In this document: positions 1-64,000 of the stretch, in pieces
Layout of the letters: each line of letters begins with the position of its first letter
Position numbering within the stretch: position 1 is the stretch's first letter
Assembly (NCBI RefSeq): GCF_000244895.1
Contig: NZ_CM001441.1
Span: 5,112,198-5,176,197 of the forward strand
Direction of reading: 5' to 3'
Length of the DNA stretch: 64,000 nt
Source: Desulfosporosinus youngiae DSM 17734
GTDB lineage: Bacteria; Bacillota; Desulfitobacteriia; Desulfitobacteriales; Desulfitobacteriaceae
Position numbers and translations under genes: made by a program
Notes under the pieces: model-generated
Database searches by the model: none
Told to the model about the DNA's origin: nothing
The model's input: only the letters and a program-made list of their open reading frames with translations

Positions 1-70
1 GCCGGCCCTATTCCTTTTAAATGACTAAGCCATAGCCAATATGTAACCACAAAAGCCTCCTTAAAGAAGT

Positions 71-1615
71 TTAAACCACTAGCATCCCACTTCGATCTTT
101 ATCTAAATCCCTACTCATCAAGGCGGCACTCACATCTTTTTTACGAATAACGTCCGATTCCTCAAGGTCGGCAAACGTTCTTGCTGTCTTAAGGAATTTG
201 TTGTAGGTTCTAGCACTATATTGAAACTTATCGAAGGCAAGACTTAGCAGCTGAGTACTCTCTAAATCGAGTCGACAAAATTCTTTGATCATCGCTTCAG
301 TCATCTGGGCATTTGAATTAACACTAGGAATTCCACTGAACCGTTCTTGTTGGATACGCCTTGCCTTTTGAACCTGTTCCTTAAGTTCATTCGAACTTCG
401 TCCTTTCACCTGAGCTGATAGGTTCAGGAAATTAACAGGCTGAACGTATTTATGGACTTCAATTCGATCCAATATGGGACCGGATATCTTTTGTCTGTAT
501 TTAAGGACCTCGTAATCCGTACAGCGGCAGCGAGGTTGCCCGTAATACCCACACGGACAAGGATTCATCGCAGCAACAAGCATAAAGTTCGAAGGAAAAA
601 CTCCGGTGCTCTTCACCCTTGAAACCGTAACAACTTTATCCTCCATTGGCTGTCGAAGGGCATCCAGACTCTTTTTATCAAATTCCGCAATCTCATCAAG
701 AAAAAGGATTCCATTATGAGCCAACGAAATTTCACCAGGAACAACTGGGCTCCCACCACCAACCAGTGAATTCATCGAAGCATTATGATGTGGCGAGCGG
801 AAAGGGCGTTCAGTAACTAAACTCCTTCGTTCACGCAAATGACCAGTTATACTATAAATTCTCGTAATCTCAAGGGCTTCCTCCTCACTGAGCTCCGGCA
901 TAATGGTCGATATACGTTTCGCGATCATGGATTTCCCACATCCCGGAGAACCAATCATGAGGATATTATGCCCCCCGGCCACTGCCGCGACGATATATTC
1001 TATGAGTACATCCTGTCCTCTAACATCAGCAAAGTCAAGGTCTTCATGGGAATCACGGAATTTCTCACCTTCTTCAAAGTTCGGAGGACAGTACTCTTGT
1101 TTTCCTTGCAAAAATCCGATGACGTCACCAAGAGATTTAAAAGCATAGATCTCCAGCCCTTTAACAAGGCTCGCCTCACGATAATTTTCAAAAGGGACAA
1201 AAATGCGCTTCATACCACTTTCTCTGGCTGCAATGACCATGGGAAGCACTCCACTGACGGAGCGCAATTCTGCATTCAGAGAAAGCTCTCCGATGAATGC
1301 AGAATCCGAAAGTTCTTCCCTATCGAGTAAAACTTGTCCTGCTTCAAGTAATAACGAAATCGCCATCGCTAGGTCGAAGTGTGAACCACTCTTTTTAATT
1401 CCACTAGGAGCTAAATTAATCACTACTTTGAGCTTTGGGAATTCGAAACTACCATAGGTCAAAGAGGCCTCTAAACGATGAGCTGCCTCCTTCACTGCTG
1501 TGTCGCCCATTCCAACGATATTCACCGAGGGTTGGCCATGTAGGGTTACTGTTTCGACAGTTACCGAGTAGGCATTAACACCCGACAAGGCAAAGGAACG
1601 GATAACTGTTGCCAT
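71..1615 (-). CDS. comM: YifB/ComM family Mg-chelatase-like AAA+ ATPase
   Basis: A 514-residue protein of the usual YifB length. The N-terminal third has the Lon-protease-like fold typical of the family (PSGIKKSGSHFDLAMAISLL near residue 70). The central AAA+ domain carries a Walker A motif GSPGCGKSMIAKR around residue 220 and a Walker B-like segment ILFLDEIAEF. A cysteine-rich segment CPCGYYGQPRCRC near residue 355 and the C-terminal Mg-chelatase domain follow. In naturally transformable Gram-negative bacteria ComM is a branch-migration helicase; whether this clostridial member does the same is inference. The start has a strong GGGGGG-type ribosome site. The transposase stop lies one base upstream, so the two are probably cotranscribed. 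Confidence 0.93.
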   Translation of the reverse strand: MATVIRSFALSGVNAYSVTVETVTLHGQPSVNIVGMGDTAVKEAAHRLEASLTYGSFEFPKLKVVINLAPSGIKKSGSHFDLAMAISLLLEAGQVLLDREELSDSAFIGELSLNAELRSVSGVLPMVIAARESGMKRIFVPFENYREASLVKGLEIYAFKSLGDVIGFLQGKQEYCPPNFEEGEKFRDSHEDLDFADVRGQDVLIEYIVAAVAGGHNILMIGSPGCGKSMIAKRISTIMPELSEEEALEITRIYSITGHLRERRSLVTERPFRSPHHNASMNSLVGGGSPVVPGEISLAHNGILFLDEIAEFDKKSLDALRQPMEDKVVTVSRVKSTGVFPSNFMLVAAMNPCPCGYYGQPRCRCTDYEVLKYRQKISGPILDRIEVHKYVQPVNFLNLSAQVKGRSSNELKEQVQKARRIQQERFSGIPSVNSNAQMTEAMIKEFCRLDLESTQLLSLAFDKFQYSARTYNKFLKTARTFADLEESDVIRKKDVSAALMSRDLDKDRSGMLVV

Positions 1616-1616
1616 T

Positions 1617-2153
1617 CTACTTACCCCCCTCTACAAACATCCGGTAACGTTCAGCCCTTGGCTCAGAAAAATAGCCCAAGGTTTTCTCCTTATTTACAAT
1701 TGAGTTTACTCGAATACCCATATAATCACGGAAACTACTCCATTCATAATCAATCGATAGCTCTGTCATATTCGCCCGAACAGGATTTAAATGTATGTAT
1801 CTGCTGATCTCCAGGTGATACTGATCTGACTCAATAAGTTCAGACTTAAATCGGTCTTGGAATAAATGACCTACAAAGTTATACTTATTATTAAAAAACT
1901 GTGTATAAAGCAAGCTGATTCTTTTCATGATTGTGCTTATATCTATATCTACCGTCTCAATCTGTAAATGTACGTGGTTCGACATGAGGCAATATGAATG
2001 CAAGTAGAAACCATGAACTCTCTTAGTCTCTCTCAGAATTGTTAAATAGACTTGCCTATCCTCATCATCTCTATATATGTCATGCCTATGATTCCCGCGA
2101 CACATAATATGATAACTAGCTCCCGGAAACCAAATTCTTGCTTTCCTCGCCAC
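1617..2153 (-). CDS. REP-associated tyrosine transposase (RAYT, Y1_Tnp/IS200-like)
   Basis: A 178-residue protein of the Y1 transposase superfamily. It shows the family opening ARKARIWFPGASYHIMCRGN and the HUH motif inside SNHVHLQ near residue 65, followed by the helix with LNPVRAN and a conserved Tyr-rich middle. RAYTs are single-strand nucleases that cut short palindromic REP sequences. It is not flanked by recognisable insertion-sequence ends, which fits a domesticated RAYT rather than a full IS. Four palindromic repeats lie within 4 kb. The reading frame is intact and ends one base before the yifB start. Confidence 0.85.
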   Translation of the reverse strand: MARKARIWFPGASYHIMCRGNHRHDIYRDDEDRQVYLTILRETKRVHGFYLHSYCLMSNHVHLQIETVDIDISTIMKRISLLYTQFFNNKYNFVGHLFQDRFKSELIESDQYHLEISRYIHLNPVRANMTELSIDYEWSSFRDYMGIRVNSIVNKEKTLGYFSEPRAERYRMFVEGGK

Positions 2154-2321
2154 AGTATATCATCCACTCCTCCACTACTTCTCTAAGTTTAACATTCATA
2201 GCATGCATAGTCCTTTGTAATCTGTCGAAGGAAAGAATAATTTAGATAAGGATTTTCAGACACGAACAAAGTTGGACATCCCGGTTGTACAACTGGCCGC
2301 AGTGAGCGGCTACCAGTGGTA

Positions 2322-2372
2322 AAGAGCAAGAAGCTCCCTAGGGGAAGGGGTGGGCTACTTGCTCTTTTGCTT
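2322..2372 (+). terminator. Inverted repeat, probable terminator between toxin and opposing transcript
   Basis: AAGAGCAAG at 2322-2330 pairs with CTTGCTCTT at 2358-2366, with further pairing inside the loop. A T-rich tract follows on the plus strand, so it would best stop a plus-strand RNA, but it also overlaps the 3' end of the small toxin gene on the minus strand. This layout, with opposed transcripts sharing a terminator, is what type I toxin-antitoxin loci often show. Termination is inferred from structure only. Confidence 0.5.
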
Positions 2373-2441
2373 TCTGTTAATTATTAGAACGACTAAAGTC
2401 GCAAACGCCACGGCAAACATCAATGCCTGGTACATACTCAT
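2355..2441 (-). CDS. Putative holin-like toxin peptide (Hol_Tox-like, type I toxin candidate)
   Basis: A 28-residue ORF begins MSMYQALMFAVAFATLVVLI and ends in a basic tail NRKQKSK. This one-helix hydrophobic peptide matches the pattern of the putative holin-like toxin family related to the BsrE/TxpA type I toxins. A very strong ribosome site (GGGGGGAGG) lies 4 bases before this ATG. A longer in-frame ORF to 2615 exists, but its upstream part only translates the palindromic repeat, so the short start is preferred. A counter-transcribed antitoxin RNA on the plus strand would be expected in 2200-2370; no confident promoter was found for it. Confidence 0.6.
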   Translation of the reverse strand: MSMYQALMFAVAFATLVVLIINRKQKSK

Positions 2442-2531
2442 AAGCCTCCCCCCCTTTCCGGGGTTCGGCCGCCCACCCGCCCTATTCAGTTGTATGCGTA
2501 GGATCTCTATGGGCCGATCAGTTATTCGACA

Positions 2532-2612
2532 TTCGACAAATTGCGGGAAATACCAGTCCCCTTTGGGAGGAAAAGTTGACCCCCGAAGACGATTGAGGTC
2601 CTCGTACCTCAA
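2532..2612 (+). repeat. Dispersed palindromic repeat, copy 1 (divergent)
   Basis: First of four related copies. It shares the block from TTCGACAAATT through ACCAGTCCCCTTTGGGAGG to AAAAGTTGACCC with the copies at 4354, 5768 and 5968, then diverges after CGAAGACGAT. The minus strand of its left end reads TTTGTCGAATGTCGAAT, two overlapping TGTCGAA words like Spo0A boxes. It lies upstream of the holin-like toxin on that gene's own strand. Confidence 0.8.
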
Positions 2613-2619
2613 CACGCTC

Positions 2620-2952
2620 TTAATCTACCAACATTTCCTTGATAGTACATTTCACATCAAGTATCGAAGCAGCATCCATAGTTCCGATTTTTTCGCAAAG
2701 CCTTGCTTTGTCAACCGTCCGAATCTGGTCTAATACAATCCACCCATCCACATCGCCAACGGTAAGCCTAATACGGGTAGGATATCCTTCCCTACCCTTG
2801 CTGGTAACTGGTGCAATCATAACCGTACGCAAATGCTGATTCATTTCTGGAGGAGAAATAACCACACATGGCCTGGTTTTATTAATTTCTGCTCCTTTTG
2901 TTGGATTCAGATCAACCCAATACAAGGAATACTGCTCAATAGTTTGGTTCAT
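2620..2952 (-). CDS. mazF: MazF/PemK family mRNA interferase toxin
   Basis: About 110 residues from the ATG at 2952, the usual MazF length. It has the family opening YSLYWVDLNPTKGAEINKTR followed by PCVVISPPEMN and the core VMIAPVTSKGREGYPTRI. MazF toxins cleave mRNA at short sequences and are neutralised by MazE. The ATG at 2952 is preferred over an upstream in-frame start because GGAGGT sits 7 bases before it. The gene overlaps the end of mazE by 17 bases, the normal translational coupling of such pairs. Confidence 0.93.
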   Translation of the reverse strand: MNQTIEQYSLYWVDLNPTKGAEINKTRPCVVISPPEMNQHLRTVMIAPVTSKGREGYPTRIRLTVGDVDGWIVLDQIRTVDKARLCEKIGTMDAASILDVKCTIKEMLVD

Positions 2953-3193
2953 CCCATACCTCCAGCGTTTCATTGTCAATCTCCTCAGAAATCAACAGAA
3001 TGTCATCGTTATTTTTGTGCATAAGTTCCAATGCCTCTGCCCAACCTTGTCGGGGTGTTCTCACCGGTTTAATGATGATAAAATTGTCTTCAACTACCAA
3101 TTCCACTTTTGAATCTATACCACATTGCCTTAAAACTGCATGAGGAATCCGGATTCCTTTAGAATTACCAATTTTAATAATGTCCATTTCCAT
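2936..3193 (-). CDS. mazE: AbrB/MazE family antitoxin
   Basis: An 85-residue protein with a SpoVT-AbrB swapped-hairpin DNA-binding domain: MDIIKIGNSKGIRIPHAVL at the start and VELVVEDNFIIIKPVR following. The acidic C-terminal half (ISEEIDNETLEVWDEPNY) is the usual toxin-wrapping tail. It is the first gene of the mazEF pair and overlaps mazF. A perfect inverted repeat 26 bases upstream of the start is a likely site for autoregulation. Confidence 0.92.
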   Translation of the reverse strand: MEMDIIKIGNSKGIRIPHAVLRQCGIDSKVELVVEDNFIIIKPVRTPRQGWAEALELMHKNNDDILLISEEIDNETLEVWDEPNY

Positions 3194-3218
3194 TACAATC
3201 CCTCCTTATCCTTATCAA

Positions 3219-3237
3219 GTAACTACATTGTAGTTAC
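3219..3237 (-). promoter_or_regulatory. Probable mazEF operator
   Basis: GTAACTAC, a 3-base spacer and GTAGTTAC form a perfect 8-bp inverted repeat 26 bases upstream of the mazE start. AbrB-type antitoxins usually repress their own promoter by binding such palindromes. The role is inferred from position and symmetry. Confidence 0.55.
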
Positions 3238-3666
3238 ATTTTATCAGTTATGCATTGCTAATACAAGGTAAGTGCTTAATAATCAGGTGCCGCTGGTAAG
3301 CAAAAACCTCGGAATGATTACCATTCTGGGGTGTCATCAATTATTAAGCTTCAGTCCTAGTGTTGCGACAGTGGTCAGGCAAGCTCTGAGACCAAGGCAT
3401 GAATTCCTCCTGCATTCTACTGCGAGATCAGCCTGCTGTTCTCGCTTGGTCACTTAAAATACGTAAGCGGTAAATAGGTTCTTTTCCACTTTAGTTGATT
3501 AATGCAGTGCTTCAAGCAATAGAGTCTCACTGTTAACGATTTCTATTCCCTCAAAGTCTTCCACCCTTGGTTTGCCTATGCAAAATCGGATACGAATCCG
3601 ATTTGCATAGGCAAACCTTTCTTTAATACCCGGCTCGTATTTCCATAATTTCCCATTACCCAAAAA
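3238..3666. other. Intergenic stretch without a supported gene
   Basis: About 430 bases between mazE and the coiled-coil remnant. Small ORFs here have no ribosome site and no recognisable product. The only clear structure is the long inverted repeat at 3569-3617. A minus-strand frame at 3499-3690 runs through that repeat and could be the tail of a lost gene, but I cannot identify it. Confidence 0.5.
3569..3617. repeat. Near-perfect 22-bp inverted repeat with 4-base loop
   Basis: The arms at 3569-3591 and 3596-3617 are complementary over 22 bases with a single extra A in the left arm, and the loop is ACGA. The arms begin GGTTTGCCTATGC. No T-run follows on either strand, so it is not a normal intrinsic terminator. 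It could be a recombination scar, a mobile-element end or a transcribed hairpin. Confidence 0.75.
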
Positions 3667-4125
3667 TTGGAGCAACTTACACAGGACCATAAAGATCTCA
3701 AAAAACAGGTGAACGAAAAAGACAGCGAACTCAGCCGGTTAACCACTGTAAACCAATCTCTGGATCAGCAGGTAAAAGATTGCCGGCCTCAATCCGGCAA
3801 TGAGCAGAAAAGCCTGCGCGAAAAAGAAGTTATGCCCAAAGAAGATCGTGACAACAGTGAATATGCCGAAAAAATCACCCAACTGGAAAATCAGATTAAA
3901 ACAACGGAAGGCCTAATCCCTATCATGACCGCAGAAGCGAAATACATCTTTTATCGGGATCAATTGCTCAGAGCTTTTGAAAATGTCTTGATGGCCCTTA
4001 AAGTATTAAACGACAAAGACCCCGAGGTAAAGGAACAACGTCGCGAGGCGGCCTATGAGATGATGAAGAACCTGACCAAGCAGTTGGAGGTATATCCACC
4101 TGTCCCCACCTTCACTGTCATGTAA
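3667..4125 (+). pseudogene. Coiled-coil protein fragment, probably a gene remnant
   Basis: A 152-residue plus-strand ORF. The first 80 residues are heptad-rich and charged (EQLTQDHKDLKKQVNEKDSE), and the C-terminal half (EVKEQRREAAYEMMKNLTKQ) is helical. The only start is a TTG with no ribosome site, and the frame is closed by a stop about 20 bases upstream, so this looks like the 3' part of a larger coiled-coil gene cut off near the inverted repeat at 3569. No family is recognised. It could still be a small intact gene of unknown role. Confidence 0.45.
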
Positions 4126-4284
4126 CGAAACCAGCTCGGCGCACGGTACGATCCCTTTAGTCAAACTTTTCCCCTATTATGCCATTATTACCGTGGCAGG
4201 CTAACTGAATTCTTTCCATACAAATGTAAACAACTTAATGTCACTAATCAGTGGAGAATAGTTGGTAAGCCATTGATATCTGTG

Positions 4285-4438
4285 TCCTATAATGATTGTT
4301 ATGATCAATCGAAAAATGAAAGGGTCCAGTACACTTTTCGTTGCTTTTCGTTGTTCGACAAATTCCGGGAAGTACCAGTCCCCTTTGGGAGGAAAAGTTG
4401 ACCCTCGAAGACGATCTTCGAAGGCCTTTTCCGACCCG
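4285..4438 (+). repeat. Dispersed palindromic repeat, copy 2 (long form)
   Basis: The core at 4354-4438 runs from TTCGACAAATTCC to TTTTCCGACCCG. Copies 2 and 3 also share about 65 bases to the left (from TCCTATAATG through CAGTACACTTTTCG), so the element is about 150 bases, with a 10-base duplication of CTTTTCGTTG in this copy. It contains a perfect hairpin, TCGAAGA-CGA-TCTTCGA (4405-4421), and a smaller TCCC/GGGA stem. It fills the gap downstream of the two-gene unit. Confidence 0.85.
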
Positions 4439-4467
4439 TAAATAAAGGACCTCATTTAATGAGATCC

Positions 4468-4944
4468 TCAATTTTTACTGACAAACAAATTATTCCAATC
4501 TACTGATTTCATTTTAGCATGAACATTATTCCTCAAATTTACGTCTAACTTTCTTTTTCTTTCTTCAACTAAATAGCTATTTAATATCTTTGAATAACCA
4601 TTAAACTCCCAATCCTCCATATGCCCATCCAGAGGTTGTAAATTCCTTATCACAGTTTTATTTAAATAACTCACAAGCTTTTTCATATCTTGGTTGTCGT
4701 ACAATTCACCATTGTTTAATCGCTTCAGCGTCTGTTTTGAGTCTGTAACCATCTTTTTGGCAAAACGATTACGGTGACTTAACTCTACCATTCGATTAAA
4801 CGTGCCCTTGTCTTTCAACATATATAGAAATAGTAAGTTCTTAAAACGATGGCTTTTTTGAGCATATTCAAGCAACTCTTCAAGAGAAGATACATTAACT
4901 CCTAATTCATTTTTATATCGTTCGACAAATTCTTGAAAAGTCAT
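4468..4944 (-). CDS. Hypothetical protein, partner of the nucleotidyltransferase gene
   Basis: A 158-residue, strongly basic and helical protein with no signal peptide or membrane segment. It opens TFQEFVERYKNELGVNVSS and is rich in Lys, Arg and Asn. I do not recognise a family. It starts 8 bases after the stop of the DUF6036-like gene, so the two form one transcription unit. Two-gene units with a nucleotidyltransferase-like member are often toxin-antitoxin or abortive-infection pairs, which is the best guess here. The region is more AT-rich than its neighbours, as expected for acquired DNA. Confidence 0.6.
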   Translation of the reverse strand: MTFQEFVERYKNELGVNVSSLEELLEYAQKSHRFKNLLFLYMLKDKGTFNRMVELSHRNRFAKKMVTDSKQTLKRLNNGELYDNQDMKKLVSYLNKTVIRNLQPLDGHMEDWEFNGYSKILNSYLVEERKRKLDVNLRNNVHAKMKSVDWNNLFVSKN

Positions 4945-4952
4945 AATACCAC

Positions 4953-5477
4953 CTACTTCTCTACTCTTAGACTTTTGATATAACGAAAATCATTCCAAAT
5001 TCTCTCTTCGTTTACAGGTGTACTAAGTTTTGTTGCTAATAGTATTTCCAAATAATCAAAGTCAATTACATTGATAAGCCCAGATTCTTTAATATCTTCA
5101 ATGTCTTGAGGTCTGTTTGTTCCAATTTTTGATATGATCAAGTCATAATTCCCAAGAACATATACATCCAAACTGCTAAGATCAATATTCAATCGTTCTA
5201 AGCGGTCCTCAAAGTCTTCACAAAGATTGACGATATTTGAACCTCTATCATTAAAATCGTAATTTTCAAGAATCATTCTTACTCTATTATTTTTAATAGT
5301 ATACGTATCTATATCTGCAGTGTGTCGTGTAATAAATCCTTTCAGAGAGAAGGCACTGGACCCAAAAACAATTAATTCAACCCGTTCTCCTATGCTCAAT
5401 ACTTCAAGCAGTAAAGCGTCTACAATAAACAACTTTTCAATTATGGCCGCTCTGTCTAATGTACGCTTCCAGCTCAT
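4953..5477 (-). CDS. DUF6036-like nucleotidyltransferase-fold protein
   Basis: About 174 residues from the ATG at 5477, which has an AAAGG ribosome site about 10 bases upstream; a start at 5540 is open but less likely. The segment VFGSSAFSLKGFITRHTADI shows the G-S signature (residues 39-40) followed by DID (55-57), the metal-binding pattern of the nucleotidyltransferase superfamily. This architecture is seen in DUF6036 and AbiEii/MNT-type proteins, many of which act in toxin-antitoxin or phage-defence pairs. It is followed after 8 bases by an unrecognised gene. Activity and defence role are inference. Confidence 0.65.
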   Translation of the reverse strand: MSWKRTLDRAAIIEKLFIVDALLLEVLSIGERVELIVFGSSAFSLKGFITRHTADIDTYTIKNNRVRMILENYDFNDRGSNIVNLCEDFEDRLERLNIDLSSLDVYVLGNYDLIISKIGTNRPQDIEDIKESGLINVIDFDYLEILLATKLSTPVNEERIWNDFRYIKSLRVEK

Positions 5478-5708
5478 ACACAACAACCTTTTTTCTTTAA
5501 TTTCAAGGGACAAAAACATCGATAAGACACAGACACGCACTTTAGCCTTATTATACCATTATTACCTTGACAAATGAACTGTAATTCTTGACTACGAATG
5601 TAACTTACTAGAGTCAAGTAACATCCATGGAATTCCTGTATTAAAGGTCATCATTAAGGATTTCTTTGTAATTGCGATAAGTAACCCGAGCCCGGATATT
5701 GAGTTGGG

Positions 5709-5852
5709 TCCTATAATGTGAGTTATGATCACTCGAAAAATGAAAGGTTCCAGTACACTTTTCGTTGTTCGACAAATTCCGGGAAGTACCAGTCCCCTTC
5801 GGGAGGAAAAGTTGACCCTCGAAGACGATCTTCGAAGGCCTTTTCCGACCCG
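5709..5852 (+). repeat. Dispersed palindromic repeat, copy 3 (long form)
   Basis: Almost identical to copy 2 over its whole length, including the left extension from TCCTATAATG. The core is at 5768-5852. It has the same TCGAAGA/TCTTCGA hairpin and the same TTCGACAAATT left edge. It lies in the gene-free stretch between the nucleotidyltransferase unit and glf. Short ORFs across it are translations of the repeat. Confidence 0.85.
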
Positions 5853-5967
5853 AGCATTAGTTCCCATTGGCTATTGCTATGTGCAGACTTTTTGACAATT
5901 ACGAAAGAACCACTATGTTAGCAGTACAGGTCTCTATAACCATCATGATAATTACCTAAAAAATTCA

Positions 5968-6061
5968 TTCGACAAATTCTGAGAAGTACCAGTCCCCTTT
6001 GGGAGGAAAAGTTGACCCTCGAAGACGATCTTCGATGGCCTTTTCGGCCTTTTCCGACCCG
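5968..6061 (+). repeat. Dispersed palindromic repeat, copy 4
   Basis: Same core as copies 2 and 3, with a 10-base internal duplication (GGCCTTTTCG) near the right end and a mismatch in the hairpin stem. Its left flank differs from copies 2 and 3. Its right edge (TTTTCCGACCCG) is joined directly to the galE remnant, so it marks the break point of that gene. Confidence 0.85.
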
Positions 6062-6127
6062 AGCAAGCAATTCCATCGCTGTGTGGGAACCAATGTATCC
6101 GGCCCCACCAGTCAGTAAAACAACCCT
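6059..6127 (-). pseudogene. galE: galE remnant (UDP-glucose 4-epimerase N-terminus)
   Basis: The minus strand just after glf encodes VVLLTGGAGYIGSHTAMELL, the unmistakable nucleotide-binding start of UDP-glucose 4-epimerase. Only about 23 codons survive. There is no start codon in frame, and the frame runs straight into the palindromic repeat. GalE makes UDP-galactose, the substrate of the neighbouring UDP-galactopyranose mutase, so an intact galE once sat at the end of this operon. UDP-galactose must now come from another galE. Confidence 0.85.
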
Positions 6128-6129
6128 GT

Positions 6130-7236
6130 TTAAAATTCTCCTAATCGTAACACTTTTGAAGCCAGGGCTAAGGCTGATTTAATAGTAACATCCATATCAT
6201 AATACTTATACTCACCAAGACGTCCGCCGAAAAATACTTTTGACACTTGAGCCGCCAACTTGCGATACTCTTCATATAAAGCGTTATTCTTCTCATCATT
6301 TACCGGATAATAAGGTTCGTCACCGCACTTCCAAGAGGCACTGTATTCGCGGCTGATTACCGTCTTTGGCTGCGTGCCAAACTCAAAGTGCTTGTGTTCA
6401 ATAATCCTTGTAAAGGGTGTTTCCCTGTCCGTGTAATTGACCACAGCGTTGCCCTGGTAGTTATCCGTATCCAGCACTTCCGTTTCAAAGCGAACACTAC
6501 GGTATTCCAGCTCACCCAGTTTATATCCAAAATAGGCATCGATCTGTCCGGTGTAAACCACCTTTTCCGCTAACGCATCTATCTCAACTTTCTTCCCAAG
6601 ATAGTCGGTATTAAGCCTGATTTCCGCGCCTTTAAGCATTCTCTCAATGATTGCGGTATATCCTCCAAGGGGAATACCCTGATAACGATCATTAAAGTAA
6701 TTGTTATCGTAAGTGAACCGTACTGGCAAACGACGGATGATAAAGGCCGGGAGCTCTGTGCAGGAACGCCCCCATTGTTTTTCTGTATAGCCCTTAATCA
6801 GCTTCTCGTAGATGTCCCAACCAACAAGTGAAATAGCCTGCTCTTCGAGATTTTGCGGCTCACCGGTGATTTCCGCCCTTTGCTTTTCTATTATTGCTTT
6901 CGCTTCGTCCGGGGTCTTTATCCCCCACATTTTGCTGAAAGTATTCATGTTAAACGGCAGATTGTAAATCTCACCATGGTAATCGGCTATCGGGCTGTTT
7001 ACATAGTTGTTGAACTCGGCAAAGCTGTTTATGTAATCCCAGATGGATTTGTCCGAGGTGTGGAAAATATGTGCGCCATATTGGTGGACGTTGATGCCTT
7101 CAACAGCGTGGGTATAGATGTTTCCGCCGATATGGTCTCGCTTGTCTACGACAAGGACCGACTTACCGCGCTTTATTGCTTCATGCGCTATTACCGCGCC
7201 GTACAGACCAGCACCAATGATTAAGAAGTTATACAT
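6130..7236 (-). CDS. glf: UDP-galactopyranose mutase
   Basis: 368 residues, the normal length. It opens with an FAD-binding Rossmann motif (MYNFLIIGAGLYGAVIAHEA) and has the family blocks VDKRDHIGGNIYTH, YGAHIFHTSD, EKQWGRSCTELP and the C-terminal GRLGEYKYYDMD. The enzyme converts UDP-galactopyranose to UDP-galactofuranose in the cytoplasm. It is the last gene of the polysaccharide operon, behind the radical activase, which suggests the surface polymer contains galactofuranose. The start has an AAAGGG site upstream. Confidence 0.97.
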   Translation of the reverse strand: MYNFLIIGAGLYGAVIAHEAIKRGKSVLVVDKRDHIGGNIYTHAVEGINVHQYGAHIFHTSDKSIWDYINSFAEFNNYVNSPIADYHGEIYNLPFNMNTFSKMWGIKTPDEAKAIIEKQRAEITGEPQNLEEQAISLVGWDIYEKLIKGYTEKQWGRSCTELPAFIIRRLPVRFTYDNNYFNDRYQGIPLGGYTAIIERMLKGAEIRLNTDYLGKKVEIDALAEKVVYTGQIDAYFGYKLGELEYRSVRFETEVLDTDNYQGNAVVNYTDRETPFTRIIEHKHFEFGTQPKTVISREYSASWKCGDEPYYPVNDEKNNALYEEYRKLAAQVSKVFFGGRLGEYKYYDMDVTIKSALALASKVLRLGEF

Positions 7237-7265
7237 ATTTTCACAACCCTTTCAGATCACAATTG

Positions 7266-8045
7266 TTATATTTTGAGTACCTTTCCGTTCAGTCCATTCG
7301 TTTTTAAACTTCCAACAAATGCCTCCATAGTCTCCACCAAGGGCTTTTTGTATTCCGGAGGTTGTTGGCCCAATTTCTCGTACTTTGCTTTCCCTAGGTT
7401 ATGTGCTTCTAATATCTCTACTGTGCCTGGTTTGTATATAGCCATCAATGACGTAATTTCACCCAAATTGTCTTCGTCGTCTGTAAACCCAGGAATGAAC
7501 GGAATGCGTATTGTGACATGCGCTGGATCAATTTGTGTGAAAAGAGTTTTCAAGTTATCGAAATATCGTTGCAGATTTCCACCCAAAACCGCCTTGCATT
7601 TTTCGGCATCAGAAATAATTTTGCAATCTACCATCCACTCGTCGACATATCTCATGGCGATTTCCAACAATGCAGGGGGAACGAAAAGAGAAGTCTCCAC
7701 ACATTGATTAATACCTTTAACCTTCAAACTTGATAATAATGGCTCAATTTCTTTAGTGCGAAGAAGCGGCTCCCCGCCGGAATATGTTACGCCACCTCCG
7801 CATTCATAATATGGTGAATCTTTGAGGATTGTCTTCTCAATTTCACCAAGTCCCTTATATTCCCCAAAAGCCATGATATTACCATTGTCAACCGTGGCTT
7901 CCTGAATCGCGGACGAAATTGTCTCAGGATTCGCACACCAGGGGCAATGCAACGAACAACCTTTCAAAAATACGGTTGTGCGTATACCGGGGCCGTCATG
8001 AAGGCAGAACCTCTGAATATCTGTAACCAATACTCTATCACTCAC
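7266..8045 (-). CDS. Glycyl-radical enzyme activase (radical SAM, PFL-AE type)
   Basis: 259 residues. The N-terminal VTDIQRFCLHDGPGIRTTVF matches pyruvate formate-lyase activating enzymes, followed by the radical-SAM CxxxCxxC cysteines C30, C34 and C37 (GCSLHCPWC) and the SAM-binding SGGEP motif. There is no extra ferredoxin-like cysteine domain, so it is the short PFL-AE form. Such enzymes place a glycyl radical on a partner enzyme, here almost certainly the GRE at 9491-11452. The ATG overlaps the flippase stop by 4 bases (ATGA type), so it is translationally coupled into the polysaccharide operon. Confidence 0.93.
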   Translation of the reverse strand: MSDRVLVTDIQRFCLHDGPGIRTTVFLKGCSLHCPWCANPETISSAIQEATVDNGNIMAFGEYKGLGEIEKTILKDSPYYECGGGVTYSGGEPLLRTKEIEPLLSSLKVKGINQCVETSLFVPPALLEIAMRYVDEWMVDCKIISDAEKCKAVLGGNLQRYFDNLKTLFTQIDPAHVTIRIPFIPGFTDDEDNLGEITSLMAIYKPGTVEILEAHNLGKAKYEKLGQQPPEYKKPLVETMEAFVGSLKTNGLNGKVLKI

Positions 8046-9484
8046 GTGTGTCTCCTCGCTTTTCGCAGCATTTGCTTACAAATCTCTAAAAAGAATGAAT
8101 CCCGTAATATCAAAAGACTTACTGCGTATACTGCGCTTCCAGCGACAAAGAGAACACCCGTCGCCAATATTGTCGATGAGAAAAACCCCCTTGCCCACCA
8201 TAACAGCGCCGTCATCAAGACAGCACCAGCAAGGTACTTTGGCATAGGCGCAACAACATCCTTGACGGGGAATGTTTTTCTCACATAAATCAATTGTATA
8301 ACCGCAATCGCTATCTCAGCGACCACGGAGGCAAGTGCCGCGCCCAAAGCAGCCATATGCGGAATCAGCAATAGGTTCAAAACAACGTTGATTACGGCTC
8401 CCGCAATGACTGTGGCGGTAAAAACATTTTGCAAGCCCACAGGTATTAGATACTGGACGCCTGTAACATTGTTGATTCCGATGCCAATCAGCAAAAAGGA
8501 AAAGACGGATATCAAGACCGGGATCTCGTCCCACCCCGGGCCATAAAACCATCCGGAAAACTGGCTCGCCAGCGCAATTATCCCACCAATCAAAGGCAAC
8601 GCAAGCAGCCAAACAAAGCGGTAACTTCGAAATATGATTCTTTTAATAGTGTCAATATCTTTTGCCGCATGAGCGGCCGCAATACGTGGGATACAGACCA
8701 CTCCAAGGGATGTAACTAAGGTAAGCGCTGTTTTTACAATTTTTTCAGACTGCTCGTAATATCCATTTTGAACTGCTGATTCAGTAAAGACACCAATCAT
8801 TGTTTTGTCAAGAACGGTATAAATGCTGACGGCAATAGTTGGGAAAAACAAGGTGGCGATTGTCTTTGTGTCCCTAAAAGGGTTGATCTTTCCTATTCCT
8901 GAAAAGCTAATTAATCCGCGCAGATATGGAAACAAGGATATGTTGCCGACAAGCTGGGACCCCGCTAGTATTCCTGCGTATAAAGCCATATCTCTCGGAG
9001 ATTTTACAAGTATAAAAATGAGTACCATTCCCACCAGCTTTACGGCGACATTTCTTAAGACGGTTCTCTTGAACTGCTCCAATCCCATAAAGAACCACGA
9101 AATGTCAAACGCCACGGCAATCAGCAAAATACCTTGCATACAATATACCATCATATTTTGAGGGGTAAAAATAATGAGAAAACCAAAATAGACTATTGTA
9201 CAGACTGATGTAAAAATCACCCGGAATAACAGAACTTCAAAGAAAACCTGGCTTCGCTGTGTTTTATCTTCTCGCACGTATGCAATTTGACGCTGGCCAT
9301 ACAAGGCCGTGCCAAATGCAGCAAATAATGCGAAATAGGTGACAATGGAGTTGGTAAAGCTATAAACCCCAACACTTTCGGCTCCAAGGACGCGGGATAC
9401 GTATGGGGTCGTTACAAGCGGAACCAGTATTGCAACAACCTGATATGTCAGATTATAAAGATAATTTTTTTTTATGGAGGGCAA
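8042..9484 (-). CDS. wzx: Wzx-type polysaccharide flippase (MATE/MOP superfamily)
   Basis: 480 residues with about 12-14 hydrophobic segments across the whole length and the family opening KKNYLYNLTYQVVAILVPLV followed by TTPYVSRVLGAESVG. Proteins of this family flip undecaprenyl-linked oligosaccharides across the cytoplasmic membrane. The start is a TTG 6 bases after the stop of the glycyl-radical enzyme, and its own stop overlaps the activase start. The flippase is thus sandwiched between the two radical-chemistry genes. Confidence 0.93.
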   Translation of the reverse strand: MPSIKKNYLYNLTYQVVAILVPLVTTPYVSRVLGAESVGVYSFTNSIVTYFALFAAFGTALYGQRQIAYVREDKTQRSQVFFEVLLFRVIFTSVCTIVYFGFLIIFTPQNMMVYCMQGILLIAVAFDISWFFMGLEQFKRTVLRNVAVKLVGMVLIFILVKSPRDMALYAGILAGSQLVGNISLFPYLRGLISFSGIGKINPFRDTKTIATLFFPTIAVSIYTVLDKTMIGVFTESAVQNGYYEQSEKIVKTALTLVTSLGVVCIPRIAAAHAAKDIDTIKRIIFRSYRFVWLLALPLIGGIIALASQFSGWFYGPGWDEIPVLISVFSFLLIGIGINNVTGVQYLIPVGLQNVFTATVIAGAVINVVLNLLLIPHMAALGAALASVVAEIAIAVIQLIYVRKTFPVKDVVAPMPKYLAGAVLMTALLWWARGFFSSTILATGVLFVAGSAVYAVSLLILRDSFFLEICKQMLRKARRHT

Positions 9485-9490
9485 AATTCT

Positions 9491-11452
9491 TTACCTGCTT
9501 TCCGCTGCAAGAGCACGTTCTATCAAGACATCTTTATAGCTATCCGGCAAATCCTTGAAATATGCGGAAAAGCCCCATACACGGACAACCAAATCCGGGA
9601 AAGCTTTTGGATTCTTCCTGGCTTCAGTAAGTGTCTTTGCTGATACGACATTCATTTGCATTTGGAAATAACCTCGCTTTTGACTGAGCATTAGAAAATC
9701 CACAAATTTATCGTAGTTATTTTTTATGAAATCCGGAGAAACAAAGAAGTCTACCACATTGCCGTTAAATTTATTACCGCTGTAATCCAGCCCGGAGGCG
9801 AAAGAAACAAGTTCAGTAGGCGCCAACCCCGATGCGCCGGAAATATGGACAGCCAGCGGCTCTCCAACATCTCGCCCGTCGAAGGATGCGCCCGTTGTTT
9901 TTCCTGAATCAATATAAGAAGGCGAAGAAAGACCAAATTTTACTTTACCACCCAAGTTCGTGTGAAAATCAGTGATTTCAGTACTTACAACCGCTTTGAT
10001 TTTTTCCGTAAGTTCAGTTGCCCTTTCTAGATCATGTCCGAAAATAGCATTTTCTTTTAACCCCTTAGCCCATTCAGCAGAAAAGCCTTCTACCCTTTTT
10101 GAATTTAATTCAGACAAGCTTAATTCTTTACTGTCAAACACAAGATTTTTGATGTTTTGCAATGAATTAACCGCATTCGCCATACCAACAGTCGTAATAC
10201 CCATCCCGTTGTACTTACATCCCCCTTCAGAGATGTCTTTGGACGGATCGTCTAAATCCATGAACAATGACAACAGCGGTGCTTCCACAAAGGGTTTGGC
10301 CTGAGAAAGCGCAAATACATTCTGAACTTCGTTGCTTAAGCTTTTAGCATAGGCGGAAAACAAATCATTAAACGATGTCATATCGCTCAGTTTTTCCTTA
10401 TCGAAAACAACAAGTAGTGGCTTAAGCAAATTCAGTGAGGCCGCGTTGTTCGCATCAGAACTTTTACCAACTATCAGCGGCTCCCAACAAGCGCTTGTCC
10501 CATATTTATAGGCGTCTTCTTTGTCGTATCCAAACGCAATAAGCTGGGGAATAACCACATCGTCATTGGTAAAAAGTGGCGCGCCGCAACCGGTAGCTAT
10601 GCTATCCAGCGAAAGTTCATATAATCGCCGCGGCGTATTTTTGTTCACCCGCAGTAGAATTTTGGGGTCAGGCAACACAAGTTCTTTGGAAAGTTCTAAG
10701 AAAAGCTCTGTTAGATCATTATGGACATAGCCGCCCTTACCATCATCTCCTCCGAGAATGATAATCTGCCCTGTATCCCCCATTAACACCTGGCTTTTGT
10801 ACAAATAATATTCATGCAACGCTTTAAGGAAATCCCGCAGCAAATCCTTTGCTGCCGCTCGAGTCAGTGTCCCATCTGAAACGCCCTCCGTGTAATACGG
10901 TTCAAGTATACTATCCAGATGACCAAGTCCGTTAAGCCGGTGTCCAGCTTGCCAAATAAGGCTATTGGCAAAAAGAATCCGTTGCAGAGCCTCACGGAAA
11001 TCCGAAGCCGGCTTTGTTTGCATATTGGCCAATTGCGCAGCAATAATTTCTTTGTCCGAGTGGTTACTATGCTCAACAGCTTTTTGCAGTTTCGTTGCGT
11101 AAGCTATCACCCCATCGAGTACCCGGCGGCGTTTTTCTACTGATGAGTTGATATCGCTTGGACGCAGTTCTTCCAGCCCATATTTCAGAATTCTCTCATA
11201 GGCCGGTGTATTGTTGCTTACTGTCTTTTTCCCTCGCGCCCATACAATTTTCCATGGATCAATAGAGTAAACAAACCTACTATCTTGATTAATATAAATT
11301 CGGGAGGCACGGAGAATTTTGCATATGTTCCCCGTTATATCGGAGCTAGTATAAATCCGTATGCCGATTAACGCACGGAGATACTCGGAAGCAGGAATGC
11401 GCCTTGACATTCTTAACAATTTGCTTAACTTGCTTAAGTATTTATTTAACAT
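9491..11452 (-). CDS. Glycyl-radical enzyme (PFL-like) inside a polysaccharide operon
   Basis: 653 residues. The C-terminus holds the glycyl-radical motif RVWGFSAYF with G627 as the likely radical site, and the active-site loop is YGTSACWEPL with C322 and E324. The C-x-E pattern is shared by dehydratases and lyases of the family (glycerol/diol dehydratase, choline lyase) rather than pyruvate formate-lyase, which has two adjacent cysteines. Other family blocks are GGCKYNGMGITTVG near 410 and DGRDVGEPLAVHISGASG near 525. It is shorter than well-known members (about 750-850). The activase is encoded two genes later. The substrate is unknown; the context suggests a sugar, sugar nucleotide or amino-sugar substituent. 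Confidence 0.9.
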   Translation of the reverse strand: MLNKYLSKLSKLLRMSRRIPASEYLRALIGIRIYTSSDITGNICKILRASRIYINQDSRFVYSIDPWKIVWARGKKTVSNNTPAYERILKYGLEELRPSDINSSVEKRRRVLDGVIAYATKLQKAVEHSNHSDKEIIAAQLANMQTKPASDFREALQRILFANSLIWQAGHRLNGLGHLDSILEPYYTEGVSDGTLTRAAAKDLLRDFLKALHEYYLYKSQVLMGDTGQIIILGGDDGKGGYVHNDLTELFLELSKELVLPDPKILLRVNKNTPRRLYELSLDSIATGCGAPLFTNDDVVIPQLIAFGYDKEDAYKYGTSACWEPLIVGKSSDANNAASLNLLKPLLVVFDKEKLSDMTSFNDLFSAYAKSLSNEVQNVFALSQAKPFVEAPLLSLFMDLDDPSKDISEGGCKYNGMGITTVGMANAVNSLQNIKNLVFDSKELSLSELNSKRVEGFSAEWAKGLKENAIFGHDLERATELTEKIKAVVSTEITDFHTNLGGKVKFGLSSPSYIDSGKTTGASFDGRDVGEPLAVHISGASGLAPTELVSFASGLDYSGNKFNGNVVDFFVSPDFIKNNYDKFVDFLMLSQKRGYFQMQMNVVSAKTLTEARKNPKAFPDLVVRVWGFSAYFKDLPDSYKDVLIERALAAESR

Positions 11453-11462
11453 TGTTAAATAA
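11442..11462. promoter_or_regulatory. Perfect palindrome spanning the GRE start codon
   Basis: TTATTTAAC, spacer ATT and GTTAAATAA form a perfect 9-bp inverted repeat whose left arm and spacer contain the ATG of the glycyl-radical enzyme gene (11450-11452). As RNA it could fold over the start codon; as DNA it resembles the AT-rich palindromes bound by redox or FNR/Rex-type regulators, though it does not match the usual Rex site exactly. The role is not established. Confidence 0.4.
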
Positions 11463-11480
11463 CCCTTCCTTGCTTATTGC

Positions 11481-12728
11481 CTAATTTTTAAAAGACGAAC
11501 GATAATTCCGGATATCATCAAGTCTAAATCCAAGGATAAAAATAATATTAGTAGATAATACAACCGTAAAAGGTGGCTCAGTTATGCTTGCCACAGCTAG
11601 TGCAATAAATATGGCAATCAAACAGGCAGAATAAGAATCTTTGACAGCGTCAACTCGAATCGCGAAAATAATCATTAATATTGAAAATAGTAGTAGCAAA
11701 ACCATTCCACCAGTAAACAAGTACACTAACATCTGATTATGTGCGTGAATTGCTTCCTTGATGCCAATTAAGTCCGAAAACCCCTCGGAATTCCACATGC
11801 CATAACCCATAATCGGTTTTTTCTCGACGTATTCGAAAACAATCGACCATATTAATGTGCGATTTGACAACGTAACATCGCGATTTAAAATGTCAGAAAT
11901 TAGCCACTTCAACCTTTCACTTAATTCCCAGAAAACAAATGAAAATGAGAGTAAGAAAAATAATATGACTCCCGTTTTTGCACAAACAATTTTGTATAAC
12001 CAATTATGTTGGATGTAAGGATAAATTAGAATAACTGTCAGTGCAAATACACTTACAATCAAACCAGTGGCAGACCATAAATAAAAAGTTTGAAATATGC
12101 TGATGAAACAATACAACAACAACTTTACTTTGTTAACAAGTCTTTTTGAAAGCTGATAACGAATATAAACAAAAGGTAACCCTGAAAGAAAATAATATAC
12201 AATAGAATTTTGGTGCCCCAATAGAAAATTTTTTCTTACACCGTCAACCATAGCAACAGCAGTATCATACATACCAGATGGAAACAAAAATATACTAACA
12301 AGGTTTGCAATCAACAGTATTTCAAATGTTTTTGCTAACACATTAATCCCGGTATCCGGATTCTTTGCTAGTAAAAAATCCACCAATAATAACATGCAAA
12401 AGAGCGAAGCCATACTGATTACTGGAGCTTTGATATCAATTCCATTCAATAAAGTTGAAAAAATCATTATAGTAAAGCTTAGACCCAAAACAACTAAAGG
12501 AAACTTTGGTTTTGAACCGTGCCCTATATACAAAAATAAGATTACTAATCCAGATATGATTCTGGCGACGTTGAAAATCGTATCTAAAGTTTCCACCTGA
12601 TTAAAAAAAGCCGGCTTGAGCTGCACTATAAGCAAAAGTACATAGAACAACTCCTTAAGTGAGGATTTCCTTATTTTGAATAATCCTTTGGGATTACCAA
12701 ACTTTATTTTTTCTTTGCTTCTATTCAT
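11481..12728 (-). CDS. wzy: Wzy-type O-antigen polymerase/ligase membrane protein
   Basis: About 415 residues from the ATG at 12728. It has some ten to twelve hydrophobic segments and a large extracytoplasmic loop in the C-terminal half with SNRTLIWSIVFEYVEKKPIM and GYGMWNS, the pattern of the O-antigen ligase/polymerase family (PF04932). Such proteins polymerise lipid-linked repeat units outside the membrane. An upstream in-frame start at 12782 would overlap the preceding glycosyltransferase. The gene is AT-rich, as wzy genes usually are. Confidence 0.88.
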   Translation of the reverse strand: MNRSKEKIKFGNPKGLFKIRKSSLKELFYVLLLIVQLKPAFFNQVETLDTIFNVARIISGLVILFLYIGHGSKPKFPLVVLGLSFTIMIFSTLLNGIDIKAPVISMASLFCMLLLVDFLLAKNPDTGINVLAKTFEILLIANLVSIFLFPSGMYDTAVAMVDGVRKNFLLGHQNSIVYYFLSGLPFVYIRYQLSKRLVNKVKLLLYCFISIFQTFYLWSATGLIVSVFALTVILIYPYIQHNWLYKIVCAKTGVILFFLLSFSFVFWELSERLKWLISDILNRDVTLSNRTLIWSIVFEYVEKKPIMGYGMWNSEGFSDLIGIKEAIHAHNQMLVYLFTGGMVLLLLFSILMIIFAIRVDAVKDSYSACLIAIFIALAVASITEPPFTVVLSTNIIFILGFRLDDIRNYRSSFKN

Positions 12729-12747
12729 AGCTCCAACCACTTCCAGA

Positions 12748-13518
12748 TTACTCAAAATATTGTGTTCGTCTTTTCTTCGCACGAATCGCTTTGACTGCCG
12801 CTATCGTTTCAAATACCACCCACACCACAAAAGCGGACTGCGTTTTACCGGCATAATAAATCGCCTGATGGTAAGGTGTTAACATACGACTATCGACATC
12901 TCGTACACCCTTTACCCTGGATTCAAAACAAATGGCGCGGTTAACCAACAGCTCCCTGCCCACTAATTTCTGCCACGGCGCACCAAGCCCTATTAGGGTA
13001 CTATTATCAGGTTTAGCGGGGTTATATGTACGGTACATTATCATTCTCACAATATCGTCGATGAAGCGGCGCTCTTCCGTTACAAATGGCGATTTGAAAG
13101 TTCTATGCCTATGTTCCGTACCTGCAAACATATACGTGCAATCCCCCAATACCACATCTGCGGATGTTTGTATAGCTTCCTTATATAAAGCTTCGCACGC
13201 TTCCTTCGGCACAATATCGTCAGAATCAAAGAAGATTACATAGTCTCCCCTCGCTTTCACAAGTCCTTTGTTCCTGGCGGCAGACACCCCGCTGTTCGGC
13301 TGATGTATAACAATAATCCGGCTGTCTCTTTCAGCATATTCATCGCAGATTATTCCGCACTTGTCAGGAGTTCCATCATCTACAAGTATAATCTCCATGT
13401 TTTTCAATGTCTGGTTGACAATGCTATCCAGACATTCCGGCAGATACTTTTCAACATTGTAAATAGGCACAATTACGCTAACCCAAGGAAATCCGGATAC
13501 TTCAAAAACCCTTTGCAT
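12748..13518 (-). CDS. Family 2 glycosyltransferase, internally shortened
   Basis: About 256 residues from the ATG at 13518, which has GGAGG upstream. The GT-A domain is complete: VSVIVPIYNVEKYLPECLDS, IILVDDGTPDKCG, NSGVSAARNKGL and the DSDD metal-binding motif. After VKGVRDVDSRML the sequence jumps to AFVVWVVFETIAAVKAIRAK, a tail like the end of the 354-residue paralogue at 14346-15410. About 90 residues of the acceptor region are missing relative to that paralogue, so it may be a deletion derivative with reduced or no function. The ATG overlaps the stop of the degraded neuB-like gene. Confidence 0.8.
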   Translation of the reverse strand: MQRVFEVSGFPWVSVIVPIYNVEKYLPECLDSIVNQTLKNMEIILVDDGTPDKCGIICDEYAERDSRIIVIHQPNSGVSAARNKGLVKARGDYVIFFDSDDIVPKEACEALYKEAIQTSADVVLGDCTYMFAGTEHRHRTFKSPFVTEERRFIDDIVRMIMYRTYNPAKPDNSTLIGLGAPWQKLVGRELLVNRAICFESRVKGVRDVDSRMLTPYHQAIYYAGKTQSAFVVWVVFETIAAVKAIRAKKRRTQYFE

Positions 13519-14092
13519 TACCAATCCTCCATCAAGGTTTTTCTCTCAATCAGATCTAATGCTGCAATTCTTTCGTCCTCGTAGTAGGAATCGTTCTTGA
13601 CATGTGTCGTAGAGATTTCTTCGAAAATGCAGCCGTCATCCGCTCTGAATGAATGTGCGGTTCCACGCTCTACCGTGAATATCTCACCGGCTTTTAGCTG
13701 GATTTCCTTTCTGTCCGCTATGAGAGAAAGGTTTCCGTAAACACTTGGAAGGTTTCCTCCTTGACCTTATGGAAGTGCATAGGGTGCACCTGTCCGGGCA
13801 ATATCACAATTATCTTCTTGCATATTCTCTGTTGGCTATATTAATGATGGTCGCACCGTAATGGCGAAAATGCTGCAATCCATAATGATGGGAAAGCTCC
13901 AACTCAAATTGGTTCCCAATCACAATTTTAGCTTCATACAGCAAGCCCTTCACATCATGAAGAATGGTTCTTGTATCCATCACGGTGGATATTGTAGGTT
14001 GCTCTTATAGCGCTTCCTTAGCCGCATAATCCTTTGATGCCGTCATACCAGCGCGGAACTCCCCGCTTGTGGTTTGCCCTTTGGCTGCCGGC
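13518..14092 (-). pseudogene. Degraded neuB-like gene (sialic-acid-synthase family C-terminal cupin part)
   Basis: Three minus-strand frames together encode a recognisable C-terminal part of a sialic-acid-synthase-family protein: FELELSHHYGLQHFRHYGAT, then KKIIVILPGQVHPMHFHKVK, then AGEIFTVERGTAHSFRADDG and FEEISTTHVKNDSYYEDE. The frames are joined by two apparent single-base deletions, near 13821 (a lost T before GC) and near 13740 (a lost T in a TTTAC run), and an in-frame stop interrupts further upstream. The N-terminal catalytic barrel is absent. The stop codon TAATG overlaps the next glycosyltransferase start. Upstream of about 14000 the match is weaker. Confidence 0.75.
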
Positions 14093-14345
14093 ATAGCAAA
14101 AAACACTTCCAGTCATGATGATAATCAAAAAAAGAAGCAGATATTCTAAAAAATCTATTAATCCAAAGCCGTAGTTCGTTTTTTCAAGCGTATTGTTAAC
14201 ATATTTTTATATTACCCTTTCTTATTCCTGCATGCATCTCTAGAAGCTAAAAAAATTATAGCCTTGCCTAAGCTTGACTCTAATATTAGCCTTTTAAAAA
14301 ATGCATGGTCCTCATCCGTTTTCCCTCTACAGCCATATTAATGAT

Positions 14346-15410
14346 TTAACGTTTTAATAAACTCTTGACCATTCTTCTCACCCTGAATGTCAGCCATATT
14401 CCAAGCGGCCAGTTAAGCCTTGCCGGCCAGTATGTAAGCAAATGAGGCGCCATTAGCTTGCTACTTTCGACATTTTTGATTGCAGACCAGTACGGATCTG
14501 TGTGAATCATCTTTTTCAATTCTTTTAGACTTTCCCTAAATGATTTATCACTATTCTTTGAGAAGTAATAAGCACTTAACTCCGCACTCAATCTACGAAT
14601 AACATACAAATAAAAAGGCTTCTCAAACTTCTTTTTGTCGTCCTGCTGAGCAATAAAACCACTAATGCGTTCAAAAATCCTCCTGCTGATATCCAACGTG
14701 TTAGACTTATATGACTGAGTAAGTGATTGCTCCAATATCCGGTAATTATAAACTGGCTTGGCAATATAACTGATTTTCTTTACTTTATCAAGATAGTATA
14801 ATGTGAAAAGATTATCATCATAGATTCCCTTCACATATGAATCGTACCGCAAGTTATTCTCTACGATAATCTTTCTGCTATAGAGCTTATTCCACGGGCT
14901 GCCCAATCCTGACACATTTGATCTTACGGCTGGTGCCGGATTGTAGCCGTAGCCGATACACGCTGCCTGATATTGCTGGATAAAATTCCTTTCCTCAGTA
15001 ACAAAATCCTCTTTGAAGATTCGATTTGTTCTCTTATTTCCGTTTGTAATTGAGTAGGCATCAGCCACGATCATATCAGCGCCGCTTCTCAGATATTCAT
15101 TGTATAATATCTCACAACCATTCAGCTCCATCCAATCATCCGAATCAACAAACATGAGGAAGTCGCCGATGGCATTATCGATTCCAGTATTTCGTGCTTC
15201 GGAAACACCAGCATTTTTCTTCTCGATTACTTTGACGCGGCTATCGAGGGCAGCATACTCTTTATAAATTTTGGCACTGTTATCAGGAGAGCCATCATCA
15301 ACGATGATAATCTCAATGTCCTTGAAAGTCTGGTTCACCAGACTTTCCAAGCATTCAGCGATATATTTCTCAACATTATATACAGGTACAACAACGCTAA
15401 TCTTTGGCAT
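14346..15410 (-). CDS. Family 2 glycosyltransferase
   Basis: 354 residues. The N-terminal GT-A domain shows ISVVVPVYNVEKYIAECLES, IIIVDDGSPDNSA, NAGVSEARNTGI and DSDDWME, the nucleotide-sugar and metal-binding motifs of GT2 enzymes. No membrane segment is obvious, so it is probably a cytoplasmic or membrane-associated transferase adding one sugar to the lipid-linked repeat unit. It lies between the epimerase and the neuB-like pseudogene. Sugar specificity cannot be read from the sequence. Confidence 0.93.
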   Translation of the reverse strand: MPKISVVVPVYNVEKYIAECLESLVNQTFKDIEIIIVDDGSPDNSAKIYKEYAALDSRVKVIEKKNAGVSEARNTGIDNAIGDFLMFVDSDDWMELNGCEILYNEYLRSGADMIVADAYSITNGNKRTNRIFKEDFVTEERNFIQQYQAACIGYGYNPAPAVRSNVSGLGSPWNKLYSRKIIVENNLRYDSYVKGIYDDNLFTLYYLDKVKKISYIAKPVYNYRILEQSLTQSYKSNTLDISRRIFERISGFIAQQDDKKKFEKPFYLYVIRRLSAELSAYYFSKNSDKSFRESLKELKKMIHTDPYWSAIKNVESSKLMAPHLLTYWPARLNWPLGIWLTFRVRRMVKSLLKR

Positions 15411-15477
15411 AACAATCTCCTTCTATTTTTGCTCGGCCATTTGGCTGTTCTCAAGGCAGTTTTACGATAAATTATCC

Positions 15478-16416
15478 TTATTTTACACTACTTATTTCAT
15501 ACTTAATGCAATCTTCTATAGTATTCCGGAATGAGTGTCCGGGCTTCCAGTTTAAATCTTGATAAATCATCGCACAGTTCATCCCAGCATTGAGTTGAAT
15601 GTCGGAAGGTTCTATTATGATGTCGACTTCTGGCTTGTTCATTGCAGCCATACAGCTATTAATTTCCCTTGCCATATCTACAATGTTCATCTGATAATTG
15701 TTGCCAAGATTATATTCTTTCTTCCAACTAAAAACATCCACATCAATCAGGCGACATATTGCAGAAGCAGCATCTCTCACATCTAAGAAGGAAAACTTTT
15801 GCTCACCACCCACTATCCGGATACTCTTACCCTCTAGTGCATTGTCAACGAATTTCTTCAATACATTATCCGGTATAGTATTACTAGGTCCTATGAGAGA
15901 AGCCAACCGGATATTAGTGCAACGACACATCATACTGGGACTGTCTTCTTCAGATTCCATAATCGTCTCTAACAGAATTTCGGACGCGGATTTTGCCAAG
16001 GCATATAAATACCCCGGGTTCATCGAAATTGTTTCATCAGGCAGTACACCTTCATCCTGCCCATAAACAGCTTGTGTTGAAATATTAATGATACCTTTTA
16101 CACCAAGCTTTCGAGCTAATACAAATATTTCTTTTGAGAAGTACAAACTTTCCACTAAGTGGTTTCCTCTTGATTTTCTGCAGAAAGCTGCATGTACTAT
16201 GATATCAGTTGCTTCTAAGTATTCCGTCTTATTGAATACATCATCATTCGAAACACAAGTAACATCCAAGTCAGCATAATTCTCTTTTGCTTTTGCCGAA
16301 TCAGAAGTCATAGCAATAATGTTGTACTCTCCGCACTTACAAAGCTGGTGCAGTAATTCCCATGCCAAAAAACCATTGGCACCGGTAACTAGAATCGTTT
16401 TCTTTCCTTCCATCAT
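15478..16416 (-). CDS. NAD-dependent epimerase/dehydratase (extended SDR)
   Basis: 312 residues of the extended short-chain dehydrogenase type. It has a nucleotide-binding motif TGANGFLAWELLHQL at the start and the YxxxK pair in YLYALAKSASE near residue 150; the serine region reads INISTQAVYG. It would modify a nucleotide sugar in the cytoplasm by epimerisation, dehydration or reduction. It could supply the missing RmlD step or make an unrelated sugar; the sequence does not decide. The ATG pair at 16416/16413 gives two equal starts. Confidence 0.88.
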   Translation of the reverse strand: MMEGKKTILVTGANGFLAWELLHQLCKCGEYNIIAMTSDSAKAKENYADLDVTCVSNDDVFNKTEYLEATDIIVHAAFCRKSRGNHLVESLYFSKEIFVLARKLGVKGIINISTQAVYGQDEGVLPDETISMNPGYLYALAKSASEILLETIMESEEDSPSMMCRCTNIRLASLIGPSNTIPDNVLKKFVDNALEGKSIRIVGGEQKFSFLDVRDAASAICRLIDVDVFSWKKEYNLGNNYQMNIVDMAREINSCMAAMNKPEVDIIIEPSDIQLNAGMNCAMIYQDLNWKPGHSFRNTIEDCIKYEISSVK

Positions 16417-16564
16417 GCCACACTCCCTTCAATACATGCACTCGATAGTTTCATAAACTTTCTGCCGTGGAAACCACCTACCTCGGTTACTATTATCTTC
16501 AAATGAGTAATTCATTCAATTTTTCAAATAAATACTACTACCAAAAGTAACCGACCTTACATCC

Positions 16565-17419
16565 TTATCCTGACAACCTCATACTTCCAACCGATTCAAC
16601 TGTCACAGCTGCAATTGCTTCAAGCGCATAAGCTCTATTTGTAATTTTTTCATAATTGATGCCTTCTTTAGTCAACTCAACAAGATTTATGGCTCTTCCG
16701 TCCCATGAGTACCCCATGAAAGTGCCCCTTCCAATTGAACGCACCTTTGCATTTTTTCTGTTGAATACATACTTTACCAGTTGAATCATCATATAAATAT
16801 CTGTCTTTGCTCCTACATTCTCCACATACCATACATCATTCTCAAACTGCTCCTGCCAGGTCACCGGATGATCCGAAACTTTTCTCGGAGGACATTCTAA
16901 CCCCGGTCTAACAGCCAGGCGCATTTTATGCCTTTTGTTATACCTGTGTGTATATTCAGGAACTAGCGGTCTTGGGCCTAATAGGCTCATATCACCTTTA
17001 AAAATGCTCCAAAAGTTCAACAACTCATCTAGTGATGTTTTTCTGACGAACTTACCAAATTCCGTAACTCTTTGATCTGGTGGCAATAACTCTCCACGCT
17101 CATCGACTGTGTTTCGCATATTCCGAAATTTTATGAGCACAAATATCTTTCCTTCTTTTCCAACTCGCTCTTGTTTAAAAAAGATGGGCCGCCCCACATC
17201 AAAATATGTAACAATCCCTATTACAAGGTTAATAGGTAACGTCACAATCAGCGCTAACCCGGAAACAATAATATCTATAATTCGCTTCACATATTTTGAA
17301 TATATGTTTTCATGGGGTATTACTTCCTCGCAAAGCATATTCACAGCCTCTAGACGTTCTTCCGCCAACTGATCTGCGAGTTTCCACCGCATTTCTTTTG
17401 TTAATTCCTCCGCAATCAT
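16565..17419 (-). CDS. Initiating bacterial sugar transferase (undecaprenyl-phosphate sugar phosphotransferase)
   Basis: 284 residues. After an unusual N-terminal cytoplasmic stretch of about 45 residues comes the hydrophobic hairpin VKRIIDIIVSGLALIVTLPI, then the catalytic core with FKQERVGKEGKIFVLIKFRN, RKTSLDELLNFWSIFKGDMS and LLGPRPLVPEY. These are the hallmarks of the WcaJ/PglC family, which transfers a sugar phosphate to undecaprenyl phosphate and starts the repeat unit. It lacks the large multi-span N-terminal domain of WbaP/WcaJ, so it is the short form. Confidence 0.94.
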   Translation of the reverse strand: MIAEELTKEMRWKLADQLAEERLEAVNMLCEEVIPHENIYSKYVKRIIDIIVSGLALIVTLPINLVIGIVTYFDVGRPIFFKQERVGKEGKIFVLIKFRNMRNTVDERGELLPPDQRVTEFGKFVRKTSLDELLNFWSIFKGDMSLLGPRPLVPEYTHRYNKRHKMRLAVRPGLECPPRKVSDHPVTWQEQFENDVWYVENVGAKTDIYMMIQLVKYVFNRKNAKVRSIGRGTFMGYSWDGRAINLVELTKEGINYEKITNRAYALEAIAAVTVESVGSMRLSG

Positions 17420-17470
17420 CTCACATCTCCAGTTTCAAAACATTTTTTTTTCGTTTTTTAGTTAGAATTT

Positions 17471-18766
17471 CTACAATACTTCAAATAGTCTATTCGGCTC
17501 AAACCGCAGGCACATATTTTCACCCTTATCATTTAATACCGTAATTGTTTCATTGAGATATTGCACATCCTTCGCCATCTGTTCTCGGCTTTCGCAAATC
17601 ATAACGAAGCGAATATGTAGTTGTCTAAGAGTATTGCCATAAGGGGTGTCTGCGCCCTCTGGATAACGACACTCATATTCAATAACACTAGGCGTGCTCA
17701 CCACGGCTTCTTTTAGTCCACGAATTGCGCCAACCTTGCCACCTTTCGTAGCAAAAGATACTATACCACAGCACTTTCCTTTAAGTAAGGGATCTTCTTT
17801 CGCAGAGTCATAGGATTCCACTTTCCCCAACAACGCTTGATCAACTAGTATATCCATAAAATTAATACCATTTAATTTCTCTATAAAACGATAGGGGGCC
17901 TCTCCCGCGCAACGCAAACCTGCCTCAAAAATCGAGAATCCATCATTACCGTGCAACCCCTGAATGAACAACACTCCATTCTGGATACCAATCTCTCTGC
18001 ATAGGTTAAGCATGGACTCATTAACCTGTATCATATATTTTTCAAGAAAAAGTGATGGATAAATTCTCGCAATAGGAATCGTTGTTACCAAACCTTTATT
18101 TATAGCTACTGGATATCTATTGTCGATACACGCCAAATATGGTATGCCATTGCAAATAGTATAATGAGCTGTAAACTCATGCCCTTTTATATACTCCTCT
18201 AAAATCAATTTCCCAGCAATAGAGTTCTTTATGGCTACTGGCTCTGCATCGCGAAGTTCTTTCTCGGTCTGGCAAATAGAAACACCTGCCGATGTACTAC
18301 CATCTACCGGCTTTATCACCACCGGATAATGTAGCCTGGCCCAAATATCATCTGGTATCCTCTCTCCAGTATAATAGGTGCGTGGACTTGGAACCCCACA
18401 TCTATCGCATAAAGCACGAAATTGATCTTTGCTCTCGACCATATCCCATTGTTCTTTTGTGCAGTAAAAAGAAAGTCCGAATTTATCGCTAAGTGTCATA
18501 GCGTTGAGAAGATTAAATTCACTGATACCTGCAAGAACTCCATCCACTTTACGTTCTTGAATCAGCGTGCTCAGTGCCCCCAAATCTCCGGTGCTGATTA
18601 AAATATGCTCGTCCGCCACCCGCTTTGCGGCAGAATTCTCTGGTGAATAATAATCCGCTACGATAGTGTAGGCTCCATTCGCACGGGCATATGTTACTAT
18701 GTCTGTAGCACCTACGTTAGAACCTAAAATCAACAACTTCTTACCAGAAAATCTATTACTTTTCAT
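17471..18766 (-). CDS. ATP-grasp ligase (carboxylate-amine ligase type), first
   Basis: 431 residues. It opens with a Rossmann-like pre-ATP-grasp domain (KKLLILGSNVGATDIVTYAR) and follows with the ATP-grasp fold: VVIKPVDGSTSAGVSICQTE, the adenine-binding ILEEYIKGHEF and the metal-binding end GFSIFEAGLRCAGEAPYRFI. The family joins a carboxylate to an amine or thiol through an acyl phosphate. With a second such ligase next to it and an aminotransferase upstream, a likely job is to attach an amino acid or other acid to an amino sugar of the polymer. Substrates are unknown. Confidence 0.88.
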   Translation of the reverse strand: MKSNRFSGKKLLILGSNVGATDIVTYARANGAYTIVADYYSPENSAAKRVADEHILISTGDLGALSTLIQERKVDGVLAGISEFNLLNAMTLSDKFGLSFYCTKEQWDMVESKDQFRALCDRCGVPSPRTYYTGERIPDDIWARLHYPVVIKPVDGSTSAGVSICQTEKELRDAEPVAIKNSIAGKLILEEYIKGHEFTAHYTICNGIPYLACIDNRYPVAINKGLVTTIPIARIYPSLFLEKYMIQVNESMLNLCREIGIQNGVLFIQGLHGNDGFSIFEAGLRCAGEAPYRFIEKLNGINFMDILVDQALLGKVESYDSAKEDPLLKGKCCGIVSFATKGGKVGAIRGLKEAVVSTPSVIEYECRYPEGADTPYGNTLRQLHIRFVMICESREQMAKDVQYLNETITVLNDKGENMCLRFEPNRLFEVL

Positions 18767-18979
18767 ACCTTATTTTGTGTGGCGCAAATTCTTAGCACCA
18801 CATACTCCTTCTCATATTATACTTTTAGTAACTTCTCTGATGAATGATTAATAGTAATTACTCCTGATCGATGCTGTTTTATCTAACAGTACCTGAGGTT
18901 TTATCGGAACTTATAGAGTCATAGGGCCATGTCCTTTTGGATTGTATATTTCATCATATTTACTCTATTTCCATCCATT

Positions 18980-20179
18980 TTAATGCACAATGACCTTTAA
19001 CCAGCTATCAGGATTGCTTAGCATCTCTTCTGTTTGTTCCTGTGTGTCAAACTTCAAAACAAGGGTACCTATAGTTTCGTTTGCCCCAGTGAACGCCTTA
19101 ACCTTCTCACCTTTTTTGACCCAGACATCACATTCTACTACAAATTTCTTACGAAATTCCGGTTCAATCTCAACTATTTCAAAAACACCCTCCTTATTAC
19201 TATGTAAGATGTACTCAGCACAACAACCTTTATATACAGCTGGAGCTATGCCAGAGATAGGCTCACCAACAGCAGCTCTAACCGCATTTTTTATCAAATC
19301 AATACCTGTAGAAAACCTTATCATCTCTGCCAGTCTATTGCCACCACCCCTAGGTGACACTTCCATGATGTATACTTTACCATCTTCACCAACTCTAGTT
19401 TCTATGTTATAGATGGTTGTACCCATATTTAACAATTTAGTAAGCCTTTGTAATTCACAGGTTAATTCTCCCTGATGCTCCATCGGCATTGATGACGGCC
19501 AGCTATATGCAGCAGGGGTATATGGATTGCTGGCATCTGCATCAAATCGCTGGCTATTAAAAGAAGTAAATACGAGTTCTCCCTCAACAGAAAAGCAATC
19601 GGAATCAGATGAATAGCCGCTCTGTTTAATGAATTGCTCAATGATAAATCTACCTGAATGCGAATATTTCAATGCATTCATAATACTCTCTCTTAAATCT
19701 ACACGATCCTCCACCTTTGTAACTCCTTTACTCCCTGCAGAATCAACAGGTTTGACAATGACTGGCCCGGTAAAAAGTTCACTATCTACACACGCCTCAT
19801 CTACATCTGTATACTCCTTAAAAAAGGGAACGTTAAAACCATTGTCTCGTAAAAAAGAACGAAACAGGAACTTATCCTGCAAGATGGAAACTGAGTTATA
19901 TGGACTTGTCGGTAATCCTAACTGTTCTGCAACATACGCAGCGACAACCACACCGGGGTCGGTGGCAAAAGACATTACGCCATTAACTCGCAAATTTCTT
20001 GCCAATTCTAGTACAGCTTCTTTATCAATAATGCTGACATAATGATATTCGTCCGCATACTGATGTCCAATATTGTCCGGCAGATAGTCACACGTTATGA
20101 CATAGTAACCCAATTCATGGGCAGCTTTAATAACTGGAATTACATATCTTGATCCGCCTAGCATTAGAACTTTTTTCAT
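18980..20179 (-). CDS. ATP-grasp ligase (carboxylate-amine ligase type), second
   Basis: 399 residues with the same architecture: N-terminal LMLGGSRYVIPVIKAAHELG, ATP-grasp VIVKPVDSAGSKGVTKVEDR, IIEQFIKQSGYSSDSDCFSV and the metal-binding segment IMEVSPRGGGNRLAEMIRFS. The ML-GG-S-R start resembles PurK/PurT-like and amino-acid ligases. It is a distant paralogue of the ligase at 17471, not a duplicate, so two different bonds or acids may be handled. A gap of about 210 bases separates the two genes. Confidence 0.88.
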   Translation of the reverse strand: MKKVLMLGGSRYVIPVIKAAHELGYYVITCDYLPDNIGHQYADEYHYVSIIDKEAVLELARNLRVNGVMSFATDPGVVVAAYVAEQLGLPTSPYNSVSILQDKFLFRSFLRDNGFNVPFFKEYTDVDEACVDSELFTGPVIVKPVDSAGSKGVTKVEDRVDLRESIMNALKYSHSGRFIIEQFIKQSGYSSDSDCFSVEGELVFTSFNSQRFDADASNPYTPAAYSWPSSMPMEHQGELTCELQRLTKLLNMGTTIYNIETRVGEDGKVYIMEVSPRGGGNRLAEMIRFSTGIDLIKNAVRAAVGEPISGIAPAVYKGCCAEYILHSNKEGVFEIVEIEPEFRKKFVVECDVWVKKGEKVKAFTGANETIGTLVLKFDTQEQTEEMLSNPDSWLKVIVH

Positions 20180-20594
20180 CTCTTATTTCCTTTCATGTTA
20201 AAATAAAAATTGAAATATATATCCGACAAGATCCAGAATCGTGACCGCCATTTCTCTGTCCAACCTAAATGAGATGATGGTCATTCTTATCCACCACCTG
20301 TTCCACATTCAATGAGTTACTATTAATGCATAGCTTATCAACCATTCTACAAAGTGAATTTGTCATGTTGTACAAACGGCATAATTCCAGCGAATAGTTT
20401 TTCTCAACTGAAACAGGGGGTTAATTTTTCCATCTCTGTGGCAATTCATCAAACCCCACAAGGTAACATTAACGCCTGACGGAAAGTTCTCACCACCGAC
20501 CCAATAAGGTTACTTATTTTCAATGAACTCCTTGATAACTAATATCATCAGTGCATTATGTAATGAAAAATTGTATTATCTACAACAGTCCTTT
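20180..20594. other. Intergenic stretch with no supported gene
   Basis: About 415 bases between the second ATP-grasp gene and the aminotransferase. All six frames are broken into short pieces, and I see no ribosome site linked to a plausible ORF. The unusual length for this tightly packed operon suggests a decayed gene or an internal promoter. Confidence 0.4.
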
Positions 20595-21692
20595 TCACCG
20601 TAAAATAATATCGCAGATTCTATCCACGTCTTCCACAGCCAAATCCGCATACATCGGAAGTGTCAGTACACATTCCGCCGCATGTGATGCTACAAGTACA
20701 TTAGCATCACCATATGTATCTGCATAGCAGGCGGCTTTATTAACAATGGGGTAAAAGTATTTTCTCGCAAAAATATTGTCCGCTTCCAATTTCGCTTTGA
20801 TTTCATCTCTTGTCTCTTTATAGCCATCGAAGACGACGGGAAAATATGCATAATTCCACTTGAGATTTGCATCAGGCTTAATCAATTTAATGCCCTTAAC
20901 CCCATCCAGTCGTTCCATATACCTATCACCAGCGGCTTTGCGTTTTGCAGTTTCCTCATCGAAGTGTCGCAAGTTGCAAATGCCCATCACTGCCTCAAAT
21001 TCGTTCATCCTGGCATTCGTGCCGATGTAATCAATATCCTCATGACTAGTAAATCCAAAGTTGACCAAGTAGCTCATTGCCTTAAATAAAACTGAATCTT
21101 TGTAAGCAACAATTCCACCCTCAATTGTGTGGAATGCCTTTGTTGCATGTGTACTGAACATTGCTGCATCGCCAAAGTTAGCAATCCCAACACCTTTATA
21201 AGTAACACCAAAGGCATGTGCAGCATCATAGATAACCTTAATATTATGTTTTCTTGCAATTCTTTCAATTTTCTCTACATCGCATACGAATCCATAAACA
21301 TGAGTTGCCACGATGGCAACCGTCTTTTCAGTGATAGCCTGCTCAATCAGTTCTGGATTAATTGTGTAGGTATACTCTTCCACATCCACGAAAACTGGTG
21401 TCAATCCGTTACGAACAATAGCGTGAGTAGTAGAACAATGTGTATACGGAGTCGTAATGACTTCGCCCTCGAGATATAGTGCATTAAGTGCAACTTCAAG
21501 TGCAACATGACCATTTGCAAACAGATAAAGATGCTCCGTCCCTAAATATTCCTTAAGTTTATTTTCAAGCTCAACTGATGCAGCCCCGCGGTTAGACAAC
21601 CATCTGCTATCCCAAACAGGCTTCAACGCCTGAATGTACTCCTCAAACTCGGGCATGGATGATTTTGTAACATTAATTCTATGTGCATTCAT
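20595..21692 (-). CDS. DegT/DnrJ/EryC1/StrS family sugar aminotransferase
   Basis: 365 residues. The PLP-lysine is K185 in STHATKAFHTIEGG, preceded by the DAAHAFG motif (D156) that binds the cofactor ring; NRGAASVELENKLKEYLG and TPYTHCSTTHAI are also typical. The enzyme would transaminate a keto sugar nucleotide. Since rmlA, rmlB and rmlC are just upstream and no rmlD is present, dTDP-4-keto-6-deoxy sugars are the obvious substrate pool, giving a dTDP-amino sugar such as Fuc3N, Qui4N or a relative. The exact position of amination is not deducible. Confidence 0.92.
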   Translation of the reverse strand: MNAHRINVTKSSMPEFEEYIQALKPVWDSRWLSNRGAASVELENKLKEYLGTEHLYLFANGHVALEVALNALYLEGEVITTPYTHCSTTHAIVRNGLTPVFVDVEEYTYTINPELIEQAITEKTVAIVATHVYGFVCDVEKIERIARKHNIKVIYDAAHAFGVTYKGVGIANFGDAAMFSTHATKAFHTIEGGIVAYKDSVLFKAMSYLVNFGFTSHEDIDYIGTNARMNEFEAVMGICNLRHFDEETAKRKAAGDRYMERLDGVKGIKLIKPDANLKWNYAYFPVVFDGYKETRDEIKAKLEADNIFARKYFYPIVNKAACYADTYGDANVLVASHAAECVLTLPMYADLAVEDVDRICDIILR

Positions 21693-21712
21693 GATTTTTC
21701 ACCCTTTTGTAA

Positions 21713-22261
21713 TTAAAAATTACAGTCGCTTTCCTTATATAAAGGTGCGCTCTGATCTTTAGCGGACAATATAGGCGTTTCAATGTCCCACTTGACACCT
21801 ATCAACGGGTCATCAAACCTAACCGTCCGATCAGCTCTCGGGCAATATGTCTCATCAACGTAATACTGTATTTCACTGTATGGCTCACGTGAAATTACAC
21901 CATGCGCAAATCCCTTGGGTATATATAGTTGCTTTCGGTTTCGTGCGGAAAGCTCCACCATAACCCATTTAAGGTATGTAGGGGAATCTTTCCGAAGATC
22001 CACAGCTACATCAGCCACGTGACCTTTCGTACAGCGAACAATTTTAGCCTGTGCATATGGCGCATTTTGAAAATGTAGACCGCGGATCACCCCTACATAC
22101 TCATTCCTGATGTGGTTTTCCTGTTTTGCTATGAATTCTATCCCTACTTCATGTAAAGCCTTCTCACTGTAGGCTTCATAAAAAAAACCTCGCTGATCTT
22201 CAAAGACCTTTGGCGCTAAAATCAAAACCCCAGGTATTTCTGTTTTCTCAACTTCATACAT
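21713..22261 (-). CDS. rmlC: dTDP-4-dehydrorhamnose 3,5-epimerase
   Basis: 182 residues, the standard length. It has GVLILAPKVFEDQRGFFYEA, GVIRGLHFQNAPYAQAKIVR with the catalytic His, and YIPKGFAHGVISREPYSEIQ. It epimerises C3 and C5 of dTDP-4-keto-6-deoxyglucose in the cytoplasm. It lies between the truncated kinase ORF and the aminotransferase. Confidence 0.95.
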   Translation of the reverse strand: MYEVEKTEIPGVLILAPKVFEDQRGFFYEAYSEKALHEVGIEFIAKQENHIRNEYVGVIRGLHFQNAPYAQAKIVRCTKGHVADVAVDLRKDSPTYLKWVMVELSARNRKQLYIPKGFAHGVISREPYSEIQYYVDETYCPRADRTVRFDDPLIGVKWDIETPILSAKDQSAPLYKESDCNF

Positions 22262-22263
22262 TT

Positions 22264-22389
22264 CTATTTCTCCTTTAGTGGATTGTCAACAACAAACTGG
22301 ACAATTATTTTTAGAAACTGCGCCAGTAATTTGCTCTGTGTCCCTTTCCCGCTTCCGTCCAATCCCTCCATCACGATCAGTTTTCCCAT
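22264..22389 (-). pseudogene. Truncated thymidylate-kinase-like ORF
   Basis: A 41-codon ORF begins GKLIVMEGLDGSGKGTQSKL, which is the P-loop start of dTMP kinase (about 200 residues when complete), then runs LAQFLKIIVQFVVDNPLKEK to a clean stop. It starts 14 bases after the rmlB stop and ends 2 bases before rmlC. The join looks like an in-frame internal deletion keeping the first 25 codons and a short tail. Full-length tmk-like genes beside rml genes could feed dTTP to dTDP-sugar synthesis; this one cannot be an active kinase. Confidence 0.75.
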
Positions 22390-22403
22390 AATTTCTGCCT
22401 CAC

Positions 22404-23453
22404 TCAGTATTTCTTCAGTCGGCTTTCATACAACTGTTCAAAATAATTCCTGTAGTCACCGGACAGGATATCCTCCCACCACTTCCGATGTTCCAGGTAC
22501 CAGCTGATTGTCCGCCGGATGCCGTCCTCGAACTTCGTTTCCGGCAGCCAGCCCAGTTCGTCATAGATTTTTGAGGGATTGATGGCATAGCGCATATCAT
22601 GACCCGGCCGGTCTTCTACATAAATAATCAAACTTTCCGGCTTCCCCAGCTCATGCAGAATGGTTTTGACAACCTCAAGATTGCTGCACTCGTTATGCCC
22701 CCCAATATTGTAGACTTCCCCTTTGCGCCCCTTGCGCATCACGAGATCGATTGCCCGGCAGTGATCTTCCACATAAATCCAATCTCGTACATTAACCCCG
22801 TTCCCGTAGACCGGAATGGGTTGGTCCGCCAAAGCCCGAATAATCGTTAACGGGATAAGCTTTTCTGGGAAATGGTTCGGTCCGTAGTTGTTACTACATC
22901 GGGAAATGCTCACCGGCAACCCATATGTTCTGTGGTAGGCCTGCACTAGTAAGTCAGCCGAGGCTTTAGAAGCTGAATAAGGACTAGATGTATGCAAAGG
23001 CGTCTCTTCTGTGAAAAGCAAATCCGGCCGGTCTAACGGCAAATCTCCATAGACTTCATCCGTAGAAATCTGGTGATACCGTCTAATACCATATTTACGA
23101 CAGGCATCCAACAGCACCCCTGTGCCTATTACATTTGTCCGTAGGAAAACCTCCGGATCTTCAATACTGCGATCCACATGGCTTTCTGCCGCAAAGTTAA
23201 CCACGATGTCCGGTTTTTCTTCCTCAAATACTCTATAAACCGCATCTCTGTCAGCAATATCTACTTTCACAAAGTGAATATTAGGACTTTTCATTGCTTC
23301 TTCCAAAGTTGATAAATTTCCCGCATAGGTCAGCTTATCCATACAAATGATCCGGTCATTCGGATACTCAGCAAGTTGCAGATTAATAAAATTACTTCCG
23401 ATAAACCCTGCCCCGCCTGTAACAATAATCGTCTGTCCATTATTTACGTCCAC
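22404..23453 (-). CDS. rmlB: dTDP-glucose 4,6-dehydratase
   Basis: 349 residues. It has the NAD-binding TGGAGFIGSNFINLQL, the TDEVYGD active-site acids (T131, D132, E133) and the catalytic YSASK (Y159, K163). It converts dTDP-glucose to dTDP-4-keto-6-deoxyglucose. The start is a GTG whose last base arrangement overlaps the rmlA stop (TAGTG), so the two are translationally coupled. Confidence 0.97.
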   Translation of the reverse strand: MDVNNGQTIIVTGGAGFIGSNFINLQLAEYPNDRIICMDKLTYAGNLSTLEEAMKSPNIHFVKVDIADRDAVYRVFEEEKPDIVVNFAAESHVDRSIEDPEVFLRTNVIGTGVLLDACRKYGIRRYHQISTDEVYGDLPLDRPDLLFTEETPLHTSSPYSASKASADLLVQAYHRTYGLPVSISRCSNNYGPNHFPEKLIPLTIIRALADQPIPVYGNGVNVRDWIYVEDHCRAIDLVMRKGRKGEVYNIGGHNECSNLEVVKTILHELGKPESLIIYVEDRPGHDMRYAINPSKIYDELGWLPETKFEDGIRRTISWYLEHRKWWEDILSGDYRNYFEQLYESRLKKY

Positions 23454-24334
23454 TATGCTCTCTCTCCCATTGCTATAGAGCTCAGATACTGGCCGTAAGA
23501 AGATTTTCCAAAACGTGCAGCCAATTGGAGTAATTGCTTTCTATCAATCCAGCCCATCCGGTATGCTATCTCCTCAGGTGCCGAAATCTCCACATTCTGT
23601 CGTTTCTGCATCATATGCACAAAAGACGATGCTTCTATAAGACTGTCCATCGTTCCCATATCAATCCATGAAAACCCTCTGCCCAGTAGGTGAACATTCA
23701 AAGCATTCGCTTTCAGATAGAGATTGTTCAAATCAGTGATTTCAACCTCCCCTCTTTCTGAAGGTTTTACCTGTTTGGCAAACTCCACTACCTGGTTATC
23801 ATAAAAATATAATCCCGTAACGCAGTAATTGCTTTTCGGTTTCTTTGGCTTTTCCTCAATAGAAATCACTTTATGATTCTCGTCAAATTCCACAACACCA
23901 AATCTTTCCGGATCATTTACATAATATCCGAAAATTGAGGCGACTCCATTTTCCGCATCCCTGACGGCTTTCCCCAAAAGGTCGCTGAACCGGGTACCAT
24001 AAAAAATGTTATCGCCTAGAATAAGAGAGCAGCAGTCACCCTCTAGAAAGTCCTCCCCCAATATAAATGCTTGGGTAATCCCGTCCGGAGAGGGTTGCTC
24101 TTTGTACGATATATGTATTCCATACTGATGACCATCGCTCAGCAATTTCTTGAAATTGGGTATATCTTCCTTTGTTGAAATCAGAAGAATATCTTTAATT
24201 CCTGCAAGCATCAGCGTTGACAGTGGGTAAAAGATCATCGGTTTGTCATAGATTGGCAATAGCTGTTTGCTTATAACTGTTGTCAACGGATATAATCTTG
24301 TTCCTGAACCCCCAGCTAGAATAATTCCTTTCAT
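23453..24334 (-). CDS. rmlA: Glucose-1-phosphate thymidylyltransferase
   Basis: 293 residues from the ATG at 24334 ([18 protein letters not shown]), which has AGGAG 9 bases upstream; a TTG at 24343 sits directly against that site and is unlikely. Other family blocks are [28 protein letters not shown] and [20 protein letters not shown]. It makes dTDP-glucose from dTTP and glucose-1-phosphate and is the entry step of the sugar pathway here. Confidence 0.97.
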
Positions 24335-24638
24335 TTTGAACAACTCCTAAAGTGAATATCTTTTCTCTTCCTGACAGTTGATTAAACATAAATTCATCCA
24401 TCAAAAGTGAAGAAGAAACCCATGATTGCTTCACATTAACATTACATTCATTAACAATCCTCTTATCCCTATCCAATTTGTTAACAGGACTTTTGTCCTG
24501 AGACAAACACACTTAATAGAATTCGTCATAAAATAGTAATGTCCTCCATACAACAACACAAAGAATTTTTACATTATTGCTCTATTTATTTAAATCTTCT
24601 CTATGTTTTGGGTAAAACCGACATTTTTCTTCAGGCAT
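24335..24638. other. Upstream region of rmlA, no gene seen
   Basis: About 300 AT-rich bases between cpsB and rmlA. Short ORFs lack ribosome sites. It probably holds the rmlA promoter, but no clear -35/-10 pair stands out. Confidence 0.4.
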
Positions 24639-25436
24639 TTATCTTCGTAAAAATCCTAGAAGCCCATTTTTTCTCTTATTCCTTACTCTCCGATGAAGAG
24701 TATATTCTTTTTCAGCCACTAATTCTTCCCCTATCAAAATAGCTTGAGGATTTTTCAGAGTCACTTCTTGAAACTTCTCCTCCCCTGCGACCTCTTTGAG
24801 GTTTTTCAGAGTTTCCAGATAAACAGATTCCTTTTGCGAAGGTCGGTGGGCATCCGAACCTATAAAGTGAACTAAATTCCCACTCAGCATGATTTCGGCC
24901 AGTTCCTGAGCTTGAGGACCATACCGCCCCCTAAGGCTTCTCAGATTCAACTGAAAGAAAATCCCCTTTTTAGCCCACTCTAACAGAAGCTCCGGCTGAT
25001 CTATCAGGCCCTTGTTCCGTTCCGGATGAGCTAGAACCGGAATCAGACCCTCAACCTGGAGATCAAAAAAGACTTTCTCTGTATACTGGGGAATCTCGAG
25101 CATAGGTAATTCTAAGAGGAGATACTTGCCGGTATTTCCTAACGTCAGCAGTTTTCCCCCTCCCGCCCATTTGCCCATATCTGGAAAGATATAGTTCTCG
25201 GCTCCTGGCAAAATCTCTATGGGGATACTTGCTTCGGTTACACGCTTCCGGACTTGATCGACAGCAGCCAGGATCTCCTCCGGACTTAAGTACTCCCTGC
25301 CTTCCAGGACATGAGGGGTGGCGATCAGAGTTTTAAACCCGGCACCTCTCAACTGACCTATAATTTCCAGCGTGTCTTCTATATTTTTGGATCCATCATC
25401 CAGGTCAGGAAGAATGTGACTATGTATATCTATCAT
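24639..25436 (-). CDS. cpsB: PHP-family tyrosine-protein phosphatase (CpsB/YwqE type)
   Basis: 265 residues. The metal-binding PHP start MIDIHSHILPDLDDGSKNIE is followed by TLIATPHVLEG, VLAHPERNKG and FIGSDAHRP, the conserved histidine blocks of the CpsB/CapC family. It dephosphorylates the tyrosine cluster of the CpsD kinase and so tunes polymer length or export. In contrast to the usual order it is separated from cpsD by about 300 bases with a terminator and its own promoter region. GGAG precedes the ATG. Confidence 0.94.
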   Translation of the reverse strand: MIDIHSHILPDLDDGSKNIEDTLEIIGQLRGAGFKTLIATPHVLEGREYLSPEEILAAVDQVRKRVTEASIPIEILPGAENYIFPDMGKWAGGGKLLTLGNTGKYLLLELPMLEIPQYTEKVFFDLQVEGLIPVLAHPERNKGLIDQPELLLEWAKKGIFFQLNLRSLRGRYGPQAQELAEIMLSGNLVHFIGSDAHRPSQKESVYLETLKNLKEVAGEEKFQEVTLKNPQAILIGEELVAEKEYTLHRRVRNKRKNGLLGFLRR

Positions 25437-25492
25437 TTAAACGCTCCTACAACTCAAATATTATGAATTATATGATACATTCGTCAATTATC

Positions 25493-25509
25493 TTCATATT
25501 TCCTTCATA
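25493..25509 (-). promoter_or_regulatory. Shared 17-bp upstream motif, cpsB copy
   Basis: The minus strand reads TATGAAGGAAATATGAA, identical over all 17 bases to a motif upstream of yveK at 27242-27258. It contains ATGAA twice at an 11-base interval, a spacing typical of tandem response-regulator half-sites. A TATAAT-like box lies about 20 bases downstream of it towards cpsB. Confidence 0.5.
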
Positions 25510-25693
25510 ATTTTATATACAAGTTTTCAGTAAGATCATAGTATTATTATAGGCTTTAGTTGGTAATCATTTCAAAATCAAAGTAGCAGCACTTAAGACT
25601 TGTTCTAAAATCATGAAGACTCTATTAAATTATACAAAATATTTATCCCGGAGGAAAACTTACAGATTGAATTCTAATATTTAGAAGTGAAAA

Positions 25694-25735
25694 CAAAAAA
25701 GCAGTTCTCCCGAAAATCGGATAGAGACTGCTTTT
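25694..25735 (-). terminator. Intrinsic terminator after cpsD
   Basis: On the minus strand AAAGCAGTCTC and GAGAACTGCTTT form a stem followed by TTTTTT, a few bases after the cpsD stop. It should separate the yveK-cpsD unit from cpsB. Confidence 0.75.
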
Positions 25736-25739
25736 ACTT

Positions 25740-26450
25740 TTAGGGATTCCCGCGGCTTTTGCGTTTCTTCCCGGGATCATCAGAACCGTGATAGTAGTAG
25801 TAATAATAATATTCGCTGGTTTTAATATCTGCTTTATTGAGAACAGCCCCCAGAATCTTAGCACCCACTTTGTCCAGCTGATCTTTAGCGCGCAGAGCAA
25901 AATCTTTGTTGACCTCTCCCGAGGCCAACACTAAGATAACGCCATCCACTTTCTGGGCAATGATGGCGGCATCTGTCACGGCAATGATCGGTGGAGTATC
26001 GATGATCACTACATCAAACTGCCCACTGAGCTCTTCAATCAAATGCTTCATCCGTTTCGACCCTACCAGCTCCGCAGGGTTTGGGGGAATAGGTCCGCCG
26101 GGCAGAACACTGACACCCGGAACTTCCGTTTCCTTGATAAAGGCATGGCTGCCTTGATCCTGAACCAGAGAAACGGATAAACCTTCCATATTACTCAGTC
26201 CAAAAAGTTTATGCTGAGTTGGGTTGCGCATATCTGCATCGATGAGTAAGACCGACTTACCGGACTGGGCAATACTCACGGCTAAATTAGCCGCAGTGGT
26301 GGATTTTCCTTCTCTGGGTCCCGAACTGGTGATCATAATCTTTTTCGTTTTAGAATCCACACTCGTAAACTGAACATTGGTACGCAATGTCCGGTAAGCT
26401 TCCGAAATAGGGGATTTTGTTTGTTCATGCGTAATTAATGAATGCGACAA
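25740..26450 (-). CDS. cpsD: BY-kinase, CpsD/CapB-type tyrosine kinase
   Basis: 236 residues. The start region SPISEAYRTLRTNVQFTSVD is the family signature, followed by Walker A SSGPREGKSTTAANLA, Walker A' LLIDADMRNP and Walker B VVIIDTPP. The C-terminus has a run of seven tyrosines, the autophosphorylation cluster. It works with the membrane activator YveK to regulate polysaccharide assembly. The start appears to be a TTG. The gene ends at a terminator. Confidence 0.95.
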   Translation of the reverse strand: MSHSLITHEQTKSPISEAYRTLRTNVQFTSVDSKTKKIMITSSGPREGKSTTAANLAVSIAQSGKSVLLIDADMRNPTQHKLFGLSNMEGLSVSLVQDQGSHAFIKETEVPGVSVLPGGPIPPNPAELVGSKRMKHLIEELSGQFDVVIIDTPPIIAVTDAAIIAQKVDGVILVLASGEVNKDFALRAKDQLDKVGAKILGAVLNKADIKTSEYYYYYYYHGSDDPGKKRKSRGNP

Positions 26451-26467
26451 ATTAGCTTCACACCCTC

Positions 26468-27166
26468 TTACCCTTGTTTTCCGATTTCATAATTAGGGAT
26501 AACCCCAAGTACCGGAATCCCTAAGATATTCTCCACATCTTCTGAGGTCTTCACCGTATTATCCATGAATTCGATGAGGAAGACCAAACCCATCGCGGCC
26601 ATTAGACCGACGACAAAAGCGATCAGGACATTCAACTTCTTATTCGGCTTCACCGGCTGGTCCGGAATCACCGCCGTATCCACGATGCTGACACTATCAA
26701 CTTTTTTGATCTCGATCACGGCTTTAGAGAATTCATTGGCCATGGAGTTGGCAATGTCGGCTGCCAATTCCGGGTCTTTATTCAGAACTTGAATTTCCAG
26801 GATTTCCGTTGTTTTCACCGGATTAATGGTAATCATCTTGTCAAACTCGGCGACAGTTAAAGGCAAGTCCAAGTTGTTGATCACATTCTGTTCCACGGTA
26901 CGGCTTTGAGCAATGGCCGCATAGGTTTTGGCCAGCTGCTGGTTGGCCAGGAGCACGCTGTTGTCCAGCATCTGCATTGCCGCCTGTCCCGATTCTGTCG
27001 CTTTTTTTCCTACGATCAAGGTCGTCGAAGCTTGATAAACCGGTTTTAAGATAAAAAAACTTACAACTCCGCTGGTCAGAGCTGCGATGAGCGGCAGCAC
27101 TATCACAATAATCCATCGTTTTCGGAGCATTTCCCAATACTGTCGTAAATCGATTTCTTCTTCCAT
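26468..27166 (-). CDS. yveK: Wzz/YveK-type chain-length determinant and kinase activator
   Basis: About 232 residues from the ATG at 27166 with GGAGGT upstream. It has an N-terminal Wzz domain with a first membrane helix (WIIVIVLPLIAALTSGVVSF), an extracytoplasmic helical part and a second helix (KLNVLIAFVVGLMAAMGLVF) near residue 190 followed by a short cytoplasmic tail. In Gram-positives this protein is separate from the kinase CpsD and activates it. It is the first gene of the polysaccharide locus. Confidence 0.94.
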   Translation of the reverse strand: MEEEIDLRQYWEMLRKRWIIVIVLPLIAALTSGVVSFFILKPVYQASTTLIVGKKATESGQAAMQMLDNSVLLANQQLAKTYAAIAQSRTVEQNVINNLDLPLTVAEFDKMITINPVKTTEILEIQVLNKDPELAADIANSMANEFSKAVIEIKKVDSVSIVDTAVIPDQPVKPNKKLNVLIAFVVGLMAAMGLVFLIEFMDNTVKTSEDVENILGIPVLGVIPNYEIGKQG

Positions 27167-27241
27167 GAGTACCTCCAAACATGAGTACCTACAAACCAGT
27201 GTCGGTAAAACTCGTTAGACATTGTAATATTCGCGATGGTT

Positions 27242-27258
27242 TTCATATTTCCTTCATA
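27242..27258 (-). promoter_or_regulatory. Shared 17-bp upstream motif, yveK copy
   Basis: Identical to the motif at 25493-25509, on the same strand, about 75 bases before the yveK start. The region 27179-27421 between yveK and the SGNH gene is otherwise AT-rich with no gene and should contain divergent promoters. Confidence 0.5.
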
Positions 27259-27421
27259 CTTTGCTAAATAATGATTTATCAGTTTACTTTTTTGGGAAAT
27301 ATCCCTTGAGTTAGAAAAATTTAATAATTTTTATTGTAAAGGGAGGATAATGCCTGGTCGAATGTCGAATCTTGTTTATCTGCGGAATAATCACCAGTAC
27401 ATATTGGGGAGGAACTAGTGG

Positions 27422-28261
27422 ATGATGAAAATAACCAAACTTGAATTATACATCATTTTAGCTGCTTTTAGCTTAGCACTTCTGGTTATAGGCATATTTT
27501 GGGTCTTTAATCGAGGAGAAACTCCCTCTTATTCCTTAAAACAGCCCTCGCCGCCAAACACGGTAAGCATGGACAGTACAACAGATTCTATAGTATCTGA
27601 CGCAGAAGCAGCAGCGCCAGATCCCCTTATTGTGGCGCAAAACACCATTACTCAGCAAGGACTAGCTAAACTAATTGAGCCGACAACTGTCAAGGCTCTG
27701 GTCTTCGGGGATGCAGTGGCAGGAGGCCAAGTGGCTTCCAACGCGAATGAATTGAGCTGGCATGCTTTGATCTCCAAGAAATTAGAGGATAAGTACCCTG
27801 GTAATCTCCAGTGGCAATTTAAGACTACTCCAGAAGCCACGATCCAGGATGTTTTAACCTACGTTCCGGAAGTGGCACCAAACACTGATCTTATAATCCT
27901 TTGCTTAGGCCGAAACGATTGGACGATTCATACTACTCATGATTTCCAAGAGAAGTATGAACAATTAATCATAGACCTTAAAGCTCAAAGCCCTCAAGGC
28001 GACCTCTTTTTAATAGCCGAGCCTCCCGTCAAAAGCATTGACCGGAATAATAAGTCATTCCCTTATCGCCAGATCATTCTCGGTTTAGGCCAAAAGCACC
28101 AACTTCCTGTGATTGACGAGTGGTCCGCCTTTATTAGCGACCCCACTCCACTGAACGGGTTATTGGCCGATGGTGTGAATCCCAGCGATAAGGGATATGA
28201 GGTTTTTGCTGAGGCGGTGTTAAAGGAATTTGAGGAGAAGTTAGTTAAAGCTCCAAGGTAA
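27422..28261 (+). CDS. Membrane-anchored SGNH/GDSL-fold protein lacking catalytic Ser and His
   Basis: 279 residues. An N-terminal hydrophobic helix (residues 9-29) anchors it outside the membrane, followed by a Ser/Pro/Thr-rich linker and an SGNH-hydrolase fold. Block I reads VFGDAVAGG, with Ala98 where the nucleophilic Ser of GDS should be. Block III is intact (LGRND, G163-N165). Block V reads DGVNPSDKGY, with Asn253 in place of the catalytic His. So the fold is kept but two of the three catalytic residues are gone. It may bind a glycan rather than cleave an ester. It converges on the CWB2 gene with a 17-base overlap of the coding ends. GGAGG precedes the ATG. Confidence 0.82.
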   Translation: MMKITKLELYIILAAFSLALLVIGIFWVFNRGETPSYSLKQPSPPNTVSMDSTTDSIVSDAEAAAPDPLIVAQNTITQQGLAKLIEPTTVKALVFGDAVAGGQVASNANELSWHALISKKLEDKYPGNLQWQFKTTPEATIQDVLTYVPEVAPNTDLIILCLGRNDWTIHTTHDFQEKYEQLIIDLKAQSPQGDLFLIAEPPVKSIDRNNKSFPYRQIILGLGQKHQLPVIDEWSAFISDPTPLNGLLADGVNPSDKGYEVFAEAVLKEFEEKLVKAPR

Positions 28262-30377
28262 CCGTTAGATTTCCAACGGTCTTTCCATCGATGATCAGCT
28301 TCCCTTGCACTTTTTTGGTTGAGTAGATTGATCTTAGATTCCCCATATTTATTCCTTCTGGGATTTCTGCCCCAATGACTAAATCTCCTATGGTTACAAC
28401 TTTCTCCCGGTCAGCCCTTAATGAGATATTCTGGGTATCATTCAGCACTTTAAATTGCAGAGTGCAATCCTGATCTACCGTCATGGCAAACCCAAGAACA
28501 TTAACCGAATCCTGGAGTCCAGACATGTCAATTTTTGCACCATTTTTAAACGTCCCCAAGGAATTAGCGGGGTCCGTGATCACTCGAAGTTTGCTAAGGG
28601 TTACGGAAGTCGGTACTGAAGGAGTTGTAGGAGTAGTCGGGGTTGTAGGCGACTGAACGGGCGGAGTCTGGGTCGACCCACCTGAAGTGCTGCCGGCTGG
28701 AATTGCTTCTTTTCCGCTTCCGGTAATCACCACAGTATTTCCTTGATTATCAAAATTGGTTACTTTTGCTCCCAGATCGACAGTCAGAGACGCTTTACCA
28801 TTGGCAATCAGATCTGTGATTACTGCCGATGCACTTAAATGAACTTGGGCATGGTTGTTTAGCACAACCGGCTGAGTAAAGGTCCCTCTCAGCTCGACAA
28901 TCGGGCTCCGGCCGGGCGCGCTCAAGATGGTTACTTCACCCACGGAGCCACCTATTACGTCAATGATAGAGAACGAACGTGCTACTGTGCTGCCAATGGA
29001 TGTCGTCCCTGTGGACTCTACCCGTACTTCGCTGCCACTGTCTATGGTGAGAATATCTGCGATTGTATTATTTAGGTGGATACTGTCTTTTGCCCCAGAG
29101 AGAATCACTATCTTGGCAGCGGTTACACCGTTTAAGGTTGCCGATCCATTGTCGCCGGGATCCACAAACACGGTTCCCAAGGCATTCAGATTACTGAGCG
29201 TGACGTTATTTCCTTTGACATAAACACTGTATTCCAGGTCTGCGTTTTCCAGGATAATGTTATCACCAGATATTTGCACGGTATTCATTATTTTAAGCGG
29301 CTTAGCTGCGTCCGGTGAGCCTACTTTGGCGTTATCCATGGAATATGAGACATTAGAAGCCAAGGTATTTATCCCGGCGGAAGGAACAACAGCCTCCCCG
29401 CCTAGGGCAACCATTTTAGCCGTCGATAAAGACAACTTCACGAAGTTCTTTGTGGCATTTTCCAACTGTTGATTGACGAGTACGAAGGGCGCTCCGGAGG
29501 CTGCAGCAAGAGGTACTCCTGCTAAGGCGTCGACCAAGGTCTCTCCGTTGGCTACATACACCTGATCATTCCTATAGTCTTGCGCAAAATTCTTTAGTAT
29601 CTGGACGTTTGTATCATATTTGTTAAGACCTGAGCAGCGGCTGACCTTACCTGGCAATTGCCCCATGACGGTATCTGACACCACAGCTGAGCCGCCGACT
29701 ACATAGGAATCTCTGACCTGGGCCTTGATACTCTCCAGATAGGTTTTCACCGAAGCAGGGAGCTGACCCTGAGTCGTGGTCAAAATCGGCATTTCCTGGG
29801 CCGCGGCGATGGGAGCAACCGAGAGGGCATCGGCCGGACTTAACCAGCCAGCCGCGAGGATGACTCTGGAAATATCTGCTCCCTGAGCGGCTAGCTCTTT
29901 AGCAATATTAACAGAAGTTTCATATTGATCATACCCACCGAGCGGAACCGGGGTTATGTTCATTGCGATGAGTTCATTGATAACCGGGGGCTTAATAACG
30001 GCAGTACCACTTGTTATGTAGACCTTTTGGGGTTTCAGGCGCTGCAGCTCCGCTTTAGCGAAGGAGTTTAAGCTATCCCCACCATCGGTTAGGAGAATAG
30101 GAGCCTGGAGTTTAGCAGCTAACGGACCCGCTGCCAAGGCATCCACTAAGGCATAGTTCATCCCGGCTGAGAGTACGACATTATCTGCTGTCTCAGGCCA
30201 ACCTTTTTGAGCCATCAGAGCAGCTGTGGCATACTGGTCCGCACCACCGATCCTCGTATAAGTATTTGGGGCAGTGGTAGTGTCTGCGCTCGCGACGATA
30301 GGGATTAGGGTTGTGGATAATGCCACAAGGGCTGCGAGACAGCCTTGAAATAGCTTTTGCTTTATGTTTTTGCTCAT
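28245..30377 (-). CDS. CWB2-repeat cell-surface protein with beta-helix-like region
   Basis: About 710 residues from the ATG at 30377, which has AGAGG upstream. A signal peptide (about 31 residues ending ASADTTT) is followed by three cell-wall-binding repeat 2 modules (RIGGADQYATAALMAQKGW, LGGYDQYETSVNIAKELAAQ and a third starting near SRCSGLNKYDTN). A repetitive beta-strand region (residues 370-580) then gives way to a Pro/Thr-rich linker TPTTPTTPSVPTS and a small C-terminal domain. CWB2 modules hold proteins on anionic wall polymers. It is closely similar to the next gene upstream over the first 560 residues. Confidence 0.88.
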   Translation of the reverse strand: MSKNIKQKLFQGCLAALVALSTTLIPIVASADTTTAPNTYTRIGGADQYATAALMAQKGWPETADNVVLSAGMNYALVDALAAGPLAAKLQAPILLTDGGDSLNSFAKAELQRLKPQKVYITSGTAVIKPPVINELIAMNITPVPLGGYDQYETSVNIAKELAAQGADISRVILAAGWLSPADALSVAPIAAAQEMPILTTTQGQLPASVKTYLESIKAQVRDSYVVGGSAVVSDTVMGQLPGKVSRCSGLNKYDTNVQILKNFAQDYRNDQVYVANGETLVDALAGVPLAAASGAPFVLVNQQLENATKNFVKLSLSTAKMVALGGEAVVPSAGINTLASNVSYSMDNAKVGSPDAAKPLKIMNTVQISGDNIILENADLEYSVYVKGNNVTLSNLNALGTVFVDPGDNGSATLNGVTAAKIVILSGAKDSIHLNNTIADILTIDSGSEVRVESTGTTSIGSTVARSFSIIDVIGGSVGEVTILSAPGRSPIVELRGTFTQPVVLNNHAQVHLSASAVITDLIANGKASLTVDLGAKVTNFDNQGNTVVITGSGKEAIPAGSTSGGSTQTPPVQSPTTPTTPTTPSVPTSVTLSKLRVITDPANSLGTFKNGAKIDMSGLQDSVNVLGFAMTVDQDCTLQFKVLNDTQNISLRADREKVVTIGDLVIGAEIPEGINMGNLRSIYSTKKVQGKLIIDGKTVGNLTVTLEL

Positions 30378-30583
30378 AGTTCCTCTCCAATTCTGCATAA
30401 GTTTTACTTAATATCCTTACTTTTGAAACATGTTTAATTAACCGCCAACTAATGTTTTAAGCACCTGATAATATTTCGACATATTAGGGGTGATTCCTCA
30501 AAACATAAGACCCTATGCATCTTTTCAAAATACACAGGATCTTAAACATGTTCCGAAACGATGAAAATCGCCCTTAGTTGTTA

Positions 30584-33376
30584 TTACGAACCTTTAACGA
30601 CTGTATAAGTCGTGGTTCCATTTGAGTTAGTCAAGGTCAATTTGACAACATTTTGATCTGTGATCATTAACTGGATTAAGGCACCAAAATTGATACCATC
30701 GGTTGTATCGACCGTTAAAGCAGCTTGATAAATATTGGCCATGTTAATATACACTTGAAGTTTATTCCCGGATGGTAATGCTTCAATCGCATTGTACATT
30801 GCAGTGAAGTTGATCGCAGTGAAAATAGCCTCTTTTTGAGGTGAAGTGGATAACTCATCAAATAGCTCTTGGAAGTCAATACCGCTAACGAATAAATTCA
30901 TCTTACCAGCCTGAGTTATATTCGCAACTGCTTGCGCTGATGAACTTCCTAACAAATGACTAGCAGATACAGTTACCCCAGCGGGTATGGCTGCATCAAC
31001 GATATCCTCAATGGCGTTTTTTGTAGATGTATCGGCAGCAGCGTAAATACCCGGTAGATTGAGAGCTTGGTAAAATGCAGTGCTTGAAGAAGTACCACTT
31101 GCTTGGCTAAATATAGCGGCAATGCTATCGTATACTTTATTCTTATTAGCCTCAGTCATCCCTTGCGCCGCTGTCAATACTGCATGAAAGTCTATAGCAT
31201 CGAAAATCTCCGAGCTTTGGATTCCAGTATCCCTAAGAATAGTTAGGGTTGATAGGACATTTAAGTTACTGGCATTACTCACTGAAAAAATGTCATTACC
31301 AGAAGAAGAATTAGTTAAAGCCCAAGAACCTAAATTATATTCCGACCCAGACCTTACTACACTCAGTTTCATAGTAGCATTTTGATCAACCTTTATGTTT
31401 GGTTGTTTAAATACGTCAGCGCTAGGAGAAATTGAAATCTGAGTTCCACTGATGGTAGCGCCTGTGAGGGAAGTCACTTTAGCTTTTGCAGCTGGAGTAT
31501 CTCCGCCGCCACTATTACCACCGCCACTACCGCCGCCACTGCTGCCGCCAGTTCCTGTCGATGGAGGAGCACTAGGGGTTGAACTTGTATTCTTTCCGTT
31601 AACTTTTCCGCCGCCGCTAACAAGTGTACCTGTGGAACCCGAGTCCAGGCTGCCGATACTGGAACCGCTCGGAATCGTAATATCAACTTTGGCAGTGGTT
31701 TTCATAGTTTCAACAACAGTATTGTCTGCTAAAGCCAGTTTCCCTTGAGATTGGACTTCCACCGCTTTAAAGCTTCCGGATAAGGTTACTTTTTGATCAG
31801 CATTCTCTGTTTTAATAATAACGGATGGTACAACAGCGCCTGCCGCAGCTTGCAAAGAAACCTGACCTTCAACCACGACCGGCTCAGTAAAGGTCCCTCT
31901 TAACTCGACCACGGGATCCTGTCCTGGTGTACTTGTAATAGTCACTGTCCCCATAGAGCCGCCGTTGGCGTCGATAATTGCAAAGGTTCGAACCACGGTG
32001 TCACCGATTGAGGTGGTTCCTGTTGCTTCAACACGAACATTGCTGCTGCTGTCAACCGTAAGGACGCCTGCGGTTGTATTTTTGATGTGGATACTGTCAG
32101 ATGCACCCGAGAGGACCACAATATTGGCAGCAGTTACACCGTCTAAGGTGGCGGATCCTGTCTCGCCGGGATCTACAAAGACAGTCCCTTTGACTGTTAG
32201 GTTATTCAGGGTAATATTATCTCCCTTAACATAAACGCTGTAATTGGCCTGAGCATTTTGCAGTGTTATGTTGTCTCCTGTAAGCTGAACATTATCCGTA
32301 AGTACCATTGGAGTGGTCTTGTCCGTTGATCCGACTGTTTCGCTATCTATTGAATAGGCAACAGCTGAGGTCAAGGCGCTCATTCCTGCTGAAGGAACAA
32401 CCACCTCTCCGCCCACTGCGACCATATCGTCAGTTGACATGTTCAACTTGACAAAGTCCCTGGTCGCATTACCCAATTCTTGATTGACCAATACAACAGG
32501 GGATCCACTTGCCGCAGCCAGTGGTACAACAGATAAGGCATCAACTAAGGTTTCCCCATTAGCGACATATACTTTGTCATTTTTATAATGTTTAGCAAAG
32601 CTCTTTAGAATTTCGACGTTCGTGTCATACTTGGTTTGGCCTGCATGCCGGCTGACCTTACCCGGCAATGCTCCCTTGACCGCATCGGAAACGACTGCTG
32701 CTCCACCAACGACATAGGAGTTTTTGACGTTATCATCAATGCCGTCAAGATAAGTTTTCACAGAAGCAGGAAGTTGTCCCTGGGTCGTGGTTAAGATCGG
32801 CATTCCCTGGGCTGCAGCAATAGGGGCAATAGAAAGGGCATCTGCCGGACTTAACCAGCCGGCCGCAACGACTACCTTAGAGATGTTGACCCCCTGATTT
32901 GCCATTTCCTTGGCAATGTTGACGGATGTTTCATATTGATCATACCCGCCGAGCTCAACCGGAGTGATGCCCATGGCGCGGATTTCATCAAGAACGGATT
33001 GCCTAATGACTGCTGTACCGCTTGTGATATAAACCTTAGTGGGCTTAAGACGAAGCAATTGTGCTTTAGCCGATGCATTTAAGGTTGTCCCGTTATCAGT
33101 CAAAAGGATCGGCGCTTTTAATTTAGCGGCTAACGGTCCTGCTGCGAGAGCATCCACAAGGGAGTAGGTCATTCCTGCTGAAAGAACGACACTATCGCTG
33201 GTTCCCGTCCAACCTTTTTGTGCCATTAAGGCAGCTGTGGCGTACTGGTCATACCCGCCAATCCTGGTCACTGCGTCCGGCGTCGCTGCGTTTGCAACAC
33301 CGGGAGCTAGGGTTGCCGACAAAGCGACAGCCACTGCCAAACAACTGTTTAGCAGTTTTTGCTTTTTCTTTTTCAT
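30584..33376 (-). CDS. CWB2-repeat cell-surface protein, larger paralogue
   Basis: 930 residues. Signal peptide MKKKKQKLLNSCLAVAVALS..., three CWB2 modules (RIGGYDQYATAALMAQKGW onwards), the same beta-strand region as its neighbour, then a glycine-rich linker (GGSSGGGSGGGNSGGG) and a unique C-terminal half of about 280 residues that is helical with repeated -F-AI-F-A-- patterns. It arose by duplication with the neighbour and a different C-terminal module. The role of that module is unknown; adhesion or wall organisation is a guess. GAGGAGG precedes the ATG. Confidence 0.88.
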   Translation of the reverse strand: MKKKKQKLLNSCLAVAVALSATLAPGVANAATPDAVTRIGGYDQYATAALMAQKGWTGTSDSVVLSAGMTYSLVDALAAGPLAAKLKAPILLTDNGTTLNASAKAQLLRLKPTKVYITSGTAVIRQSVLDEIRAMGITPVELGGYDQYETSVNIAKEMANQGVNISKVVVAAGWLSPADALSIAPIAAAQGMPILTTTQGQLPASVKTYLDGIDDNVKNSYVVGGAAVVSDAVKGALPGKVSRHAGQTKYDTNVEILKSFAKHYKNDKVYVANGETLVDALSVVPLAAASGSPVVLVNQELGNATRDFVKLNMSTDDMVAVGGEVVVPSAGMSALTSAVAYSIDSETVGSTDKTTPMVLTDNVQLTGDNITLQNAQANYSVYVKGDNITLNNLTVKGTVFVDPGETGSATLDGVTAANIVVLSGASDSIHIKNTTAGVLTVDSSSNVRVEATGTTSIGDTVVRTFAIIDANGGSMGTVTITSTPGQDPVVELRGTFTEPVVVEGQVSLQAAAGAVVPSVIIKTENADQKVTLSGSFKAVEVQSQGKLALADNTVVETMKTTAKVDITIPSGSSIGSLDSGSTGTLVSGGGKVNGKNTSSTPSAPPSTGTGGSSGGGSGGGNSGGGDTPAAKAKVTSLTGATISGTQISISPSADVFKQPNIKVDQNATMKLSVVRSGSEYNLGSWALTNSSSGNDIFSVSNASNLNVLSTLTILRDTGIQSSEIFDAIDFHAVLTAAQGMTEANKNKVYDSIAAIFSQASGTSSSTAFYQALNLPGIYAAADTSTKNAIEDIVDAAIPAGVTVSASHLLGSSSAQAVANITQAGKMNLFVSGIDFQELFDELSTSPQKEAIFTAINFTAMYNAIEALPSGNKLQVYINMANIYQAALTVDTTDGINFGALIQLMITDQNVVKLTLTNSNGTTTYTVVKGS

Positions 33377-33579
33377 GATTTGGCCTCCTCTTCAACTTTT
33401 ACCCTTAAACTTAGGGAATATGTAAATATTATGACCTTCAAGTTCAGATATGGATAACATGGGTATTCTAATTCGCCATTGCAATTGAGATTCCTGCAAT
33501 AGTTCCTTTTAATTATTATATTTTTTCTCTCAAATGCTTAAATTTACCATTAAGCCCTAGCCTTTGGTAACCGATAGTA

Positions 33580-33622
33580 CAAAAAAACCCTCCAAAATCT
33601 TAGTAAGATTTGAAGGATTTTT
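33580..33622 (-). terminator. Intrinsic terminator after rng
   Basis: On the minus strand AATCCTTCAAATCTTA and TAAGATTTTGGAGGGTT pair and are followed by a run of seven T. It lies about 20 bases after the rng stop and should end the long cell-shape/sporulation transcript. Confidence 0.8.
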
Positions 33623-33642
33623 CAGCTTCTGTTGGATTGTAT

Positions 33643-34923
33643 TTATACTCTTCCGCTTCCATCACAGTTCGGACAAGGCGAGGTATATCGAACCGCCAAG
33701 GTCTGACCCACTTTCTTCCGGGTCATTTCTACGAGTCCGAGCTGAGTCAGCCCCAACACCTGGGACTTTGTCTTATCCCGGGCACAGGCAGTCTCCAGCG
33801 CCTCAATGACCTGTTTCTGTGCTTCTTCCGTCGCCATATCAATAAAATCAATAATGATGATTCCACCTAGATTTCTCAGCCGTAATTGGCGGGCAATCTC
33901 ATGGGCGGCTTCAAGGTTCGTATGGACGACAGTTTCCTCTAAAGAACGCTGCCCTACATATTTTCCGGTATTCACATCGATGACGATCAAGGCTTCCGTC
34001 TGTTGGATTACCAGATAACCTCCGCTTTTTAGCCAGACCTTACTCCGTAAGGTTTTACGGATTTCATCATCAACACCATACTTGGCAAACAGATCCTCTC
34101 CGGTGATAACATAGATCTGCCTGGCGGCCGGATGTTCAATTTCTGCCAAAGCTTTACGCAGTGTTTTAGCGACTTCAGTGTTGTCGACAGTGATCTTTTC
34201 CACATCATGATCAACCCAGTCACGGATCAAACGACTAATAAGATCGACATCTTTATGTACAAGACCGGGTACGGAAACATGGGGGATTTTTGGTTGTAAG
34301 GCTTGCCAGAAAGCCACGAGTCGGGCAATATCCTCCGCTATCTCCTCCCCATCAATCCCTTCAGCCAGAGTTCGGACGATGACCCCCATCCCCTCAGGCT
34401 TGGAGGCAGCCGCCAGATCCCTCAGACGCGTCCGTTCAGTATTATCGACAAGCTTACGAGATACCGCAATATAACTCACCTGGGGCAACAAAACAACATA
34501 CCGCCCGGGAAGGGTAAGATTAACACTAATCCGGGCCCCTTTTGTCCCCACGGGTTCTTTCGTAATTTGAACTAAAAGCTCCTGGCGGGGCTTAAGGACA
34601 TTCTCGATCCGCTCGTGAACACTTGGAGAAACCTTTTCATCTTCTTCAAAGCGGGACGGAACAGCATCTCCCACATACAGAAAGGCGTTCTTATCTAAAC
34701 CAACATCCACAAAAGCAGCCTGCATGCCGGGAAGGATATTCTCTACCCGTCCCCGATAAATATTCCCCACCATATGGGACGACCCGCCCTCTTCCTCGAA
34801 CACTTCCATAAGTTCGCCATGCTCAAAGACAGCCGCCCGTATAGTTTGGGATCCGGATTGGGGGCCTTGGCCTTGGGGTTGGGTTTGAAAAACGATTTCT
34901 TTACGCACCCGTTCATTTTTCAA
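33643..34923 (-). CDS. rng: Ribonuclease E/G family endoribonuclease
   Basis: About 426 residues from a TTG at 34923 that has GAGGTG just upstream; the frame is open further but only as overlap with the previous gene. An S1 RNA-binding domain (GNIYRGRVENILPGMQAAFV) is followed by the catalytic domain with both metal-binding aspartates in VIDVNTGKYVG and IIIIDFIDM, and the zinc-link CPNCDGSGRV at the very end. It lacks the long scaffold domain of RNase E, so it is the RNase G type. In related Firmicutes it sits between the spoIVF genes and rplU, as here on the upstream side. Confidence 0.95.
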   Translation of the reverse strand: MKNERVRKEIVFQTQPQGQGPQSGSQTIRAAVFEHGELMEVFEEEGGSSHMVGNIYRGRVENILPGMQAAFVDVGLDKNAFLYVGDAVPSRFEEDEKVSPSVHERIENVLKPRQELLVQITKEPVGTKGARISVNLTLPGRYVVLLPQVSYIAVSRKLVDNTERTRLRDLAAASKPEGMGVIVRTLAEGIDGEEIAEDIARLVAFWQALQPKIPHVSVPGLVHKDVDLISRLIRDWVDHDVEKITVDNTEVAKTLRKALAEIEHPAARQIYVITGEDLFAKYGVDDEIRKTLRSKVWLKSGGYLVIQQTEALIVIDVNTGKYVGQRSLEETVVHTNLEAAHEIARQLRLRNLGGIIIIDFIDMATEEAQKQVIEALETACARDKTKSQVLGLTQLGLVEMTRKKVGQTLAVRYTSPCPNCDGSGRV

Positions 34924-34933
34924 TCGAATCACC

Positions 34934-35638
34934 TCACAGCTCCCCAAGCGGCGACTTCTTCCCGCCCTCATAGCTCACATGAACCCCCGTCCGAATAACC
35001 TGCAGCTCATCTAACTCAATGGGCAAATTTTCAAGTTCTCTGAGACTGGCCAGGACTTCCTCCGGCCGGACGCTTCCGGAATTCCCCATTTCAACTTCCA
35101 GTTCGAAAATAACCTCATCCCCTTGGATTTTAGCTTCCAACTGCTTGATCCACGGGCGGATATCCTTATCTGTCGGCCCTTTTTTGGAATAGCGGGAATA
35201 GGTGACATGTTCCCGGCCCAGCCAGGCCTTCACTGCTTCCTGCAGCCGTTCTGCTTGAATGGGCAAAGCCATGGGCACGCGTATCCGATAACTGGCGGCA
35301 TTGAGGACTGCCATTAAAGATTTAGCGCCTTGATCCAAGGCACGCCCTTGCAAGAGCCGGATTCCTGGAGGCAATTGTTCCTGAACCCGCGCCAGAACTT
35401 CTCCCAGATCCATCTCTTGTTGGAGATCGACGTCTACGTATTCCCGTTCTCCTTCCGTTCCGACCGCTAGGGCAAAGCCGAAGGAAATTTTGGGACGGGG
35501 GTTAAACCCTTCTGAATAACTCATATGGATTCCAGCCCGTCGGATCGCACGTTCAAACACCCTTGTCAGGTCAAGGTGTGCGATATACCTGGCATCTTCA
35601 ATTTTTGTATAGGCGATTCTCAGCCGCATGGCACTCAC
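34934..35638 (-). CDS. TIGR03936/DUF2344 radical-SAM-linked protein
   Basis: About 234 residues. The opening MRLRIAYTKIEDARYIAHLD followed by FERAIRRAGIHMSYSEGFNP is diagnostic of the family that follows TIGR03960 radical SAM proteins, either fused or adjacent. The start is a GTG overlapping the previous stop by 4 bases (GTGA), or an ATG 9 bases later. Function is unknown; it presumably works on the same substrate as the radical SAM partner, perhaps an RNA-modification step given the link to rng. Confidence 0.9.
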   Translation of the reverse strand: MSAMRLRIAYTKIEDARYIAHLDLTRVFERAIRRAGIHMSYSEGFNPRPKISFGFALAVGTEGEREYVDVDLQQEMDLGEVLARVQEQLPPGIRLLQGRALDQGAKSLMAVLNAASYRIRVPMALPIQAERLQEAVKAWLGREHVTYSRYSKKGPTDKDIRPWIKQLEAKIQGDEVIFELEVEMGNSGSVRPEEVLASLRELENLPIELDELQVIRTGVHVSYEGGKKSPLGEL

Positions 35639-37491
35639 CCTTTCAACTCAATCTGAACCCCTCTGCCCGGGCAAACTCCGCACCCGGTACAATCCTCATA
35701 TCGACAGTCGATGGTCTTTGCTTCCTGCAGCGCCCGATGGTGTTCTTCGACTAAAAACCGTTTCGACACACCGCTTCCTATATGCTCCCAAGGTAAGATG
35801 TCATCATAATCCATGGCTCGGTTAGCGTAAAAACGAGGGTCGATTCCCAGTTCTTTGAAACCTTCCATCCACACATCGTATTGGAATTGCTCAGACCATC
35901 CATCAAAACGACATCCGCGTTTGACCGCCCATTCCAGGAGTGGGGCCAGCCTGCGGTCCCCTTTGGCAAAGACGGCTTCCAGATAACTTGTGGTAACATC
36001 GTGATAGTTATATTTTAAGCGTCGATCTCTCAATTTCTCTCTCAAGTATTTTTGCTTTAGTTCCACGGAAGAGCCTGCTTCCTGAGGTTCCCATTGAAAG
36101 GGGGTATGGCTTTTCGGAACAAAAACACTGGTCGAGATCGTCACTGTGATATTTCGGCGTCCCAGCTTGGTTCCCAGATTAGCAACTTTCTTGGCTAAAT
36201 CAACAATTCCATCGATGTCTTCCTGAGTCTCCGTCGGCAAGCCAACCATAAAGTAGAGCTTAATGGTCGACCATCCCTTTTTGAAGGCTGCTTCTGCCGC
36301 ATTTAAGAGATTTTCTTCATTGACACCTTTGTTAATAACGTCACGCAAGCGCTGGGTTCCTGCTTCCGGAGCAAAGGTTATGCCGGATTTACGAGCCTTT
36401 TGCACTGTCTCGGCTAAATCCACATCAAAGGAGTCGACTCGCAGTGACGGGAGGGAAACTCCAACTCCTTCAGTGCTATGCTTTTCCAGGATGTTATGAA
36501 TCACGGGCTGAATACAGGTGTAATCTCCAGTGGACAGGGAGGTGAGGGCTATTTGATCGTAGCCTGTAGACCGCACCAATTCCTCCGTTTGCTTGAGAAG
36601 GGTTTCCGGCGAACGTTCTCGAACCGGCCGGTAAATCATACCCGCTTGGCAGAAACGGCAACCCCGCGAGCAGCCCCGCATGACTTCCAGCATCATTCGG
36701 TCATGGACAATCTCTAAGTAGGGGACTACCGGATGGGTGGGGTAAAAGGCTTGATCCAAGTCTGCAACGATGGCCTTCTCTACTACCGCCGGAACACCCG
36801 CTTCAGCCTCAATTCTTTCAATTCGGCCGTCCGGTTTATAGGTTACCTGGTAGAAGCCGGGGACGTAAACCCCTTGGACCTGGGCGACTTTCCGTAAAAA
36901 GTCCTGCCGGGAAACAGGGTTTTTCTTCTGCTCCGCCACTAAGCGAAGCACTTCCGGCAATTGCTCTTCACTTTCTCCGATGAGGAAAAAGTCAATAAAT
37001 TCAACCAGAGGTTCAGGGTTATAGGCGCAGGGACCTCCGGCGATAATCCAAGGGTCCTCTGGTCCGCGTTCCTCTGTCCGCATGGGGATTCCGGCTAAGT
37101 CCAGCATGTTGAGGATATTGGTAAAACTCATTTCATACTGAAGAGTAAATCCGACTACATCAAAGGCTTTGAGTGGTTTAAAGGACTCCAGGGCGTAGAG
37201 GGGGATTTCCCGAGCGCGCATTTCCTTTTCCATATCCACCCAAGGGGCAAAAACTCTTTCACAGAGAAATTCCGGGAAAGAATTGACCAGGTGGTAAAGG
37301 ATACGGGTTCCTAGATGGGACATTCCCACTTCGTACACATCCGGAAAGGCAAAAACCATCTGCACTTCGGTTTTATCCCAATCTTTTTTTATGACATTCC
37401 ATTCTGATCCGATATATCGGCTAGGTTTCAAGACTTTAGGCAAAAAGCGTTCGACCTGCCGGCGTATACCCGCCGCGGTAGTATTACTCAT
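35635..37491 (-). CDS. TIGR03960 family B12-binding-domain radical SAM protein
   Basis: 618 residues. The N-terminal half has a cobalamin-binding-like domain (VYEVGMSHLGTRILYHLVNS), the radical SAM centre is MRGCSRGCRFCQAG with CxxxCxxC near residue 275, and a further cysteine cluster CRYEDCTGCGVCPG closes the protein. The family is conserved in Clostridia with DUF2344 and rng but has no established reaction. It is tightly coupled to the next gene. Confidence 0.92.
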   Translation of the reverse strand: MSNTTAAGIRRQVERFLPKVLKPSRYIGSEWNVIKKDWDKTEVQMVFAFPDVYEVGMSHLGTRILYHLVNSFPEFLCERVFAPWVDMEKEMRAREIPLYALESFKPLKAFDVVGFTLQYEMSFTNILNMLDLAGIPMRTEERGPEDPWIIAGGPCAYNPEPLVEFIDFFLIGESEEQLPEVLRLVAEQKKNPVSRQDFLRKVAQVQGVYVPGFYQVTYKPDGRIERIEAEAGVPAVVEKAIVADLDQAFYPTHPVVPYLEIVHDRMMLEVMRGCSRGCRFCQAGMIYRPVRERSPETLLKQTEELVRSTGYDQIALTSLSTGDYTCIQPVIHNILEKHSTEGVGVSLPSLRVDSFDVDLAETVQKARKSGITFAPEAGTQRLRDVINKGVNEENLLNAAEAAFKKGWSTIKLYFMVGLPTETQEDIDGIVDLAKKVANLGTKLGRRNITVTISTSVFVPKSHTPFQWEPQEAGSSVELKQKYLREKLRDRRLKYNYHDVTTSYLEAVFAKGDRRLAPLLEWAVKRGCRFDGWSEQFQYDVWMEGFKELGIDPRFYANRAMDYDDILPWEHIGSGVSKRFLVEEHHRALQEAKTIDCRYEDCTGCGVCPGRGVQIELKG

Positions 37492-37583
37492 GGTGTCAAG
37501 TTGGCCTCCCTTTGTTAACTATATTGTGAGCATAAATTATATCACATATAACTTAAATTCCCAACTTGTTAAACGGCAGGGCT

Positions 37584-38459
37584 TTATAGTTTGCCGACCG
37601 GGAAGCGGATTCCCTCCCGCAGCATTCCTTCCACAATATCCGTCTCGGTAAGAATCTTCTCCATCCCCATTTTGTCATTGGCAAGGTTGACCATGGCGTA
37701 GCGGTCCGGGGTGAATTCCTCGACGATTCGCACGAGGGGAGTATTTTTCTGAACGGTCAGCCAAATACTGCGCATTAATCCTCGTTTCATTAGATCCTCT
37801 TTCTTACGAGTTAAGTGCCGAAGAAAGGTGATATGAGCTGCAGATATTTCCTTTGTGCCGGCGAACCAGAAGAATCCCCCTAAAATCAGAAAGAAAAGCG
37901 GGCCATCTGAGAACTTACCCCTAACTCCTAAAACGATGCCATAAAGGGCAAAGATCACCCCCAGCCATTTGCCGGCCCCGGCTAAAAACTTGGTGGTTCG
38001 CACGAATCCAAACCCTTCCGAGCAAAGAGCCCTCACGACCCGCCCGCCATCTAAGGGCAAAACGGGAATTAAGTTAAAGGCTGCCAGCCAAAGGTTATAC
38101 CGCACAAAGTTGTCAGCGAATTCACCCGCCCACAACCCATTCCAGCGCAAAGTTTGAGCGATAAAAAGCAAGATAACGTTAAAGGCCGGACCTGCCAGGG
38201 CCATAATGCTCTCCTCAAGTTTCCTTCCTTCAAAGAGGCCGTCACAATAAGCAGCTCCTCCAAAGGGAAACAGTTCTAAGCCTTCGACTTTAAAGCCATA
38301 GGCTTTAGCCACTAAAAGATGCGCTAATTCGTGCCCTAGTACCAAGGTAAAGACCAGAAGAGCCTGGGCGGCTAAACCCAGGACTCCATAGAGCAGCAAA
38401 ACGACAAGAAATGAGGGATGGATTCGGATGCTCACCCCGGATAGTTTAAAAAGCTCCAT
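37584..38459 (-). CDS. spoIVFB: M50 intramembrane metalloprotease, SpoIVFB-like
   Basis: 291 residues. It has several membrane segments, the zinc motif LGHELAHLLVAK in the second, and the third ligand region IPVLPLDGGRVVRAL. A CBS-like domain fills the last 70 residues. In Bacillus SpoIVFB cleaves pro-sigma-K in the mother cell during sporulation. Position next to the M23 protein, minCDE and rng matches the spoIVF locus, so orthology is likely though not proven. Confidence 0.88.
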   Translation of the reverse strand: MELFKLSGVSIRIHPSFLVVLLLYGVLGLAAQALLVFTLVLGHELAHLLVAKAYGFKVEGLELFPFGGAAYCDGLFEGRKLEESIMALAGPAFNVILLFIAQTLRWNGLWAGEFADNFVRYNLWLAAFNLIPVLPLDGGRVVRALCSEGFGFVRTTKFLAGAGKWLGVIFALYGIVLGVRGKFSDGPLFFLILGGFFWFAGTKEISAAHITFLRHLTRKKEDLMKRGLMRSIWLTVQKNTPLVRIVEEFTPDRYAMVNLANDKMGMEKILTETDIVEGMLREGIRFPVGKL

Positions 38460-38541
38460 TTCTGCACTCCCCCTAGAAAGATAACGCCTTTTTCAAACCC
38501 TTAATTATGTGGAAGTCTGACACCCACACAATGGAAAATCA

Positions 38542-39309
38542 TCAGTTCTTGGCCTCCGGCGGAATAAGATAGGGGATCGGATTGAGGGGTTGGTCATTTT
38601 TTCTTAGTTCAAAATGCAGCCAGGGCTTTTTGAGAGGGGCGGAAAGTCCGACGGTCCCGACGGTCTGTCCTTTCTCAACCCGCTGACCTTTTTGCACCAA
38701 AATTTCGCCGAGATTTCCAAGCACTGTGGTCCAGCCGTCACCAAAATCGATTTTCACCAATTTACCCAACCGGGGATCTTCCCCGACCAGGGTTACAACC
38801 CCACCGGCAGGCGCAAAGACGGGAACCCCTAAAGAACTTCCCACATCCAGCCCTTGATGGACTGAATCATCGCTTCCTACCTCTCCAAACCCGGCCATAA
38901 CCGGCCCGGAAATGGGCGGTAAGAATTTTCCTTTCATTTTAAGATCGACTGGAACACTTTCGTTAGGAATCCCGCCTAAGGATAAGGCTTCTTTAGCCAT
39001 ATTGTTAAGGGCCGTGTAATAGTTTCCGGAATCCATTGCTCCCCGATATACGGAATGAACGGCTAAAGAAACACGATCCGAACCATTGGCACTGAAGAAC
39101 ACCATCAGGAATAACAGCGCGGCTAGAATGGTCCGCTTCTGTACGCCATTCCAATGATTAAAGAAATCCTCCCATCCCCTCTTGGCCGGAGTCCGGTGAC
39201 GTCCGTACCGGGTATCGCGCGGGCTCGATTTGCCCCGCCCCTGTTCTTTTCCTACTTCATGGATTGCCCGTTCCCATTCCCAATCATCCCAGCGTTCAAA
39301 AGGATTCAT
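38542..39309 (-). CDS. spoIVFA: M23/LytM-domain membrane protein, SpoIVFA-like
   Basis: About 255 residues from the ATG at 39309, with AAGGGG upstream; a longer frame to 39387 only translates intergenic repeats. A basic N-terminal segment (MNPFERWDDWEWERAIHEVG) is followed by one membrane helix (RTILAALLFLMVFFSA) and a C-terminal LytM domain with HQGLD and WLHFELRK. SpoIVFA holds SpoIVFB inactive and uses its LytM domain as a processing target. Metal ligands appear kept here, so peptidase activity cannot be excluded. Confidence 0.85.
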   Translation of the reverse strand: MNPFERWDDWEWERAIHEVGKEQGRGKSSPRDTRYGRHRTPAKRGWEDFFNHWNGVQKRTILAALLFLMVFFSANGSDRVSLAVHSVYRGAMDSGNYYTALNNMAKEALSLGGIPNESVPVDLKMKGKFLPPISGPVMAGFGEVGSDDSVHQGLDVGSSLGVPVFAPAGGVVTLVGEDPRLGKLVKIDFGDGWTTVLGNLGEILVQKGQRVEKGQTVGTVGLSAPLKKPWLHFELRKNDQPLNPIPYLIPPEAKN

Positions 39310-39326
39310 CCACTCAACCCCTTTTG

Positions 39327-39390
39327 CGAAGTTCGAGGTTCGAGGCCCGAAGTTCGCTTCAGGCACGAACTGCGAACTACGAACCACGAT
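39327..39390. repeat. Cluster of short GTTCG/CGAAC direct and inverted repeats
   Basis: GAAGTTCGAGGTTCGAGG is followed by an imperfect inverted set ending CGAACTACGAACCACG. Related words occur in other gaps of this block, at 39486-39500, 40731-40745 and 44995-45011. They lie only between genes and may be decayed small palindromic elements. Confidence 0.5.
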
Positions 39391-39504
39391 GATAGCTCGT
39401 ACATCCTGTTAAACTATTCTACGCGCAAGCAAAAAAAATAGAACTGCGAAGCAGTCCTATTTCGAGGTCAATATGATTTTGGTTTAGGGCAACTTCGAAC
39501 CACG

Positions 39505-40665
39505 CTAGAACATCATCCTTCGATGCCTTAAATTGACACTTAACAAGAGTCCAATCGAGGCCATGTTGGCCCACATGGCACTGCCCCCGGCACTAATGAG
39601 GGGGAGTGGAATTCCTGTGACGGGCATGATCCCGGAGGTCATTCCGACATTGACAAGAATATGAAAGGTGAACATGGAAACAATCCCGGCAGCAATCAAC
39701 ATTCCATACGAATCCTGCGCTTTCACAGCGATACTGATGCCGCGCAAAAGAAAAATCAGGAAGAGAAAAAGTAAGGTGATAGTACCGATAAAGCCGAACT
39801 CTTCTCCCACGACTGAAAAAACAAAGTCAGTGTGGTGTTCCGGCAGGAAGTTCAGCTGACCCTGTGTTCCCATGCGATAGCCTTTTCCCCATAAACCACC
39901 TGATCCGATCGCCCAAAGAGATTGCAGAATATGCCATCCGTCTCCTGTCTTATCGGCCGCCGGATCCATGAAGATAATCAGGCGGTTTAACTGATATTCC
40001 TGCAAGGGAAGAGGGAGTCCTTGAGCCCATTGCAGCCACCCGGGTAAGTCATCGGCAAAGTGCAGCCAAAGTGCGATTCCTACGATAACGGCTCCTCCCA
40101 ATAACAGGCCCCCGAATTTATAAGGGTTTGCTCCCGCAACGAACATCATCCCTATAAATATGGCCACAAAAACTAAGGTTGTCCCAAGGTCCGGTTGTTT
40201 AAAGATGAGGAGCATAGGCACCAAGACAAACAAAAAGGGCGGTATGAAATCCTTGAAATTATTGAGTTTTCCTTTTCGTTCCGCTAAAAAGTCTCCCAGG
40301 GTAAGAATGATAAAGATCTTGGCAAACTCGGAGGGCTGGATTCCTATACTTTCAGTTATATAAATCCAGCGGGTAGCGCCTTTGGCTGTGTCTCCAAAAA
40401 AGATGACAATCAGGAGTAAGAGCAAATTAAAGCCATAAATCCACCATCGGAAATGCCGCCATTTTCGATAATCGATGGCTGCTATGGTTATTGCAATCAC
40501 AGTCCCCGTCAAGATCCAGATTGTTTGAGTCCGAACATAATGCAGAGGAACGGATTTAATGACATTAATTGAAGCCGTGCTCAGGATCAAAAGGCTGGCC
40601 GCTAATAACAGTATGGTAAACAGGATAAATAGTAAGTCGAGGTTCCTTAATGCTCGTTTATCCAA
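39505..40665 (-). CDS. rodA: RodA/FtsW/SpoVE family peptidoglycan polymerase
   Basis: 386 residues with ten membrane segments. Conserved family blocks are FQPSEFAKI-like GIQPSEFAKIFIILTLGDFL, FKQPDLGTTLVFVAIFIGMM, the large loop with EYQLNRLIIFMDP, and the C-terminal GMTSGIMPVTGIPLPLISAG. It polymerises lipid II during elongation with PBP2, which lies four genes upstream. The start is a TTG with AAGGGG upstream. About 210 bases separate it from minE, with a terminator between. Confidence 0.94.
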   Translation of the reverse strand: MDKRALRNLDLLFILFTILLLAASLLILSTASINVIKSVPLHYVRTQTIWILTGTVIAITIAAIDYRKWRHFRWWIYGFNLLLLLIVIFFGDTAKGATRWIYITESIGIQPSEFAKIFIILTLGDFLAERKGKLNNFKDFIPPFLFVLVPMLLIFKQPDLGTTLVFVAIFIGMMFVAGANPYKFGGLLLGGAVIVGIALWLHFADDLPGWLQWAQGLPLPLQEYQLNRLIIFMDPAADKTGDGWHILQSLWAIGSGGLWGKGYRMGTQGQLNFLPEHHTDFVFSVVGEEFGFIGTITLLFLFLIFLLRGISIAVKAQDSYGMLIAAGIVSMFTFHILVNVGMTSGIMPVTGIPLPLISAGGSAMWANMASIGLLLSVNLRHRRMMF

Positions 40666-40823
40666 GTTAAATTCCCCTTAGGTTATTTTATGAATACTCG
40701 CCTGATCATTATAACACATCCGGCTCAAGGTTCGAAGTTCGAGCACTTAATTTGAGTCTGTAAGAAGTGTCAGTGTGGAGCTGCGTGAGAGAATTTTAAG
40801 AATTACGGTTTCGCACAGCCCAT

Positions 40824-40853
40824 AAAAAAACCAGGGAGGTTTCCCCCCTGGCT
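40824..40853 (-). terminator. Intrinsic terminator after minE
   Basis: On the minus strand GCCAGGGGGGAAACCTCCCTGG forms a GC-rich hairpin followed by seven T, about 20 bases after the minE stop. Confidence 0.85.
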
Positions 40854-40874
40854 TAATCTTTTTTGTTATTCGAA

Positions 40875-41159
40875 CTACCCTTTGGCGGCATAATCCCGCT
40901 TCATTTTCACGACCGGAATGTTAGCAACTAAGGCCACTTCCCGATCATCCTGGCAGAGATTACACTCGAGTGCATTTTCATCGATCTCCATGTAGTTGGA
41001 GATCACTCTGACTAAGTCTTCCCTTAATTGGTTGAGCATGGCGGGTGAAATGCTGGCGCGGTCATGCACTAAGACGAGCCTTAGACGTTCTTTTGCCACC
41101 GTCTTGCTCGAGGCACTTTCCCTGCCAAGCATTCGGTTAATAAATTCTAACAAGGACAA
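40875..41159 (-). CDS. minE: Cell division topological specificity factor MinE
   Basis: 94 residues, typical length. The membrane-targeting start MSLLEFINRMLGRESASSKT and the conserved AKERLRLVLVHDRASISPAM are diagnostic. MinE drives pole-to-pole oscillation of MinD. Its presence in a spore former is normal for this clostridial group, unlike Bacillus, which uses DivIVA/MinJ. Confidence 0.95.
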   Translation of the reverse strand: MSLLEFINRMLGRESASSKTVAKERLRLVLVHDRASISPAMLNQLREDLVRVISNYMEIDENALECNLCQDDREVALVANIPVVKMKRDYAAKG

Positions 41160-41182
41160 TTCCTCCTCTCAGTACCGATCGG

Positions 41183-41977
41183 TCAACGCATACCAATGAG
41201 TCGCTTGAGTCTATCCATAATTCCTGTAGGTACTTCAAGGTTCATCAGGGGGACGTCTTCCCCTTGAATTCGTTTTGTAATTCGCCGGTAAGCCTCTCCC
41301 GCCTTTGATCCTTGGTCCATCACTGCGGGTTCTCCCTTGTTTGTAGAAACCACGATACTCTCGTCTTCGGGAACCACACCAATCAGTTCGATTGCCAAAA
41401 TATCCAGGATATCTGAGATATCCATCATGTCCCCGCGTTTCACCATATCCGGGCGAAGACGGTTAATAATCAGTTTTGGATTTCTCAGCTCCGAGGCTTC
41501 CAGTAACCCGATAATACGGTCCGCGTCACGAACGGCGCTCACTTCGGGGGTACAAACGACAACCGCCCGGTCCGCACCGGCAATCGCATTGCGGAATCCT
41601 TGTTCGATGCCGGCCGGACAGTCAATGATCGCATAATCAAATTCTGCTTTGAGTTCGTTGCATAATGCTTTCATCTGTTCCGGATTAACGGCTGTTTTAT
41701 CCTTCGTTTGGGCTGCGGGGAGCAAAAAGAGATTTGTAAAACGTTTATCTTTAATGAGAGCTTGCTTTAAGCGGCAGTTTCCACTGGTTACATCAACCAG
41801 GTCGTAAACGATACGGTTTTCCAAGCCTAAGACCACATCAAGGTTACGCAAACCGATATCTGTATCGACAAGAACGACTTTGTGTCCATTATTTGCTAAG
41901 CCTGTGCCAATATTAGCCGATGTCGTCGTCTTGCCTACGCCCCCTTTTCCAGAAGTTACTACGATTATCTCACCCAT
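41183..41977 (-). CDS. minD: Septum-site-determining ATPase MinD
   Basis: 264 residues from the ATG at 41977 (MGEIIVVTSGKGGVGKTTTS), with an AAGG-type site upstream. The deviant Walker A KGGVGKTT is followed by VLVDTDIGLRNLDVVLGLEN and YAIIDCPAGIE, and the C-terminus ends in the amphipathic membrane helix IMDRLKRLIGMR. It recruits MinC and responds to MinE. Confidence 0.97.
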   Translation of the reverse strand: MGEIIVVTSGKGGVGKTTTSANIGTGLANNGHKVVLVDTDIGLRNLDVVLGLENRIVYDLVDVTSGNCRLKQALIKDKRFTNLFLLPAAQTKDKTAVNPEQMKALCNELKAEFDYAIIDCPAGIEQGFRNAIAGADRAVVVCTPEVSAVRDADRIIGLLEASELRNPKLIINRLRPDMVKRGDMMDISDILDILAIELIGVVPEDESIVVSTNKGEPAVMDQGSKAGEAYRRITKRIQGEDVPLMNLEVPTGIMDRLKRLIGMR

Positions 41978-42011
41978 AGTTAGACCTGCCTTTCCATATA
42001 GAGTTATTTCA

Positions 42012-42722
42012 TTAACGGGCCTTGCTTCGCCAGCCATTCATACCGGCCGCTTCTACCTGCAATTGGTCATCTTTAATCCTGGCAATCTCCGGACCGCGTC
42101 CATCGGTTCCATCATCCGGCGCCCTCGTCACTAAATCCGCGATTCTCAATTGGGTAGGTGCCAAATGATAGGCGCTCACTGAGGCCTTCCGGTCACCTGT
42201 CGCTCCGGCATGGGCAACCCCTCGAAGGGATCCCAGAACGACAATATTACCGGTCGCTATTATTTCTGCACCCGGGTTTACGTCACCCTGCACGACAACA
42301 TGCCCTTCAAATTGTACACTCTTGCCAGAACGAAGTGTACGTTCTATGAAGAGACAGTGTCCTTCCAGCATTCCCTCCTCCCGGAGGCGCGCGTCTTTTT
42401 CCTCAGTTCCATAAGACTTTGCCTTACTTGGAAGGTAGACTTCTTCTGATCTTAACCATCCCGCAAGTTCCAACCGATGTTGGTTTAGGGCTGTTGCTAA
42501 ACCGGCATGTTCTTCCTCTGTGAATTCTCGTTTTCCAGCATAGCATCGGACGCTTGCTCCCTGGAGAAATTGATCAGAGTTCTTCATAAGGTTATTGAGT
42601 TCATTAATCAGCAATCCAAAGTCCGCGGCTGGATCAAGGTATAACACCAATCCATCGCGGGTGCCCTTAAGTGCCACATGTTCTGTCCGTGTCAACCTGC
42701 ACAATCCCCCATCGCTTGTCAT
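42012..42722 (-). CDS. minC: Septum-site-determining protein MinC
   Basis: 236 residues. The C-terminal beta-helix domain is clear: ERTLRSGKSVQFEGHVVVQG, DVNPGAEIIATGNIVVLGSL and RGVAHAGATGDRKASVSAYH. The N-terminal domain (about residues 1-105) is divergent. MinC inhibits FtsZ assembly away from midcell. It is the first gene of minCDE; the ribosome site is weak. Confidence 0.95.
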   Translation of the reverse strand: MTSDGGLCRLTRTEHVALKGTRDGLVLYLDPAADFGLLINELNNLMKNSDQFLQGASVRCYAGKREFTEEEHAGLATALNQHRLELAGWLRSEEVYLPSKAKSYGTEEKDARLREEGMLEGHCLFIERTLRSGKSVQFEGHVVVQGDVNPGAEIIATGNIVVLGSLRGVAHAGATGDRKASVSAYHLAPTQLRIADLVTRAPDDGTDGRGPEIARIKDDQLQVEAAGMNGWRSKAR

Positions 42723-42821
42723 AATCTACCGGTCAGTAAGTATAATTTCGGTTGGCATAAGTTTTCTCTAAATGCTTTTCTATAAATTCTACAAGCCTGT
42801 CCAAATTCCCTTTATCCAAAT

Positions 42822-42852
42822 AAAAAAAACGAGGACAAATTTCCTCGTTTTT
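42822..42852 (-). terminator. Intrinsic terminator after the PBP2 gene
   Basis: AAAACGAGGAAATTTGTCCTCG then eight T on the minus strand, directly after the PBP2 stop codon. Confidence 0.85.
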
Positions 42853-44963
42853 CAGCCTTCATTCGTGTTCTTCCAATCAAAATATTCCATAAAAGCCGCC
42901 TTGGCGACCAAACCTGCTGTTTCCCCACCGTGTCCTCCAAATTCAACCACCCCGGCGAAGGCAATCTGGGGATGGTCATAGGGAGCAAAGGCCACAAAGA
43001 CCCCGTTGAATATTTCTCCCGAAATCGTATCTTTTGACCCGATCTGAGCGGTTCCCGTCTTTCCTCCGCCGGAGAATTGGGGTACATCCGAGAAAAGCCA
43101 GTTGGCGGTTCCTTCCCCAGTCGTTACAGCGCGCATCCCCTGTTTGACTTGGTCCAAAACCTCCGGAGAAATCGAAACCGTATTCAGAACTTCAGGTTCG
43201 TATTGTTTAACGGTTTCCCCAGTAATTGGATCCAAGAGTTTATCGACTACAAAGGGACGATAGTGTTTTCCGCCATTGACCAAGGTTGCAACATAGTTAG
43301 CCAACTGCAAGGGGGTATAGGCGTTATATCCTTGTCCGATGGAATTGTTGTAACTGTCGTAGACTCTCCAGTCAACATGTTCACTGATCTGTTGCTTATA
43401 CCAAACTTCAACCTGCTTAATCTCCCCGTCTTTCTGGGATTGTAGTTTCTCTTTAGCCTTGGCATCAGCGGCCTGCTCCAGCTTGGGCGCGTAATTAGCC
43501 TCAATTTCTTCCAGTTTTTTGGCGCGGGACTTCTCATAGGTGGGACCAAAATAGCTTTTCTTCCATTCTGCTGAGGGAGCGATCCCTTTAGCTTCTCCGG
43601 GCAGATCGACTCCGCTTTCGATGCCAAGACCAAATTCGCGGGCGACCTTACCCATCATCTCGGGATTGGAGTCGAAGACTCGCCGGCCCATGACCTCAAA
43701 ATAGATATTCGAGGATTTGGCCAGCGCCCGGTAAAGATTGACATGACCAAAGTAATTGTAACCCCATTCTGCGACCCCTTGTTGTTGAGAAGCAAGGCCT
43801 CCTAAGGAGGTTAGTTTATCATCGATCTGTTCATAGGGTGTCGTTAGTCCCAGTTGCAAGGCCGACATTGCTGTCACCATTTTAAAAACCGATCCCGGCG
43901 GATACAGGCCGGTCAAAGCTCGATTCAGGGAAGCTGCTTCTGAGGCACGTTTGGGGTCTTGAGGCCAATATTTATCGGCTATTTGCTCAGAGATAATGCC
44001 GATCAACTCGTTGGGGTTCATTGCCGGCCGGGAGGTCATAGCCAGGATTTTCCCGGTGTTGACATCCATGACAACCGCCGCTCCCGCATGAGCCGTCGGG
44101 TTTTTCTTTTGAATATCCACGATAACTTGATCAAGGGTATCATCCACAATCTTTTGCAAGTCGGCGTCAATGGTTAGTTGAACCGTCTTTCCTGCTTCCG
44201 CCGGTTGGATAATCTGTTTGGAAACAGGCCGGGCGTTGTTATCGACTTCAACTTGTTGAACCCCTTCCCTGCCCCTCAGCCAAAAATCGTAGGATTTTTC
44301 GACTCCCATTTTACCGACCAGATCCCCTTGAGCATAGACAAAATCCGCCTCTTGGGCATCCGGGTTTTTGTTCAACTGGGTAATTTCCGCAGCTGAAATC
44401 TCCTGAACATAGCCTAAGACCTGCCCAAGAAGGGTTTCTTGCGGATAAGAACGAACAGGAATCGCATCAACACTGACCCCGGGAAGCTCCTCCTGATGTT
44501 CCGCTATAACCGCCTGGAGCTCGGGAGGGATCTCATCCAGGATAATGACCGGGCGATAACGCTCCCACTGGTGATTTTGGATATTGGCAAAGATATCTTC
44601 GGCGATTGAATTCACCGTCTGATTGGCATTGGGCCAATAGGGCTGGATGTATCCTGCTAAGAGCATGACGACTTCTTTCCAGCTGTTTCCTTTTGATTGC
44701 TGCAAATCCATCCAGTCTAAATGAAGAACGAACTCCGGAATACTTGTGACAAGAAGTTTACCGTTTCTGTCCACTATATCTCCCCGTGTAGGAGGCACCT
44801 TGACCAGCTTCATGACGTTTCCCTGAGCCAGGGCAGAGTAATAGGAGCCTTGGGCAATCTGCAGGCGCCAGAGGTTAAAGCCTAAAATCAAAAAAACAAG
44901 AACCACAACGGCAGTTAAACCCCAGAGTCGATAGATGTAAGGTTTTCTTTCTTTGTCATCCAT
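42852..44963 (-). CDS. mrdA: Penicillin-binding protein 2 (elongation transpeptidase)
   Basis: 703 residues. One N-terminal membrane helix, the class B dimerisation domain with RGDIVDRNGKLL, and a transpeptidase domain with SVFK (S358, K361), SSN and KTGT motifs. It cross-links side-wall peptidoglycan with RodA and MreBCD. A charged helical insertion of about 60 residues (starting near EKSRAKKLEEIEANYAPKLE, around residue 475) sits between the SxN and KTG motifs. GAGGAG precedes the ATG. Confidence 0.95.
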   Translation of the reverse strand: MDDKERKPYIYRLWGLTAVVVLVFLILGFNLWRLQIAQGSYYSALAQGNVMKLVKVPPTRGDIVDRNGKLLVTSIPEFVLHLDWMDLQQSKGNSWKEVVMLLAGYIQPYWPNANQTVNSIAEDIFANIQNHQWERYRPVIILDEIPPELQAVIAEHQEELPGVSVDAIPVRSYPQETLLGQVLGYVQEISAAEITQLNKNPDAQEADFVYAQGDLVGKMGVEKSYDFWLRGREGVQQVEVDNNARPVSKQIIQPAEAGKTVQLTIDADLQKIVDDTLDQVIVDIQKKNPTAHAGAAVVMDVNTGKILAMTSRPAMNPNELIGIISEQIADKYWPQDPKRASEAASLNRALTGLYPPGSVFKMVTAMSALQLGLTTPYEQIDDKLTSLGGLASQQQGVAEWGYNYFGHVNLYRALAKSSNIYFEVMGRRVFDSNPEMMGKVAREFGLGIESGVDLPGEAKGIAPSAEWKKSYFGPTYEKSRAKKLEEIEANYAPKLEQAADAKAKEKLQSQKDGEIKQVEVWYKQQISEHVDWRVYDSYNNSIGQGYNAYTPLQLANYVATLVNGGKHYRPFVVDKLLDPITGETVKQYEPEVLNTVSISPEVLDQVKQGMRAVTTGEGTANWLFSDVPQFSGGGKTGTAQIGSKDTISGEIFNGVFVAFAPYDHPQIAFAGVVEFGGHGGETAGLVAKAAFMEYFDWKNTNEG

Positions 44964-45011
44964 TCAAAAAAACTCCTCTGCACGTTTTTTTATAAGGTTC
45001 GAGGCTCGATG

Positions 45012-45518
45012 TTAGCGTTCATATCTCGGCCGATACCGCAGCCAGCCGCGGACGAAGGATTGGTGAATCCAGGGATAGGTCAGCGGGACCAGGATGGCAT
45101 TATACAGGGAGACCCCGATTACCAGACGGCTGATATCGGTCAGAGACCAGTGAAGGCCTGCGCCTAAACTTAAGAAGGCGACTAAAATTTGTCCCGCTGA
45201 GGTGGCAATCAGAACTATGAAGGTGGTTATAAGAAAGTTTTCCCGATACCAACGCTCTGCCAGCCAGTAGCTCAAAGCTGCGACAACGGCGAGTGTGAGC
45301 GTATACATGCCAATATAGCGGCCTAGATACAGATCTTCCAATAAGCCCGCGCCCAGTCCCCATAATAAGCCTGAAGGGAGTCTGTGATGCATGGCTATAT
45401 AAATCGTTAACAGCATAAGCAGATCCGGTTTAATCCCTGACCAGGACCAGAAATGAAAGAGTGTTCCCGGCAAGATCAGACTTAAAAGAAACATAACGGC
45501 TATCAATACATAACGCAC
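45012..45518 (-). CDS. mreD: Rod shape-determining membrane protein MreD
   Basis: 168 residues with about five or six hydrophobic segments and the family segment WSWSGIKPDLLMLLTIYIAM. The start is a GTG overlapping the mreC stop by one base (TAGTG). It is part of the elongasome with MreB, MreC, RodA and PBP2. Confidence 0.92.
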   Translation of the reverse strand: MRYVLIAVMFLLSLILPGTLFHFWSWSGIKPDLLMLLTIYIAMHHRLPSGLLWGLGAGLLEDLYLGRYIGMYTLTLAVVAALSYWLAERWYRENFLITTFIVLIATSAGQILVAFLSLGAGLHWSLTDISRLVIGVSLYNAILVPLTYPWIHQSFVRGWLRYRPRYER

Positions 45519-46384
45519 TATTTACCACCCGCCATTTTAACGATATAGGCTTCTTCTAAAGAATCAAAATCGACGAGTGGCTGAATGTAAGCGGTTTTGA
45601 GCAAACCGGAAGGGTCCAGCTGAATTTCCTTGACTTGCCCGATCGGCACGCCTTTGGGGTAAACCCCTCCAAAACCTGAGGTTAATGCCAGATCACCGAC
45701 ATTGATACCATCTTCTCTGCGGAAAAGCATTTGTAAATTCCCTTCTGAGCTTAAACGGGAACCGCGTTTATAGTCGCCCTGCACGATACCAAAGATGCCG
45801 TCACCTGTGCTGCCGCGCACCAGCGCACTTACTTGCCCTTCTCCGTCAAGGATTAACAAGACTTCTGAGGTGGTCGGTGTGACAGACACAATTTTCCCCA
45901 CAAGCCCTAAATCCCCGATGACCGGGTCATTCGCTGATACCCCATCCTGGCTGCCGCGATTTAAGGTTAAGGTTCGGTACCAAGTGGTTGGGTTGCGATT
46001 AACCACGCTGGCTCCGACTTTTTCATACTTTTCAAGAGTGGGACTGCGAAACAGCCCCTGATCAAGCTCGTTGTAGCGCATGCCTGCCAAAATTTCCGAT
46101 TTGAGTTTTAAGTTATCCCCTGTAAGTTGGTCAACTTTCTTCAGCAGTTCCTCGTTTTGGCGCGCTACTTCCGTGAAGTCCCATAAGGCCCGCGTATTTT
46201 CTTTGATTGAATTCCCTGCTTTGAGAATAGGTCCTTCTATTGGGCTTAGAACACGCCTCATGACTCCTCCAATAGGATTCGGAAAACTACTTCCTATTCC
46301 TGTATACCGCATGGTTATCAGGACTCCTAATAAGAGAAAGAAAACGAGAACCACGATTCCCGTTACATTTCTTTTCCCCACCAC
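45518..46384 (-). CDS. mreC: Rod shape-determining protein MreC
   Basis: 288 residues. A membrane helix near the start (GIVVLVFFLLLGVLITMRYT), a coiled coil (ARQNEELLKKVDQLTGDNLK) and the beta-barrel domain with VNRNPTTWYRTLTLNRGSQD and DPVIGDLGLVGKIVSVTPTT. It links MreB inside to PBPs outside. Standard position between mreB and mreD. Confidence 0.96.
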   Translation of the reverse strand: MVGKRNVTGIVVLVFFLLLGVLITMRYTGIGSSFPNPIGGVMRRVLSPIEGPILKAGNSIKENTRALWDFTEVARQNEELLKKVDQLTGDNLKLKSEILAGMRYNELDQGLFRSPTLEKYEKVGASVVNRNPTTWYRTLTLNRGSQDGVSANDPVIGDLGLVGKIVSVTPTTSEVLLILDGEGQVSALVRGSTGDGIFGIVQGDYKRGSRLSSEGNLQMLFRREDGINVGDLALTSGFGGVYPKGVPIGQVKEIQLDPSGLLKTAYIQPLVDFDSLEEAYIVKMAGGK

Positions 46385-46402
46385 AATTCCTCCCCGCCTT
46401 TT

Positions 46403-47431
46403 TTAATTCTTTTGCGAGGCGGCAATTCTACGAAGGATTTCTGCATGTTCTAAAACATTTCCTGTTCCTATAGCGACACAGGACAAGGGGTCCTCCGCTA
46501 TGTGCACCGCAATACCTGTTTCCTCTGAGAGCAGCCGGTCCAGATTGCGCAGTAATGAGCCGCCGCCGGCCATCATAATGCCGCGGTCCATAATATCGGA
46601 TGATAATTCCGGCGGAGTCTTTTCTAAACATGATTTAACCGCATCCACAATCGCCATCACCGGCTCTTGTAAAGCTTCTTGAATTTCTTCAGAGGTGACT
46701 TCGATGGTTTTAGGCAGTCCGGTTAATAAATCCCGTCCGCGTACAGTATAAAAGCCCGGTTCTGCTTTGTAGGCATAGCCGATTTCGAACTTAAGAGTTT
46801 CGGCCGTACGATATCCAATCATTAAATTATAGCGCCGCTTAATATGGGCGATGATCGCATCGTCCATTTCATCTCCGGCCACGCGGATTGAACGGCTGGT
46901 CACGATTCCGCCTAAAGAAATGACCGCCACTTCCGTTGTTCCTCCGCCAATGTCGACAATCATGTTTCCTGTCGGTTCACTGACCGGAAGTCCTGCACCG
47001 ATTGCTGCCGCCATAGGCTCTTCCAGAATAATCGGATCTTTGGCACCCGCTGCCATGGCCGCTTCTTTAACGGCGCGTTCTTCGACAGGGGTCACCCCTG
47101 AAGGCACGCAAATAACGACGCGCGGCCGGATATAAGGATGGTCGGTCCCTAGCGCCCGGCTAATAAAGTATTTCAGCATTTTTTGCGTGACATTAAAATC
47201 CGAAATAACTCCATCCTTTAAAGGCCGGATAGCCACTATGTTGCCGGGAGTCCGCCCGATCATTTCTTTGGCTTTGTCACCCACCGCCACAGGATTCTTA
47301 TTGGTAATATCCATCGCCACCACGGAGGGTTCCCGTACAACAATTCCTTTTCCCTTCGCATGAACTACCGTATTCGCTGTTCCTAAATCTATTCCTAAAT
47401 CTTTACTGAAAAAATTAAAAAACATAGTCAT
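46403..47431 (-). CDS. mreB: Rod shape-determining actin homologue MreB
   Basis: 342 residues. Actin-fold phosphate loops [20 protein letters not shown] and [19 protein letters not shown], and the adenosine motif [16 protein letters not shown]. It forms cytoplasmic filaments guiding side-wall synthesis. AAGGAG precedes the first ATG. Confidence 0.98.
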
Positions 47432-47485
47432 TAAATGCTCCTTCCATTTTGGGCTAGGTTCACACCTCGAATATCGTGCCTCGCG

Positions 47486-48169
47486 TCATATGACGCCCCG
47501 TTCTTTTAGGCTGATAAAGCGATTATCTCCGATAATCACGTGATCTAAGACTTCAATCCCGAGAATCTTGCCCCCATCTGCCAGACGTCGTGTTACTTCA
47601 ATGTCTTCCTGGCTGGGGTTGGGATCCCCGCTTGGATGATTGTGCAATAAAATAATGGCGTTGGAGTTGCGCCGTATTGCCTCTTTGAAACACTCCCGGG
47701 GGTGTACTAAGGATGAATTGAGTGAACCTATCGAGACCGGGCTGATTCCTAAGACGTGGTTCTTAGTCGATAGGGAAACAACACGGAAATGCTCACGATC
47801 AAGAAACCGCATTTCTTCCATAACTATGTGCGCCACATCCTGAGGAGAGTTGACCACAGGTCTGGACATGGGATCCACGGAAACTGAACGCCGCCCTAAT
47901 TCCAAGGCAGCCTTCACCTCAGCAGATTTTGCCTTTCCTAAGCCATGTATCTGAGCTAACTCATGAACGGTCAGCTTCGCCAAACCCGAAAGCCCTCCAA
48001 CACTTGCCAGGATACGTTCAGCCAGAGTCAAAACGTTTTCTCCTTTGATTCCGGTCCGTAAAAGTATGGCCAGAATTTCGTGATTTGATAATGCCTCAGG
48101 ACCTAATTGGCAAAGCCGCTCACGGGGTAAAAGTTCCTCCGGCAAATCCTTCAAACGTCGGTAATCCAT
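47486..48169 (-). CDS. radC: RadC/YsxA family JAMM-domain protein
   Basis: About 227 residues from the ATG at 48169, with GAGGTGG upstream. A helix-hairpin-helix segment (HELAQIHGLGKAKSAEVKAA) precedes the JAMM metal motif LHNHPSGDPNPSQED. A specific DNA-repair role was withdrawn in E. coli; the function is uncertain. The start lies about 50 bases inside the end of maf. Confidence 0.93.
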   Translation of the reverse strand: MDYRRLKDLPEELLPRERLCQLGPEALSNHEILAILLRTGIKGENVLTLAERILASVGGLSGLAKLTVHELAQIHGLGKAKSAEVKAALELGRRSVSVDPMSRPVVNSPQDVAHIVMEEMRFLDREHFRVVSLSTKNHVLGISPVSIGSLNSSLVHPRECFKEAIRRNSNAIILLHNHPSGDPNPSQEDIEVTRRLADGGKILGIEVLDHVIIGDNRFISLKERGVI

Positions 48170-48776
48170 TATCCACCTCACGCGGGGCGATATTTCTCTG
48201 CTTAATCCCCCACGTTCCAAGCTGTTCTGAAAGGTATTCCATGGGTAAGCCGATGACGTTTGTCAAAGATCCTTCAATGGATGTGACAAATCGCCGGGCT
48301 TCTCCTTGAATCCCATAAGCCCCCGCCTTGTCCATCGGTTCTCCGCCAGCCACGTATGCCTTTATTTCATCTGATCCAAGCTGACGAAAATGAACGACAG
48401 TTTCTACCACATCTGCAACGAGTTTCCCCGATCCGGAGATTAAAGCCACACCCGTAAAAACAGAGTGAGTTCGGCCGCTCAGCTTCTGAAGTATTTCTTC
48501 CGCTTCTATTACCGAAGCCGGTTTCCCTAAACTATAGGAGTCAAGGACAACCATGGTGTCTGCCCCTAAAACTACGTCCTCCAAGTTCCCTCCGGATTCT
48601 AACCATTGAGTCAAACCAGCTTTTGCCTTACGCTCGGCTAACTGTTTAACCCCGATCTCCGGAGGGACTCCTTCCGCCAATTCTTCCGAGACAGAAGTCC
48701 TGACTGTTTCAAAAACGTATCCTCCCTCGCGAAGCAATGCTGCCCGTCGGGGAGAGGTGGAAGCAAGTACGAGCAT
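48120..48776 (-). CDS. maf: Maf family nucleotide pyrophosphatase
   Basis: 218 residues. The ASTSPRRAALLREGG motif, GADTMVVLDSYSLGKP and QGEARRFVTSIEGSLTNVIG are diagnostic. It hydrolyses non-canonical or damaged nucleoside triphosphates and affects septation when overproduced. The C-terminus is slightly longer than usual. Confidence 0.95.
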   Translation of the reverse strand: MLVLASTSPRRAALLREGGYVFETVRTSVSEELAEGVPPEIGVKQLAERKAKAGLTQWLESGGNLEDVVLGADTMVVLDSYSLGKPASVIEAEEILQKLSGRTHSVFTGVALISGSGKLVADVVETVVHFRQLGSDEIKAYVAGGEPMDKAGAYGIQGEARRFVTSIEGSLTNVIGLPMEYLSEQLGTWGIKQRNIAPREVDNGLPTFEGFAGGTFTP

Positions 48777-48777
48777 A

Positions 48778-49041
48778 TTACACCTTCCTTGAGAGCAAAT
48801 ATCCTCCCAGCGCTCCTAAAATTGTTGCAATCGTAATGCTTATGCGGCAACCAAAGGAGAGCGAAAGAAAAAAGAAATCTACGTAGGTATGAGAAGGAAT
48901 ATCTATGACGGCCGACTTCAAAAACGGTCTAAATATACCGTATTTTTCCAAGCCAAATCCAACTAAAGTTCCAAGGGCAGCACCGATCATAATAAGCAAG
49001 ACCGTTCTTCCTGTACCCGAGGAATTTCGTCCAACCGCCAT
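48778..49041 (-). CDS. DUF4321 membrane protein
   Basis: 87 residues from the ATG at 49041, which has GGAG 8-12 bases upstream. Two or three hydrophobic segments (VLLIMIGAALGTLVGFGLEK, HTYVDFFFLSLSFGCRISIT and a last one) with a conserved glycine pattern match DUF4321, a small protein regularly found upstream of maf in Clostridia. Function unknown. It ends one base before maf starts. Confidence 0.85.
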   Translation of the reverse strand: MAVGRNSSGTGRTVLLIMIGAALGTLVGFGLEKYGIFRPFLKSAVIDIPSHTYVDFFFLSLSFGCRISITIATILGALGGYLLSRKV

Positions 49042-49183
49042 TATTCTTTCTCCTTCCGTCCATAGCAACTCTAGTCTGCATTAAATCTAATTATCTCTTA
49101 CTAAGCCTCATATAAGTGTAGCATCTTACCTTTGAGTAAGCAAGTTTGGAGAGTGTGAAAGGTCCGTGAAATAAAAAAGATGT

Positions 49184-49228
49184 TTAGTAGAAAAGAAAGA
49201 CCGGGACCCGGTCTTTCTTTTCTACTAA
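49184..49228 (-). terminator. Very long perfect hairpin after aspA
   Basis: Arms of 22 bases at 49184-49205 and 49207-49228 are fully complementary with a single unpaired base between. On the minus strand a TTTTTT tract follows 6-8 bases later, so it ends the aspA transcript. The stem is much longer than an ordinary terminator. Confidence 0.75.
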
Positions 49229-49267
49229 CACCCGCTCATTTATTGTCGTTCCCATAGCCTGTCCGCC

Positions 49268-50671
49268 TTATTTCAGCAGCTCTGCCCCAGCGATTCCGGG
49301 CCGGGTCATTTCATAAGGGTTTAAGATCAGATCGAGTTCTTCCTTCGTTAGAATCCCTTTTTCTAAGACAATTTCGCTGACTGGCCGTCCATAGAGAATG
49401 GCCTCTTTGGCTATGGTTGAGGCTACTTCATATCCTACATGGGGGTTAATGGCTGTTACAAGACCGACGCTGTTTTCTACCATGACCCGGCAGCGGTCTA
49501 TATTGGCAGTGATGCCGACGACGCAGCGGTCCCGGAAGACACGGGTCACATTACGCAGAATATCCAGGGATTGGAGCAGATTAAAGACCACAACAGGCTC
49601 CATTACATTGAGTTCAAGCTGGCCGGCTCCGCAGGCTAAGCCAATAGTGAAGTCATTTCCTTGAACCTGAAAGGCTACTTGATTGACCACTTCCGCAATG
49701 ACGGGATTAACTTTTCCGGGCATAATGGAGGAACCCGGCTGCATCGGCGGCAAATTTATTTCACTTAATCCGGTCCTTGGACCGGAGGCCATCAGGCGCA
49801 GATCGTTTGCTATTTTGGAAAGATTGACGGCCAGCGTCCTTAATGATCCGGAAACTTCCATGAAGACATCGGTGTTCTGTGTAGCATCCACCAGATCTTC
49901 AGCAAGACGGAGCGGCAAACCTGTCCATTCGCTCATCAGCCCGGTAACTTTTTCAATATAGCGGGGATCTGCGTTTAAGCCTGTTCCAACTGCCGTCGCT
50001 CCCATATTTATAACTTCAAGAGAACGAATGGCCTCTTTGATTCTCTTAACATCCCGTCCCAGCATCTGGGCATACGCTGCAAACTCCTGGCCTAAGCGAA
50101 TGGGCACAGCTTCTTGCAGGTGAGTCCGCCCCATTTTAATGACACCGTCAAACTCTTGAGCCTTATCCTCAAAGGCTTGGCGCAGACTGTCTAATGCTTC
50201 AAGCAAATCGCCGGCAACATTCAGACAAGCAATGCGGATTGCTGTGGGAAAAACATCGTTGGTACTCTGGGCCATGTTCACATGGGTATTGGGATGAACT
50301 TTGAAATACTCCCCTTTACTGCCGCCTAGAATCTCTATGGCCCGATTAGCAATAACCTCATTGGCATTCATATTCATGGATGTTCCTGCTCCGCCCTGGA
50401 TCACATCAACCACAAATTGATCATGAAGCTGCCCTTCAGTCAGTTCCTTAGAAGCTTGTACAATAGCCTTGCCGATCTTCGGGCTTAAAGCACCGATATG
50501 CATATTGGCTTCGGCCGCCGCTCCTTTAACCATGCCCAAGGCACGGATTAATTCTCGATGGGGGTGGTACCCTGTTATAGGAAAGTTCTCCGTGGCGCGG
50601 AGGGTTTGAATACCATAATACACGTCGTCCGGGACTAGATGAACTCCGATTAAATCTTTTTCTTGCCGCAT
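49268..50671 (-). CDS. aspA: Aspartate ammonia-lyase
   Basis: About 467 residues from the ATG at 50671, which has AAGGTGG upstream; an in-frame GTG four codons earlier overlaps that site. Family motifs are NMAQSTNDVFPTAIRIACLN, MGRTHLQEAVPIRLGQEFAA and the lyase signature GSSIMPGKVNPV. It interconverts aspartate and fumarate plus ammonia. The signature is shared with fumarases, but the whole-length pattern favours AspA. It is transcribed alone, behind a perfect palindrome. Confidence 0.93.
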   Translation of the reverse strand: MRQEKDLIGVHLVPDDVYYGIQTLRATENFPITGYHPHRELIRALGMVKGAAAEANMHIGALSPKIGKAIVQASKELTEGQLHDQFVVDVIQGGAGTSMNMNANEVIANRAIEILGGSKGEYFKVHPNTHVNMAQSTNDVFPTAIRIACLNVAGDLLEALDSLRQAFEDKAQEFDGVIKMGRTHLQEAVPIRLGQEFAAYAQMLGRDVKRIKEAIRSLEVINMGATAVGTGLNADPRYIEKVTGLMSEWTGLPLRLAEDLVDATQNTDVFMEVSGSLRTLAVNLSKIANDLRLMASGPRTGLSEINLPPMQPGSSIMPGKVNPVIAEVVNQVAFQVQGNDFTIGLACGAGQLELNVMEPVVVFNLLQSLDILRNVTRVFRDRCVVGITANIDRCRVMVENSVGLVTAINPHVGYEVASTIAKEAILYGRPVSEIVLEKGILTKEELDLILNPYEMTRPGIAGAELLK

Positions 50672-50692
50672 TTGTCTTCCCACCTTATAGTT

Positions 50693-50735
50693 ATCGCCTT
50701 AAATGTTATATGTACAATATAACATTTAAGGCGAT
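50693..50735 (-). promoter_or_regulatory. Perfect 19-bp palindrome in the aspA leader
   Basis: Arms 50693-50711 and 50717-50735 are perfectly complementary around a 5-base loop (GTACA). The edge is about 20 bases from the aspA start and just upstream of its ribosome site. No T-run follows, so control of initiation or translation, or an operator, is more likely than termination. Confidence 0.6.
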
Positions 50736-50749
50736 ATTTGTCACAGGCC

Positions 50750-51205
50750 TAAGATGTTCGGGGGGGTTTGGGTCCTTTGAAAGTATTACCTTGGGTCGTG
50801 TGAAAGTAAGGGGTCATTGCACGTTCACACACGTTCCCGTTCACTGGCTCGTTGGATGCTGAAGGAATTACGCTAACCTCTGGGTTGGTCTGCATGTGAA
50901 CCCGAGCGTAATAACCCTTCAGCATCGGCACTCGCTTTATCGTGAACTCCACTAAAGTGTTCACTTAGCAATGGCCCCTTAATTTCTGGTCTGCTTGGGC
51001 TGGGAACGTAGGGTTTGTGACTGTGCAAGTTTGGGGACGGTTCGACGGATGTCGCTTTGGCCAAAACATAGGTGTTTCACCCTGTCACCCCTATCAATGT
51101 TAAGGCATGACGAGCGCATGGCTGAGCATAGTGCAGAAAATCGTGCCCTTGCTTGTGCGAAGAGGAAGGCAAGGGCAATCCCCTGTGCCCTCAACTACAG
51201 GGCAC
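50750..51205 (-). ncRNA. Candidate large structured noncoding RNA
   Basis: About 450 bases between aspA and cimA without a credible gene but full of strong stems. The main one is a three-tier hairpin at 50855-50926: 11 bp (GATGCTGAAGG/CCTTCAGCATC), 8 bp (ATTACGCT/AGCGTAAT) and 5 bp (GGGTT/AACCC). Others are GTGAAC/GTTCAC at 50942-50964, TGCCCTTGC/GCAAGGGCA at 51144-51177, and GTGCCCT/AGGGCAC at 51185-51205 over the cimA stop. ORFs here have no ribosome sites and follow the symmetry of the stems. Strand is unproven; minus is given because it would read on from cimA. It could instead be a mobile or intron-like element. Confidence 0.5.
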
Positions 51206-52793
51206 TCTGCTCCTTTCCTCTCCATATGGTCCAGTTGATAGCGTCAAGCAAGGCCTGAGCACTTGCTCTGAGAATGTTCTTGGATACTCCAATGGTGCCC
51301 CAGACCTCATTGCCAAGGCGGGTATCGATGATAACGCGAACGATGGCTTCGGTTCCATGCGCTCCGTCCAGGACTCTAACTTTATAGTTGACCAGTTCGC
51401 TTTCATCTAAGACCGGGAAGAACTTAGCCAGGGCTTGCCTCAGGGCTGTATCTAAAGCATTGACCGGGCCGTTTCCTTCTGAGGCAATTTGAACGGTTTC
51501 CTCACCGACTTTGACCTTGACTACGGCGACAGAATCAAGTTCTCCCCGCAAAGGATCACTCCAGACATGATAATCCAGGACTTCAAACAAGGGAGTGCTT
51601 AGCTTTCCGAGGGTTCGCAGCAGTAATAAGTCCAGACTGCCTTCTGCTGCTTCAAATTGAAATCCGGCATGCTCTAACTCTTTGATTTCAGTCATTGCCA
51701 TCTCAACTCGCGGATCGTCTTTGCGAATCATGGGCTCGAAGCGGCGTAAGCGTTCCAGGATATTCGCTTTCCCTGCCTGATCCGAAATCAAAATGCGTCG
51801 TTCGTTGCCAACTTCCGCCGGATCTATGTGTTCAAAGGTTCGTTGATTTTTGAGAATGGCATCAACGTGCATTCCGGCTTTATGGGCAAAGGCACTGCGG
51901 CCTACAAACGGCTGTTTCTCATCAAAGGGCGCATTGGTCAGTTCGGCAACATAGCGGGAAAAGGAAGTAAGCTTGAGAAGAGCGGCATCAGAAACCACAT
52001 CATAGTCTCCTTTGAGCTGCAACAAGGGGATAAGCGTGCTTAAATTGGCATTGCCACAGCGCTCCCCAAATCCGTTCCAGGTCCCTTGAACCTGATTAAC
52101 TCCGGCTTCTACCGCAATCAGAGAATTGGCAACCGCCAGCCCCCGATCATTATGAACATGAATACCCAGGATTGGGGGTGAAAATTTCTGCACGACAGCT
52201 CTAACGCCCGGATCGATTTCTCCCGGCAGGCTGCCTCCGTTGGTATCACATAAAATAATCGCATCAGCACCGCCTTTGAGCGCGGCCGAAACACATTTCA
52301 AGGCATACTCCGGATTTTCTTTAAAGCCGTCAAAGAAGTGTTCAGCGTCAAAGAAGACTTCCCGCCCTTGTTGATGCAAAAAGGAAACAGATTCTTGAAT
52401 GATGCGCAGATTTTCTTCTAAGGTTGTCCGTAAAACGTCCCGGACATGCAGATCCCATGACTTACCGAAGATCGTGATTGTTTTTGCCCCGGAGGCAACC
52501 AGCTTCAATAAAATTTCGCTCTTTTCAGGGGATTCCATAACCTTGCAGGTGCTCCCAAAAGCAGCGATACGAATCCGGGAAGTCTGCAGCCCGCGAAATT
52601 GCTGGAAGAACTCCTCATCCCGCGGATTTGCACCCGGCCAACCCGCTTCTACATAGAGCTCCCCCATATCTCCAATTCGTTTCACATAACTAAGCTTATC
52701 TTCGGTTGAAAAATGGATTCCTTCTCCCTGTGCTCCATCTCTCAAGGTCGTATCGTAAACTGTCACCTTTTTCTTCTCTTGGTTTTGACTCAT
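51195..52793 (-). CDS. cimA: (R)-citramalate synthase (TIGR00977 type)
   Basis: About 532 residues from the ATG at 52793 with GAGGAGG upstream. The aldolase-like domain opens VTVYDTTLRDGAQGEGIHFS, with ILCDTNGGSLPGEI and GIHVHNDRGLAVANSLIAVE, and a C-terminal regulatory LeuA-type domain follows (SDPLRGELDSVAVVKVKVGE). It condenses acetyl-CoA and pyruvate to citramalate, the first step of the threonine-independent isoleucine route. A ykkC-class riboswitch precedes it, which fits branched-chain amino acid control. Confidence 0.92.
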   Translation of the reverse strand: MSQNQEKKKVTVYDTTLRDGAQGEGIHFSTEDKLSYVKRIGDMGELYVEAGWPGANPRDEEFFQQFRGLQTSRIRIAAFGSTCKVMESPEKSEILLKLVASGAKTITIFGKSWDLHVRDVLRTTLEENLRIIQESVSFLHQQGREVFFDAEHFFDGFKENPEYALKCVSAALKGGADAIILCDTNGGSLPGEIDPGVRAVVQKFSPPILGIHVHNDRGLAVANSLIAVEAGVNQVQGTWNGFGERCGNANLSTLIPLLQLKGDYDVVSDAALLKLTSFSRYVAELTNAPFDEKQPFVGRSAFAHKAGMHVDAILKNQRTFEHIDPAEVGNERRILISDQAGKANILERLRRFEPMIRKDDPRVEMAMTEIKELEHAGFQFEAAEGSLDLLLLRTLGKLSTPLFEVLDYHVWSDPLRGELDSVAVVKVKVGEETVQIASEGNGPVNALDTALRQALAKFFPVLDESELVNYKVRVLDGAHGTEAIVRVIIDTRLGNEVWGTIGVSKNILRASAQALLDAINWTIWRGKEQSAL

Positions 52794-52841
52794 TGCTCTC
52801 CTCCTCAAATTTTTGGCACACCTCTGTTATTAACAATACTC

Positions 52842-52965
52842 AAAAGCCCCATAACGAGTTCCTAAGAACTTGCCACGGGGCTTTTTTCCCACACGGTGTA
52901 GCTGGCACTTTTCCAACCTGTATCGCTCGGTCCAGACCTTTTTCAGCGGAACCCTAGATACACTT
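52842..52965 (-). promoter_or_regulatory. ykkC-class riboswitch with terminator, probably ppGpp (subtype 2a)
   Basis: The minus-strand leader of cimA contains CTAGGGTTCCG, then GGTCTGGACCGAGCGATACA, then ACACCGTGTGGGAAAAAAGC, in the order of the ykkC aptamer core. A hairpin AAAAGCCCC/GGGGCTTTT (52842-52886) overlaps the aptamer 3' end and can act as terminator. In this class, guanidine, PRPP and ppGpp variants share the core; those before branched-chain amino acid genes are typically ppGpp sensors, so that is the favoured ligand. This is inferred from gene context, not from specificity bases. Confidence 0.75.
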
Positions 52966-52976
52966 CTTATTGTGCT

Positions 52977-53006
52977 ATTATACGACAGGTGCCTATTGAT
53001 ATACAA
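52977..53006 (-). promoter_or_regulatory. Sigma-A-type promoter of cimA
   Basis: Minus strand TTGTAT (53001-53006), 18-base spacer, TATAAT (52977-52982). It lies immediately upstream of the riboswitch and just after the rex stop codon. Confidence 0.65.
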
Positions 53007-53017
53007 CAGTACAATAC

Positions 53018-53653
53018 TTAATAACACCTTTGTCCGCAGACATTAAAGGTCAGTACTTCAAGGTTTACAGCCAGGTCAACATTGCGAAGCTCAATCTCCG
53101 GAGGAACGTTCACAACGATCGGAGCAAAATTCAGAATGGCCGCCACTCCAGCTTTAAGCAAATGATCTACGGTTTCTTGCGCTGCTGCGGCAGGTACTGC
53201 GACAATGCCTATTTGGGTACGGTTTTGTCTTACGACTTCCTCTATTCGATCAATCGGCTGAACTTCAACGTCTTGAATCTTTGTTCCAATCTTAGTGGGA
53301 TCTGAATCAAAAATGCTGGTAATGATAAATCCTCGTTCTCTGAATCCTTTATAAGTACTCAAAGCTAAGCCTAAGTTACCTACTCCGACTAAGGCCACAC
53401 TCCAGTCCTCACTTAAGCCAAGAATTCTCATTATGTGCTGGCGAAGATCTTTGACATTATAACCGACGCCTCTCGTCCCAAACTCCCCAAAATAAGCTAA
53501 GTCTTTCCGCACCTGTGCAGGACTAACGCCGACTCCATCAGCAATTTCCCCCGAAGAAGTGGTGATAATTCCTTTCCGATCGACGTCAGTCAAATGACGT
53601 GAGTAAACTGAGAGCCGAATAATTGTTGCCTCAGGAATTTTTAGCGTTTTCAA
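53018..53653 (-). CDS. rex: Redox-sensing transcriptional repressor Rex
   Basis: 211 residues. An N-terminal winged helix (GVSPAQVRKDLAYFGEFGTR with GVGYNV) is followed by the Rossmann NADH-sensing domain GVGNLGLALSTYKGFRERGF. Rex senses the NADH/NAD ratio and represses fermentation and respiration genes. The start appears to be a TTG with GGGGG upstream. A TATAAT-like -10 lies at 53704-53709. Confidence 0.97.
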   Translation of the reverse strand: MKTLKIPEATIIRLSVYSRHLTDVDRKGIITTSSGEIADGVGVSPAQVRKDLAYFGEFGTRGVGYNVKDLRQHIMRILGLSEDWSVALVGVGNLGLALSTYKGFRERGFIITSIFDSDPTKIGTKIQDVEVQPIDRIEEVVRQNRTQIGIVAVPAAAAQETVDHLLKAGVAAILNFAPIVVNVPPEIELRNVDLAVNLEVLTFNVCGQRCY

Positions 53654-53788
53654 TAATTTCCCCCATTTCTTTGCTGGAATTTCGCCATAATTGTCATATG
53701 TTAATTATAGCACTATCGGGAAAAAACGCAATTTTAAATCTTCGCTCTAATTCCCGGATAGTTTAATTTATGGATATCCTACTACCTA

Positions 53789-54478
53789 TTATTTACCAGA
53801 AAACTTATTAATAACCCTCTGGAACTCAAAAAATAATGATAATCCGATAGCTTTTCGCTCTTCCGGCGTAGTTTTTGAGCGTATCCGGCAATAGTTTTCA
53901 TGAAGTGCTTCCAGATCTGCGGGAGAATGATCACCGGCCTGGGTCGTCCAGAGCTGCTCTTCCTTAGCAAGAGCTTCCTCAGTAAACCCCTTTTGAAGTA
54001 TATCGTTGACATTCGTCAATAGTTCTGTGGTCAGCTGAGCACCGTTTCCTGCGACCCGAAAGGATCGTTCCGGAAGCGAAATTTGTTTGGGAATCGTCGG
54101 GAGACCTTCTTCCTCTAAACGCAATCGCAAAGGTTTAAGCTCATCGGCAGAATGCCCTATACCAATAGCAACAATCCAGGGATCGGCACTTATCACTTCT
54201 GCCTTTAACCCTTTGGCATTAAGTTGTTCTCTGACCGACCGGGCATTTCCTTCTTTTTGGAAAACCCCAACCTGACAGGTCCAAAAGGTTGTTTTAGGCA
54301 GGACCAATATGGTGTCCCGGCCTGTTTTTTCGTGGTTTTGGGCCAGAACACCGACAACCTGCTCCCTACCGGGCTGGCCTAAGAGCTCCAAATAAATTTT
54401 GCCGATTCCCCAAGTTAATAAAGCCAAAGCTATGATTCCTGAAATCAAGACGAGCACCACTTGAAACTTTGTCTTCAT
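53789..54478 (-). CDS. SPOR-domain membrane protein
   Basis: About 229 residues. One N-terminal membrane helix (FQVVLVLISGIIALALLTWG) is followed by a SPOR-like domain, TTFWTCQVGVFQKEGNARSV with REQLNAKGLKAEVI, and a helical C-terminal part of about 110 residues. SPOR domains bind denuded glycan strands at division sites. It appears to be a single-gene unit. The ATG at 54478 has better ribosome spacing than that at 54484. Confidence 0.8.
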   Translation of the reverse strand: MKTKFQVVLVLISGIIALALLTWGIGKIYLELLGQPGREQVVGVLAQNHEKTGRDTILVLPKTTFWTCQVGVFQKEGNARSVREQLNAKGLKAEVISADPWIVAIGIGHSADELKPLRLRLEEEGLPTIPKQISLPERSFRVAGNGAQLTTELLTNVNDILQKGFTEEALAKEEQLWTTQAGDHSPADLEALHENYCRIRSKTTPEERKAIGLSLFFEFQRVINKFSGK

Positions 54479-54725
54479 GTCCATTCCCCTCCCAGATCGC
54501 TCGGACAGCTTCCTAGGGGAAGATATGTTGGGGATGCCGGAAATAGACCGAACAATATATAGAAAACCCGACCCAATTATGGATAATCAAGATCAGGTAT
54601 CACTATGGTAAACATCAAAAGGCCTTGGTTCGCTGACCAAGACCCCTAACTCTGAATTTATTATAGTTAGTATAATTGCTGATCCTTATCACATTAACCG
54701 TCCTGTTCCTGATTAAATCAATCTG

Positions 54726-55736
54726 CTAAAGAAGAAGTTTTGAAAGTCCAAAGTAGACAAGTGCCGCAAAAAGCGAAGTTGAGGGGATCGTCACAAGCCA
54801 GGCTACCAGCATTTGTTGAGCCACGCCCCAGCGCACTGCCGAAACCCGTTTGGCGCTTCCTACCCCCATGATCGAGCCGGAGACAACATGGGTCGTGGAA
54901 ACAGGGAGATGGAGCCCCGGTAAAACTGTCGCCGACCAGATAACCGCCGAAGATGTCAAATCTGCCGCAAACCCATTGATGGGCTCGAGTTTGAAGATCT
55001 TCCCGCCCATAGTACGAATGATCTTCCAGCCACCCGCGGCTGTTCCTGCAGCCATTGCCAAGGCACAGGAAACTTTAACCCAAATATGGGGATTAAGATC
55101 TGTTTGAGATTGTAACCCCGCCGCGATAAGTGCCATAGTGATAATCCCCATTGACTTTTGAGCGTCATTAGAGCCATGGTTAAAGGCCAGCAGCCCTGCC
55201 GAAATGACTTGCATCTTTTTAAAGCCTTGATTGAGACGGGATGGGGTAAAATTTCCGAAAATAAAGGCTAAGGTCTTCATAACGATAAATCCGAGGGCCA
55301 TCCCTATAATCGGTGAAAAAACCAGTGCGGCTATTATCTTGCCGATGCCCTGCCAGTGTAACACGCTGAATCCTGCCTTAGCGACGGCAGCTCCGGCCAT
55401 TCCGCCAATCAAAGCATGGGAAGAGCTGCTGGGAATTCCAAAATACCAGGTAAGCAGATTCCAGGCGGTAGCGCTGAGTAAAGCCGCAACCACAACCTCT
55501 TGTGTTACAAAGGTTGGAGAAACAATGTCTTTGGCAATGGTTTGGGCGACTCCCGTACTATAGAGCGCCCCGATCAGATTTAAGACTGCAGCCATCATGA
55601 CTGCCCGCTTGGGTGTCAAAGCCCTTGTCGAAACACTTGTAGCAATGGCATTGGCCGTATCATGAAATCCGTTGATATAGTCGAAAGCCAAGGCTAAAAA
55701 TACGACAAGAACCAGCATTACGCTTACACTAGTCAT
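54726..55736 (-). CDS. pit: PiT-family inorganic phosphate transporter
   Basis: 336 residues with about ten membrane segments and the two signature repeats DYINGFHDTANAIATSVSTR and FNHGSNDAQKSMGIITMALI. Low-affinity metal-phosphate symport is the family role. The ATG overlaps the end of the DUF47 gene by 8 bases, the classic pair of regulator and Pit transporter. Confidence 0.95.
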   Translation of the reverse strand: MTSVSVMLVLVVFLALAFDYINGFHDTANAIATSVSTRALTPKRAVMMAAVLNLIGALYSTGVAQTIAKDIVSPTFVTQEVVVAALLSATAWNLLTWYFGIPSSSSHALIGGMAGAAVAKAGFSVLHWQGIGKIIAALVFSPIIGMALGFIVMKTLAFIFGNFTPSRLNQGFKKMQVISAGLLAFNHGSNDAQKSMGIITMALIAAGLQSQTDLNPHIWVKVSCALAMAAGTAAGGWKIIRTMGGKIFKLEPINGFAADLTSSAVIWSATVLPGLHLPVSTTHVVSGSIMGVGSAKRVSAVRWGVAQQMLVAWLVTIPSTSLFAALVYFGLSKLLL

Positions 55737-56355
55737 ATTTTAAGACCACACTTTTGAGAAGATCCGCTATGGATTCACAGTGATCCAAGGTTGCTTCAAT
55801 ATGCTCCAGAATCTCTTTCCATTTGATAATCTCAATAGGATCTTTCTCATGCTGGAACAAACGGGCTACTTCTTCACGATAGAGCTTGTCCCCGGCACTT
55901 TCTAAATGGTAAATTTCTTCAGCCGCCGCCAGTATATTCGACTTTTTGGAGTGAAGGTTCCCTAAGAAGGAGAACGCCATATGGATCTGCTCAGCAGACA
56001 ATTCCACCAAATGAACAAGTTCCTGGGCTCCCAGTGAGGGTTTGCCGGTACGATAGATGAGCATCCGTTCCACCGTACCCTCGGCAAAATCAACGATATC
56101 ATCAAGAACTTGGGCCAGCTCATAGATATCTTCCCGGTCCAGCGGAGTTATGAAGGTGCAATTCAAGCGATCCAGGATTTGAGTCGTGATCGTGTCTGCT
56201 TCGTTTTCAAAACGATGCATTTGGGCAGCGTCTTCTGCTGATACGGAATCCTGCTGCATAATCCCATGGAGTCTTTTCAGAGATTTTGTGATAATTTCGG
56301 TATTTTCTGTAAAGAGTTGAAAAAACTTATCTTCTTTAGGTGACATCTTGAACAT
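55729..56355 (-). CDS. DUF47/PhoU-like regulator of Pit
   Basis: 208 residues, all helical, with the PhoU-like pattern ENEADTITTQILDRLNCTFI and TPLDREDIYELAQVLDDIVD. Proteins of this family sit next to Pit transporters and modulate them. It is the first gene of the pair, behind a Pho-box-like promoter. Confidence 0.92.
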   Translation of the reverse strand: MFKMSPKEDKFFQLFTENTEIITKSLKRLHGIMQQDSVSAEDAAQMHRFENEADTITTQILDRLNCTFITPLDREDIYELAQVLDDIVDFAEGTVERMLIYRTGKPSLGAQELVHLVELSAEQIHMAFSFLGNLHSKKSNILAAAEEIYHLESAGDKLYREEVARLFQHEKDPIEIIKWKEILEHIEATLDHCESIADLLKSVVLKYD

Positions 56356-56478
56356 ATAATACCCCCAGCGAAAAATTCTCAGTTACATGGAACTGAGCAG
56401 TTTTAAAACGTCGAACTCTCTATTCTTTCAACAAATACTATGGGTATCCGTTGGTCAAGGTGGTTAACCCCAACGAGT

Positions 56479-56541
56479 ATTATATCAAATATGAAAATCT
56501 TTGTGTTAAGTTTATGTTAAGTTTGTTAACACAGTTAACAG
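56479..56541 (-). promoter_or_regulatory. Pho-box-like promoter of the DUF47-pit operon
   Basis: The minus strand has CTTAACATAAACTTAACACA, two near-identical 11-base units, preceded by further TTAAC words, then 15-16 bases to TATAAT (56479-56484). Tandem 11-bp repeats replacing the -35 are the layout of PhoB/PhoP boxes. The adjacent palindrome TGTTAACTGTGTTAACA at 56524-56540 also resembles a Rex-type site. The 300 bases between folC and this operon contain no gene. Confidence 0.6.
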
Positions 56542-56656
56542 GGTATTAATATTAATTTAACAAATGGTGCTTATACCCGGCAGCTTTAAGTGAACAGGTT
56601 CAGCTGAAATCAGCAGCGGGATTCTTAAAAGATTGGCTAAACCCGGGGGATGGATT

Positions 56657-57982
56657 TTACTTTAATTTAACCTGTTCGATCAGGGCTTGGCGGGCATCTG
56701 CCAACATATAGATTGAACCTGTTACACAAAGCATGTCCTTTTCCCCCAAACGAGTGAGTGCAAAAAGGACGGCTTCCTTAGGGTCTTCAATGCAGGTTAC
56801 GGGCCTGCCGTATTGTTCAGCTAACATCCCCAGGGCTTTCCAGTCCCCGGCCCGGGGAGAATTGGGACGGGTGATGACGATTTCATCCGCCAGAGGCACC
56901 AGCATTTGCACGACTTTTTCCCGCTCCTTGTCTGCCAGCATCCCTAAACATAGGACGAGGCGGTCGCGGGTATAGTTGGGGATCGCCTGCGCTAAGGCTT
57001 TTGCTCCATCCACATTATGGGCCCCATCGAGGAGGATCTTGGGATTTAAGGAAAGCAGTTCTAAGCGGCCGATCCATTCCACCTCGCGTAATCCGCTGTA
57101 TATAGCCTCTCTGGGGATGGTTACCCCATAGTCGCTTTGCAGGACTTCGCAAACCGTCACTGCTGTAGCAGCGTTGCGCAGTTGGTGTAAGCCCATCAGC
57201 CGCAGGCGCAATTTAGAAAAATTAGCATGTAAACCGACCAGGTCAAATTCCTGCTCCAATTCCCCGCTCCACTTGCTTTCCCAGCGGACATCTTCCCCGA
57301 CCAGATAAAGGGGGACATCCATGGCCTTGGCCTGGTCACGCAGGACCTTTATCACCTCCGGATCTTCGGAGGCTGTAACCACTACGGATTCAGGTTTAAT
57401 GATACCTGCTTTTACTTTGGCTATGGAAACTACGTCCGAACCTAAATAATCCATGTGATCCATAGCCACATTGGTAATGACGGAGATTAAAGGGGTCACC
57501 ACATTGGTGGAATCGATAGCTCCGCCTAACCCTACTTCAATCATGGCATAATCAACATTTTTCTCAGCGAAATAAAGGAGCGCAAGTGCCGTGCTCACTT
57601 CAAACTCTGTGGGATGCTCGAAGCCTTCGGCAACCATATCCTCCAGATGGGGACGCACGCGGCCAATCATCTGAATCACATCTTCTTTGGAAATCATGAG
57701 GCCATTAATGACCATACGCTCCCGATAATCATGCATATGGGGCGAGGTAAAGACCCCGACTTTATACCCGGCTTCCCGCAGTATTCGGGCGATCATGACG
57801 GTTGTCGAACCTTTGCCGTTTGTGCCGCCGATATGTACGACACGCAGGTTGCTTTCCGGATTTCCGACCCGCTTCAGAAGTTCTTTAATACGACCCAACC
57901 CAAAATTAATACCGAAGGTTGTCATGTTCGTGAGGTATTGCAAGCTCTCTTGGTATTCCTGTTCAAGAATTTTCTCAGACAT
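56657..57982 (-). CDS. folC: Folylpolyglutamate synthase/dihydrofolate synthase
   Basis: About 441 residues from the ATG at 57982 with GGAGGGGG upstream. Mur-ligase-type P-loop VVHIGGTNGKGSTTVMIARI, then FTSPHMHDYRERMVING, DYAMIEVGLGGAIDSTNVVT and the C-terminal LDGAHNVDGAKAL. It adds glutamate to dihydropteroate and folates. It follows valS with about 55 bases between, as often in Firmicutes. Confidence 0.96.
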   Translation of the reverse strand: MSEKILEQEYQESLQYLTNMTTFGINFGLGRIKELLKRVGNPESNLRVVHIGGTNGKGSTTVMIARILREAGYKVGVFTSPHMHDYRERMVINGLMISKEDVIQMIGRVRPHLEDMVAEGFEHPTEFEVSTALALLYFAEKNVDYAMIEVGLGGAIDSTNVVTPLISVITNVAMDHMDYLGSDVVSIAKVKAGIIKPESVVVTASEDPEVIKVLRDQAKAMDVPLYLVGEDVRWESKWSGELEQEFDLVGLHANFSKLRLRLMGLHQLRNAATAVTVCEVLQSDYGVTIPREAIYSGLREVEWIGRLELLSLNPKILLDGAHNVDGAKALAQAIPNYTRDRLVLCLGMLADKEREKVVQMLVPLADEIVITRPNSPRAGDWKALGMLAEQYGRPVTCIEDPKEAVLFALTRLGEKDMLCVTGSIYMLADARQALIEQVKLK

Positions 57983-58038
57983 TGATGTGCCCCCTCCTGC
58001 TTCAATGCTCATTGTTGTTCAGACCTAAAACAAACTCT

Positions 58039-60690
58039 CTAAACTTGTTTTAATTCGCTCAGGCGTTCTTCTAAAGCTGCTTTGCGGGCTAAGAGTCCTT
58101 CTAAGCGTTCCCGTTCTTTAGCTACCACAGCCGCCGGTGCCTTGTTTGTAAAGCCAGGGTTATTGAGTTTTGTTTCCAAGGTCTTCTGATCCTGGACCGC
58201 TAAGGCAATCTCCTTTTCAATACGGGCAACTTCTTTATCCAAATCCATCAGCCCTTTTAAAGGGAGGTAGATTTCAACGCCCTCTAAAACGGCACTGGCT
58301 GATTGTGAGGGCTTTTCCGGCAGGGATTCAAACAATTCGACGCTGGCGCCTCCGGCTAATTTCAAAATATCAGCCTTGCCGTTTTCCAGGACGGCGCGCT
58401 GGTTCTCATCCGGGGCGAGCATGATGATCTCGACTTTCTGCCCGGGTGACACCTTCATCTCCGCGCGGATATTACGGATCGCTTTAATAGCATCCATGAG
58501 AAGGGTCATATTCCTTTCGGCTGCTGCATCATTGCAGGCCGGCAGTTCAGGCCAGGGCTGTATCATGAGGCTTTTCCCCTGAACAGGGAAATTCTGCCAT
58601 ATTTCTTCAGTTAAGAACGGCATAAAGGGATGCAAGAGGCGCAGGGTTCCTTCGAGAACTTCGAAAAGTACGGATTGGGCAGTATGACGGGCTGCACCAT
58701 TTTCCTTGTTGTAGAGGCGCGGCTTGGTCAGCTCAATGTACCAATCACAGAACTCATTCCAAATAAACTCATAGAGCAGGCGTCCGGCTTCACCAAGATC
58801 GAAATTGTCCAGAGCCTTTGTGACGTTCTCAATGGTGGCGGCATAGCGGGTTAGTATCCAGCGGTCCGCCAGGGCCAGTTCTCCCCTTGGCCCTTCTTGG
58901 TAGTCTTCTAAATTTAAGAGGACATAACGGGAAGCATTCCAAATCTTGTTGGAGAAATTGCGAGTTGCTTCAAGCCGTTCCGGGTGGAAACGCAGATCAT
59001 TTCCAGGTGTATTTCCTGTGATCAGCATGAAGCGCAAGGTATCCGCTCCATACTGTTCAATCACTTCAATGGGGTCCACACCGTTGCCTAAGGATTTACT
59101 CATCTTCCGGCCTTGCGCATCCAGAACCAGTCCATGAATCATGACCTTGCGGAAAGGTACTTCCCGCTTAAACTCCATAGCCATGAAAATCATCCGGGCC
59201 ACCCAGAAGAAAATGATATCCCTCCCGGTCACTAAAACAGAGGTCGGGTAAAACTGTTCTAGTTCGGGCGTTTTTTCCGGCCAGCCTAATGTAGAAAAAG
59301 GCCATAGTCCGGAGGAAAACCAGGTATCCAAAACGTCGGGATCTTGTTTGAGCTGGTCTGATCCACAGGCCGGACAACTTGAAGGGTCCTCCTTGGAGCA
59401 GATTTCAGCCCCGCATTTCCCGCAATACCAAACAGGAATGCGGTGACCCCACCACAACTGTCTGGAGATGCACCAATCCCGGATATTCTCCATCCAGCCA
59501 AGATAGATTTTATCGAAGCGATCAGGAACAAATTCTAATCGTCCATCCCGCACAACATCAATGGCCGGCTCTGCTAAGGGTTCCATCTTTACAAACCATT
59601 GCTTGCTGACTAATGGTTCAATGATCGTAGAGCAGCGATAGCATTCTCCAACTGCATGGGCATGAGCATCGATTTTAACCAGGACTCCAGAGGTTTTAAG
59701 CTCTTCGACAATCGCTTTACGGGCCTCAAAACGGTCCAGCCCTTGAAATTTACCGGCATTTTCATTCATTTTAGCTTGTTTGTCCAAGACGATAACCTGA
59801 GGCAATTTATGGCGAAGTCCGATTTCAAAGTCGTTGGGGTCATGGGCTGGGGTGATTTTTACCGCACCCGTCCCAAACTCACGATCCACGTATTCATCGG
59901 CAATAATCGGGATTTCCCGATTCATTAACGGCAGGATTAAGGTTTTTCCAATCAGATGCTGATAGCGCTCATCCTCCGGATGAACTGCCACTGCCGTGTC
60001 GCCAAGCATCGTTTCCGGCCGGGTGGTCGCCACGATTAAAGACTCGTTACTATGTTTAACCGGGTAACGCAGATGATATAAGTTCCCATCCCGGTCATTA
60101 TGTTCCACCTCAATATCCGAAATCGTCGTATGACAATGAGGACACCAGTTAACGATATAATTTCCGCGATAAATGAGGCCTTTGTCATATAAATCAACAA
60201 ATGCCTCCCTGACCGCCCGCGAACATCCTTCATCCATGGTGAACCGCTCACGTTCCCAGTCACAAGACGATCCCAGCCTGCGTAATTGCTGGGTGATACG
60301 CCCGCCATACTGGGTTTTCCACTCCCAAACCCGTTCTAAAAACTTCTCCCGTCCCAGTTCATGACGATTGGTGCCTTCCTTGGCTAACTGCCCTTCAACC
60401 TTAGCCTGAGTAGCGATCCCGGCATGGTCCGTTCCCGGAACCCAGAGGGTATTAAAACCCTGCATCCGCTTAAAGCGAGTCAAAATATCCTGGATCGTAC
60501 TATCCATGGCATGTCCAAGGTGCAGAGCGCCCGTGACATTCGGCGGAGGCATAACAATACTGAACGCCGGCTTGTCCTTGTTCACTTCTTCATGAAAAAA
60601 ACCATTTTCCTCCCAATACTGCGACCATTTTCCTTCAACTGAGCTGGAATCGTACGCTGTCGCCATTTCCGCTTTTTTGTTCTCTGGCAT
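58039..60690 (-). CDS. valS: Valyl-tRNA synthetase
   Basis: 883 residues. Class I motifs PPPNVTGALHLGHAMDSTIQ (HIGH-type) and GRKMSKSLGN, with the editing domain between and a C-terminal coiled coil (DKEVARIEKEIALAVQDQKT). It charges tRNA-Val. A T-box leader controls it. Confidence 0.99.
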   Translation of the reverse strand: MPENKKAEMATAYDSSSVEGKWSQYWEENGFFHEEVNKDKPAFSIVMPPPNVTGALHLGHAMDSTIQDILTRFKRMQGFNTLWVPGTDHAGIATQAKVEGQLAKEGTNRHELGREKFLERVWEWKTQYGGRITQQLRRLGSSCDWERERFTMDEGCSRAVREAFVDLYDKGLIYRGNYIVNWCPHCHTTISDIEVEHNDRDGNLYHLRYPVKHSNESLIVATTRPETMLGDTAVAVHPEDERYQHLIGKTLILPLMNREIPIIADEYVDREFGTGAVKITPAHDPNDFEIGLRHKLPQVIVLDKQAKMNENAGKFQGLDRFEARKAIVEELKTSGVLVKIDAHAHAVGECYRCSTIIEPLVSKQWFVKMEPLAEPAIDVVRDGRLEFVPDRFDKIYLGWMENIRDWCISRQLWWGHRIPVWYCGKCGAEICSKEDPSSCPACGSDQLKQDPDVLDTWFSSGLWPFSTLGWPEKTPELEQFYPTSVLVTGRDIIFFWVARMIFMAMEFKREVPFRKVMIHGLVLDAQGRKMSKSLGNGVDPIEVIEQYGADTLRFMLITGNTPGNDLRFHPERLEATRNFSNKIWNASRYVLLNLEDYQEGPRGELALADRWILTRYAATIENVTKALDNFDLGEAGRLLYEFIWNEFCDWYIELTKPRLYNKENGAARHTAQSVLFEVLEGTLRLLHPFMPFLTEEIWQNFPVQGKSLMIQPWPELPACNDAAAERNMTLLMDAIKAIRNIRAEMKVSPGQKVEIIMLAPDENQRAVLENGKADILKLAGGASVELFESLPEKPSQSASAVLEGVEIYLPLKGLMDLDKEVARIEKEIALAVQDQKTLETKLNNPGFTNKAPAAVVAKERERLEGLLARKAALEERLSELKQV

Positions 60691-60715
60691 ATATTCACGA
60701 ACTCCTTTCGTTCAT

Positions 60716-60970
60716 TAAAAAAAGCCCCTCATCCAATCAAAGGACGAAAAGCTTCCGTGGTACCACCTTTATTCTGAGAAACATTGGTTTCCTCAGCACT
60801 TGGCAAACGCTAACGGGTTCCTCCGTCAGAGAGTACTCCATTCCCCTCCGCCCCTCCTGTGCGACCTCTAGTGGCTTCCCGAAAAGGCCTTTCAGCTCTG
60901 GCCTTTCTCTCTGGACGGCAGGATCACTATTCCTCACAGTCATTGGGTTTATCTAACTATTATATCCATT
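60716..60970 (-). promoter_or_regulatory. T-box leader of valS with terminator
   Basis: The minus strand carries AAAGGTGGTACCACGG (T-box, 60755-60770) followed by the terminator hairpin ending in seven T at about 60717-60723, and a long stem I region upstream to about 60970. It senses uncharged tRNA by pairing of the specifier with the anticodon and of UGGN with the CCA end. A GTC (Val) at 60863-60865 is a possible specifier but I could not fold stem I to confirm it. Confidence 0.92.
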
Positions 60971-60971
60971 A

Positions 60972-61000
60972 ATTATACTCGGCATAAGAAGTATTGTCAA
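60972..61000 (-). promoter_or_regulatory. Consensus sigma-A promoter of valS
   Basis: Minus strand TTGACA (60995-61000), exactly 17 bases, TATAAT (60972-60977): a perfect consensus promoter immediately upstream of the T-box leader. Confidence 0.9.
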
Positions 61001-61008
61001 AATACCTC

Positions 61009-62439
61009 TTACCAGGCGCACTTTACTCCGGTTATTTTGGCCGTCCATTCGTCTAAAGCAACAAGATCGTTGGGGCCAAGCTCTGACAAGGATGTTTTTC
61101 CAAGAGCCCGTACCCCCTCTTCCATTTCCATGACCATTGATTTAAGGACATTAGCTACACTTTTACTTGCCAAAGGGATATCCAGCCGGTGCTTATAAGG
61201 AGAATCATACCAAACCAACTGTGTTAATGGCTCCCAGGGAAGTACTTTATGAATCTGGTTATGAATTAAAGCAAACAGAGGAACGGTTCCCATACAAATG
61301 GCATCCGCCCCCAGCGCTATGGCTTTCAGGCACTCTCCGGGTGTCGAATATCCTCCCCCGACCACCAGACTGACCTCTTTTCGAGCACCCTGCTCGCGCA
61401 AAAAACGTTCCGCCCGAACAAGGGCCAACAAACTTGGAATTCCCAAATCATCGCAAATCAGCGGGGATGCGCCGGACGCCCCGCCTTGAGCTCCGCCGAG
61501 AACGATGACATCAAAATCCGCTTCTAAACAGACGGCCAAGTCCCTTTCCAAGGCACCCGTCGCCATAAGCTTAATAGCAATGGGTTTTCCCGCCGCTTCT
61601 TCACGCAAATCCGAGACATACTTCGGCCAATCCCAAGGGGTCTGAATTCCGGGGATTACCGCCGGGGTAACGACTGTTTCCACAGGGGATATGCCCATTA
61701 GTTTTTGTGCCTTGCCCTTCACCGCATAAGGTTCAATAGTATAAGGCCCCATCCTGGCCCCTTGGCCCATCTGCACTTCAATCATATCTGCAGCAGCAAT
61801 TCCTTGGGGACTGTGCCCCCAGGGACTCCGGCTGATTTGCCAGACAAATTTGCCGGCCTCATCACGCTCCTCTTGTAAAAATGGTCCCTCCCCTGAATTG
61901 GTGACAGTCCCCATTTGTTTTGCTGCTCTGGCTAAGGCCTTTTTAGCCTCTTCGCTAAGCCCTATTCCGTAACCCATGCCGCCAATCATCAATGGAATGT
62001 CAATTTGAAGAGGTTTCTCTGCTTTGGCGCCAAGGGTTACCTTCATATCGACTGGAAAATGGGCCTCTTTAGGAAGACGGGCCATTTGGCCGGGTACAAA
62101 CATCAGGGTATCGTAATGAGGCAGGGGTTTTGCCGAGCCTAAGGGCCGCTGAATAAGCTTTCCTTCTTCTGCCCGCAAACTGATTTCCAAGATAGTTTGC
62201 AGGGAGGTCCGGCGAACCGCACTCCAAAGCTCCATTAGATTTTCGTGATATTTGTCTCGCAGGAGTCTTTCTAAAACCAATCCAAAAATCCGTTGGACGG
62301 TGGTCCGGAAGGAGCGTCTGCCAACAAAGTAAGCGACATTAAAAAGGATTCCGGCGGCAATCATCGTTCCTACGACTGAAAGCACAACAATGAGCAGGGC
62401 ATCCTCTTTTAACAACAAGTTCAATCCCCCATCTTTCAC
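61009..62439 (-). CDS. Membrane-anchored FMN-binding glutamate-synthase-like protein
   Basis: 476 residues. A membrane helix near the start (ALLIVVLSVVGTMIAAGILF) precedes a TIM-barrel like the FMN domain of GltB: PLMIGGMGYGIGLSEEAKKA, VVLGGAQGGASGASPLICDD and SLVVGGGYSTPGECLKAIAL. It lacks the glutamine amidotransferase and iron-sulfur C-terminal parts, so it is the short archaeal-type relative. It may be a flavin oxidoreductase acting at the membrane; true glutamate synthesis is uncertain. The start is a GTG, or a TTG a few codons later. Confidence 0.82.
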   Translation of the reverse strand: MKDGGLNLLLKEDALLIVVLSVVGTMIAAGILFNVAYFVGRRSFRTTVQRIFGLVLERLLRDKYHENLMELWSAVRRTSLQTILEISLRAEEGKLIQRPLGSAKPLPHYDTLMFVPGQMARLPKEAHFPVDMKVTLGAKAEKPLQIDIPLMIGGMGYGIGLSEEAKKALARAAKQMGTVTNSGEGPFLQEERDEAGKFVWQISRSPWGHSPQGIAAADMIEVQMGQGARMGPYTIEPYAVKGKAQKLMGISPVETVVTPAVIPGIQTPWDWPKYVSDLREEAAGKPIAIKLMATGALERDLAVCLEADFDVIVLGGAQGGASGASPLICDDLGIPSLLALVRAERFLREQGARKEVSLVVGGGYSTPGECLKAIALGADAICMGTVPLFALIHNQIHKVLPWEPLTQLVWYDSPYKHRLDIPLASKSVANVLKSMVMEMEEGVRALGKTSLSELGPNDLVALDEWTAKITGVKCAW

Positions 62440-62580
62440 TCACGTTCGATATACCACTGATCAATGTGGTAAGACAATCTTAATAGACGTAGTCTATGCG
62501 AGTTAACCGATATTATTCTCAGACGGATTTGATGGGTTTTTTCCCTAATATTACTCTTATGTATTTAAATACCATTTGTA

Positions 62581-62603
62581 AAAAAAAGGATTTTCCCTTT
62601 TTT
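62581..62603. terminator. A/T-rich hairpin upstream of the S-layer-like gene
   Basis: AAAAAAAGGA then TTTTCCCTTTTTT form an imperfect hairpin with flanking A and T runs, in the 270-base gene-free region between two divergent genes. It may be a bidirectional terminator-like element or part of a long leader of the surface-protein mRNA. Confidence 0.4.
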
Positions 62604-62712
62604 AGCGAATGATTGTTATGTGTACTCATACTTCAGCTTTAATCATGAGTTTCGTTTCCAAAAGCTCTTTTCAAAAAAAAAATATTTCAAAAACGAGGAG
62701 GAACTTCATTCA

Positions 62713-64000
62713 ATGAGAAAGACTAAAAAAGCCTTAGCAACCTTAGCCATCGCAGGTATGACTTTAAGCATGCTTCCTTTCAATGCCTTTGCTGCGGTTA
62801 CAGTTCCTGAACGCTTAGCAGGAGTAACAGCTGAACAAACTGCCGTAAAAATTGCTGAACGTACTGGTTGGACAGGCTCTGCTATTCTCGCTTCTTCCGC
62901 TTCTTATGGCATGGTTGATGCTTTGACTGCCGGCCCGCTCGCTTCCGTCCTTGAGGCTCCTATTCTTCTGCAAGGGGCTGGAGATGAACTGAACAAAGAC
63001 ACTAAAGCTGAACTTGAACGACTTGAAGTTGAAACGGTTTATGTTACCAGCGGAACTGCGGTGATCAGTCAGGCCGTTCTGGATCAGCTTGAAGATATGG
63101 ATATCACAGTGGTTTCCCTTGGCGGAAACGATCGATTCGACACCTCTGTTAATATTGCTAAGCAAATGATCGAACTGGAAGCTCCAGTGAGCAAGGTTGC
63201 TGTTGCTTACGGCTGGAAGAACCAGGACGCCCTCTCCATCGCCTCTATTGCTGCTGCTCAGACTCAGCCGATTCTCCTGACCGAGGCGGCGTCAATTCCT
63301 GAAAGTGTCCAGGAGTTCCTGTCTGAGAATGAGGATATTGTTTCAACCGATATTATTGGCGGAACCGCCGTAATCAGTGACGATATCGCAGATGAGTTTC
63401 CTGACGCCACCCGCCACTTTGGCATGACAGCTTATGACACCAATGTTGAAGTGCTTAAGGCTTTTGAGGATATTATAGAGTATGATCATGTTTTCGTAGC
63501 TAATGGGGAAACTGCCATTGATGCTTTAGCCGGGGCACCTCTTGCCGCTCAATATAACGCAGGCATCATTCTTACAGACGGTTCTGCCAATGAAGGCACA
63601 GCCTATGTGAGCGGCAAATTGTCGGCTGACAGTGTGGTAACTGCTTTAGGTGGTACGGCGGTTGTTCCGGACAGCGCCCTTAAAGACTTGATTGAAGCTC
63701 AAGCTGCAGCAGCCGCAAAATTAGCGGCGATCGAGAAGATTGACGGTATCGAACTGGATGGAGATGCCTCTGAGATAACTGCTCAGGATCTTATTGCTGC
63801 CGGTGTCGCTGAGGCCGACGTCATTGAAGCCAACCTGGAAGCTTACCAAACGGCTATTTCCGCAGCAGCGGACGAGGGTCTTAACTCCGCGGAAAAAATT
63901 CAGGCTATGGTTACCGCGGTAAATGCCGCTAAGGCTGCCGAGGCTGCTATTGCAAAAATTGACGGTATTGAACTTGATGGGGATGCCTCTGAAATAACCG
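62713..64000 (+). CDS. S-layer-like CWB2 surface protein, 5' part (runs off the window)
   Basis: At least 429 codons, open to the window end. A signal peptide RKTKKALATLAIAGMTLSML ending AFA (27 residues) is followed by three CWB2 modules (SSASYGMVDALTAGPLASVL, LGGNDRFDTSVNIAKQ, HFGMTAYDTNVEVLK). From about residue 340 an Ala-rich tandem repeat begins: IDGIELDGDASEITA at 63739 recurs at 63958, giving a period of 219 bases (73 residues). A strong GAGGAGG site lies 8-11 bases before the ATG. High Ala/Asp content and the strong start fit an abundant S-layer protein. The C-terminal end is outside the window. Confidence 0.88.
   Translation, partial: MRKTKKALATLAIAGMTLSMLPFNAFAAVTVPERLAGVTAEQTAVKIAERTGWTGSAILASSASYGMVDALTAGPLASVLEAPILLQGAGDELNKDTKAELERLEVETVYVTSGTAVISQAVLDQLEDMDITVVSLGGNDRFDTSVNIAKQMIELEAPVSKVAVAYGWKNQDALSIASIAAAQTQPILLTEAASIPESVQEFLSENEDIVSTDIIGGTAVISDDIADEFPDATRHFGMTAYDTNVEVLKAFEDIIEYDHVFVANGETAIDALAGAPLAAQYNAGIILTDGSANEGTAYVSGKLSADSVVTALGGTAVVPDSALKDLIEAQAAAAAKLAAIEKIDGIELDGDASEITAQDLIAAGVAEADVIEANLEAYQTAISAAADEGLNSAEKIQAMVTAVNAAKAAEAAIAKIDGIELDGDASEIT

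Follow-up and report, generated by a model that had tools for sequence, protein, structure and literature searches.

A glycyl-radical enzyme family tied to surface-polysaccharide assembly and probably to the remodelling of galactofuranose-type sugars in anaerobes

The window analysed here is a 64,000-nt stretch of Desulfosporosinus youngiae DSM 17734 (NZ_CM001441.1). On its minus strand, the genes for a glycyl-radical enzyme (GRE), a Wzx flippase, and a radical-SAM activase form one operon, which adjoins glf and lies within a Wzx/Wzy polysaccharide locus. The GRE (653 aa) occupies positions 9491-11452, the Wzx-type flippase (480 aa, TTG start) 8042-9484, and the GRE activase (259 aa, GTG start) 7266-8045. 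In the open reading frame (ORF) listing, these placements are exactly those of the initial annotation, and the 6-base gap it described between the GRE stop and the Wzx start (9485-9490) and the 4-base overlap common to Wzx and activase (8042-8045) are also real. The residues it named in the GRE are found in the ORF as C322 (TGT, 10489-10487), E324 (GAG, 10483-10481), and G627 (GGC, 9574-9572), the loop C322/W323/E324 spanning 10489-10481.

All the surrounding genes considered here are also on the minus strand. The glf gene (6130-7236) encodes a UDP-galactopyranose mutase, the enzyme yielding UDP-galactofuranose (TIGR00031, 429.6 bits against a cut-off of 303.75), while a Wzy-type, O-antigen-ligase-like polymerase is located just upstream of the GRE (11481-12782; PF04932, 44.3 bits). 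Then come two family-2 glycosyltransferases (GT2; both PF00535), one at 12748-13524, apparently shortened judging from its sequence, and one at 14346-15410, an NAD-dependent sugar epimerase/dehydratase-like protein of the SDR type (15478-16416; PF01370), the initiating undecaprenyl-phosphate sugar-1-phosphate transferase (16565-17419; PF02397), an ATP-grasp protein (17471-18766; PF13535), and a second one (18980-20179) with NCBIfam matches all under cut-off. A DegT-type sugar aminotransferase (20595-21692; TIGR04427, 273.5 bits, under the cut-off of 650) is followed by three ORFs at 21713-24343, named from their sequence as putative rmlC, rmlB, and rmlA (dTDP-sugar genes). Finally, positions 24639-27178 carry a CpsB-like phosphatase, a tyrosine-kinase-like ATPase (25740-26450, AAA_31/ParA), and a Wzz-like chain-length protein, the phosphatase and the Wzz-like protein being putative names read from the sequence. 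The genes of the GRE operon recur next to one another in dozens of further loci, which places their arrangement in the window beyond chance.

The GRE contains a PFL-like domain (218 bits) and a Gly_radical domain (43.2 bits), both over the Pfam cut-off (PF02901 and PF01228), and with its catalytic Cys and radical Gly it belongs to the PFL-like GRE superfamily. The PFL-like match starts at position 158 of the 647 of the profile, which indicates that the usual N-terminal part of GREs is cut short. The protein reached the cut-off of none of the isofunctional GRE groups matched in NCBIfam (formate C-acetyltransferases, CutC, HypD, sulfopropanediol dehydratases, and indoleacetate and hydroxyphenylacetate decarboxylases). 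The best equivalog was the formate C-acetyltransferase NF007437, which we take to be PflD, with 188.9 bits of 1109, followed by the sulfopropanediol dehydratase family (170.5 of 1000), CutC (148.8 of 1050), HypD (147.8 of 1100), and HPAD (93.6 of 1150). A wider grouping, the subfamily TIGR01774, gave 231.6 bits of 678.2. With scores so far under the cut-offs of the matching families, the GRE does not fall inside any of these isofunctional groups, the outcome that would have spoken against the initial annotation.

The known roles of GREs lie in fermentation, the breakdown of small molecules, and the reduction of nucleotides. The structure model of the window GRE (pLDDT 92.5) has as its closest folds PflD (Z 38.6, 2.1 Å across 622 residues) and the B12-independent glycerol dehydratase (Z 37.6), with 1,2-propanediol dehydratase at Z 37.5 and YbiW at Z 36.8, and the class III ribonucleotide reductases lower, at Z about 23. 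All four of the closer enzymes share the C-x-E loop. The two dehydratases carry out vicinal diol chemistry, which the C5-C6 diol of galactofuranose (Galf) would allow, but their substrates are small free diols and their chains are longer (787 and 843 residues). The Escherichia coli enzymes PflD and YbiW are reported to cleave 1,5-anhydrohexitol 6-phosphates to 1-deoxyfructose 6-phosphate (PMC12441222), a substrate named in PDB titles too. Their sugar-derived cyclic substrate resembles the sugar-type substrate proposed here, and it corrects the initial annotation, which named fermentation, choline, and aromatic metabolism for characterised GREs, in that some GREs acting on sugar rings are already known. 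On the other hand, PflD and YbiW are only about 25% identical to the window GRE in the structural alignment, their chains are roughly 125-155 residues longer, and their pathway is catabolic and starts with a PTS (PMC12441222), whereas the neighbours of the window GRE are polysaccharide genes. A PflD-like C-O cleavage, in which ring opening or a glycosidic cut trims or edits a lipid-linked glycan without removal of water, would agree with this chemistry and with the place of PflD as top PDB profile match and one of the nearest folds. However, the fold lead of PflD is a tie, since glycerol dehydratase and propanediol dehydratase come within about 1 of its Z-score, and it is hard to see what an assembly operon would gain from cutting the chain; we consider this cleavage very unlikely.

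C322, W323, E324, and G627 are invariant in all 78 aligned rows of the family, where the eliminase motif C-x-E takes the form C-W-E. The polar residues H171, K219, H536, and D568 are specific to the family and nearly invariant in its alignment. A further column, which we assume to correspond to HypD H160, the histidine partner of the C-x-E glutamate, holds Asn80 in 75 of the 78 rows, in contrast to a histidine in five of the seven full-length GREs compared, suggesting a catalytic network unlike that of known eliminases. Among GRE eliminases, C-x-E is conserved, its Glu being proposed to form a ketyl in most, and nothing is strictly conserved beyond the Cys and Gly loops (PMC7077986). On this basis, the missing histidine bears on the mechanism more than on eliminase membership.

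Relatives of the window GRE, with 37-54% identity, were found in at least 80 loci (the best 80 of the scan were kept), mostly in Bacillota but also in Methanobrevibacter, Synergistota, and Spirochaetota. In a quick tree, the 77 of 82 GRE ORFs that were long enough (the short ORFs of L061, L072, L076, and L090 and a fragment in L046 being excluded) and the window GRE form one clade with SH-aLRT 100. Contamination of genome bins as the origin of the archaeal copies was set aside: the six Methanobrevibacter rows form one clade in this tree, and the GRE also occurs in records that are not labelled as MAGs, for example the complete genome of Breznakiella homolactica (L057), L071, L078, and L085. 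The single copies from Saccharibacteria (L056) and Thermoplasmata (L066) could be contamination. Among the 45 genomes of its family, the window's own is the only one that matches the GRE at E ≤ 1e-60, and beyond it the family, phylum (best three candidates scored per genome), and class searches returned only matches of 30-33% identity.

The initial annotation had proposed a wiring of the GRE into the assembly of surface polysaccharide. This wiring is recurrent: a Wzx gene lies at most three genes away in 47 of the 80 loci and glf is present in the examined DNA of 33 (at most three genes away in 21), the reverse of homologues never linked to polysaccharide genes. As a whole, that interpretation is partly supported: it stands for the polysaccharide wiring, the recurrence, and the distance from NCBIfam groups, with the correction that GREs acting on sugar rings were already known. 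Three gene fusions were found as well, GT2 with GRE in L066 and L068 and Wzx with GRE in L091; since the GREs of L066 and L068 branch as sisters (support 96), their fusions may represent one event. The evidence for a link between the GRE family and glycan assembly is strong.

The activase is the most constant neighbour, at most three genes from the GRE in 72/80 loci, and 43 of the 49 adjacent GRE-activase pairs overlap or are separated by no more than 5 bases when starts are taken from the longest ORF. The window copy, which lacks a ferredoxin-type motif, matches PF04055 Radical_SAM (49.6 bits) and exceeds the cut-off of the GRE activase family TIGR02494 (210.2 bits against 174.35), its nearest solved relative being PFL activase. 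The motif CxxxCxxC is present in all the 71 activase ORFs checked (200-340 aa, out of 73), and none of these 71 has a ferredoxin-type C2xC2xC3xC motif. The activases of glycerol and propanediol dehydratases carry ferredoxin domains.

Other neighbours were surveyed with Pfam on 140 of 298 proteins, drawn at random and each of at most 560 aa. Among 25 of the 83 families obtained, no recurring reductase was seen, a point against the eliminase favoured below, as a keto sugar often requires one. Likewise, no partner enzyme recurs among the 140 neighbours scanned beyond activase, Wzx, glf, and transferases. This would suit a radical epimerase, in which the thiyl radical takes a hydrogen and returns it on the other furanose face, since an epimer needs no further enzyme, and the nearly invariant family-specific polar residues H171, K219, H536, and D568 also favour it. 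Nevertheless, a second hydrogen donor would be required, and we know of no GRE epimerase. Moreover, the C-x-E glutamate, found in 78/78 rows, marks eliminases (PMC7077986), and we regard epimerisation as improbable.

The flippase of the window matches PF01943 Polysacc_synt with 84.6 bits and thus is a member of the Wzx family. Across 39 carrier genomes, 25 of the 27 Wzx proteins at least 39% identical to it (two pieces of one G494 Wzx being joined) are encoded within 10 kb of a GRE, as against 0 of the 25 weaker matches (<39%). In the phylum sample, where the best four candidates were scored per genome with a limit of E 1e-60, the window's genome is alone among 398 in having a Wzx match over 37%. 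Furthermore, GRE distances track Wzx distances (r 0.66 on 44 rows, host kinship included). The association has gaps: a Lachnospiraceae clade (L017, L024, L025, L031, L032, and L036-L038) has no Wzx in its locus neighbourhoods, and the Wzx of Methanobrevibacter is of another kind (23-25% identity), encoded on the other strand in L028 and L033. It is hardly credible that the protein is a common catabolic GRE whose gene came to lie among polysaccharide genes without taking part in their work. Its presence in one of 45 family genomes does mark it as an accessory gene, but the recurrent operon, the three fusion genes, the correlation with Wzx distances, and the existence of a GRE-tied Wzx type contradict this explanation.

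One indication of the sugar concerned is glf. In the 39 carrier genomes, glf lies at most 10 kb from 20 of the 30 Wzx genes near a GRE versus 9 of the 153 other Wzx genes, a comparison in which the Fisher tests take genes as independent and several bins share sampling projects. These genomes come from 40 of the 80 loci, taken by rank and without L023, L026, L032, L041, and L060 onward. The count drops Wzx rows under the cut-off or passing only with neighbours in frame and a very weak glf row (G492), enters a G485 gene present in two pieces only once, and treats the two glf pieces of G464, and likewise those of G491, as one gene. Moreover, glf is present in 38 of the 39 carrier genomes versus 44 of the 398 of the phylum sample. 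The link between GRE and Galf is good but not universal, as glf is absent from the 10 kb around 19 of 43 GREs and the examined DNA of 25 of the 80 loci, some on very short contigs, shows no Galf marker.

Galf transferases give a similar picture. None was recognised in the window locus, where the two GT2 proteins match general GT2 Pfam families only. The fused GT2 domain of L068 has GlfT1 (NF050113) as its best NCBIfam match, with 82.4 bits against a cut-off of 330; judged on this domain, the fused proteins of L068 and L066 are not GlfT1 members proper. Still, GlfT1 matches 16 of the 16 aligned GlfT-like members (the two fused domains and 14 of the 26 cluster members) at E ≤ 1e-10. GlfT2 came first for the fused domain in a profile search of the PDB (E 2e-13, with other GT2 chains next at 4.8e-13), in Foldseek (7.8e-15, then GalNAc-T2 at 1.1e-14), and in the fold comparison (Z 25.0 across 281 residues), where further GlfT2 entries, at Z 21.2-22.0, are level with GalNAc transferases. 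GlfT1 and GlfT2 are therefore, narrowly, the nearest named relatives of the GT2 proteins fused to or adjoining the GRE, although to our knowledge neither has been found fused to a GRE. A transferase type occurring in six loci, represented by L019, has as its best match the beta-1,6-galactofuranosyltransferase family (E 2.4e-93; 313 bits, under the cut-off of 420), while in L030 a rhamnosyltransferase family outscores the galactofuranosyltransferase-type match. Considering glf, the GlfT-like and galactofuranosyltransferase-like neighbours, and the fusions, the sugar acted on by the GRE is probably of the Galf type.

Alternatively, the substrate could be a polyol phosphate, a choline-type substituent, or another sugar, with glf merely a frequent companion. 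The loci lacking a Galf marker, the absence of a recognised Galf transferase in the window, and the narrow lead of the GlfT match are all compatible with this, as are the LicD-like genes of 10 loci and the IspD/TarI-like genes of 7 among the 80, a single representative having given each type its name. These two types, however, are a small minority, glf goes with the GRE and not with Wzx generally when compared inside the carrier genomes, and a GlfT-like transferase is fused to the GRE in two loci, perhaps by one event; on balance, a substrate other than Galf appears unlikely.

In many anaerobes, then, an oxygen-sensitive GRE with its own activator, and often with a matching flippase, probably remodels a Galf-type sugar before export. 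As to how, we tentatively favour an anaerobic eliminase that would alter a Galf-type residue around its transfer and flipping, its GRE family being a separate one dedicated to assembling glycans, with Wzx perhaps checking the result. The short activase would put the radical on G627, from which C322 would take it over. The C322 thiyl radical would abstract hydrogen at one of the residue's carbinol carbons, E324 would accept the hydroxyl proton, and the adjacent C-O bond would depart, most likely as water. The product would be a keto- or aldehydo-deoxy furanose, obtained with no redox cofactor and formed solely without oxygen. The favoured site would be the exocyclic C5-C6 diol of Galf, a group similar to glycerol and propanediol. 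The modification may take place near galactofuranosyl transfer, ahead of export, with either a lipid-linked repeat or the nucleotide sugar that supplies it as the substrate.

The Wzx clade that goes with these GREs may accept modified repeats only. A precedent is TacF, a MOP flippase that passes only teichoic acid repeats modified with phosphocholine (PMC13385700). By analogy, the proposed role of Wzx would be a similar gatekeeping; TacF differs in that the modification is phosphocholine and no radical enzyme is involved.

A stricter version of this proposal, which we hold to be somewhat unlikely, has a GlfT-like transferase adding Galf onto the lipid-linked repeat before the GRE acts. The GRE, kept at the membrane by fusion or through a basic segment at its N-terminus, would then make a deoxy residue able to form solely without oxygen, and a dedicated Wzx would export only repeats so marked. 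If so, anaerobic bacteria and archaea, many of them from animal guts, would wear an oxygen-gated surface sugar, and the cassette would have spread between phyla.

Among the open-access papers listed, judged by title and the start of the abstract, none was found that places a GRE in glycan assembly, and the two naming both glycyl radical and galactofuranose concern, by their titles, other subjects. With a whole family embedded in polysaccharide assembly, and in places fused to a flippase or to a protein resembling galactofuranosyltransferases, the GRE superfamily would gain a surface-glycan role, and gut bacteria and methanogens would be expected to bear an uncharted sugar residue.

Outside the family, plasmid and phage records gave no GRE match reaching 60% identity. 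Among the 24 matches listed, two (H1 and H2) prove to be GREs of full length, each with about 800 aa, and H16 is the sister gene L010. Viral contigs were scanned twice (4 and 76 pattern stretches), and no stretch encodes a GRE relative. The 26 genomes of the class of G382 added one match at E ≤ 1e-100, L098, which was rejected as a further sister gene, since its 761 aa read as those of a full-length GRE and its loop is G-C-V-E. The sister GREs L006 and L010 (689 aa) share with the window family A-C-W-E, GDxGQ, R-V-W-G, Asn at position 80, K264, and N336, but they are 27-30% identical to it, have other residues at H171, K219, H536, and D568, and lie in catabolic-looking operons. L010 sits in an arabinofuranoside operon, adjoining arabinofuranosidases, and another sister, L096, adjoins a sugar ABC transporter.

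The glycyl-radical enzyme gene (GRE, 9491-11452), the flippase gene wzx (8042-9484), the radical-SAM activase gene (7266-8045) and glf, the UDP-galactopyranose mutase gene (6130-7236), were located by ORF and family searches, all on the minus strand, and a Wzy-type polymerase gene precedes the GRE. The initial annotation had placed a 6-base gap and a 4-base overlap between the first three genes and named C322, E324 and G627; the ORF coordinates, the sequence and the family alignment confirmed both the spacing and the residues. The region from 6130 to about 27178, where several gene names come from reading the sequence, reads as a Wzx/Wzy polysaccharide locus and includes an initiating transferase, two family-2 glycosyltransferases (GT2), an SDR, two ATP-grasp proteins, an aminotransferase, dTDP-sugar genes and a Wzz/kinase/phosphatase set. 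No galactofuranose (Galf) transferase was recognised by Pfam in the window, though glf is present. The locus has seemingly recombined, since an apparent cupin-like gene remnant (about 13560-13940, minus strand) separates two glycosyltransferase genes and the transferase at 12748-13524 appears shortened. Right behind glf lies a sequence resembling the start of galE (UDP-glucose 4-epimerase; about 6125-6060, minus strand), soon interrupted, and a stretch of ~75 bases (gctcgggtcggaaaaggcc...) occurs twice between glf and the next genes (about 5790-6070). Just past the polysaccharide locus (28245-33376, minus strand), two large proteins carry apparent signal peptides and cell-wall-binding repeats.

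Judged by sequence, the window GRE and its relatives are a new clade. The Desulfosporosinus youngiae genome encodes three other GREs elsewhere (785, 822 and 846 aa, taking the first in-frame Met as the start), and among 45 genomes of the family the only match at E <= 1e-60 was the window's own. Scanning bacterial and archaeal genomes with three seed sequences gave at least 590 candidate stretches, of which 566 proved to be relatives; the best 80 of these were analysed. These best 80 share 37-54% best-segment identity with the window GRE and their hosts, by record title, are mostly Bacillota, frequently of gut or rumen origin, along with Methanobrevibacter, Synergistaceae, the spirochaete Breznakiella and bins of Thermoplasmata, Eggerthellaceae and Saccharibacteria. 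A quick tree with 87 rows placed the window GRE and 77 relatives of at least 600 aa in one group (support 100), leaving outside seven full-length GREs and two sister genes, L006 and L010, which pair together (support 100). The C-W-E, R-V-W-G and GDxGQ motifs are present in all 77 long relatives, and the window GRE scores far under the curated cut-off of each NCBIfam GRE family that matched.

The model of the window GRE (pLDDT 92.5, pTM 0.92) has PflD, glycerol dehydratase and propanediol dehydratase as nearest folds, tied within a spread of about one Z unit, and the GRE family profile ranks PflD first. PflD and YbiW cleave anhydrohexitol phosphates (PMC12441222), and sugar rings are therefore within the reach of GREs. 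The C-x-E motif is common to GRE eliminases, and in most of them its glutamate is thought to aid ketyl radical formation (PMC7077986); on the basis of this motif, the enzyme likely performs eliminase chemistry. In the family alignment, C322, W323, E324, K219, D226, Q229, K264, N336, D568 and G627 are kept in 78/78 rows, H171 in 76 and H536 in 77, whereas the column usually occupied by histidine in other GREs is Asn80 in 75/78. Lysine and arginine abound ahead of D65 (across 80 rows, counting fusions and both sister genes, the median is 16.5 basic vs 7 acidic residues), and this segment could thereby seat the enzyme on the membrane; the basic excess is absent in some members (7 to 6 in L017, 6 to 7 in L024).

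Genome comparison ties the GRE to glycan assembly as firmly as such a method allows. Labelling neighbours by blastp with the window genes (E <= 1e-5), we found the activase no more than three genes from the GRE in 72 of the best 80 loci; the corresponding counts are 47 for Wzx and 21 for glf, and Wzx directly adjoins the GRE in 39. Adjacent pairs at these best 80 loci share the strand in 49/49 cases for GRE-activase, 18/18 for GRE-Wzx and 19/21 for Wzx-GRE; the intergenic gap sizes rest on the choice of the longest-ORF start. Three fusion ORFs, in each of which Pfam detects both parts, join the GRE to a GT2 domain (L066 and L068) or to Wzx (L091); the GT2 fusion may have arisen once, since the tree pairs L066 with L068 as sister branches (support 96). 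The window activase is most like the PFL activase, and a ferredoxin-type motif was found in none of the 71 activase ORFs of 200-340 aa (73 in all). No further recurring enzyme was noticed by Pfam among the 140 of 298 neighbours sampled, so the product of the GRE may be final. In nine cases (L024, 9435-9869, and similar), most of them in a Lachnospiraceae clade showing no Wzx, a small Rossmann/PglD_N-like ORF (~144 aa) lies immediately upstream of the GRE. Ten loci (among them L016 8895-9881, L018 8941-9909 and L088 12618-13592) encode an unrecognised protein of ~324 aa at most three genes away from the GRE, with no match over cut-off in Pfam (L088) or NCBIfam (L018).

The tie to galactofuranose has good support without being universal: a Galf marker (glf or Galf-type transferases) is present in 55 of the best 80 loci and absent from 25. 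Among the 39 carrier genomes examined, 38 contain glf, against 44 of 398 sampled genomes of the window's phylum, a sample unmatched to the carriers in habitat or clade. A better control lies inside the carriers, where 183 Wzx genes were split by the presence of a GRE within 10 kb: glf lies within 10 kb of 20/30 Wzx genes near a GRE vs 9/153 others (Fisher p 7e-13, genes treated as independent), and of 24/43 GREs. One GT2 type, found in 22 of the best 80 loci, is akin to the GRE-fused domains, and galactofuranosyltransferase is its likeliest name, short of proven, because GlfT leads narrowly in the NCBIfam, PDB profile and fold matches. In NCBIfam, GlfT1 ranks first for the fused L068 domain and is hit by 16/16 aligned members at E <= 1e-10, under the curated cut-off; for the L030 protein a rhamnosyltransferase family scores slightly above it. 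Against the PDB, the GT2 profile finds GlfT2 on top (E 2e-13), with other GT2 proteins next at 4.8e-13. For the L068 domain model (pLDDT 91.6), the top fold match is one GlfT2 entry (Z 25.0, 281 residues), followed by a GalNAc transferase (Z 22.6, 249 residues); other GlfT2 entries score Z 21.2-22.0, yet cover 279-281 residues. A second transferase type occurs in 6 of the best 80 loci, and one member matches a beta-1,6-galactofuranosyltransferase family, under cut-off.

The sister genes share Asn80, GDxGQ, K264 and N336 with the window clade but differ from it at H171, K219, H536 and D568. The L010 record (MT836376.1) carries an arabinofuranoside operon (1220-10650) in which a 689-aa GRE is accompanied by two arabinofuranosidases, an aldose epimerase and a sugar transporter; no sugar isomerase was noticed in the 10.7 kb of the record, and the operon hints at a radical pathway for sugars of the arabinose type. 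The record is labelled as phage, yet looks bacterial rather than viral. The other sister GRE, L006 (locus L096, 11485-18412), adjoins a sugar ABC transporter and a DUF4380 protein. L-arabinofuranose and D-galactofuranose have the same ring stereochemistry, which would explain a pocket common to the sister genes and the window clade.

In the 39 carrier genomes, 25 of the 27 window-Wzx matches of at least 39% identity have a GRE within 10 kb, compared with 0/25 weaker matches (E <= 1e-20); one of the two exceptions (G470) may reflect a contig break, because its GRE begins a contig. The best match in 397 other genomes of the phylum reaches 37%. With host kinship still in, GRE distances correlate with those of Wzx at r 0.66 (44 rows, window included) and of the activase at 0.67 (71 rows), and less with those of glf (0.42, 21 rows). 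The GRE-Wzx bond is not universal, since the Methanobrevibacter Wzx is just 23-25% alike to that of the window and, among the blastp-labelled neighbours, Wzx was not seen in one Lachnospiraceae clade. TacF belongs to the same flippase superfamily and retains unmodified repeats (PMC13385700); by analogy we propose that the GRE-linked Wzx clade may likewise hold back unmodified repeats. Two GRE copies per genome were observed in G468, G490, G491 and G500 (loci L046, L060 and, for G500, L057), and in G500 each copy sits beside a separate Wzx from the GRE-linked group.
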